From positions 1 to 28,786 of IMG/VR virus record IMGVR_UViG_3300029915_000113: 28,786 nt of DNA. One strand, given 5' to 3'. The translations under genes and the position numbers were made by a program. The notes under the pieces are model-generated. The model worked only from the letters and a program-made list of their open reading frames with translations, was not told the DNA's origin and made no database searches. Positions 1 to 28,786 of the stretch are shown piece after piece. The number at the start of each line of letters is the position of its first letter. Position 1 is the stretch's first letter. This DNA is from a virus.

Positions 1-1
1 G

Positions 2-463
2 GTTTCCAACCGGATGCGGGGATGGGTCAAGGCAATGATTGTTTCGGGTGACGTGTCGATGCTCTGCGGTGGTGCGTATATCCTGGCAAAGGGGGCGAAG
101 GTGAAAGGTGTCAAGAGCGCCCTCATTCACGTGATGATGCCGGGGTCGAATGTCGGCGAGATGTGGGAATCCTCGAAGGTCGGCGTGATGCGGGAATCCT
201 CGAATGTCGGCGTGATGTGGGGATCCTCGAAGGTCGGCGTGATGTGGGAATCCTCGAAGGTCGGCTCGATGCTGGGATCCTCGAAGGTCGGCGAGATGTG
301 GGAATCCTCGAAGGTCGGCGAGATGCGGGAATCCTCGAATGTCGGCTCGATGCGGGAATCCTCGAATGTCGGCGTGATGCGGGAATCCTCGAAGGTCGGC
401 GAGATGCTGGGATCCTCGAATGTCGGCGTTAACAACTCCACAAACAAACTTCCCGCAAAATGA
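2..463 (+). CDS. Nine-residue tandem-repeat protein, 5' end cut by window edge
   Basis: The frame is open to the left edge, so the true start probably lies outside; the first ATG inside is at 14. From about residue 46 of the visible product it is built of a 9-residue unit of the form SS[NK]VG[VES]M[WRL][EG]. Ten full 27-bp DNA units encode it, and looser V/G/S-rich copies precede them. Regular short repeats with valine or methionine at fixed places and small polar residues between them suggest a beta-solenoid-like fold, as in other short-repeat phage proteins; this is inference. Because the unit length is a multiple of three, other frames also stay open, including a minus-strand frame; this frame is preferred because it runs on upstream and couples to the next gene by an ATGA overlap. 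No function can be assigned. Confidence 0.5.
   Translation, partial: VSNRMRGWVKAMIVSGDVSMLCGGAYILAKGAKVKGVKSALIHVMMPGSNVGEMWESSKVGVMRESSNVGVMWGSSKVGVMWESSKVGSMLGSSKVGEMWESSKVGEMRESSNVGSMRESSNVGVMRESSKVGEMLGSSNVGVNNSTNKLPAK
151..428 (+). repeat. Ten 27-bp direct tandem repeats plus a partial copy
   Basis: Ten complete units run from 151 to 420 with an 8-base partial unit after them. The units differ only at a few fixed places: unit base 1 (G/T), bases 8-9 (GT, GA or TC), bases 13-14 (TG, CG or CT) and a nearby A/G change. The rest, including GTCGGC, GATG and ATCCTCGAA, is nearly constant. There are no spacers, so this is not a CRISPR array. The pattern fits recent amplification with homogenisation between copies. 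Confidence 0.95.
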
Positions 464-816
464 GCACGCCCGAAGAAGTGCAGGAACCGAAATCCAAGGT
501 CCCACCCATGCCGCCCAAGCAGGCAGACAGCGCGGCGACGGCTGATCTGCACCGCCGCGCGGGCAGCGGATCGCGCCCGGACCTACGCGGGCATAGCAAG
601 GGCGATGGCAGCACAATGGGGAGCACTCAAATGAAGAACAAGTGTACGCAGTCGGGTAATTTCGCCACACACAGCGACGGCACCTATATTTGGTTTTGCC
701 CGCTTTGTGGATTCAGGCCCAAGGTTTCATCAGCACGGGATTCCAGCGTACTTAGGCCGCACCGGGATCGACGCAAGCCCACCCCGCCCGCCGTTAGCGG
801 CGAAAGGGGGCAATAA
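460..816 (+). CDS. Uncharacterised small protein, possibly two short genes read as one frame
   Basis: The 118-residue frame starts in an ATGA overlap with the repeat gene. It looks composite. Residues 17-30 (MPPKQADSAATADL) are nearly identical, in DNA and protein, to a segment of the gene at 3429-4055. A second in-frame ATG at 631 follows a GGGGAG Shine-Dalgarno-like site and would give a 62-residue product containing a possible metal-binding knuckle (a Cys four residues in, and CPLC). The last 14 or so residues are read through the hairpin repeat at 775-820, which suggests that this end is a by-product of the regulatory repeat and not a conserved tail. I recognise no family. The true start is uncertain. 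Confidence 0.4.
   Translation: MSTPEEVQEPKSKVPPMPPKQADSAATADLHRRAGSGSRPDLRGHSKGDGSTMGSTQMKNKCTQSGNFATHSDGTYIWFCPLCGFRPKVSSARDSSVLRPHRDRRKPTPPAVSGERGQ
516..544 (+). repeat. Copy A of a duplicated 29-bp segment coding KQADxAATAD/E
   Basis: Bases 516-544 and 3672-3700 match over 29 nt with one mismatch, and both are read in the same coding frame just after an in-frame ATG (508 and 3663). This points to duplicated gene fronts or to recombination between short genes. Confidence 0.85.
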
Positions 817-820
817 CTTA
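775..820 (+). promoter_or_regulatory. Start-associated hairpin repeat, copy 1
   Basis: This copy ends three bases before the ATG of the helicase-methyltransferase gene. It contains a perfect 5-bp stem CGCCG-TTAG-CGGCG at 789-802, followed by AAAGGGGGC, which may serve as the ribosome-binding site. Bases 785-820 (36 nt) are identical to 3394-3429, and 775-803 (29 nt) are identical to 3021-3049. Its place in front of three starts suggests a shared translation or recombination element. Confidence 0.8.
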
Positions 821-822
821 CC

Positions 823-3021
823 ATGAATTACGACTCCTTTATAGCATCAAAGTCTAAGCAGCGCGTTGCCTCCGGGTTTGAGCCTTTGCCGATTGTCGCC
901 CCTCTTTTCGACTGGCAGAAGTCGGTTGTTAGATGGGCGATTCGAAACGGATGCGCCGCCCTCTTTGAGGACTGCGGCCTTGGCAAGACACTCCAACAGC
1001 TCGAATGGGCTCGCCAGATCGCGGAGCATACCAAGTTCCCCGTGCTGATACTGACGCCTCTTTCAGTGGCCGCCCAGACCGCAGCGGAGGCCGCCAAGTT
1101 CGGAATCAAGGCTGCGGTCGTCCAATCACAGGAGGGCGTGAAGGGGAAAGGAATCTGGATCACCAACTATGAGAAGCTGGATCATTTCGATCCCGATGAG
1201 TTTTCAGGCGTAGTCTTGGATGAGTCGTCCATCCTAAAAGCGTTCACCGGAAAGACCCGAATCGCCCTGACCGAGGCTTTCAGCAAGACGCCCTATCGCC
1301 TTTGCTGCACGGCAACACCTAGCCCGAACGACTATACCGAGTTCGGCCAGCACGCGGCGTTCCTTGGGGTCTGCTCTCCCGCACAGATGCTCTCAACTTT
1401 CTTCCTTAACGACACCTTCAACACAGGCGATTGGCGGTTAAAGAAGCACGCCGAGGGAGAGTTCTGGAAATGGGTCGCGTCATGGGCCTGCTGCGTTTCA
1501 AAGCCGTCTGACATTGGTTTTAAGGATGATGGCTATGAATTGCCTGCCCTCCACATGCACACGGAGATTGTTCAGGTGGACGAGGCTGACCCCGGCGGCG
1601 AGGAACTATTCCGTCACGCAACCCTTTCGGCCACCACGATCCACAAGGAAATGCGCATGACCAGCGAGGCCCGCAGCAAGCGCGTTGCCGAGATCGTTGC
1701 CGCAAAACCTACCGAGCAATTTCTTGTCTGGTGCAATACGAACGATGAGGCCGACCGATTGGCGCTTGCGATACCCGATTGTGTCGAGGTTCGCGGTTCC
1801 GACACGGCACACAATAAGGAGAAGGCTGTCGCGGGGTTCCTGGATGGTAGCGTGCGAGTCCTAGTCTCCAAGCCGTCTATCTGCGGGTACGGGCTAAACC
1901 TGCAATGCTGCGCGAACGTGGCATTTGTGGGCCTCTCATATTCCTTTGAGGACTTCTATCAGGCGCTTAGACGTTGTTACCGTTTCGGCCAGAAACGCGA
2001 GGTAAACGCTCACATAATCCACGCCCAGACCGAGGGGGAAATTGTTAAGAACATCAGCCGTAAAATCGAACAGCACAAAATCATGCAGACAGAAATGAAG
2101 AAGGCGTCAGCCGTATTTGCCGAGAACCGCATAAAGGATCTCACGCTCAAGACCACAATCGAAACCATGGAGGGCCCGGATTGGAAACTGGCGCATGGGG
2201 ACTGCGTTCGATTCGCCAAGACAATCCCGAGCGAGTCGATAGACTTCTGCGTGTTCTCGCCTCCCTTCGCTGACTTGTTCACCTATTCTGACGACCTTCA
2301 GGATATGGGAAATTGCACGGACTTAAAGGAGTTCACCAAGCACTTTGAAATCCTTATTGCGGAACTAGCCCGCGTCATGGTCCCAGGCCGCGAGTGCGCG
2401 GTCCATTGCGTGGACCTGCTTTCCACAAAGTGGAAGCACGGGAAGATCGAGTTCCAGGATTTTAGCGGGGAGATAATCCGCGCCTTCTGGCGTCACGGGT
2501 TCCTGTTTCACTCGCGCATCTGCATCTGGAAGTCGCCCGTAACTGAGATGCAACGAACCAAGGCGCACGGACTGCTTTACAAGACACTAAAGGCGGATTC
2601 CTGCGACAGCCGCGTTGGGTGCGCTGACTACCTTCTGGTTTTCCGCAAGCCTGGAGAGAATCCCCGTCCGGTGTTCAAAAAACCCGAGTCGTTTCCTGTA
2701 GAGACATGGCAGGAGTATGCGTCCCCTGTCTGGATGACAGTCGATCAAGGACGGGTGCTCAACGGCGAAGGCGCCCGCGAGCAAGCCGACGAGCGCCACA
2801 TTTGCCCCCTTCAATTGGATGTTATCGACCGCGCCATCACGCTTTGGAGCAACCCCGGAGACTTGGTGTTTTCTCCCTTCACCGGGATAGGCAGCGAGGG
2901 TTACAGCGCCTTGAAGCTCGGTCGCAAGTTTGTGGGCTCGGAGCTTAAGCGCAGCTATTTCGAGCAGGCTGTGGGAAATCTCAAGAAAGCCAAAGCGCAA
3001 ACCGAGTTCATTTTAGCATGA
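823..3021 (+). CDS. SNF2-type helicase fused to a beta-class DNA methyltransferase
   Basis: This 732-residue protein joins two enzymes. Residues 1 to about 430 form a superfamily 2 SNF2-like ATPase: Walker A DCGLGKT at 50-56, a DESS box at 133-136 in place of DEAH, TATP at 163-166, and motif VI with QALRRCYRFGQ at 380-390. Residues from about 450 form an adenine-N6 or cytosine-N4 methyltransferase: the catalytic SPPF is at 479-482 and the SAM-binding loop SPFTGIGSEG at 684-693. The catalytic motif comes before the SAM motif, the order of beta-class enzymes. The usual D of DPF is S. Fusions of this kind are known in phages, where they may protect phage DNA or act on DNA during replication; the target site is unknown. 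There is no nuclease domain and no adjacent restriction gene, so it is probably an orphan modifier. Hairpin repeats flank the gene on both sides. Confidence 0.88.
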   Translation: MNYDSFIASKSKQRVASGFEPLPIVAPLFDWQKSVVRWAIRNGCAALFEDCGLGKTLQQLEWARQIAEHTKFPVLILTPLSVAAQTAAEAAKFGIKAAVVQSQEGVKGKGIWITNYEKLDHFDPDEFSGVVLDESSILKAFTGKTRIALTEAFSKTPYRLCCTATPSPNDYTEFGQHAAFLGVCSPAQMLSTFFLNDTFNTGDWRLKKHAEGEFWKWVASWACCVSKPSDIGFKDDGYELPALHMHTEIVQVDEADPGGEELFRHATLSATTIHKEMRMTSEARSKRVAEIVAAKPTEQFLVWCNTNDEADRLALAIPDCVEVRGSDTAHNKEKAVAGFLDGSVRVLVSKPSICGYGLNLQCCANVAFVGLSYSFEDFYQALRRCYRFGQKREVNAHIIHAQTEGEIVKNISRKIEQHKIMQTEMKKASAVFAENRIKDLTLKTTIETMEGPDWKLAHGDCVRFAKTIPSESIDFCVFSPPFADLFTYSDDLQDMGNCTDLKEFTKHFEILIAELARVMVPGRECAVHCVDLLSTKWKHGKIEFQDFSGEIIRAFWRHGFLFHSRICIWKSPVTEMQRTKAHGLLYKTLKADSCDSRVGCADYLLVFRKPGENPRPVFKKPESFPVETWQEYASPVWMTVDQGRVLNGEGAREQADERHICPLQLDVIDRAITLWSNPGDLVFSPFTGIGSEGYSALKLGRKFVGSELKRSYFEQAVGNLKKAKAQTEFILA

Positions 3022-3049
3022 AGCCCACCCCGCCCGCCGTTAGCGGCGA
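3021..3049 (+). promoter_or_regulatory. Start-associated hairpin repeat, copy 2 (short)
   Basis: These 29 bases are identical to 775-803 and keep the CGCCG-TTAG-CGGCG stem-loop, but they lack the purine-rich part of copies 1 and 3; the sequence runs into an AT-rich stretch before the ATG at 3058. The repeat starts on the last base of the helicase stop codon, so the helicase gene lies between two direct copies. Confidence 0.8.
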
Positions 3050-3057
3050 CTAAATTT

Positions 3058-3390
3058 ATGCCTGAAAACGATCCAACGCTAGAGTTCTACAATTCGCTCA
3101 TGTCTTCGGGCACGAGCTGCGAAATGCCACGGTACAAGTGCCACAAGGAAGTTTGGGCCATGAAGATCAGCAAGATCATCGACCCGACCCTGCCGGGAGA
3201 TGAAAGTGACGGAACCAAGATTCTGGTCTGCGAAATGTCACCAACATCAACGGGCAGTCCTGTGCGTGTGGACGGCCAATACCTCCGCCAACACAGGCCA
3301 GAAGTCGGAGGCTACTACGTCGTCTATAAGGACGGATACAAGTCCTACTCACCCGCCAAAGCGTTTGAGGAAGGCTACACGCGCCTATGA
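3058..3390 (+). CDS. Small conserved phage protein of unknown function
   Basis: This is a 110-residue soluble protein. It resembles a small phage family I know only as hypothetical, with the block PRYKCHKEVWAMKI near residue 25 and a C-terminal block GGYYVVYKDGYKSYSPAKAF. It has no membrane segment and no catalytic motif that I can name. The aromatic-rich C-terminus looks like a compact beta fold. It is preceded by the short hairpin repeat and followed by the third copy, so it is a single-gene module between repeats. Placement beside a DNA-modifying enzyme and a resolvase candidate suggests an early or DNA-metabolism role, but this is only inference from context. Confidence 0.7.
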   Translation: MPENDPTLEFYNSLMSSGTSCEMPRYKCHKEVWAMKISKIIDPTLPGDESDGTKILVCEMSPTSTGSPVRVDGQYLRQHRPEVGGYYVVYKDGYKSYSPAKAFEEGYTRL

Positions 3391-3428
3391 AGGCGCCCGC
3401 CGTTAGCGGCGAAAGGGGGCAATAACTT
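3391..3428 (+). promoter_or_regulatory. Start-associated hairpin repeat, copy 3
   Basis: Bases 3394-3429 match 785-820 exactly over 36 nt, including the 5-bp stem with TTAG loop, the AAAGGGGGC tract and the AT-rich stretch ending at the start codon. The ATG at 3429 shares its first base with the end of the repeat. The repeat begins directly after the preceding stop codon. Confidence 0.8.
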
Positions 3429-4055
3429 ATGAGCACCGAGCACAACTGGCCCGAGGACTTTTCCCACGAGAACGGGAACTACAATAACGACTGTTACATG
3501 TGCAAAACGGTTTTCATCGGCCACAAGCGTCGGCACGTCTGCCGTGTATGCGCTACTCCTAAGTCGATCCGCGACCAGCTCGCCCACCTCCAGTCGCAGC
3601 TTGACGAGTGCCGCCGCGATGGCGGACCTGGAGGCGTGTGCAGCTCAGGAGGCTGCGACCAAATGACCCCTAAGCAGGCAGACAACGCGGCGACGGCTGA
3701 GCGCGAGACAGCGCAGTTGCGGGAGGAACGGGACGAAGCCAGAGCGCAACGAGACGCCAACGCCGAGAGCATTGCCTTTGTAAAGGAAGGTCGAGACCAG
3801 CAGTTGGGAGAACTCCAACGGCGCATTAACGAGTTGAACGGCATTCGGATTCGCGTCGTGGATGAGCGCGACGAATACGCAGCCCGCCTGACCGCCGCAG
3901 AGGCCACCGTAGCGCAACTCCGGGCGGAGAATGAACAATTACGGAGCGCGAGAGTAAGCTCGCCGGGAGAAATACCCGGAGGCGTGGTAACCAGCCCCAC
4001 GGCGCTCCACCAACTCACCACCCTGCGAAGCTGGCCTGTGGTCGTCTCCCCATGA
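3429..4055 (+). CDS. Cys-rich N-terminus plus coiled-coil protein, unknown function
   Basis: The 208-residue frame has a possible zinc knuckle at its N-terminus (CYMC near residue 21 and CRVC near 38, with His residues between). Then comes a helical, strongly charged region with heptad-like L/A spacing from about residue 90 to 175, consistent with a long coiled coil. An in-frame ATG at 3663 has an excellent AGGAGG site at 3647-3652 and begins MTPKQADNAATAE, the segment shared with the gene at 460-816. A shorter product of 130 residues may therefore be made as well, or this may be two genes fused in frame. The 3' end overlaps the next gene by ATGA. No family is recognised. Confidence 0.6.
   Translation: MSTEHNWPEDFSHENGNYNNDCYMCKTVFIGHKRRHVCRVCATPKSIRDQLAHLQSQLDECRRDGGPGGVCSSGGCDQMTPKQADNAATAERETAQLREERDEARAQRDANAESIAFVKEGRDQQLGELQRRINELNGIRIRVVDERDEYAARLTAAEATVAQLRAENEQLRSARVSSPGEIPGGVVTSPTALHQLTTLRSWPVVVSP
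3647..3652 (+). promoter_or_regulatory. Strong internal Shine-Dalgarno site for a possible start at 3663
   Basis: AGGAGG lies 10 bases before the in-frame ATG at 3663. It is one of the clearest ribosome-binding sites in the window, which is notable because many other starts have none. Confidence 0.6.
3672..3700 (+). repeat. Copy B of a duplicated 29-bp segment coding KQADxAATAD/E
   Basis: One mismatch separates it from 516-544. It follows the ATG at 3663 in the same frame, as copy A follows the ATG at 508. Confidence 0.85.
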
Positions 4056-4435
4056 GTAAGGGGGCACGGTTCACCCTGGAACAGATCTCACGGATGCCCG
4101 AGCGAATTCAAACCCAAATCTATGCCCCCCGCCCCCTTGCGAATCATCGTGAAGCACCCCCTGCCATCGTGGAACGTGGTGAGCAGGATGAACCACTGGA
4201 AGCAGACCAAGCTAAAGAGGGCGATTCAGGAAAGTACCTTGTGCGGGTTACGAGCCATCGAGTCCACCTGCTCGACGAGGACAACCTCTGCGAGAAGTAC
4301 CACATCGACGCACTCCGCTATTCTGGAATCCTTCCTAGCGATGCGCCTGATAGAACACGGATCATCACGACGCAGAAGAAAGTTGCCCAAAAGTCGGACC
4401 AGTTCACCGAAATAACCATAGAAAGGACGCCATGA
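4052..4435 (+). CDS. RusA-like Holliday junction resolvase candidate
   Basis: In this 127-residue protein the C-terminal half carries LLDEDNLCEKYHIDALRY followed by GILPSDAPD and ends with a short TEITIE strand. RusA-type endonucleases use a DxDN motif, a nearby lysine and a later aspartate; here D75, D77, N78, K82 and D97 have almost the spacing of the E. coli RusA residues D70, D72, K76 and D91. The N-terminal 60 residues are polar and Pro-rich and probably not part of the fold. RusA enzymes act as small homodimers on branched DNA before packaging. The gene is coupled by ATGA overlaps on both sides. The assignment rests on motif spacing alone; it could be an inactive relative. Confidence 0.5.
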   Translation: MSKGARFTLEQISRMPERIQTQIYAPRPLANHREAPPAIVERGEQDEPLEADQAKEGDSGKYLVRVTSHRVHLLDEDNLCEKYHIDALRYSGILPSDAPDRTRIITTQKKVAQKSDQFTEITIERTP

Positions 4436-4830
4436 CCTGCTACGAATACCAACTGCTCCCCCTTCATTCCTTTCTTACCGATCCAAAGGTGCCTGATGGG
4501 TACCGGTGGGTCAGGAGCGAAGAGGGGTATGCCGTCCTCGAGAGGGTGTTCGAGGACCAGATTCAGGACCAGATCACGATCTATGACGGTCCCCCAGGCC
4601 CTATCGTGAAGGCACCCAAAGGGGCAACCCCGCCAATCCTACCCACCCTGAAGGCCATTCTCACCCCCAAGTCGAAGCGGAAGCCGTCCCCGGCCCCTGT
4701 AGCCCCGCCGGCGCCAAAGGAGGAGCAGAAGGTGATGATCGGGGGGGTCTGGATGACCGCCGCACAGGTTGCCGAGTATCGCAGGAAGCTTGCAGAACCC
4801 ACCCCGCTCCCGGGGATAGACAACGGATGA
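4432..4830 (+). CDS. Uncharacterised protein with Pro-rich linker
   Basis: The 132-residue protein has an N-terminal region of about 60 residues rich in Y, W, D and E. A basic Pro/Ala/Lys-rich linker follows at about 75-98, then a short C-terminal helix with the block VWMTAAQVAEYRRKL. It has no signal peptide or membrane segment. Such a domain-linker-helix layout often tethers a partner, but no family is recognised. ATGA overlaps at both ends place it in the same coupled operon as the resolvase candidate and the transglycosylase. Confidence 0.6.
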   Translation: MTCYEYQLLPLHSFLTDPKVPDGYRWVRSEEGYAVLERVFEDQIQDQITIYDGPPGPIVKAPKGATPPILPTLKAILTPKSKRKPSPAPVAPPAPKEEQKVMIGGVWMTAAQVAEYRRKLAEPTPLPGIDNG

Positions 4831-5240
4831 CCCCCATGCCCGCCCCGGTCGCCATCTACTGCGCAGCCTTCCAGCCTGTCATCCTGGATCGTCTCCTGGT
4901 GGCGATTGGAATGGTCGAGTCGAATGACAACCCGAAGGCCATCGGGAAGGCAGGGGAGCGGTCAAGGTGGCAGATCAGCCGGGATGTCTGGAAGGAGACG
5001 ACTGGTCTCCCCTTTGACCGTGCGCAGTTTGATGCCTATGCCTACCCTGTCGCCCGAGCTCACCTTATCGCCCTGAAGTGGCGTCTGACCGAGGCTCACG
5101 TTCCGATCACCGTCAAATCCCTTGCCCTGGCATGGAACGGTGGTGCGACGGCAGCGATCCTAGGGAAGCTGGAAAACGCGAAGGCTCGAGCCTACGCCGA
5201 TCGCGTGGAGTCTTTGTACCAGACTATTTCGCAACCTTGA
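4827..5240 (+). CDS. Lytic transglycosylase-like (lysozyme fold) protein, likely endolysin or host-wall hydrolase
   Basis: This 137-residue protein matches the SLT/goose-lysozyme fold in order: AIGMVESNDNP with the probable catalytic E31, then AIGKAGERSRWQIS, the block that usually reads GxxxGxxQI, then helices with AHLIALKW and LALAWNGGA, and a final YADRVESLY. Enzymes of this type cleave the glycan strand of peptidoglycan. There is no clear signal peptide; the N-terminus is mildly hydrophobic (about residues 8-20), so export through a holin is possible. It is the last gene of the plus-strand operon. Its 3' end overlaps a minus-strand membrane-protein gene by 17 bases, so a lysis cluster may be built from both strands. 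A structural-lysin role cannot be excluded. Confidence 0.75.
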   Translation: MTPMPAPVAIYCAAFQPVILDRLLVAIGMVESNDNPKAIGKAGERSRWQISRDVWKETTGLPFDRAQFDAYAYPVARAHLIALKWRLTEAHVPITVKSLALAWNGGATAAILGKLENAKARAYADRVESLYQTISQP

Positions 5241-5415
5241 TCGCGTAAATCGCCACCAGGACCGCGATCACAGCGATGATGTTCGAGAGTCGGTTTGCGC
5301 CCTGCGCTGCCGCAAGTGCCACAGCCTTCTCGTTCAGCTTGTCCCGAAGGTCCACCAACTCGCGCAGGTGCTGAATGCGTTCGGTCAACTGAGCGATCGT
5401 AGGTTCCTGGTCCAC
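5224..5415 (-). CDS. Small membrane protein with coiled coil (holin- or spanin-like candidate)
   Basis: The 63-residue protein starts at a GTG. Residues 5-40 form an amphipathic helix with leucines spaced as in a coiled coil. Residues 43-60 (about LSNIIAVIAVLVAIYAIKV) form one membrane segment near the C-terminus, ending in a short basic tail. This tail-anchored layout is seen in some phage lysis proteins. It is the last gene of the long minus-strand operon and its stop lies inside the 3' end of the convergent transglycosylase gene. Function is inferred from position and topology only. Confidence 0.6.
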   Translation of the reverse strand: MDQEPTIAQLTERIQHLRELVDLRDKLNEKAVALAAAQGANRLSNIIAVIAVLVAIYAIKVAK

Positions 5416-5426
5416 ATGGATCCGAT

Positions 5427-5834
5427 CTATTTATCCAGCCTGACCTCTATTCGGTCGAGACGCTTTTCCTGATCGGTGAGTGACTGGCCTATTCCGGTCA
5501 GCTTGTTGCTGATATCCTCCCGTGAGTTTCGGGACTCCTTGAAGAACTCGGATAGGCGTGCGTTCACCAGGGCCTGCTCCTCGATGAAGCTGTCGTGCTT
5601 GGCGAGCGTTGCCTTCAGGGCTGTCGTGTCGGCCTTGACTGCCAGCACATCGGGGTCCTGGGACACCATCTCGTGCTTGTAGGCATTAAAGGCGTAGATG
5701 CCGACCGGGATGGAAATCAAGAACCCAATCTTCAGGATGCGCCGTGCGTTCGGGGTGTTCACCATGTCGAAAAGACCGGACAGGGACTCGATCAGACCCT
5801 GCTTGGTCTCCTCTTGGTCGGATTTGTTTCTCAT
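5427..5834 (-). CDS. Membrane protein with long C-terminal coiled coil
   Basis: The 135-residue protein has a charged N-terminus of about 30 residues, one membrane segment at about 34-50 (ILKIGFLISIPVGIYAFNAY) and a helical C-terminal part from about 60 to 135 rich in K, D, E and L. The C-terminal end (LTDQEKRLDRIEVRL) has a heptad pattern. The topology suggests a membrane-anchored coiled coil facing the periplasm or cytoplasm. Together with its two neighbours it forms a set of three membrane/coiled-coil genes of likely lysis or envelope role. No specific family is recognised. No ribosome-binding site is visible before the ATG, but a hairpin lies just upstream. Confidence 0.65.
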   Translation of the reverse strand: MRNKSDQEETKQGLIESLSGLFDMVNTPNARRILKIGFLISIPVGIYAFNAYKHEMVSQDPDVLAVKADTTALKATLAKHDSFIEEQALVNARLSEFFKESRNSREDISNKLTGIGQSLTDQEKRLDRIEVRLDK

Positions 5835-5847
5835 AGTGGCAAGTGGG

Positions 5848-5873
5848 GATACTACGCGAAAAGACGCAGTATC
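5848..5873 (-). other. Intergenic hairpin before the membrane/coiled-coil gene
   Basis: On the minus strand GATACTGCG pairs with CGTAGTATC (9 bp, one G-T wobble) around an 8-base loop. It lies 13 bases upstream of the ATG at 5834. There is no T-run after it in either direction, so it is not a typical terminator; it could be an mRNA processing or translation-control structure. Confidence 0.55.
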
Positions 5874-5883
5874 ATCCGTTAAA

Positions 5884-6150
5884 TCACGCTAGCGGGGCAG
5901 GGGGAACAGAAACCGCAGGGGCGGGTGCAGGTGCCGGGGGTGCAGGTTTGCTCACCAAGGCTTCGATCTTGGCCTCCAGGGCTACGACCCTCAGTTCGAG
6001 GTCGTGCGCGAGCGTGGTGGCCTCGGTCTTCGCCTGAGCGACATCGGCCTTCGCCTGCGCTGAGATCGAGAGACCGCTGTGATGGGCTTGATAGGCGAGC
6101 AAGACTCCGAGAACGGAGACGATGAGGAGGACTACTTCGATGATGTTCAT
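5884..6150 (-). CDS. Small membrane protein with Ala/Pro-rich tail
   Basis: The ATG at 6150 is chosen because it overlaps the stop of the upstream gene as ATGA; a longer TTG-started frame begins at 6201. The 88-residue product has an N-terminal membrane segment (residues 1-22, MNIIEVVLLIVSVLGVLLAY), then a helical region with a heptad-like pattern (ELRVVALEAKIEALV), then a C-terminal Pro/Ala stretch. One anchor plus a coiled coil plus a Pro-rich end is a layout seen in spanins and other envelope-spanning phage proteins. No lipobox is present. The function is uncertain. Confidence 0.6.
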   Translation of the reverse strand: MNIIEVVLLIVSVLGVLLAYQAHHSGLSISAQAKADVAQAKTEATTLAHDLELRVVALEAKIEALVSKPAPPAPAPAPAVSVPPAPLA

Positions 6151-6971
6151 GTGTGTGCGGATGTCACTGACTTGGTTATTTTGTTCAGATTCGTGAGCCA
6201 AGTGGCCGAAGGGTACTCCTGCGACAAGGATGGCAGAACGAAGTGGATGACCAGATAGATGATCCCCACGAACAGGGCAATGCGGATCAGGGAGCCCAGT
6301 TGCGCGGTCAGCGACCCCGCCTCCTTCTCCTTTTCGGCCACCTTCTGAGCGAACGTGACGACCTCTGCGGTCTTCACCGTCACGTCAGCCTGGGTCGCTT
6401 CGACCTTGGCCTGTGCCGTGGCGAGGGAATTCTGAAGGACTGGGATCTGAGCCTTTACCTGCTCCCGCTCCTGGGTGACTCGAGTCAGGTCGGCATCCCG
6501 GGCTGCGAGCTTGGCCTTCGCTGCGTCGACCTCGGCCTGCTTTGCAGACAAGGCCCCCTCCACAATGGCGCGGATCTCGGCCTGTCTCTGGGCTGGCAAG
6601 TCCCCGATGGCTGCGGTCAGGGAGGAGTCGACCCGTTCCAGAAGTCCTGATGCAAGGGTGACCTCGGGGCTCTGGGGGGCTGATTTGAGGGCGATAGAGG
6701 CTCCTGACGCCATTTGGTGCGCGTAGCCCACCTGATCCACCAGCCCTGCCCGTTCCTTGGCCTGTGCCGCCAATAAATCGGCTTCCCGTGCCGCCGCCTC
6801 CTTCTGCGCCTTGGCGAGCTCGGCCTGCGCCTGGGTGAGGGCTGCGACAGGCACCTTCGGCTGAAAAACCGACCAGTTCCAGGGTCGCCAGTTCGGGACC
6901 AAGGCCGCGCCACCGATCAGGGAGCAGATTAGGACGACGACTACCGGGGCGAAGCCTGCTGTGCGTTTCAT
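6147..6971 (-). CDS. Two-span membrane protein with a long internal coiled coil
   Basis: I take the ATG at 6971 as start; the frame can be extended two codons to a TTG. The 274-residue protein begins with a signal-anchor-like segment (about residues 6-26). A long Ala/Gln/Glu/Lys-rich helical region follows (about 40-215) with clear coiled-coil character, then a second membrane segment near 225-245 (LIRIALFVGIIYLVIHFVL) and a short polar tail. The hairpin-like topology with both ends at the membrane and a long extramembrane coiled coil would suit a spanin-like or envelope-disrupting protein. It follows the fibre genes, where lysis genes often lie. No sequence family is recognised. Confidence 0.65.
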   Translation of the reverse strand: MKRTAGFAPVVVVLICSLIGGAALVPNWRPWNWSVFQPKVPVAALTQAQAELAKAQKEAAAREADLLAAQAKERAGLVDQVGYAHQMASGASIALKSAPQSPEVTLASGLLERVDSSLTAAIGDLPAQRQAEIRAIVEGALSAKQAEVDAAKAKLAARDADLTRVTQEREQVKAQIPVLQNSLATAQAKVEATQADVTVKTAEVVTFAQKVAEKEKEAGSLTAQLGSLIRIALFVGIIYLVIHFVLPSLSQEYPSATWLTNLNKITKSVTSAHT

Positions 6972-6990
6972 ATCCAAGCGGGAGCGTCAA

Positions 6991-7281
6991 CTAGGTCGAG
7001 CCCTGCAAGATGACCCCGTTCCTGACATTGATGGTTCCTGTTCGGCTTTGAAGGGTGCCGCTGAACAGGGCAGAAGGGTCCATCGTGGGGATCAGGTTCA
7101 TCTTCAGGGTCAGGACTGCGTTTGACCCTGAGAAGGTCCATGCCCCCCCGCCGTAGGGAGGCTGTGCCTGAAAGTTCACCGTCGCGTTTGCCATCAGGCG
7201 CACGGCATCGGTGTACGCCTGAACCCACTGGGGCATCAGGGCAGTAGTGGGAGCGGGGACCTGGGGAAGGTTTAGGCCCAT
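6991..7281 (-). CDS. Small protein following the tail fibre, unknown function
   Basis: This 96-residue protein has a helical N-terminal part (PQWVQAYTDAVRLMANATV), a beta-rich middle and a C-terminal block ending RNGVILQGST. It has no membrane segment. It follows the fibre gene directly and may be a fibre accessory or chaperone; this comes from position only. After its TAG stop comes TTGACG, a motif seen before several starts on this strand. Confidence 0.6.
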   Translation of the reverse strand: MGLNLPQVPAPTTALMPQWVQAYTDAVRLMANATVNFQAQPPYGGGAWTFSGSNAVLTLKMNLIPTMDPSALFSGTLQSRTGTINVRNGVILQGST

Positions 7282-7287
7282 TGGATG

Positions 7288-10257
7288 TTAGTAGCAGAGG
7301 ATGATGACGCCCGATCCGCCCTGACCACCGTTTGAGGCAGCACCGCCACCACCACCGCCCGCGCCAGAGTTCGCAGCACCCGATCCGCCCACGCCGCTTG
7401 CTACAGCTGCACCCCCGCCACCGTTTCCAAAAAGGGTGGAAAGGCCACCAAGGGTTCCCGTACCCGAAGATCCACCCCCGCCGGCTGTGTATCCGCTTAA
7501 TCCCGTAGCTGCGGCACCGGTGTTCCCCCCTGTGGCGCAGCCTGCGCCTCCCAGGACCAGTGCTGTGCCACTTCCGCCGCCGCCGCCGCCTCCTGTCCCA
7601 GGAGTTGACCCGGTATTGATTGGAGAGCCAGCCGCTAGGGCTCCCGCGCCGCCTGCGCTGCCGATTGTTGCGCCGTTATTACTTCCACCGCCACCGCCGC
7701 CGCCTGCCTGCCACACAGCCCCAGAGGCAAGGGTGACGCTGCTCTGCGTGCCGACAGTTCCCGCAGAACCTGCTGCGGTGCTGCCTGCTCCTCCTGCTCC
7801 GATGGTGATCGTCCAGACATCGCCCGGGGTCACAGGCACATTGTCATAGCAGAGGACGCCGCCTCCGCCTCCGCCGTTGCCGACACCGTATCCACCACCG
7901 CCACCGCCACCCACGATGATCGCACGGCGAATCTGAGTGATCCCGGCAGGGACCGTGAATGTTGTCGTGCCCGTGTACTTCACATAGGTCGATACAGGGC
8001 GAACGTCTGAGAGAAGGGCCTGCGTATAGGCACGCTGCAGGATCGCACCCTTCCAGTACTTCAGGCCGTCCGAGAGTACGTTGAACCAGCCCTGATATGA
8101 CCAAGTGATGAGGACGATGCCGCTGCCGCCGTTGCCTCCATTCTGCCCCCACCCGCCACCGCCACCGCCGCCGCCTGTGTTTGCCGTGGCTGCATTGCCG
8201 ACCGCGCCAGGATTGCCGCCTGCGCCAGCCCCCGAACCACCAGCCGCCCCAGAACCAACAAGGAACCCGCCACCACCACCGCCTGATCCGTAAGTTGTGC
8301 CTCCTATGACCAAGCCAGCAGCGCCTGCACCGCCGTTTGGATTGCCGACATTGGCTCCTGCAGCAGTGAAGCCACCGCCACCGCCACCGCCCCATGATGC
8401 GAATCCTACGCTTCCGCCTGCATTGCCCTGACCGAGCATTCCAGCGCCGCCGATTGTAGCCATGGCTGCTCCTGCACCGCCACCGCCTGATCCGCCAGAA
8501 GCGCCCGGAGAATTAAGATTGCCCGAGCCACCACCGCCGCCGCCCACAGCCGTATAGGGACCAAAGGTCGAATTTGATCCATTGCTGCCAAGAGCGGCAC
8601 CAGACGTTGAACCTGCACCTCCCGCCCCGACCCCAACCGCTATCGTTTGCCCCGGCATTACCGCAAAACTCTGCACAGACAGGATTCCGCCGCCGCCACC
8701 GCCGCCTGCAGAATTAGTGCCGCCACCACCACCGCCTCCGATCACATAGGCCGAGACATTCCTAACCCCCGCAGGAACCGTGAAAGTCCCGCTTGCCGTG
8801 AACGTCTGACTCCCCGATGTCGCAGGGGTGGCATACGCCGCAAGGTATCCCTGATTAGAGTAGGGGCTGATCGCAGGGATGTCCGTGAAGTAATTAACCC
8901 CCGCCGTGAACCCCGGGAGGTAGTAGTCCTGAATGATTTGCGCGCGCAGCCCGACTACCTGCCCCTGATCCGTCTTGTTTATCGTGAGCCTGCGAGCCTG
9001 CAGCGGTCCCACGATGTAGGCTGCAACCGAGTTCGCTGTGATGCAGCACACCTGCACAGTACCGGCAGAGACATTGATGACTCCTCCGAGGAAGCAGTTC
9101 CCTGTCGCCCCCGAAAGCACAACGATGTCCCCCACCACGAACGGGGTTCCTGTGACCGTGAAAGAGACAGGGTAAGCATTAGCCCCGGCATAGGTTCCCT
9201 GCAGGGTTAGGTTTCCAATGGTCACCGCCTGATCGTAGTACCCATTTATCAGTTGCGAGAGGTCGGTGGTGACACCTTGGATGTACCCGTAATTTCCCAC
9301 CGCAGAGGAAGACGGAACAGGCTGCGCTGCAGCGTTCAGAGATTGATAGCTCGGGGCCGTGAAGGCGTAGCTCGACGGAACCACCTGCTCAATAGGTATT
9401 CGGTCGTAGGTGCGAACCCAGTCCGCGATTCCCTTTGCAAGCTGAGAGGTGTTCGGGGAAGTCTCTGCCGTCAGGAAGGCGAGCGGGTCGAACACGTTCC
9501 CATCAGGGTCCACATCGACAGGGGGGCAGACCACAGAGCGGGTGACCGATGTCGTCTGGATCGCAGGAAAGCCAGACGAAATACCGCTAGAACAGGTAGC
9601 GCAACACGCATAGATGCCCAATCCGGGTGATCCGGCATAGCTTACTGTCGATCCGTCAGGGCTAAGGAGTATCTGAAAATATAACCCTGCGACACTCGTG
9701 CTGGTGCCTGAAACTGTGCACCAAAACCAACCATTGCCGACCGATTTTATCGATGCTTGTCCAGACGTAGTGGACACAACCGTGCCCAGGGCCAGGTTGA
9801 ACATTGTCGTGCACAGGGTTCCATCGGCAGTTGTTGATCCTAAAAGTCGTGCAAATGTCCTCCCGTTGGCCTTCAAAAAAACTCCGAACCCTGTAGGTCC
9901 GACTCCTGCTAGCGTTGCCCCTGATTGCGCCATGTAATGCACGCCCGATCCTGAAATCTCTTGTATTGCTGATGCGCTGATACCCCCTTGCGGGTCGGTT
10001 GTGGCATTCGCTAAAATTGCCACAAGGCTCCCATCGCTCCAATTTCCCACCTGAGTTAGATCATCAGACCATTTAAGACTATTCGTCGCGCTCACCTGAT
10101 TCTGGATGATCGGATAATACCCAGTCGAAGGGTACTGCATCATCTCCCGCACGATCTCCTTCGCAGAGTAGTCCTTCTGGTTCTGCAGGGGAAAGCTGAT
10201 CTGCTTCGCTCCCTGCTGCGCGGGTGTTCCAAACGGGCCGTCTAGGTATGTTGCCAT
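7288..10257 (-). CDS. Large glycine-rich tail fibre or adhesin
   Basis: The 989-residue protein has a short N-terminal region (1-55) that probably anchors it to the tail. A beta-sandwich-like module follows at about 60-240, of the kind found in phage fibres and carbohydrate-binding proteins (W at the strand start, ATTDPQGG, and a Cys-rich GIYACCATCSSG end). A middle region spans about 250-480. Two copies of a glycine-rich domain start at about 484 and 757, each opening with FTVPAG followed by a GGGGGGG run. Poly-glycine modules form sandwich-like distal tips in other phage adhesins. The role is most likely host receptor binding. Poly-Gly codons make antisense frames long and proline-rich; those are shadows. 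Repeated modules suggest domain duplication, which could diversify binding. Confidence 0.8.
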   Translation of the reverse strand: MATYLDGPFGTPAQQGAKQISFPLQNQKDYSAKEIVREMMQYPSTGYYPIIQNQVSATNSLKWSDDLTQVGNWSDGSLVAILANATTDPQGGISASAIQEISGSGVHYMAQSGATLAGVGPTGFGVFLKANGRTFARLLGSTTADGTLCTTMFNLALGTVVSTTSGQASIKSVGNGWFWCTVSGTSTSVAGLYFQILLSPDGSTVSYAGSPGLGIYACCATCSSGISSGFPAIQTTSVTRSVVCPPVDVDPDGNVFDPLAFLTAETSPNTSQLAKGIADWVRTYDRIPIEQVVPSSYAFTAPSYQSLNAAAQPVPSSSAVGNYGYIQGVTTDLSQLINGYYDQAVTIGNLTLQGTYAGANAYPVSFTVTGTPFVVGDIVVLSGATGNCFLGGVINVSAGTVQVCCITANSVAAYIVGPLQARRLTINKTDQGQVVGLRAQIIQDYYLPGFTAGVNYFTDIPAISPYSNQGYLAAYATPATSGSQTFTASGTFTVPAGVRNVSAYVIGGGGGGGTNSAGGGGGGGILSVQSFAVMPGQTIAVGVGAGGAGSTSGAALGSNGSNSTFGPYTAVGGGGGGSGNLNSPGASGGSGGGGAGAAMATIGGAGMLGQGNAGGSVGFASWGGGGGGGFTAAGANVGNPNGGAGAAGLVIGGTTYGSGGGGGGFLVGSGAAGGSGAGAGGNPGAVGNAATANTGGGGGGGGWGQNGGNGGSGIVLITWSYQGWFNVLSDGLKYWKGAILQRAYTQALLSDVRPVSTYVKYTGTTTFTVPAGITQIRRAIIVGGGGGGGYGVGNGGGGGGVLCYDNVPVTPGDVWTITIGAGGAGSTAAGSAGTVGTQSSVTLASGAVWQAGGGGGGGSNNGATIGSAGGAGALAAGSPINTGSTPGTGGGGGGGSGTALVLGGAGCATGGNTGAAATGLSGYTAGGGGSSGTGTLGGLSTLFGNGGGGAAVASGVGGSGAANSGAGGGGGGAASNGGQGGSGVIILCY

Positions 10258-10264
10258 GATAGAT

Positions 10265-12019
10265 TTATTTTGGAGGGTTCACAATCTTGTCGAGGTTCGC
10301 TTTGATCTGAGAGAGGGAGTCAGTCTGCGACTGAAGGAGTGTCTGCTGCTGCTGAGTCTGCGAGGTCGGAACCTGCGAGGTCACCCCCGACCCCGTGACG
10401 TTCGTCGGGCTGATCGCGTTGTACTGGGCCTGAAGCGCATTGATGCGAGTCGTTAGCGCCTGGATCGTTCCATTCGCTGTCGGGTCGAATGAGTTCTGAT
10501 TAAGTTGGTTTTTCTGAGCCTCCAGGTTCTGGATCAGGGTCCCGATGTTGAATTGGGAGTTCTTCATCGAGTCGTTGATGTAGTTCAACTCCTGCGACGG
10601 GTCGTTGTAGTGCTGCGTATTCCCGCCGATTCCGTTTCCCTTGATCCCGTCCGTCGGGTTTCCGCCACCGTCAAGACCATTGCCGCCGGCGAGAGCATCA
10701 GCCTCCTTGTTGTACTCGGCGTTCTTAGCCTCAACCTGCGCAACCTGATCGGCCAACGCTTTCACATCGGCATTGTCGTTAGCGACAATCGTGGTCTGAA
10801 GGGTGACCTGCTTTGAGAGTTCCGCGTTCTTCTTTATAAGCGTTTCCAGATTGTCCTTGTCGACCTGAGACCCAGAAGCCTTGTATGCGACAGCCGCCTG
10901 ATCCATGTCCACTCCGAGTTTCTTCTGCGCGGCCTGCAGCACTAGAAGGTCGTACTGGTCCTTCGTGAGCCCGTTCACCCCCTTGATCGCCCCTGTTTCA
11001 TACCCGAACATCGCAATCTGGTCGGAAACGGAAAGGGAGATGAGCTTCTCGTAGCTGCTCTTTTCCTTGGATATGTCGAGAATCCCCTTTTGGGCTGCTG
11101 CGGCATAGACCGCCTGCTGCGCGTCCGAGAGGCTGTAGTCCTTAGAGAGTGCAGTCCACTGGGCTATCTGCTGCTTCAGGTCCGCTATGTTCTGCTCGGT
11201 CGTCTGGGTCTGCTTCCTGATGTCGAACGCCTGCGACTCCTGCTGAACGTACTGCTTGGACACATCAAGCTGAAGTTTTGAATCGTTCGCATCCTGGGCC
11301 GCAGTCTTCTTCTGCTGCTCGTCCTGAAGTTTCAGTGAGTCGAGAACCAGCTGCTCGAGTTGAACCTTGTTCTTTAGGTACGCCTCAGAAGACGGATCCT
11401 GCTGCGCCATGAACGCCCGCAGGTCGGCCTGCTTCTGCACATTGTCGTTCACCTTCTCTTGAAGGCTCATCTGCTGCTGCGCGATCTGCTCATCCGTTGC
11501 CGCGATCTTCGCGTTCATCTGCGCTTCCTTGGCTGGCATCTCCTGTATGTACTTGTCGTGTGCTGCCGAGATGTTTGCGAGGGTCGACACAGCCGCATTG
11601 TTCATGTCGGTGTACTGCTTCTGAGCAGCAGGGCCGATCCCCTGCATGGACAGGATCATGCTCCCGATCCCCTCCCCAATCTGGGGGATGATCGACAGAG
11701 CCGTTCCGAAAGCCTCCTTGAGCCCGCCACCCGTTCCCGTGACCGCATCGTGAAGGTCGAGCCATGCCTGCTGCTGGTCACTCACCGCACCCCCCAGGCT
11801 CCTAGCCTTCTCTGCCGCATCTATCTCAGAAACTGTGACATCTTTGATCGCTCGCCCGAGCTCCAGGATAGCCACAGCCCCGATCATCCCAGAACCGATC
11901 TCGCGCACAGCCATCGAGGCGTCCCTTCCGAAAACCTTCATCATTATCGACGCCTCATCCGTGGCCTGCTTCAGGTTCGAGGTGTCCCCGCCGAAATATG
12001 CTGTGATCGCGTTGTCCAT
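10265..12019 (-). CDS. Tape-measure-like protein
   Basis: The 584-residue protein is mostly alpha-helical. It has a hydrophobic N-terminal region (about residues 40-60 and 100-130), then a very long Gln/Ala/Lys/Asp-rich coiled-coil region, then a Gly/Asn-rich linker near 450 and a Gln/Thr-rich C-terminus. This composition and its place after tail-tube and chaperone-position genes fit a tail tape measure protein, which sets tail length and is injected with the DNA. Its ATG overlaps the upstream stop by one base (TAATG). At this length the tail would be short to medium. No peptidase or lysozyme domain is seen in it. Confidence 0.7.
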   Translation of the reverse strand: MDNAITAYFGGDTSNLKQATDEASIMMKVFGRDASMAVREIGSGMIGAVAILELGRAIKDVTVSEIDAAEKARSLGGAVSDQQQAWLDLHDAVTGTGGGLKEAFGTALSIIPQIGEGIGSMILSMQGIGPAAQKQYTDMNNAAVSTLANISAAHDKYIQEMPAKEAQMNAKIAATDEQIAQQQMSLQEKVNDNVQKQADLRAFMAQQDPSSEAYLKNKVQLEQLVLDSLKLQDEQQKKTAAQDANDSKLQLDVSKQYVQQESQAFDIRKQTQTTEQNIADLKQQIAQWTALSKDYSLSDAQQAVYAAAAQKGILDISKEKSSYEKLISLSVSDQIAMFGYETGAIKGVNGLTKDQYDLLVLQAAQKKLGVDMDQAAVAYKASGSQVDKDNLETLIKKNAELSKQVTLQTTIVANDNADVKALADQVAQVEAKNAEYNKEADALAGGNGLDGGGNPTDGIKGNGIGGNTQHYNDPSQELNYINDSMKNSQFNIGTLIQNLEAQKNQLNQNSFDPTANGTIQALTTRINALQAQYNAISPTNVTGSGVTSQVPTSQTQQQQTLLQSQTDSLSQIKANLDKIVNPPK

Positions 12020-12624
12020 TAGTTCTGTGCCGAAGCCGCTGCCATGCGGTCCTGAAGGTGCTTCGATTTAAGCCTGTCACTAGGGTTCGAGAGGTTCGCC
12101 TTCGGGTTGTACCGCTTTACCATCGCCCGCTGGTACTGGAACAGGCGGCAGATCGGAAGGCCCATCGCGTACTCATCGGTCCACCCGTACTCCGCGCAGA
12201 TCGAATCGAGGAGTGCCGCAGACCCGAGAAAATACTGTGTTCCGTAGCTGTTCCCCTGCCCTGGGGAGTCCATGAAGGTGTTCGAGAGGTGCTGATTGAT
12301 CTCGTTCACCATCCATCCGTACTTCCCGGCCTTAACCAGGGGTCGCACGTTCTTCTTCACCCACCGCAGGCGAGCCTTTTCGTTCCCCACCTTGTATTCG
12401 AGACAATGCAGCCACAGGTACACGGCCACATCCTCTGCTGAAGGTACGCCTTTCGGGACCACGAACGGGCTACCCATGCCGTCCAGGAGCGTATGAGTCC
12501 TGATAGAAAGCTGCCGGCACGGGATGCCGCACAGGATGATCGTGTCGAGGAGGGAAATCTGCCGTGTGGCCTGCTCCCGCTCCATCTCGGCCATCAGGCC
12601 GGGGATTTGATCGTAGAGGCTCAT
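12019..12624 (-). CDS. Tail assembly chaperone-position protein
   Basis: The start is set at the ATG at 12624 (MSLYDQIPG); upstream extension is Arg/Ser-rich and lies over the tail-tube gene. The 201-residue protein is helical and rich in aromatic residues. Gene order, between the tail-tube-like protein and the tape-measure-like protein and joined to the latter by TAATG, is where siphovirus tail assembly chaperones lie. I see no slippery heptamer with a following structured overlap, so no programmed frameshift is claimed. The product could be another tail assembly factor. Confidence 0.55.
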   Translation of the reverse strand: MSLYDQIPGLMAEMEREQATRQISLLDTIILCGIPCRQLSIRTHTLLDGMGSPFVVPKGVPSAEDVAVYLWLHCLEYKVGNEKARLRWVKKNVRPLVKAGKYGWMVNEINQHLSNTFMDSPGQGNSYGTQYFLGSAALLDSICAEYGWTDEYAMGLPICRLFQYQRAMVKRYNPKANLSNPSDRLKSKHLQDRMAAASAQN

Positions 12625-12637
12625 AAGAGCCCCGATG

Positions 12638-13003
12638 TTACGAGGCGACCCTGACTCGGAAGCCGATAGTGACCTTGCGAGCGTCCTTCTGGTTCTCGAC
12701 CTCACCTACATCCGTCACGACGGCGCCGACCGTTGCAGTCGGGGTGCCGTTGCGGGTAATGGTGAATGTCGCCCCGATGGTCGGGACAGAAGTCTGTGAA
12801 GTGGCAAGCTGAAGGGTTCCCGTACCCTTAGAGAAAGCAGGAAGGACAAGCTGCGAAGACGGGATTCCGAGCTCTGAGAACCGCTCGATCTGTGTCGAAG
12901 CGTCCGTAATCGTGAGCATCTCCGCGACAAACGCCTGATTGCCCGGGTACACCGTCACGACCTGTGCGCCGTATGGTACTGAGAGATCGTTGTATGCTGG
13001 CAT
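12638..13003 (-). CDS. Tail-tube-like or small structural protein
   Basis: The 121-residue protein is beta-rich. It has one loop-helix region near residues 25-50 and a C-terminal half of alternating Thr/Val strands (GTGTLQLATSQT, then GFRVRV). Size, beta content and gene order (after the tail terminator candidate, before the chaperone-position gene) fit a tail tube subunit. The start follows an AAGGGT site and lies after a TAATTGACG stop-linked motif. A minor tail role is the alternative. Confidence 0.5.
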   Translation of the reverse strand: MPAYNDLSVPYGAQVVTVYPGNQAFVAEMLTITDASTQIERFSELGIPSSQLVLPAFSKGTGTLQLATSQTSVPTIGATFTITRNGTPTATVGAVVTDVGEVENQKDARKVTIGFRVRVAS

Positions 13004-13026
13004 TGTTACCCTTCATCATTCGTCAA

Positions 13027-13524
13027 TTAGGCCGGGAACCCGAGGGGATTGATGAAAAGGACCGCTTCCATCACCGTTCGCATGGTCTCGGTCTTTTCCT
13101 GCCTGTCTATGGTTCGGGATCCCGCTGTCTGACGCAGGGTGTCAGGAGCGAGCAAATAGTACCCGTTGCCGGCAAATGCGGTCTTCAGAGCGGGGTAGTT
13201 TGCGGAGGCTTGGCGTAGGGTTCCACGCAGGACATTGGGGGTCTGCTGTGTGGGCCTTGCCGGGGAGTAGGTGAGGTCCAGAGTCAGCCTAACGTGCTTC
13301 TGCGTGTAGAGAACCGTCCCCGAAAGTGAACCGCCCGGGATCGTCTGCTGCACCATTCCTTCGTCTATCAGTTCGCAGATCACCTCAAGTCTCGGGGTCA
13401 CCAGTGTCGTGTTCGAGTCTGATTCCACCGCAGGAAGACCGAGGGTGGTTGCAAGGTATCCGTAGAACACCGACTCCACCTCTGTCTCGATGTCGAGCAG
13501 GGTGGCGAGGTTAGGCGCAGGCAT
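13027..13524 (-). CDS. Tail terminator/completion-like protein
   Basis: The 165-residue protein begins with a helix (LATLLDIETEVESVF), then has beta strands with QKHVRLTLDLTYSPAR, and a C-terminal strand-rich end. Proteins of this size and order between a gp10-like neck protein and a tail-tube protein are usually tail terminators or tail completion proteins that cap the tube and join it to the head. The GGGG/AGGG tract before the ATG may serve as the ribosome-binding site. No direct family match is claimed. Confidence 0.5.
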   Translation of the reverse strand: MPAPNLATLLDIETEVESVFYGYLATTLGLPAVESDSNTTLVTPRLEVICELIDEGMVQQTIPGGSLSGTVLYTQKHVRLTLDLTYSPARPTQQTPNVLRGTLRQASANYPALKTAFAGNGYYLLAPDTLRQTAGSRTIDRQEKTETMRTVMEAVLFINPLGFPA

Positions 13525-13539
13525 ACCCTAGCCCCTTCG

Positions 13540-14214
13540 TCAGTCCGAATCGACCCTGATGCCCGGGTACTTCGCTGCAACCGTTTTCAGGTCTTGGAAG
13601 ACACCGTGCTTCAGGTTCTGTCGGAAGAACCCCACTCGGCCCGCAATCGCAGAGAAGAAGGCTGTGCGTCCCCCGATCCAGTTCTGAAGGTTCTGAGCGT
13701 TGCGAACACTCAACGTGTAGGAGTCCGCTGTCGTCTCCTGTGTCGAGGAAACATAGGTGCTGGCATCCTTGCCTGCGATCTCTGCCGTATTTCCACGACC
13801 TGCATTTATCGTGAGACCGATGGACCTTGCCAGTTCAGCCCACGCCCTTTGCCCCCACCCGATTGCCGCGATCTTCTTTCGGATGCTTTCCTGTGTCTGT
13901 GCCTGAATCGAACTCCAAATAGCAGAAGGATACTTGTTCCGGTGGTCCCGTGTCTTCCCGTTCTTCGTGGTCGGCCCGATTCCCGCGATGCGCAACCGTT
14001 GCCCATTCAGAGTCGTCCACTCCCGGGTACTTACCGAGAGCCTGATCTTGTTTTCCGTGCTCACCTTCACCTCATCGACCGTCTTCTGAAGGATTGAGCG
14101 GACCTCGGATCGGATTATGTCCCGCTTCGTGGCACTCCCCTGAAGCACCCGGGCCATCTGGTTCATGGCCTCGTTGAACTGATCGACCTTTACATCTAGC
14201 TGAATGTCTACCAT
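13540..14214 (-). CDS. Neck/minor tail protein (gp10-like position)
   Basis: The start is at the ATG at 14214 because GGGAG lies six bases before it, whereas upstream codons encode an Arg/Pro/Ser-rich stretch antisense-like in composition and overlap the next gene. The 224-residue product opens with a strand and a long helix (about 10-55), contains basic loops (GKTRDHRNKYPSAIW) and ends with helices before a basic C-terminus. The size and position suit an HK97 gp10-like head-closure or tail-completion protein. The match is by context and general layout, not by a diagnostic motif. Confidence 0.5.
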   Translation of the reverse strand: MVDIQLDVKVDQFNEAMNQMARVLQGSATKRDIIRSEVRSILQKTVDEVKVSTENKIRLSVSTREWTTLNGQRLRIAGIGPTTKNGKTRDHRNKYPSAIWSSIQAQTQESIRKKIAAIGWGQRAWAELARSIGLTINAGRGNTAEIAGKDASTYVSSTQETTADSYTLSVRNAQNLQNWIGGRTAFFSAIAGRVGFFRQNLKHGVFQDLKTVAAKYPGIRVDSD

Positions 14215-14227
14215 CGGATCTCCCAGA

Positions 14228-14566
14228 TCAGAGACGGTGGTCGGCCTTGACGACAAGAGTGATCGAGATCCCGTCCTGGGATGCCTCGGTCGAGAGCACC
14301 TCGTAATTCGTGGCCGTGGAGGGACCGAACTGTGTGAGCGAGATCCGGTCTCCCACCTGCGGGTTAGGACCCACGGTCGAGCTATTGGCAAAGATGACCT
14401 CGAAGTGAACCTCGTCGGTGTTTCCCGCGAGCGTCAGGTTGTAGCCCTCGGCCAACTGCGTGCAGGTACACTGGATGTTCGAGTACGTCGACCATGCGAA
14501 CGTCGCAGGAAGGTCGGCAATAGCCGCGATCAGGTCCGCATCGAATACTGTGACATCAATCGCCAT
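14228..14566 (-). CDS. Small head-completion/neck protein candidate
   Basis: The start is at the ATG at 14566 (MAIDVTVFD), which overlaps the upstream gene's stop region; a TTG seven codons further up is possible. The 112-residue protein has an N-terminal helix (DADLIAAIADLP) and a beta-rich remainder with GDRISLTQFGPS and a final LVVKADHR. Small beta proteins in this place act as head-tail adaptors in lambda-like phages (gpFII position). It is the first clear morphogenesis gene after the accessory cassette, so the head-to-neck order resumes here. Confidence 0.5.
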   Translation of the reverse strand: MAIDVTVFDADLIAAIADLPATFAWSTYSNIQCTCTQLAEGYNLTLAGNTDEVHFEVIFANSSTVGPNPQVGDRISLTQFGPSTATNYEVLSTEASQDGISITLVVKADHRL

Positions 14567-14825
14567 CACCCAAACGGGGGGCGTCAATGTCCTTCAACCG
14601 ATTGATGTTCTCGATGTACTCCTTTGCGTCGGCATCGAGTTGCCGAAGGTACACCTGCGCACTATGCAGGGCTGGAATCGAGATCTCGGGGACAAGATTC
14701 GTGGCACAGAGAAGCTGCTGATCCTCCCGGGATTTGACCATAAGGAGAATAAACCCGTGGGATCCACAGTGCTTCTTCGCACCCTCCACGCACTTGTCTA
14801 TCAGGGCTTGTCCGAAGTCGTCCAC
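14556..14825 (-). CDS. Small protein of unknown function at the end of the accessory cassette
   Basis: The GTG start at 14825 lies 25 bases inside the end of the E1-alpha-like gene. The 89-residue product (with two Cys in the first half, and the block LLCATNLVPEISIP) is helical and soluble, with a C-terminal helix (DADAKEYIENINRL). I do not recognise it. It links the cassette to the first neck gene, whose start overlaps its stop, and could belong to either module. There is no Shine-Dalgarno site, so translation probably depends on coupling. Confidence 0.55.
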   Translation of the reverse strand: MDDFGQALIDKCVEGAKKHCGSHGFILLMVKSREDQQLLCATNLVPEISIPALHSAQVYLRQLDADAKEYIENINRLKDIDAPRLGDGD

Positions 14826-15463
14826 GGATTCGATTTAGGCTGGAAGGTAATGTGGTGTTTGCAACCACTTCCAGCATGAGGATACGTGGGAGCGTATCTA
14901 TACCTGACAACGTGAGGCCCCCATTCTCTCCGGTGGTCTGATCCAAAGCGTGCCGAAACAGAAACATCCACCGATCTATCGTTGTCCTCTATGATGAAGG
15001 TGCAGGGGAGATGATGGCCTTGAACGTATGAAACTGCCTCATAAAAATGTCCCTCATCGGTCGCTCCGTCCCCCAGGAAGCACCACACCATCGACTTCGA
15101 TCCCGACTCCTGCAGCGACTTTGCTATCCCGGCAGCGATGCAGCAGTTCCCCGCAAGGATGGCAGAGGTCAGGAAGTGCATGGCTCGGCTGTAGAGGAAC
15201 ATCGACTGCCCGTTCTGGATACGGGTCATCAGGTCTTCAGGGGAACCGCCGGCGAGGAGCCAGTGGTAATGCGAACGGTGAGATCCGAGGATCCAGTCCC
15301 CCTCTTTGATCTGACGGAAGATCTCGATCAGCGGTCCCTCGTTCCCCCCCGCCAGGTGCATCAGGTAGGGCAGGTGTCCTTCCTCCCACCCCTGCTTCAC
15401 TAGGTTCTCGAAGGCGATCAGGTCGTTGCGGGTGGCGTGTTCCATAAAGTTCAGTACATCCAC
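14801..15463 (-). CDS. Thiamine-diphosphate enzyme, short E1-alpha-like subunit
   Basis: The 220-residue protein carries the ThDP/magnesium motif of transketolase-like and 2-oxoacid dehydrogenase E1 enzymes: GDG at 131-133 followed by N161, with the typical ATDEGHFYEA after GDG. Upstream, GSHRSHYHWLLAGGSPEDLM, then MHF, and AAGIAKSLQESG match the active-site and cofactor-side blocks of E1-alpha. Family members usually have about 320-400 residues; this one stops soon after a YRYAPTYPHAGSG block. No other frame downstream continues the fold, so it looks naturally short. It would hold the PP domain and needs a PYR partner, supplied by the gene at 17339-17860. The product is probably a carbanion-forming enzyme acting on a 2-oxoacid or ketose. 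It overlaps the FkbM gene by 13 bases. Confidence 0.75.
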   Translation of the reverse strand: MDVLNFMEHATRNDLIAFENLVKQGWEEGHLPYLMHLAGGNEGPLIEIFRQIKEGDWILGSHRSHYHWLLAGGSPEDLMTRIQNGQSMFLYSRAMHFLTSAILAGNCCIAAGIAKSLQESGSKSMVWCFLGDGATDEGHFYEAVSYVQGHHLPCTFIIEDNDRSVDVSVSARFGSDHRREWGPHVVRYRYAPTYPHAGSGCKHHITFQPKSNPWTTSDKP

Positions 15464-16020
15464 TGATGCAGGACTATCCCCCGGGCAGCGTAGGATTTGA
15501 TGATGGCATCCCGTTCGACATGGGATCCACCCCTCTCGATGTGGTGAAACTCCACGAAGATCTCGACCACCCGAGGCAGGATGATCGGGTCTTTCAGGAG
15601 CTTCAGGAGAATCGAGAATTCGGAGCCCTCGCAGTCTAGCTTCAGCACGATCCGGTCCTTCGGGTCGGTCAGGGCGTCGATGGAGTCGATGATGCCGGCA
15701 GCGAACACCCGCAGGTCGTACCCCGTGGTCAGGTTCAGGGTCTCATGGTCGCTGGCGAGGTAGGGCTGGAAGGAGTCACCCCGGGGGTCGTCCTTCTGGT
15801 GGAAGGTGAGGGTGCCGCTGTCGCCCCTAATCCCGAACGGGCAAACGTGGATCTTGTACCGACTCGACCACTTCTGCACCTCCTGCATCAGTTCGGGCAG
15901 GTGGCGCGGGGACGGCTCGAAGCACCAGACATCCCATCCGTCGAAGTTGTTCGTCTTGTTCAGGTAGTCCGAAAAGGTCTGCCCGATGTTGGCCCCTACG
16001 TCGAAGAAGTGGTTTTTCAT
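15451..16020 (-). CDS. FkbM-family SAM methyltransferase
   Basis: The 189-residue protein has the FkbM order: FFDVGANIGQTF at 5-16 (SAM-binding loop), FEPSPRHL (acidic end of strand 2), and LKLDCEGSEFSILL near residues 130-143, the hallmark of the family. FkbM enzymes usually O-methylate sugars or polyketides and are common in surface polysaccharide clusters. Size is near the family core with no extra domain. It starts in an ATGA overlap with the upstream small gene and lies next to the E1-alpha-like gene and the dehydrogenase. It may methylate a sugar made or transferred by the cassette. Confidence 0.85.
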   Translation of the reverse strand: MKNHFFDVGANIGQTFSDYLNKTNNFDGWDVWCFEPSPRHLPELMQEVQKWSSRYKIHVCPFGIRGDSGTLTFHQKDDPRGDSFQPYLASDHETLNLTTGYDLRVFAAGIIDSIDALTDPKDRIVLKLDCEGSEFSILLKLLKDPIILPRVVEIFVEFHHIERGGSHVERDAIIKSYAARGIVLHQWMY

Positions 16021-16274
16021 ATGTGGTGGGTCGTGTCCCGAACGAACTTCGCAGCCCTTCTGATGAGCTCATCCTCTGTGAAGCTGCGCCCCTCGAAGTT
16101 CATCGTGTGCAGCTTGCGGTCGTGGACGTAGCTCAGAGCGGTATGCTTTCCCCCAGAGAACACAGCGACGATCCCCTGCGCCGTTATCACATGGCCTTTG
16201 ATCCACTGGGCGCAGGTCGAGTGCTCGGTGGTCAGGCGCGAGATGCTGCCTCGAATGGGGATCGATTCAGACAT
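16017..16274 (-). CDS. Small protein of unknown function
   Basis: The 85-residue protein is beta-rich in its first half, with IVAVFSGGKHTALSYVHD, and has a C-terminal helix after GRSFTEDELIRRAAKF. It overlaps the dehydrogenase stop by 8 bases and the FkbM start by 4 bases (ATGA), so it is made in fixed coupling with them. I recognise no family and see no membrane segment or cofactor motif. Confidence 0.6.
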   Translation of the reverse strand: MSESIPIRGSISRLTTEHSTCAQWIKGHVITAQGIVAVFSGGKHTALSYVHDRKLHTMNFEGRSFTEDELIRRAAKFVRDTTHHI

Positions 16275-17337
16275 GATGAAGTTTGATGCTCGAGTACGGT
16301 TCCGAGGTCCAGATCATCACCCTGCTCGCCTCGCCTTTGCGGACCAGTGCGATCCCTGCGTTCACATCGACCAGATGGAATCGGTGGGTCACTATGGCGT
16401 CGACCTTCAGCACCCCGGCCCTCCATGCAGCGATGTACCTCGGGATGTCCCGGTCAGGCTGGAAGCCCCCGCCCTGCGTGGCTGTTATGGACTTCCCTTC
16501 GCCCCCGAACATATCATCGACCTTCTGGATCACCAGTTCCTCGGTGGGCTTGGGGTGGCCTACCATGATGAACCGTCCCGAGGGTCCGAGCAGCTTCAGG
16601 GAGTCCGAGATGGCCTCTGGGTTCCCCGAAGTCTCGATCACCACATCGTACCGAAGGGGAGGAAACTGGGTGTCGGTTAGGCCGATGAACTCGGTCGCCC
16701 CCATCGACAGGGCCGTGATCTCCTTGCCTGGGTGAATGTCGCAGCACCCGATCCGAGCCGCACCCGCCATCTTGCAAGCCCTGATGAGGTTCGCCCCAAG
16801 CCCCCCGCAGCCCACGATCAGGACCGACTCCCCCATTTTGACCTTCGCCACCCCTTCTACCGTCCCGAGGGCCGTCGACAGGCCGCAACCGAGCAAAGCT
16901 GCCAATTCTGGGGGGGTGTCGTCTGGGACGGGTGTCAGGCGATTCTCTGAGGCTACACAGTGGCTCGCCAGGGTAGCCACACGGCCCGATCCCACCCTGC
17001 CGTGGCTGCTGCCATAGGATGGGAGGTCAGACTCGATTCCCGAGGCTTTGCGCCAGTGTAGCACCACCTTCTGACCCGCCTTTACCCGGGACACCCCCGG
17101 CCCGACCTGGAGGACGGCGCCGCACCCCTCATGCCCGAGCAGGTGTGGCAAGTGGCCTGCATTACCCTTCTCCCCCCTGATCTCCTGGAGTTGGGCCCCG
17201 CAGATCCCCGAGCAGATCATCTCGACCAGCACCTGCCCGTAGGTCAGGGGGTTCGTGTTCACCTCCCAGAGGTCGAGGGGTTCGTTCAGGCGGGTCAGGA
17301 CTGCCGCCCTGACGTTCAGCATCACATCGGACGTCAT
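16267..17337 (-). CDS. Medium-chain zinc alcohol/polyol dehydrogenase lacking the structural-zinc cysteines
   Basis: The 356-residue protein has the MDR fold. The catalytic-zinc ligands are visible: C46 in SGICGAQ, H69 and E70 in GHEG, and C151 in LLGCGLST. The Rossmann loop GCGGLG is at 176-181, and an acidic residue (D200, in CCDIHPGK) points to NAD rather than NADP. The lobe that usually carries four Cys for the structural zinc (about 97-112) has none. The usual CGSD is CGAQ. Related enzymes oxidise threonine, sorbitol, butanediol or deoxy-inosamine; substrate cannot be read from the sequence. One base separates it from the E1-beta-like gene, and it overlaps the next gene by 8 bases. Confidence 0.85.
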   Translation of the reverse strand: MTSDVMLNVRAAVLTRLNEPLDLWEVNTNPLTYGQVLVEMICSGICGAQLQEIRGEKGNAGHLPHLLGHEGCGAVLQVGPGVSRVKAGQKVVLHWRKASGIESDLPSYGSSHGRVGSGRVATLASHCVASENRLTPVPDDTPPELAALLGCGLSTALGTVEGVAKVKMGESVLIVGCGGLGANLIRACKMAGAARIGCCDIHPGKEITALSMGATEFIGLTDTQFPPLRYDVVIETSGNPEAISDSLKLLGPSGRFIMVGHPKPTEELVIQKVDDMFGGEGKSITATQGGGFQPDRDIPRYIAAWRAGVLKVDAIVTHRFHLVDVNAGIALVRKGEASRVMIWTSEPYSSIKLHHV

Positions 17338-17338
17338 T

Positions 17339-17860
17339 CTAAAGGAGGTCTTTGAACTCGAAAAGGGCTGTGGATTGGTGCGAGGAGAACGCCTTCGCGT
17401 AGTGTTCCGCGATGCTCTCCTCCTTCGTTATCGAGACCACCGGGAAGGAGACCATGCAGGACAGGGCGTGAGCGAAGTCCCGGGTGTGGGTCGGACCCGT
17501 GTAGAGGGGCTTCTGGGAGTTCCCGACCACGATCCGAAGAATCACGGCAGGCTCGAATTCACCCCGGCTGATCCGCTTCATGGCGTCCAGGTGGTTCACG
17601 ATGGCATCGAGGGCGTTCAGCATGAAGTCAGCCCGCTCGATGTAGACCAGGGGCTTCAGGCCAGTCAGGGCCATGCCTATCGCCAGCCCCACCATCAGGT
17701 TCTCGGCCACAGGGGTCTCGACACATTGCTCCTTGGCTACCCCTGCAAATGTCCCACCCCCCCTGCTAGGCTCCCGTACCCCGTACCCGATGAACCGGGA
17801 GCGAGGGTCTGTCCCCATCGCCGTCATCGCCGCCGTCAGGTTGTCTTTGTAGGTGCTCAT
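17339..17860 (-). CDS. Thiamine-diphosphate enzyme, E1-beta-like subunit reduced to the PYR domain
   Basis: The 173-residue protein matches the N-terminal half of E1-beta/transketolase PYR domains: TPVAENLMVGLAIGMALTGL with the probable catalytic E53 (which activates ThDP), then PLVYIERADFMLNALDAIVN. Typical E1-beta subunits run to about 325 residues with a C-terminal transketolase-C domain; that whole domain is missing here. The frame is intact, stops at TAG, and the next gene starts two bases later, so it is not an obvious frameshift remnant. It should pair with the E1-alpha-like subunit at 14801-15463. No E2 acyl-carrier or E3 gene is present, so a classic oxidative dehydrogenase complex is not encoded here. 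Confidence 0.75.
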   Translation of the reverse strand: MSTYKDNLTAAMTAMGTDPRSRFIGYGVREPSRGGGTFAGVAKEQCVETPVAENLMVGLAIGMALTGLKPLVYIERADFMLNALDAIVNHLDAMKRISRGEFEPAVILRIVVGNSQKPLYTGPTHTRDFAHALSCMVSFPVVSITKEESIAEHYAKAFSSHQSTALFEFKDLL

Positions 17861-18009
17861 TCTTTGTCCTTCTCGATAATCTCGTCTATCCGCTCCCTGC
17901 TGGTGTAGGTGGACGAGCGTTTGATGATGGCCTCTAGGCGCTCACGGTCTTTCAGGAGTTCCATCATCTTCGGGCCCCAAAACTCGGCTTCCTGAAATTG
18001 GGAGGGCAT
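17857..18009 (-). CDS. 50-residue charged helical protein
   Basis: This short frame is defined by overlaps: its ATG shares a base with the TAA of the GT9-like gene (TAATG), and its stop overlaps the E1-beta-like ATG (ATGA). The product begins MPSQFQEAEFWG and continues as a charged helix (LLKDRERLEAII, then RERIDEIIEKDKE). It fills an otherwise empty gap exactly, which supports a real gene. It could be a small partner of the ThDP enzyme; that is only inference from position. Confidence 0.65.
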   Translation of the reverse strand: MPSQFQEAEFWGPKMMELLKDRERLEAIIKRSSTYTSRERIDEIIEKDKE

Positions 18010-18812
18010 TAGAGGATCCCTTCCAGTTGCAGCATCTTCTTCGCCTCCAGCACCGACTTACAGCAGACCGTGTTCGGGGCGATGTTCACATCCTCGTGAT
18101 CGAGCAGGATGATCCTCCGCTTCACCGTCTCCTTGTTCCAGATGTTGAAGGTCGGCCAACTCGGCCCCGTAGATGCCCCCACGATGTACTTGCAGGACAG
18201 GGAGAGCGTCCCGATGGAGGTCACCGTGAAGTTCCCCTGCGTGCAGGGAACACCCACCCGACACTTCTGCGTCGTGATGACCGAGTACTTCTTCGCCAGG
18301 GCTGCGACCATCTGGGTCATCTGGTCCTCGCTGTACCCCTGCCACTGGTTCGACATCGGCTTTGAATTGATGATGAGGATGTCGAACGGATCGCACAGCT
18401 TCGTGGGCTTATTGATCGCAGGGTAGTCGAACAGGAGGTCGTAGGGATCGGAGAAGGGAGACTCGAGCTCCATCCGTTCGGCAAGGTGGTCGAAGAACTT
18501 CAGGTAGAACGCAGCGTAGTCGTTCTTCAGCGGGTGGGTGTCCCAGAAGCCCCCTGCGTTCTTCCATGCGTCGATTGAGTTCAGGGGCTTGTAGTCGAGA
18601 GGGATCAGGCGAAGGTTCGGTAGGTCGTAGACCACCTCCGAAAGCTGATCCATGTAGCACAGGTGGCAGGCGTGCGTAAACTGGGTGTGGGGGTTCAGCT
18701 TCGCAAGACCACGCAGGAAGTGCAGGTGCGCGAGGTTGTCCCCGAGCCGATAGGCGCAGAAGGTGTCAACGCTGCTCGGGAGCATCTTGGGGTTTAGGAT
18801 CAGGCTTCGCAT
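18009..18812 (-). CDS. GT9-like (heptosyltransferase-type) glycosyltransferase
   Basis: The 267-residue protein resembles GT-B enzymes of the ADP-heptose transferase family. Near the N-terminus YRLGDNLAHLHFLRGLA matches the GD-x-x-(3)-L block of family 9, and near 200-220 SCKYIVGASTGPSWP matches the GAxTGP/H donor-site block. It is shorter than typical heptosyltransferases (about 320-350), and the His often seen after the donor block is missing. It most likely transfers a sugar to a surface glycan. The start at 18812 lies inside the end of the small membrane gene (47-base overlap), and a Met nine codons later is an alternative. Confidence 0.55.
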   Translation of the reverse strand: MRSLILNPKMLPSSVDTFCAYRLGDNLAHLHFLRGLAKLNPHTQFTHACHLCYMDQLSEVVYDLPNLRLIPLDYKPLNSIDAWKNAGGFWDTHPLKNDYAAFYLKFFDHLAERMELESPFSDPYDLLFDYPAINKPTKLCDPFDILIINSKPMSNQWQGYSEDQMTQMVAALAKKYSVITTQKCRVGVPCTQGNFTVTSIGTLSLSCKYIVGASTGPSWPTFNIWNKETVKRRIILLDHEDVNIAPNTVCCKSVLEAKKMLQLEGIL

Positions 18813-19008
18813 TTTTGGTGAGTTGGTTGGCTATCGAGAACAGCTGAGTCACCAGCTTGTTCATCGTCTCGGTCGTGGGGAAGTACCGCATGAACAGGAG
18901 GACCGACCTGCGGGTGCCGAAGTAGAACCCCATCGACAGGCCCATGATGATTCCGACACCCCAAGCAGCAGAGCAGAGAACAGGGGTCCAGATGTACCAG
19001 TTTGTCAT
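18766..19008 (-). CDS. Small membrane protein with C-terminal helix
   Basis: The start is the ATG at 19008, which overlaps the upstream stop as ATGA; a frame five codons longer exists. The 80-residue protein has a hydrophobic N-terminal stretch (residues 6-32, with WGVGIIMGLSMGFYFG), a basic RR turn, and a soluble helix with TMNKLVTQLFSIANQL, then a Pro/Asp/Lys tail. It could anchor a glycosyltransferase complex at the membrane or act in lysis; no family is recognised. Confidence 0.6.
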   Translation of the reverse strand: MTNWYIWTPVLCSAAWGVGIIMGLSMGFYFGTRRSVLLFMRYFPTTETMNKLVTQLFSIANQLTKNAKPDPKPQDAPEQR

Positions 19009-19142
19009 TTGATTTTCTTCCACCGTTTCAGCGCAGCCTTGCGCATCTTCTCGGGGTCGCGTGCCTTCGCCTTCCCGGTCCCGGCCTTGCCCCCCTTGGA
19101 CCCGAGCAAGGGTGCCGTGATGCTGGTAATCTTGGCCGTCAC
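19005..19142 (-). CDS. 45-residue basic protein
   Basis: A GTG start at 19142 has GGAGG seven bases upstream and overlaps the previous small gene as GTGA; a longer frame from a GTG at 19202 would overlap that gene fully. The product has a short N-terminal strand (VTAKITSITAPLL) and a strongly basic Gly/Lys tail ending with KALKRWKKIK-like residues (RKAALKRWKKIK). It could bind nucleic acid or membranes. Its stop overlaps the next ATG. Confidence 0.6.
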   Translation of the reverse strand: MTAKITSITAPLLGSKGGKAGTGKAKARDPEKMRKAALKRWKKIK

Positions 19143-19285
19143 TTCATCACCTCCATTTGGATCAGCGGGATGGCAATGGCAATCGAGCATCCAATGACCC
19201 ACAGCCAGCAGTAGAACCGCAGGACCTCATCCATCTCGGACTCGCCCGGGGTCTTGTGGGTCAACCAATAGAAAAAAGCCTTCAC
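19139..19285 (-). CDS. 48-residue single-span membrane protein
   Basis: This gene starts with GTG at 19285, overlapping the glycosyltransferase stop as GTGA, and ends at 19139, overlapping the next GTG by three bases. The product has a short aromatic N-terminus (VKAFFYWLTHKTPGE) and a membrane segment (LWVIGCSIAIAIPLIQ) near the end. The exact fit between neighbours and the hydrophobic segment support a true gene. It could be a membrane partner for the glycosyltransferase. Confidence 0.6.
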   Translation of the reverse strand: MKAFFYWLTHKTPGESEMDEVLRFYCWLWVIGCSIAIAIPLIQMEVMK

Positions 19286-21240
19286 TCGGAATCCTTCGGG
19301 CAGTCGGGATTCCTTCGGTTGAAGACCTCGAACCCCTGCCTATAATTGTCCGTCGCGTTCTGCCGCAGGTATGTCTCATCCCACTTCTCGACAGGCACCC
19401 CGAGGAAGAACGGGTGCTGGTGGTCGAACGTGATCTCCTTCCGAAGATCCAGAACGACCTCATCTCTCCATGCCCGATGTGAGAACTCGTTATCCGAGAA
19501 CATCGAGTGGTACTCGGGGCTGAAAAGGTAGGGCTCGCCCATCACTTCCTTGCTCGGATCGAGCGCGTTCTTCGTCCCGGTCGGGTCTCTCTGCTGCTCG
19601 TACCTTGCCCGGGTCAGGATCGCCATGCACAGGAGCCCATCGGTCCTGTGGCCGTCGTGGATCGCCACCACCAGGGGAACGTCGCCCACATTCGCATCTT
19701 CGCCGCCCCGAGCCTTCGTCTCCTTCTCCAGGGCTCGCCAGATCGCTTCGTCCCAGTGCATCGGGGGAAGCCAATCGTCCGACACCTGTACCAGAACCTT
19801 ACCCTGCGAGATCGAGGCTAGGACGTTCCACGCCTTCACGCACCCCGCCGGCTCCTCGATGATGACATGGCGATACTGCTTCAGGGCCTCGACCGACTCC
19901 TTGTCGTCTGCGTCGATCCCAAAGGTGTGCTCGATTGCAATCGGGATGAAGGCAGTCCGAAAGAACCTGTTCCGCGTTTCGAGTGCCTCCCTCGGCCTGC
20001 CCCGGGTTGCATGGAGGAGCGAGAACCGAGCCCCCGCCCGGGTGAAAATGCCATCCTCCAGTTCCATCGCTCCCTGCGCCATGCCAGAGGCCCTAAGAGT
20101 GCGGGTGCGCAGCGTCAGCCCCTTCTCACCGATGAACCGATCACTCTGCGGGAGACCCGTGTCTGCCCCCCGCCTGATCGTCTGCATGAACTCCGAGGCA
20201 CGCCTTGCCCTGTTCGGGGATCCTGACTCGAGCTCCAGTTCGGCCATCACCCCCCAGGGATCCCGGGAACCCGGCTCGATCCGAAGCGCAGCCCATGCCT
20301 TTTCGAGGGCCGTCATGTAGTCCCCCTTGATCCGAAGCATCTCGGCAAGGTTCAGGAGCGTCCCCTGCTTCAGCTTCGAGAGGCAGTCGGTCTGCGCCGT
20401 GATGTTCGCCCACCTGAATGCATCAGCGAACCATCCCTCGTTCGTCTGTTCGTGCCCCCACAGGTAGAAGTACTCCCGATGGATCGCCTCCGCGAACCCG
20501 TGGATGTAGCGCAGGGCGAACAGCATGATCCGCAGGTTCCTCATCTTGTCCCTCTGCTTTTCCACGGTCGGAGCGTGCGTGTAGATCACCTTCTCGATGT
20601 AGGCCCCCTTCGGCTTCCCAGGCGTCAGGCACTTCGAGAAGTCCATGTGGCAGTTCTCATGCACGGGCTGAGACCAGTGGCTGATCCCCGTCCTGAACAT
20701 CCTCTCCCGGTAGTTCGACTCCCCAGAGGTCGGGATCGAATAGTGGAAGTAGAACATATCGTGGTCGAACTTCAGGGAGCAGGCGCGGATCTCGGCTGCG
20801 TCAGCCTCGGAGATCACATCGTCCAGATCCCCCCAAAACTGCCAATCGCATGTCGCAAGAGCCCATGACTGATTCCGAGCCGCAGCGAAGTCGTCCACAT
20901 GGGGCCAAGTCGCAGGATCGCCTTCGATGATCTCGGGGGAGTCGGGACGGCAGAAAGGCAGGTGCTGGTTCAGGTACTCCCCGCCCTTGAACTTCTTCCC
21001 GTTCTTGTGGCACCACTCCTTCGCCAGCGCCATCGTTCGGTCGTGCGTGTTCCTGCCCAGGGCTCGGACCATGCAGAGCTCGTCAAAGGCAGGCCCGAAG
21101 CAGTCGAGGAACCGGATCACATGGGCTTCCTCGTTCCCGGTGATGACGCAGAGCGAGATGGTCGGCGTCTTGAAAGGAGCCGTTAGCTGCTTGATCCTGT
21201 CATTCTGCGCGTCGTAACCGGGGGGAGCGATGTCGGCCAT
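19282..21240 (-). CDS. Tandem-domain GT2-type glycosyltransferase
   Basis: The 652-residue protein has two GT-A domains. Domain 1 (about 25-250) opens with ISLCVITGNEEAHVIRFL, the GT2 nucleotide-sugar start, and has WGDLDDVIS near residue 138 as the DxD-type metal site. A helical, TPR-like middle part follows (about 260-390, with LLNLAEMLRIKGDYMTALEKA). Domain 2 (about 405-640) opens RFSLLHATRGRP and has QVSDDWLPP near 488 as its metal site, with FDHQHPF near the end as a possible acceptor-side block. It probably adds one or two sugars in sequence to a glycan or protein. It is the first gene after the capsid terminator, and no ribosome-binding site is visible. Its stop overlaps the next gene (GTGA). 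Confidence 0.75.
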   Translation of the reverse strand: MADIAPPGYDAQNDRIKQLTAPFKTPTISLCVITGNEEAHVIRFLDCFGPAFDELCMVRALGRNTHDRTMALAKEWCHKNGKKFKGGEYLNQHLPFCRPDSPEIIEGDPATWPHVDDFAAARNQSWALATCDWQFWGDLDDVISEADAAEIRACSLKFDHDMFYFHYSIPTSGESNYRERMFRTGISHWSQPVHENCHMDFSKCLTPGKPKGAYIEKVIYTHAPTVEKQRDKMRNLRIMLFALRYIHGFAEAIHREYFYLWGHEQTNEGWFADAFRWANITAQTDCLSKLKQGTLLNLAEMLRIKGDYMTALEKAWAALRIEPGSRDPWGVMAELELESGSPNRARRASEFMQTIRRGADTGLPQSDRFIGEKGLTLRTRTLRASGMAQGAMELEDGIFTRAGARFSLLHATRGRPREALETRNRFFRTAFIPIAIEHTFGIDADDKESVEALKQYRHVIIEEPAGCVKAWNVLASISQGKVLVQVSDDWLPPMHWDEAIWRALEKETKARGGEDANVGDVPLVVAIHDGHRTDGLLCMAILTRARYEQQRDPTGTKNALDPSKEVMGEPYLFSPEYHSMFSDNEFSHRAWRDEVVLDLRKEITFDHQHPFFLGVPVEKWDETYLRQNATDNYRQGFEVFNRRNPDCPKDSE

Positions 21241-21269
21241 GCGCCAATGCTCAAGCGGGTTTCACCCCA

Positions 21270-21283
21270 TTGCACAAGTGCAA
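21270..21283. promoter_or_regulatory. 14-bp perfect palindrome, operator-like
   Basis: TTGCAC-AA-GTGCAA has 6-bp arms around a 2-base centre. It lies between the capsid terminator and the glycosyltransferase start. A dimeric regulator or the promoter of the cassette could use it; I see no clear -10 box. Confidence 0.5.
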
Positions 21284-21312
21284 AAGAAAGGGGCCGAGTG
21301 TTAGTCGGCCCC
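21280..21312 (-). terminator. Intrinsic terminator after the major capsid gene
   Basis: On the minus strand a perfect 8-bp stem GGGGCCGA/TCGGCCCC (21312-21290) closes a 7-base loop and is followed by TTTCTTTTG. It lies 28 bases after the capsid stop. This is the only clear intrinsic terminator I find inside the minus-strand late region, and it separates the head genes from the accessory cassette. Confidence 0.85.
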
Positions 21313-21340
21313 GAAACCCAGTCAGAGGAACCCCAAAAGA

Positions 21341-22312
21341 TCAGGCATAGCCCGTGCCGATCAGCTGCGCACCGGGGGCGAGAACCACCTTTTCCGAGGT
21401 GTTCTGCCGGGAGCGGATGATCGTGGACCGCAGGCGTTCTTGGCGGTAGGACTCAACCTGGAAGATGTCGGCGTCCTGCTCCCAGAAGATCGTGAAGGCC
21501 ACCGACCCGTTGAAGTAGGCGTCGGGACCGCTCGGCTCGACCACCGTCCCAAGCCACATCAGGGAGTCACCCCAGATGTTCGTGAGCGAGGAGGCTGCGG
21601 AGTTCTGTGCGCTGCCGTCGTAGGTGGAGCGACCGATCAGAACCTGCTTCACTTGGAGCGCATCGGCCATCGCCTGCGTTCCGAGGGTGAGGAAGGCATC
21701 CGTCGAGATCGTGCCCCTGATCCTGTTCTGCAGCTTCGTGGAGGCGCGAGCCCGCAGGAAGTTGTTGTAGGACATGACCAGCGTGAGGTTGTCGACGTTC
21801 TCCCCGCGACCCTGGATCTGCGCCTTGGCCGAGTCCACATCGAGACCGATGTCGAACGAGGCGAGGTTGGTCGAGGTGTAGGTGACCGCTGCCGTGGTCG
21901 TGCTGAAGGTCGAGGGAGCCTGAAGGAGGTTCGCCACTCGAATCTCATGGCCGATTTGCACCTGCCGGTAGGCCCAGACCGTCTCGCGGGCCTCCAGGTC
22001 GAAGAAGCGACCGATGGTGCGAGCGTTCTTGTCGGGGACCACGGCCTCGATGCCGTACTCGAGGGTCGTGTAGGTGTCGGTTGTGTACGCACGCGCAATG
22101 CGCGGGTAGTCACCACCAGCCGAGATGGACTTCACCTCGTTGCGGAGCAGGTTGGCCCCGTTCTTCTGGATGACCGGGTACTGTCCACCCTCGGTCTGAA
22201 CCGGGATCGGGGGGCAGCACTTGGGTCCGATGTAGAGCTCCGACTGAAGAAAAGCTTCTTCAACGACGCCCCGAAGATCTGCGCGAAGTACCGCGCCGTT
22301 TGAAGGAAACAT
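21341..22312 (-). CDS. Major capsid protein
   Basis: The 323-residue protein fits the HK97-fold capsid group, with a lambda gpE-like size. Features include the GGQYPVIQKNGA block (about 42-53), a long helix with EARETVWAYRQVQIGHEIRVANLL (positions about 107-130), LTLVMSYNNFLRARAS near 177, and strand-rich C-terminus with SEKVVLAPGAQLIGTGY. Gene order (protease, decoration protein, capsid) supports it. It has no Shine-Dalgarno site; its 25-base leader resembles that of the decoration gene. A strong terminator follows. Confidence 0.82.
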   Translation of the reverse strand: MFPSNGAVLRADLRGVVEEAFLQSELYIGPKCCPPIPVQTEGGQYPVIQKNGANLLRNEVKSISAGGDYPRIARAYTTDTYTTLEYGIEAVVPDKNARTIGRFFDLEARETVWAYRQVQIGHEIRVANLLQAPSTFSTTTAAVTYTSTNLASFDIGLDVDSAKAQIQGRGENVDNLTLVMSYNNFLRARASTKLQNRIRGTISTDAFLTLGTQAMADALQVKQVLIGRSTYDGSAQNSAASSLTNIWGDSLMWLGTVVEPSGPDAYFNGSVAFTIFWEQDADIFQVESYRQERLRSTIIRSRQNTSEKVVLAPGAQLIGTGYA

Positions 22313-22337
22313 GGTGAGAGTGGATTAGGTGTTAGGG
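22313..22337 (-). promoter_or_regulatory. Leader of the capsid gene with an AACACCTAATCC core
   Basis: The 25 bases before the capsid ATG and the 25 before the decoration-gene ATG (22729-22753) can be aligned without gaps, with 16 matches. Both contain AACACCTRATCC starting 21 bases before the start codon. Neither leader has a purine-rich ribosome-binding site. Confidence 0.55.
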
Positions 22338-22356
22338 ATGCGAGTGAAAGAAAGGA

Positions 22357-22728
22357 TCAGAATGACGGCAGGGCCTCGATGACCGCGCCCGTGTTCGTGC
22401 CCGAGCCCTGGAGGGCAACGCCCCACAGGAGAACCCCGGTCATCGCGCTCACGCACAGGTAACCGTTCGCCGTGGTGTAGAGGGATGCGCCGGGGGTGAT
22501 CGCGGTCGTTCCGTTTCCGGTCACGGCGACCTGCATGGACCCGACACCGTTGAAGCGGACCTTCGGGATCTCGAACGAGAGCCCCTGAACGTCCGACTGA
22601 AGGACGCCCTGGCCCTGCTCGCCACCGGACGGGCCGATGGCACCGTTTGCGCTGACGGTGACACGGATGAACGCAGACATCGCCGTGTTGACGGTAAAGC
22701 CGCGTGTGAAGTCATTTTGAGTTGCCAT
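22357..22728 (-). CDS. Capsid decoration (cement) protein
   Basis: The 123-residue protein is beta-rich and shaped like phage decoration proteins found between protease and capsid genes: a middle block of strands (GSMQVAVTGNG), then ANGYLCVSAMTGVLLWGVALQGS with the small-residue turn typical of the family, and IEALPSF at the end. Such proteins form trimers on the capsid and stabilise the packed head. The position between protease and major capsid genes strongly supports it. Confidence 0.7.
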   Translation of the reverse strand: MATQNDFTRGFTVNTAMSAFIRVTVSANGAIGPSGGEQGQGVLQSDVQGLSFEIPKVRFNGVGSMQVAVTGNGTTAITPGASLYTTANGYLCVSAMTGVLLWGVALQGSGTNTGAVIEALPSF

Positions 22729-22753
22729 GTTAGAGGGGGATCAGGTGTTGCGG
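22729..22753 (-). promoter_or_regulatory. Leader of the decoration gene with an AACACCTGATCC core
   Basis: Its core aligns to the capsid-gene leader at the same distance from the ATG. No Shine-Dalgarno-like purine tract is present. Confidence 0.55.
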
Positions 22754-22769
22754 GGAAGGTGGCCGGGGA

Positions 22770-24056
22770 TCAGCGGGAGAACTCGATCCGCCTGCCCGAA
22801 TTGATGAAGGCGCGGTGCGCGTCGGCACCACATTCACCGATGGCCTGGGAGAAAGCCTTCGTCTTGGACCCCGTGGCCTTGAAGTGCTTCTGCGCGGACT
22901 CGATGAACTTGTCCTCGACCTTCGCTCCGTTGTCCGCGTGGTCGGTGCTGGCACCGGGAGCCGCAGGGACCGCAGCGGTTTGCCCCAACTTTGCGGAGAA
23001 ATCTTTCGCAATCTGCTGCGCGATGGTGCGTCCGAAAGAGCGGAGTTGTTTGTCGGTCATAGAGTATTTCTTGAAGCGGTTCGGCACTCCACCCTTGGCG
23101 ATGGCCGGGACGTTGCCATCGGCATCGCCTGCGGCAGCGGCGTCAGCGTCCGAGTCGGCATCCGCATCGGCGTCACCGTCTGCGTCCGCGTCGGCATCTG
23201 CATCAGCGTCGGCATCCGCATCAGCATCGAACGGGAGAGGGTTCTGCTTGTTCGCATTCGCAGCGGGACCGACCTGCGGGGCCTGCGACTTATTGGCATC
23301 TCCGCTCGGGAGCGGGGCACCCGGGGCATTGCTCGGGGCGAGGGCCGCGACTGCAGCCTCCAACTTGGCGAAGCGAGCGAGGTGCCCCTTCATGGCTTCC
23401 ATGTTCGCCTTGTGCGCAGCGGCCATGTCAGCGAGGGTCGGAAGGGCTGCGTTGTCGTCGCTGTTCTTCGCAGCGGGTGCCTTCTGGTTCGAGGGTGAGG
23501 CCTTGGGGGAAGATTGAAGTGGCATCTTACCCTGTCCCTTTGCGTCAACCGTGCGCGCGGTATCACCCCGGGAAAATAGACCTGTCGGGCAGGCCGCAGG
23601 CTCGGTCACAAGGTCGCAGGAGAAGATGTTCGCGCAGCGCACGCATATCTTCTCGTCCACGATCTCATCGGGTCCGATGAATGAGACCGAGAACCCGAAG
23701 GAATCGGGCATCGTCGACGCCATCTCGAAGATCTTCGCCTTGTTCGGCTCGGAGTCGAAGATGTTGAAGTCGGCTCGGAGTGTATCCCCGTCAATAATGA
23801 AGTTGTTCAGGTATCCGATGATGTCCATCACCCCTGACCCGTGGTCGGCCTTCACCTTCAGTCCCGTCTTGTACTGCTCCGCCGACTCAAGAACCTGCTG
23901 CAGGGTGATCGCGTCGACGTAGAGGGGCTGACCTAGTACCGGATCCGAGTGGCCCAGGACTGCCCCCACGGTAATCATCCCGACACCACGGATGCACCCG
24001 TTTGTCTGGTCGATCTGCTGAAGCGAGAACGCCTGCGCGAAATTGTGCTCGGTCAT
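22770..24056 (-). CDS. Prohead maturation protease with scaffold-like C-terminal half
   Basis: The 428-residue protein has a protease domain (about 1-165): KADHGSG with the probable catalytic His at 72, GYLNNFIIDGDTLRADFNI, and SFGFSVSF with the probable catalytic Ser at 123, matching the order in herpesvirus/phage prohead proteases. After CPTGLFSRG the rest is low-complexity: Ala/Lys/Ser-rich, a helical segment (about 205-245), an Asp-Ala-Asp run (277-313) and a helical C-terminus. That half probably acts as scaffold and is degraded after assembly; such protease-scaffold fusions are known. It sits between portal and decoration genes. The start follows TAGTTGACG without a Shine-Dalgarno site. 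Confidence 0.75.
   Translation of the reverse strand: MTEHNFAQAFSLQQIDQTNGCIRGVGMITVGAVLGHSDPVLGQPLYVDAITLQQVLESAEQYKTGLKVKADHGSGVMDIIGYLNNFIIDGDTLRADFNIFDSEPNKAKIFEMASTMPDSFGFSVSFIGPDEIVDEKICVRCANIFSCDLVTEPAACPTGLFSRGDTARTVDAKGQGKMPLQSSPKASPSNQKAPAAKNSDDNAALPTLADMAAAHKANMEAMKGHLARFAKLEAAVAALAPSNAPGAPLPSGDANKSQAPQVGPAANANKQNPLPFDADADADADADADADADGDADADADSDADAAAAGDADGNVPAIAKGGVPNRFKKYSMTDKQLRSFGRTIAQQIAKDFSAKLGQTAAVPAAPGASTDHADNGAKVEDKFIESAQKHFKATGSKTKAFSQAIGECGADAHRAFINSGRRIEFSR
23121..23228 (-). repeat. Degenerate hexamer repeat coding an Asp-Ala-Asp run
   Basis: Codons for Asp and Ala alternate, seen on the plus strand as GCATCN/GCGTCN hexamers, and encode residues from about 277 to 313 of the protease-scaffold protein, with single Gly or Ser breaks. 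Slippage could change its length between relatives. Confidence 0.85.
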
Positions 24057-24075
24057 ACCCGAGCGGGGTCGTCAA

Positions 24076-26001
24076 CTACATGAGCGCAAGCAACTGAGCG
24101 ACCGTCATGGACTTCTTCGCACCGCTCGGGGTCGTGACCTTCCATGTGACCACCTTCGTCTTGTCGTTCCGCTGCGCATCCCCGATTAGGTAGCCCTTCG
24201 ACTTCAGGGCATCCTGGATGCGACCGATGCTCGGCTTCTTATCGTTCAGGGGCTTCACAGCATTGACCTGATCCGATGAAGGTTTCGCCTTGTCCCCGAC
24301 CAGTTCGGTCAGGGGCAGGGATGCGTTCATCTGAACCGGGGCAGCAGGCAATGCCGTGGTTCCCGATCCGTCTCCTGCGATGGCGTCCGATGCCGCAGCA
24401 TTTGCAGCCGCAGCCTGGGACGGGGATGTGGCGGGAGGCGGTGCTGCCGGCGCGATGAACCCGTTCGGCGTGCGAACAGAAAGCATCGTGAGGGCTGTCT
24501 CGAACGGCACATCCTGGCTCTGCGAGATTGCCTTCGCCATTGAGATGAGTTGCTCGGACTCCTGCGCCATGATCTGCATCTCTGCCGTGGCATCGAGTCC
24601 TGTCTCCCCGAACCAAGAATCCAGCGTGAGCATCCCGGCCTGAACCTCCTTGATCGCGGATGCCGAGTCCCTGCCGGCATCGATTGAGATCGCCGGAGCG
24701 AACTGCCACACGCCCTTGTCCCACCCTGGGGTATAGGGGATCGTCCCGTTCGCAATTCCCTCGATCAGCAGGGTGTTCTTCACCTTGTCGAGGAACTGAC
24801 GCTGCATCAGTCGCTGGTAGTACTCGATCACGCGATGTGCCTGCTGCGCGTCCATGCGAGCGTTCGGGCCTCCGAGCTTTGAGAGGTCGTAGAGGAACCC
24901 GTAGGGGAGATTCAGGGCGAGACCCATGATGCGGATCAGGGTGTCGAGGTAGGTCTGGAACGTGCCGCTCGGACGCTCCGACTTAATGAACTCGTACTTG
25001 TCGGTCGAGCCCGCCCACTGGATCATCCCCGGGTTTAGGTTCTGCTCCTGCAGGGGTTTCCCCGCGATGTCGGTATCGTCGTTCGTGACAAAGGCAGAGG
25101 GATCCTGGAAGGGACCGGCGTGCGGGGTGTAGCCGATGGCCGCGTGCAGGTTCTCGAACTTCGTGCCGATCCTGCAGTACTCCATGATCTCCTTCAGATC
25201 CCGGGCCTCGGTGAGGACAGGGGCGAAGGGGGTGATCCCCCGGTACTGGTTCACCCTGCGCGGGTCGAAGATGTGCAGCATCTGGTTCGCAGGAACCTCG
25301 ACGGGGTTCACATAGACGTTCGCCTTCGTGCGCCAGTACACTCGGAAGGAAACAGGCTGGCCCGTCTGCAGATTGATCGTGATCCCCTGCAGGTAATTGT
25401 CCGCAGCCGAGATCATGTATATGCCGCCGATCCGGTCGCCCTCGATCCCGCACAGCTTCAGGAGACCGTCCTGCGCACCCTTCGTCCACTGGTTGCCGTA
25501 GTCCCCATCCCGAAGCATGGACTTGAAGGTGATCTGCGCCAGCGTCTCGATCCCGAACCTGCCCGAGAGGTCGAGAGAATTGTTCATCCGGTCATCGAGA
25601 TACTCCCCGTAGGGAGGATTCAGTTCGCTCTCCCCGGTCTGAGGACGGTACTTGATTCTTCCGAAGGCGTACATCGAGAGCTTGTCGATGATCGACTGGA
25701 ACAGGCCAAAGTTCTGCTCGAGGTCCCGAACTTGCCGGATCAGTTGAAGGCGTTCGGGAAAGGCACGGTAGTCTTCCGGTCCCTGCATCGTTGTGGCGTT
25801 CAGCCTGAACCTGTCGCTGCGACTCGCCTCGTAGCTGAACGCACGCCTCGCGCGGATCCTATCCGTTCCCCACTTCGGGAAGACCTTGCCGATGGCGATG
25901 TCGAATGCCGTGGGCTTCGCCATCTCCTCGGGGTTCAGCCTGTCGCGCATGATGCGGGTGGGGTCGTTGTATCCTGTCTGACGCTTGGAAAAGAGGGGCA
26001 T
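24076..26001 (-). CDS. Portal protein (lambda-type)
   Basis: The 641-residue protein has the lambda-family portal layout: Arg-rich N-terminus, RIRARRAFSYEASRSDR (about 48-64), YGNQWTKGAQDGLL with membrane-distal strands, HIFDPRRVNQYRGITPFAPVL (the conserved block near 245) and LNLPYGFLYDLSK (near 365). After about residue 520 an Ala/Pro-rich linker and a small C-terminal domain (SIGRIQDALKSKGYLIGDA) extend it past the core. Portals form the dodecameric DNA gate. Neighbours (gpW-like gene upstream, protease downstream) agree. Confidence 0.85.
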   Translation of the reverse strand: MPLFSKRQTGYNDPTRIMRDRLNPEEMAKPTAFDIAIGKVFPKWGTDRIRARRAFSYEASRSDRFRLNATTMQGPEDYRAFPERLQLIRQVRDLEQNFGLFQSIIDKLSMYAFGRIKYRPQTGESELNPPYGEYLDDRMNNSLDLSGRFGIETLAQITFKSMLRDGDYGNQWTKGAQDGLLKLCGIEGDRIGGIYMISAADNYLQGITINLQTGQPVSFRVYWRTKANVYVNPVEVPANQMLHIFDPRRVNQYRGITPFAPVLTEARDLKEIMEYCRIGTKFENLHAAIGYTPHAGPFQDPSAFVTNDDTDIAGKPLQEQNLNPGMIQWAGSTDKYEFIKSERPSGTFQTYLDTLIRIMGLALNLPYGFLYDLSKLGGPNARMDAQQAHRVIEYYQRLMQRQFLDKVKNTLLIEGIANGTIPYTPGWDKGVWQFAPAISIDAGRDSASAIKEVQAGMLTLDSWFGETGLDATAEMQIMAQESEQLISMAKAISQSQDVPFETALTMLSVRTPNGFIAPAAPPPATSPSQAAAANAAASDAIAGDGSGTTALPAAPVQMNASLPLTELVGDKAKPSSDQVNAVKPLNDKKPSIGRIQDALKSKGYLIGDAQRNDKTKVVTWKVTTPSGAKKSMTVAQLLALM

Positions 26002-26005
26002 GGCG

Positions 26006-26284
26006 TTATCCGGTCGGGGGAGAAGGTGGGGTGGCCTGACCGTAGTTCATATTCCCGTATGTGAAAGACTTGCTCACCCCGTTCGCCCTGTCGATGGCCC
26101 TCTGAACCTCAAGGAGCGTCTGACGAACCTCCGCGATGTTAGCCCGGGTGAACATACGACCGCCCAGGGAGTAGGACTGGCCCGCCGTGCTGATCCCGGT
26201 CAGGACCGCGATGTAATTGTTCTGGATTGTTGTCAGCGTGGCTGACGGCAAACCGAAGAAGACTCCTTGTACTCCTGTAGCCAT
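26006..26284 (-). CDS. gpW-like head-tail joining protein
   Basis: The 92-residue protein has a small helical N-terminal part with VFFGLPSATLTTIQNNYIAVL, a strand region GGRMFTRANIAEVRQTL and a charged helix with EVQRAIDRANG, then a short Tyr/Gly/Pro tail. Proteins of this pattern between large terminase and portal genes correspond to lambda gpW. An AAGG/GAGG tract before the ATG and the TAGTTGACG motif 16 bases further up precede the start. Confidence 0.7.
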   Translation of the reverse strand: MATGVQGVFFGLPSATLTTIQNNYIAVLTGISTAGQSYSLGGRMFTRANIAEVRQTLLEVQRAIDRANGVSKSFTYGNMNYGQATPPSPPTG

Positions 26285-26331
26285 TTAACCTTGCCTCATG
26301 CGTCAACTAGGAACCACATCTTGAAAAAGTC

Positions 26332-26589
26332 ATGTCCTTTTTCACTAGGAGGCAGCATGGGGGAAAGAGAACGGGAGCAGGCCGTCCCCCGCTTCCCGAG
26401 GAGGACAAGCGAAACCAGAGGTCGATCTCCATGCCCGATGAGGCGTGGCAGGAACTCATCACACAGGCGTACCAGTTCGATCTCACTCAGGGAGAATACG
26501 TCGAGCATCTGGTGAGCGTCGAGGCTGCGCGACGGGCACGGGAGTTGTTCGAGTCAGGTCGCCAGCCAGAGCAGCAGACCCCGCAGTAA
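26332..26589 (+). CDS. Small ribbon-helix-helix-like protein, antisense to the large terminase 3' end
   Basis: The 85-residue protein runs against all its neighbours. A basic Gly/Arg N-terminus with TGAGRPPLPEEDKRNQRSI is followed by SISMPDEAWQELITQAYQF and LTQGEYVEHLVSVEAARRA, a strand-helix-helix pattern common to small DNA-binding regulators of the Arc/MetJ kind. Its start lies in a 198-base gap between gpW and the terminase stop, and its last 107 bases overlap the terminase gene. No Shine-Dalgarno site is seen. Codon pattern and motif favour a true gene; an accidental antisense frame is the alternative. Confidence 0.6.
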   Translation: MSFFTRRQHGGKRTGAGRPPLPEEDKRNQRSISMPDEAWQELITQAYQFDLTQGEYVEHLVSVEAARRARELFESGRQPEQQTPQ

Positions 26590-28357
26590 GCAGCTTCATC
26601 ATCACGGCAAAGACCACCTGCATCTTAGAGGTGTCGAACCCGTGGTCGGGTCGGGATTTGACCGTCTCCCAGTTGAACACGCCGGGACGTTTCTCGATCT
26701 TCTGCTTGTTCAGAAGGTGCTCTTGGTGCTGCTGAGACCAGTCGTCAGGGTGATCCCACCCCGCAGCCTTCCCGCCGATCAGGTTCGCAAGAATGTCCGA
26801 GAAGTAGTCTTCATTGAAGTGGATGTAGGCAACACGCCGGGACGCCCCGGGAACCTCTGCCATCTGGATCGGTGAGTAGGGCAGCGTCACCTTAACTGGA
26901 TCGGAATCCCTCGATGTCTTGGTGTAGTGCGCCCAGGAGTTCTGCGGGGAGCCGAAGATGGCGATCCACCCGTACTCGATGCACTCCTTATAGACTTCGT
27001 GCTTCTCGTAGCGTGCATCCTGCCACACGCATCGGTCGGGGACCTTGTACTGCTGCTGAATCGCCCTGCACCCTTCCTTTGTGTTCACCCTGCCGAAGTA
27101 CACCTGCCTCGATCCGTCGTGCCTGTAGGCTCGGATCTCGACCCACCTGTGAGGAACGTCCCCCGCGATGCCGTGCTGCCTGTCCATCGTCATCGCTCGG
27201 TTCTTCTCTCCGTCTATGGGCCTGCCGTCCTCAAACTCCTTGTAGGTGTAGCCTCCCCTGTTCGTGGTGATCGTGACCGACAGGTGAACCTCCTCCCAGG
27301 GCCGTGTCTCGTACTTCTGAACGAAGTCCCGCATCGCGCTCATGTCCCCGTACTCTGCGACCTCCATCGCCTTGATCTTCATCGAAATCAGGTCTGCGAA
27401 GGAATAGTTCAGGAGCCCGTTCACCCCGAAGGAGACGGTCCCAGGAGCAGCGTGGGGGTTTGTCGAGACGTACCTGCCTGTCCGGTTCCACTCCGAGCGG
27501 GTGGACTCCGAGTCAGTCCAGACCTTGCCCGTGTCCCTGCACTCGTAGCGACAGGTCTCGATTGCGCGTGCGATGCTCCACTTCCCATCGGGCATCTTCG
27601 CATCCCCGTCCCAGATCAGCCCCCACCGGGAACCGTCGTCACGCTTCCCGCCGAACAGGAGAGGCACCTCCTTGCCGTCGACCTCGTAGTTCCAGATCGA
27701 CTGCGTTCCCTCCTTCCAGTTCGCGTCCTCGACGTCGTTCTTCATCCCTGCCTGGGAGACGTCGGTGATCTTGAACGCCCCGCTCCTGCGGTAGTCCCCG
27801 GTCCTCGCCTCGGCCTGCGCGTAGAGCTCCTGCCACACCGGGAGCCAGGTCTCATCGTTGAACAGCCACCGGACGCCCTTCGACTGCAGGCTGTTTATGT
27901 TCGCACCCTGGCAGACGATGAAGAAGGGGCCGAAGTAGATCTCGGTCGTGGTCGCGTCGTGCCTGTTCGCCGGCAGCATCGCCTTGAAGGGCTTGCACGA
28001 CCGCCAGAGCTCCCACGCCTTCTCCTTCATGTGCCCCTTCGCGTCCGAGTCCGACTGCCAGTTCCACATGATCGGCCCCGGCTCGTTGCAGATGATCCAG
28101 GGGATAGCTATGTCGGCGATCATCGACCCGCCGAACCTCGGGGGCTTCCGAAACCGGATCCGGTGGACAAGGGGGTTCTGGATGGCGTCGAAGATCGAGA
28201 TCAGCGGTCGGGTGATGGACACATCGAACTTCCCCGGGATCGCGTAGCTCGGGGGCAGCGTCAGGTGTTCCTGCGCCCAGTCGTAGATCGACCTCCGGTC
28301 AGGCTGAGTCAGTCCCTCGGCCCACCCAGGGATCTGCCTTAGTGCTTCGTCTCCCAT
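26483..28357 (-). CDS. Terminase large subunit, lambda GpA type
   Basis: The 624-residue protein has ATPase and nuclease parts in lambda gpA order. FRKPPRFGG at 69-77 is the altered Walker A-like loop, WLFNDETW with D168 and E169 is the Walker B/catalytic region, and MTMDRQHG (about 395-402) with VYFGRV and VWQDARYEKHEV form the nuclease. Family size is about 600-700. It packages phage DNA and makes the end cut together with the small subunit, whose gene overlaps it by 19 bases upstream. The last 35 residues are antisense to the small plus-strand gene and may not be conserved. Confidence 0.9.
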   Translation of the reverse strand: MGDEALRQIPGWAEGLTQPDRRSIYDWAQEHLTLPPSYAIPGKFDVSITRPLISIFDAIQNPLVHRIRFRKPPRFGGSMIADIAIPWIICNEPGPIMWNWQSDSDAKGHMKEKAWELWRSCKPFKAMLPANRHDATTTEIYFGPFFIVCQGANINSLQSKGVRWLFNDETWLPVWQELYAQAEARTGDYRRSGAFKITDVSQAGMKNDVEDANWKEGTQSIWNYEVDGKEVPLLFGGKRDDGSRWGLIWDGDAKMPDGKWSIARAIETCRYECRDTGKVWTDSESTRSEWNRTGRYVSTNPHAAPGTVSFGVNGLLNYSFADLISMKIKAMEVAEYGDMSAMRDFVQKYETRPWEEVHLSVTITTNRGGYTYKEFEDGRPIDGEKNRAMTMDRQHGIAGDVPHRWVEIRAYRHDGSRQVYFGRVNTKEGCRAIQQQYKVPDRCVWQDARYEKHEVYKECIEYGWIAIFGSPQNSWAHYTKTSRDSDPVKVTLPYSPIQMAEVPGASRRVAYIHFNEDYFSDILANLIGGKAAGWDHPDDWSQQHQEHLLNKQKIEKRPGVFNWETVKSRPDHGFDTSKMQVVFAVMMKLLTAGSAALAGDLTRTTPVPVAQPRRSPDARRILPE

Positions 28358-28786
28358 GTGCCCTGTTCGTTCCGAAGGCAGTCGAGCATCCGGTCCCCTA
28401 TCCCCCGGGCGATCATCCTGATCTCCTCGGGTGTCTTTCCAGAAGCCTTTGCAGGGAGCTCCTGTTCGAGCGCACCGAACAGGATCGACTTCAGGAGCAG
28501 GGCCACCCGCATGAACATCTCCCGAACCTCCCGCACCTCGATCATCTCCCCCTCGATCTTCTTGATCTCGATCTCGAGCCTGCGGTTCTGACGTTCGAGG
28601 TTCACCTGCCGCAACTCGGTCACCTTGCCCTTAGCCTTGCCCGCCTGATCCCGGTAGTACCTGAACATTCCTTTGATCGTCTCCCCCAGGATGTAGAGCC
28701 CATCGTCGGGCGGTGGAAAATACCCCTCATCCGCTATTTGCCGATGCCGCTTGTCGGTCAGGCCCGTCCACTCACTCAATTCGTCT
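28339..28786 (-). CDS. Terminase small subunit, 5' end cut by window edge
   Basis: The frame remains open at the right edge, giving 148 visible residues; a TTG at 28779 would be a false start. The visible N-terminus, DELSEWTGLTDKRHRQIADE, followed by YFPPPDDG, is a winged-helix DNA-recognition unit as in lambda Nu1. A charged helix (LRQVNLERQNRRLEIEIKKI, about 60-80) and a C-terminal helical part follow, which binds the large subunit. It selects the packaging site (cos or pac). The 3' end overlaps the large subunit gene. Confidence 0.78.
   Translation of the reverse strand, partial: DELSEWTGLTDKRHRQIADEGYFPPPDDGLYILGETIKGMFRYYRDQAGKAKGKVTELRQVNLERQNRRLEIEIKKIEGEMIEVREVREMFMRVALLLKSILFGALEQELPAKASGKTPEEIRMIARGIGDRMLDCLRNEQGTWETKH

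Follow-up and report, generated by a model that had tools for sequence, protein, structure and literature searches.

In the mycobacteriophages Che8, Corndog, and Myrna, phage transferases glycosylate capsid and tail-tube proteins, as summarized in papers citing that work (Freeman 2023, cited in PMC12363180, PMC12619734), and in chlorovirus PBCV-1 the major capsid protein carries unusual glycans built by virus-encoded machinery (PMC7826918, PMC5408694). GmaR is a flagellin-glycosylating enzyme (PMC9638930). Two-subunit enzymes of the alpha-keto-acid dehydrogenase type C-branch keto sugars, and split transketolases have been proposed for the keto-sugar C2-branching step (PMC12247030). The window, that is, the whole 28,786-nucleotide stretch of viral DNA analysed, is best read as carrying an exchangeable locus for glycan building, which probably attaches a C2-branched sugar to a protein of the virion; place, conservation, swapping, and enzyme pairing are observed, while acceptor, sugar, and expression are inferred.

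The minus strand of the window encodes, in order, a terminase (GpA ATPase), a lambda-family portal, a protease, a small decoration-like protein, the major capsid protein (MCP), the cassette, and neck1, with the non-structural cassette occupying 21240-14556 between MCP and the neck genes and neck1 starting at the ATG at 14566 (Table 1). Gene calls and profile matches bear out the original prediction that non-structural genes interrupt the capsid-to-neck order until that start, and domain and fold matches confirm its enzyme list of a tandem GT2, a GT9-like transferase, an FkbM methyltransferase, a Zn dehydrogenase, and a split ThDP enzyme. Since contig L098 is 100% identical to the window across 19035-28102 and the same capsid-cassette-neck order recurs in other phages, a chimeric contig or assembly artefact is ruled out. 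A gtr-type serotype conversion cassette was also rejected, with no Pfam match to a flippase or multi-spanning transferase and no TM segment in the transferases or the other cassette enzymes.

Table 1. Features of the locus between the capsid and neck genes, in window coordinates.
Feature	Coordinates	Strand	Evidence
Terminator-like hairpin GGGGCCGA-CTAACAC-TCGGCCCC + TTTCTTTT, MCP/cassette gap	21290..21312	-	hairpin scan
MCP, left boundary of locus	21341..22312	-	PHROG 1005 major head protein, E 1.6e-29
GT652: GT-A (GT2-like) domain, TPR-like helices, second GT-A-like domain	19282..21240	-	profiles, Foldseek
p47, tiny, one hydrophobic segment, GTG start	19139..19282	-	KD19 2.09
p45, tiny basic protein	19005..19142	-	L001 homologue, dN/dS 0.37
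p80, tiny, one hydrophobic segment	18766..19008	-	L001 homologue, dN/dS 0.31; KD19 1.77
GT9l, divergent GT9-like (GT-B) glycosyltransferase	18009..18812	-	AF2 + Foldseek
p50, small ORF	17857..18009	-	ORF only; no relative found
PYR half of ThDP enzyme, E1-beta type	17339..17860	-	Transket_pyr 1.6e-7; PHROG 34187 C-terminal part
ADH, Zn-dependent MDR dehydrogenase	16267..17337	-	ADH_N + ADH_zinc_N; PHROG 2640 E 1.2e-73
p85, lineage-specific small protein	16017..16274	-	ORF; not found in L001 or L102
FkbM-family methyltransferase	15451..16020	-	PF05050 4.7e-11, TIGR01444 1.3e-16
PP half of ThDP enzyme, E1-alpha type	14801..15463	-	E1_dh 1.4e-15; PHROG 34187 N-terminal part, E 1.5e-65
p89, small, precedes neck genes	14556..14825	-	L001 homologue, 48% identical, dN/dS 0.33
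neck1, right boundary, first post-cassette gene	14228..14566	-	neighbour also in L001, L102, L211

The window's MCP belongs to a family with five known members (the window, L001/L099, L102, L211, and L171, whose contig ends inside GT652), and in each of them the cassette directly follows MCP. Its genes display Ka/Ks values of 0.14-0.22 (dN/dS 0.14 for GT652), indicating purifying selection on par with that on structural genes. Among the small proteins, homologues of p45, p80, and p89 occur in L001/L099, at Ka/Ks values of 0.31-0.37; no counterpart of p47, p50, or p85 was found in L001/L099, and no homologue of p89 in L102. A second phage group possesses a P22-coat-like MCP whose relation to the window MCP is undetectable, and there GT652 follows MCP in 64/64 usable loci, with five alternative modules (a-e) exchanged at one site between GT652 and the neck genes. 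In pairs with different modules, L253/L267 among them, nucleotide identity reaches 92% in MCP, 95-96% in GT652, and 83% in the neck genes, with no similarity between the modules. The window MCP matched nothing in annotated phage genomes, and literature searches for the gene set returned no description of it.

A glycan-building cassette is thus strongly supported by its constant position, by purifying selection, and by its exchange for other modules of sugar type, while the conserved place and wholesale swapping among near-identical capsids point to decoration of the virion with a changeable sugar, the host surface being less likely. As originally anticipated, the gene set and its place are conserved in related phages, so neither of the two outcomes that would have told against the prediction, relatives without a conserved cassette or a chimeric contig, was encountered. 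FkbM is present in the window, L001, L106, and L109 and absent from L102 and L211, which makes methylation accessory.

GT652 is a single protein of 652 aa, composed of two GT2-like halves with TPR between them; TPR profile matches fall at 295-335, and the helices span 234-402 in the structure model. The family profile matches GmaR (E 8e-17) and SunS (E 9e-10), PHROGs 13126 and 14945 are matched as well, and the best Foldseek matches are ThuS/SunS (E 1e-10 to 1e-13), with a pTM of 0.53 for the full-length model and TM-scores of only 0.3-0.6. The GmaR/SunS match appears only with the family profile; GT652 alone matches no solved glycosyltransferase, and phmmer searches with single GT652 sequences yield TPR proteins only, or no match. 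GT652 shares with the glycocin S-glycosyltransferases SunS/ThuS and the flagellin GlcNAc transferase GmaR a GT-A domain followed by TPR-like helices, but differs from these GT2 enzymes in its C-terminal second GT-A-like domain and its phage structural location. By this resemblance, GT652 is probably a cytoplasmic protein-type glycosyltransferase, nearest to the peptide and flagellin transferases.

The second transferase, GT9l (267 aa), was modelled with a pLDDT of 89 and a pTM of 0.86, and Foldseek matches it to WaaC, GT9, and TibC at E about 1e-7 (prob 1.00, TMq 0.53-0.60). A sequence search of solved structures gave chance matches only, so that the fold search was needed. GT9l has the GT-B fold in common with the GT9 heptosyltransferases WaaC and TibC, yet it is shorter, 9-15% identical to them, and without any Pfam match, Glyco_transf_9 included, at E 0.1, and for lack of that profile match it is named only GT9-like.

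Modification of LPS, capsule, or another glycan of the host surface, either for superinfection exclusion or for masking receptors so that progeny are not lost on debris, is suggested by GT9 relatives such as WaaC, which act on LPS, by the big nucleotide-sugar clusters (phosphoheptose isomerase, kinase, nucleotidyltransferase, epimerase) that contain the cyanophage ADH-ThDP pair, and by some bacterial and archaeal homologues situated among GT9, kinase, epimerase, and radical SAM genes. We consider it unlikely, as the cassette encodes neither a membrane-spanning transferase nor a flippase, polymerase, or polyprenyl-phosphate enzyme, the head-to-neck location is strict in two phage groups, and the closest matches of GT652 are transferases acting on peptides or flagellin. 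GT9 enzymes such as TibC modify surface proteins of the host, and GT9l has a fold near that of TibC. This fold, together with the modification of flagellin by GmaR (PMC9638930), would accord with GT652 glycosylating a host protein such as flagellin or pilin and changing receptor or motility during infection, an improbable role that leaves the fixed site behind the capsid gene without a reason. DNA bases can be targets of phage glycosyltransferases (Pyle 2024, cited in PMC12619734), but hypermodification of phage DNA by glycosylation of modified bases is very improbable here, as the cassette encodes neither a base-hydroxylating partner nor one resembling thymidylate synthase, and its transferase families match peptide and heptose transferases.

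The ThDP enzyme retains its active-site residues in alignments. PYR (173 aa) aligns to E1-beta, including the Glu and His positions, and lacks the C-terminal transketolase domain, whereas PP (220 aa) contains the GDG...N motif and ends after the ThDP motif, which is found in 167/179 PP sequences. The nearest solved relatives are the alpha and beta subunits of pyruvate dehydrogenase (PDH) E1; the E1 relatives measure 324-341 and 365-382 aa, with the match stopping at PYR/PP, so that the E1-beta C-terminal domain and a full-length E1-alpha are missing. No gene for the PDH complex partners, E2 lipoyl transferase and E3, lies in the cassette. Scanning genomes with the PP profile brought up only five genuine relatives from cellular bins (L084-L088), the two search patterns being swamped; one of the five, L087, is possibly a phage contig.

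The ThDP pair, sometimes replaced by a split transketolase (TK), has one oxidoreductase partner, either a Zn dehydrogenase or a radical SAM/SPASM protein (rSAM). Across 198 loci, E1+ADH occurs in 86, E1+rSAM in 95, TK+ADH in 13, and TK+rSAM in 4, with both oxidoreductases in 0; among 79 non-redundant clusters the four combinations number 55, 18, 5, and 1. ADH lies beside the ThDP enzyme in 81/81 ADH loci of one survey set, the ADH, GT9l, and PP surveys covering the best 80 loci each. Radical SAM profile matches include BlsE and DesII, which are sugar enzymes, as well as MoaA and SuiB; radical SAM/SPASM proteins act on peptides and cofactors too, which was counted against the sugar reading. The location of the ThDP pair beside an oxidoreductase in these 198 loci, and near glycosyltransferases in the window, L001, L102, L211, and many others, resembles that of C2-branched keto-sugar synthases, and by analogy a sugar-acting ThDP carboligase is suggested.

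The kinship of PP and PYR with PDH E1 alpha/beta could instead mark an energy gene of auxiliary central metabolism, the remainder being coincidental cargo; this remote reading was rejected, as both subunits lack C-terminal parts, E2/E3 genes are missing, and in nearly all loci the pair has just one partner, ADH or radical SAM, no more than 3 kb away, with transferases often nearby. Unselected moron-like cargo at a recombination hot spot, without a common role, would fit modules that are exchanged and differ among sister phages, but is scarcely credible given GT652 in 64/64 loci, purifying selection equal to that on structural genes, and the strict rules obeyed by the ADH/radical SAM/ThDP combinations.

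The favoured reading, a phage 'glycotype' cassette in which a constant GT652 is joined to an exchangeable module making and attaching a variable sugar, is given an even chance as a whole. GT652 is encoded right behind the capsid gene, and the genes up to the neck would serve as the sugar module. The Zn dehydrogenase, or radical SAM/SPASM in sister phages, would act on an activated sugar, oxidising one of its hydroxyls to a ketone, to which the minimal PP+PYR enzyme, or a split transketolase in others, would add a two-carbon unit, yielding a C-branched sugar. GT652 and GT9l may then attach the glycan to a co-produced protein, most likely of the virion (capsid, decoration, or tail), with FkbM possibly O-methylating it. 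The cassette contains no recognisable nucleotide-sugar synthesis genes; hence the host must supply the sugar. Late expression would follow from the position of the cassette, which the terminator-like hairpin separates from MCP. This hairpin is the only one with such a score on either strand of the window, and hairpins of other sequence occupy the equivalent post-MCP place in L099, L102, L171, and L211. Only this conserved place is meaningful; the total count of terminators equals that in shuffles, and the promoter scan revealed nothing exceeding shuffles.

We tentatively extend this to a dedicated glycotype locus in some tailed phages, where a constant protein glycosyltransferase gene behind the capsid gene would be followed by modules swapped like alleles between phages of near-identical capsids, one module using a new minimal ThDP carboligase and interchangeable ADH/rSAM partners to generate C-branched virion sugars as a virion serotype system. 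If so, phages would hold a changeable particle sugar coat with its genes in the virion operon, coats differing between sisters while capsids stay constant. The reason for virion glycosylation in phages would become directly testable, a natural series of module swaps would be available in near-identical backgrounds, and enzymologists would have an uncharacterised minimal ThDP enzyme to study, one that pairs with either of two redox partners.

The ADH-ThDP pairing of the window is not unique, being annotated also in cyanophages S-SM2 and P-TIM68, where a homologous ADH adjoins a fused PP-PYR protein called transketolase central region-containing protein. In these large Kyanoviridae genomes, unlike in the window, the cluster lies outside the capsid-neck site and has its own genes of nucleotide-heptose type. 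The kibdelomycin KbDH-type and YerE keto-sugar C2-branching enzymes (PMC12247030) resemble the phage pair as two-subunit E1-type ThDP enzymes adjoining sugar genes, whereas the putative phage enzyme is a minimal PP+PYR with both C-terminal regions missing. PBCV-1, in turn, is a eukaryotic large DNA virus with N-linked glycans and another gene set. Compared with the mycobacteriophage reports, which as cited concern transferases, the present locus combines a constant glycosyltransferase gene with exchangeable ThDP/dehydrogenase/radical SAM modules at a fixed site and a predicted role in glycosylation.

In the window, a 28,786-base virus record, the gene order upstream of the cassette is lambda-like on the minus strand, comprising a terminase with a GpA ATPase domain, a lambda-family portal, a protease, a small decoration-like protein, and the major capsid protein (MCP). 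The cassette itself encodes, in order, GT652 (a tandem GT2-like glycosyltransferase with a TPR), three tiny ORFs, GT9l (a divergent GT9-like transferase), the small ORF p50, PYR (one half of a minimal E1-type ThDP enzyme), ADH (a Zn-dependent dehydrogenase), the small ORF p85, the methyltransferase FkbM, PP (the other ThDP half), and the small ORF p89. Elsewhere in phages this ThDP enzyme is a single PP-PYR protein (PHROG 34187, 405 aa); in the window the halves are separate genes in the reverse of that order, with ADH, p85, and FkbM in between.

Positions of the capsid gene, the cassette, the neck genes and other features of the window
Feature	Coordinates	Strand	Description
Repeat ORF	14-463	+	Imperfect repeats of the type MWESSKVGV; without Pfam match
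732-aa ORF	823-3021	+	SNF2-type helicase joined to an N6/N4 DNA methylase domain
989-aa protein	7288-10257	-	Two glycine-rich domains (PF21722); probably tail-tip or adhesin-like
Neck genes	start at 14566	-	Followed by tail tube, tape measure, and tail proteins
Non-structural cassette	21240-14556	-	Tightly packed with small overlaps, after a terminator-like hairpin
p80	18766-19008	-	Tiny single-TM-like protein within the cassette
p47	19139-19282	-	Tiny single-TM-like protein within the cassette
MCP	22312-21341	-
Putative protease	22770-24056	-	Long Asp-Ala run, DADADADAD

The original prediction of a non-structural cassette after MCP and before the neck genes holds, and the arrangement is genuine and under selection. 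Another contig, L098, matches the window at 100% identity across 19035-28102, spanning the capsid-cassette junction, and contig 3300046712_000022 (L001/L099) carries the main genes in window order, with enzymes at 68-78% protein identity. Between the window and this relative, Ka/Ks was 0.14-0.22 for GT652, GT9l, PYR, ADH, FkbM, and PP, in the range of the structural genes (MCP 0.14, portal 0.10, terminase 0.15). The gene set and order, sought in related phages as that prediction proposed, recur: GT652 lies directly behind MCP in all five known MCP-family members, namely the window, L001/L099, L102/L172, L211, and L171, whose contig stops within GT652. GT9l, PYR, ADH, and PP are present in L102 and L211, and FkbM is absent from both. 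A hairpin with a T-rich tail, differing in sequence, separates MCP from GT652 in 5/5 members, and no second hairpin of that score occurs on either strand of the window. The argument for a terminator-like hairpin rests on this conserved position, because the count from a general terminator scan of the region was not above shuffles.

About 40 loci retrieved with PP belong to phages with a P22-coat-like MCP, which has no detectable similarity to the window MCP; terminase, portal, and protease are related between the two groups. In this second group, MCP is followed by a 99-aa head-tail attachment-like gene, then by GT652, GT9l, PYR, a radical SAM/SPASM gene, PP, and neck. Among the best 80 loci from a search with the second-group MCP, 16 end too early, and GT652 follows MCP in all 64 usable loci. 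Between GT652 and the neck genes, the 51 complete loci carry GT9l-PYR-radical SAM-PP (module a, 27/51), GT9l-split transketolase-methyltransferase-radical SAM (module b, 4/51), a 161-aa methyltransferase with a 222-aa protein (module c, 9/51), a 211-aa methyltransferase with a protein similar to the 222-aa one (module d, 8/51), or DUF5672 with a methyltransferase and a protein similar to the 222-aa one (module e, 3/51). The 222-aa module proteins are without a Pfam match and show, by eye, a GT9-like RLGD motif. Split transketolase-type genes plus a methyltransferase substitute for the E1-type pair at 6759-9651 of locus L148 and in module b (L296, L298, L305, L312), the cassettes being otherwise similar.

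Several pairs of loci carry different modules; in one example, L253 (module a) and L267 (module d) share 92% nucleotide identity across MCP, 95-96% across GT652, and 83% across the neck gene, and their modules show no similarity. On this sequence evidence, modules are exchanged at a fixed site in the second phage group. Identity shifts within GT652 in some pairs, and the jump between L253 and L260, from 79% at the 5' end to 94% at the 3' end, suggests recombination within this constant gene.

Pairing was counted in every locus retrieved before the final search, taking neighbours within 3 kb. The E1-type ThDP enzyme was near ADH in 86 loci and near radical SAM in 95; for transketolase-type pairs, verified by Pfam and NCBIfam, the corresponding numbers were 13 and 4. 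These counts are not population frequencies, the loci having been picked by similarity (best 80 per search) and some sharing contigs or sampling sites. ADH and radical SAM occurred together in none of these loci. With oxidoreductases collapsed at 90% identity, the combinations numbered 55 for E1 with ADH, 18 for E1 with radical SAM, 5 for transketolase with ADH, and 1 for transketolase with radical SAM; in one set of retrieved loci, ADH adjoins a ThDP enzyme in 81/81 ADH loci. Because the alternation is strict and the transketolase type replaces the E1 type in the same slot, we argue that oxidoreductase and ThDP enzyme would constitute the chemical core of the cassette.

Homologues of ADH and of a fused ThDP enzyme lie in cyanophages S-SM2 and P-TIM68 inside nucleotide-sugar clusters that include phosphoheptose isomerase, kinase, nucleotidyltransferase, and epimerase genes; other viral contigs have homologues together with split transketolase. 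Cellular homologues (Desulfobacterales, Deltaproteobacteria, archaeal bins) adjoin radical SAM; in the archaeal bins, genes for GT9, an epimerase, or a sugar kinase are also close by. In L084 and L088, from Desulfobacterales and Nanoarchaeota bins, the ThDP pair accompanies two radical SAM genes. The very large phage contigs L079 (470 kb) and L073 (111 kb) carry PYR, radical SAM, and PP, in L079 amid a cluster of methyltransferases and transferases.

The GT652 family profile matches GmaR and SunS, single GT652 sequences as queries finding no GmaR, SunS, or ThuS match, and its model, of moderate quality (pTM 0.53), is closest to the peptide S-glycosyltransferases ThuS and SunS. GmaR transfers GlcNAc onto flagellin (PMC9638930). 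GT9l gave a good model, closest to WaaC and TibC. PP aligns to PDH E1 alpha and PYR to E1 beta. The ThDP motif is retained, as are the E1-beta Glu and the His; both halves stop short of the C-terminal regions of these relatives, and the cassette has no E2 or E3 gene. In sugar clusters, a two-subunit alpha-keto-acid dehydrogenase type moves a C2 unit onto a keto sugar, and split transketolases have been proposed for the same transfer (PMC12247030). By analogy, PP and PYR would attach a C2 unit to a sugar whose keto group would come from ADH, or from radical SAM in its place. An equivalent exchange, between dehydrogenases of the MDR and radical SAM types, occurs in 2-deoxystreptamine biosynthesis. 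The radical SAM profile matches BlsE and DesII, both acting on sugars, as well as MoaA and SuiB. Among cassette proteins, a transmembrane segment is clear only in p47 and p80; the enzymes are without one, the borderline value of PYR falling on a stretch of its folded domain, and a cytoplasmic acceptor is therefore likelier than a lipid-linked one. Gene location points to a virion protein as the putative acceptor.

In the open-access literature, no description was found of a locus in which a constant transferase follows the capsid gene and is accompanied by exchangeable modules, or of the ThDP-oxidoreductase pair as a unit. Virion glycosylation by phage-encoded machinery is described for mycobacteriophages (as cited in PMC12363180, PMC12619734), and chloroviruses glycosylate their capsids autonomously (PMC7826918, PMC5408694). 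Set beside these systems, the locus would be a variant of virion glycosylation in which a constant glycosyltransferase is combined with swappable modules.
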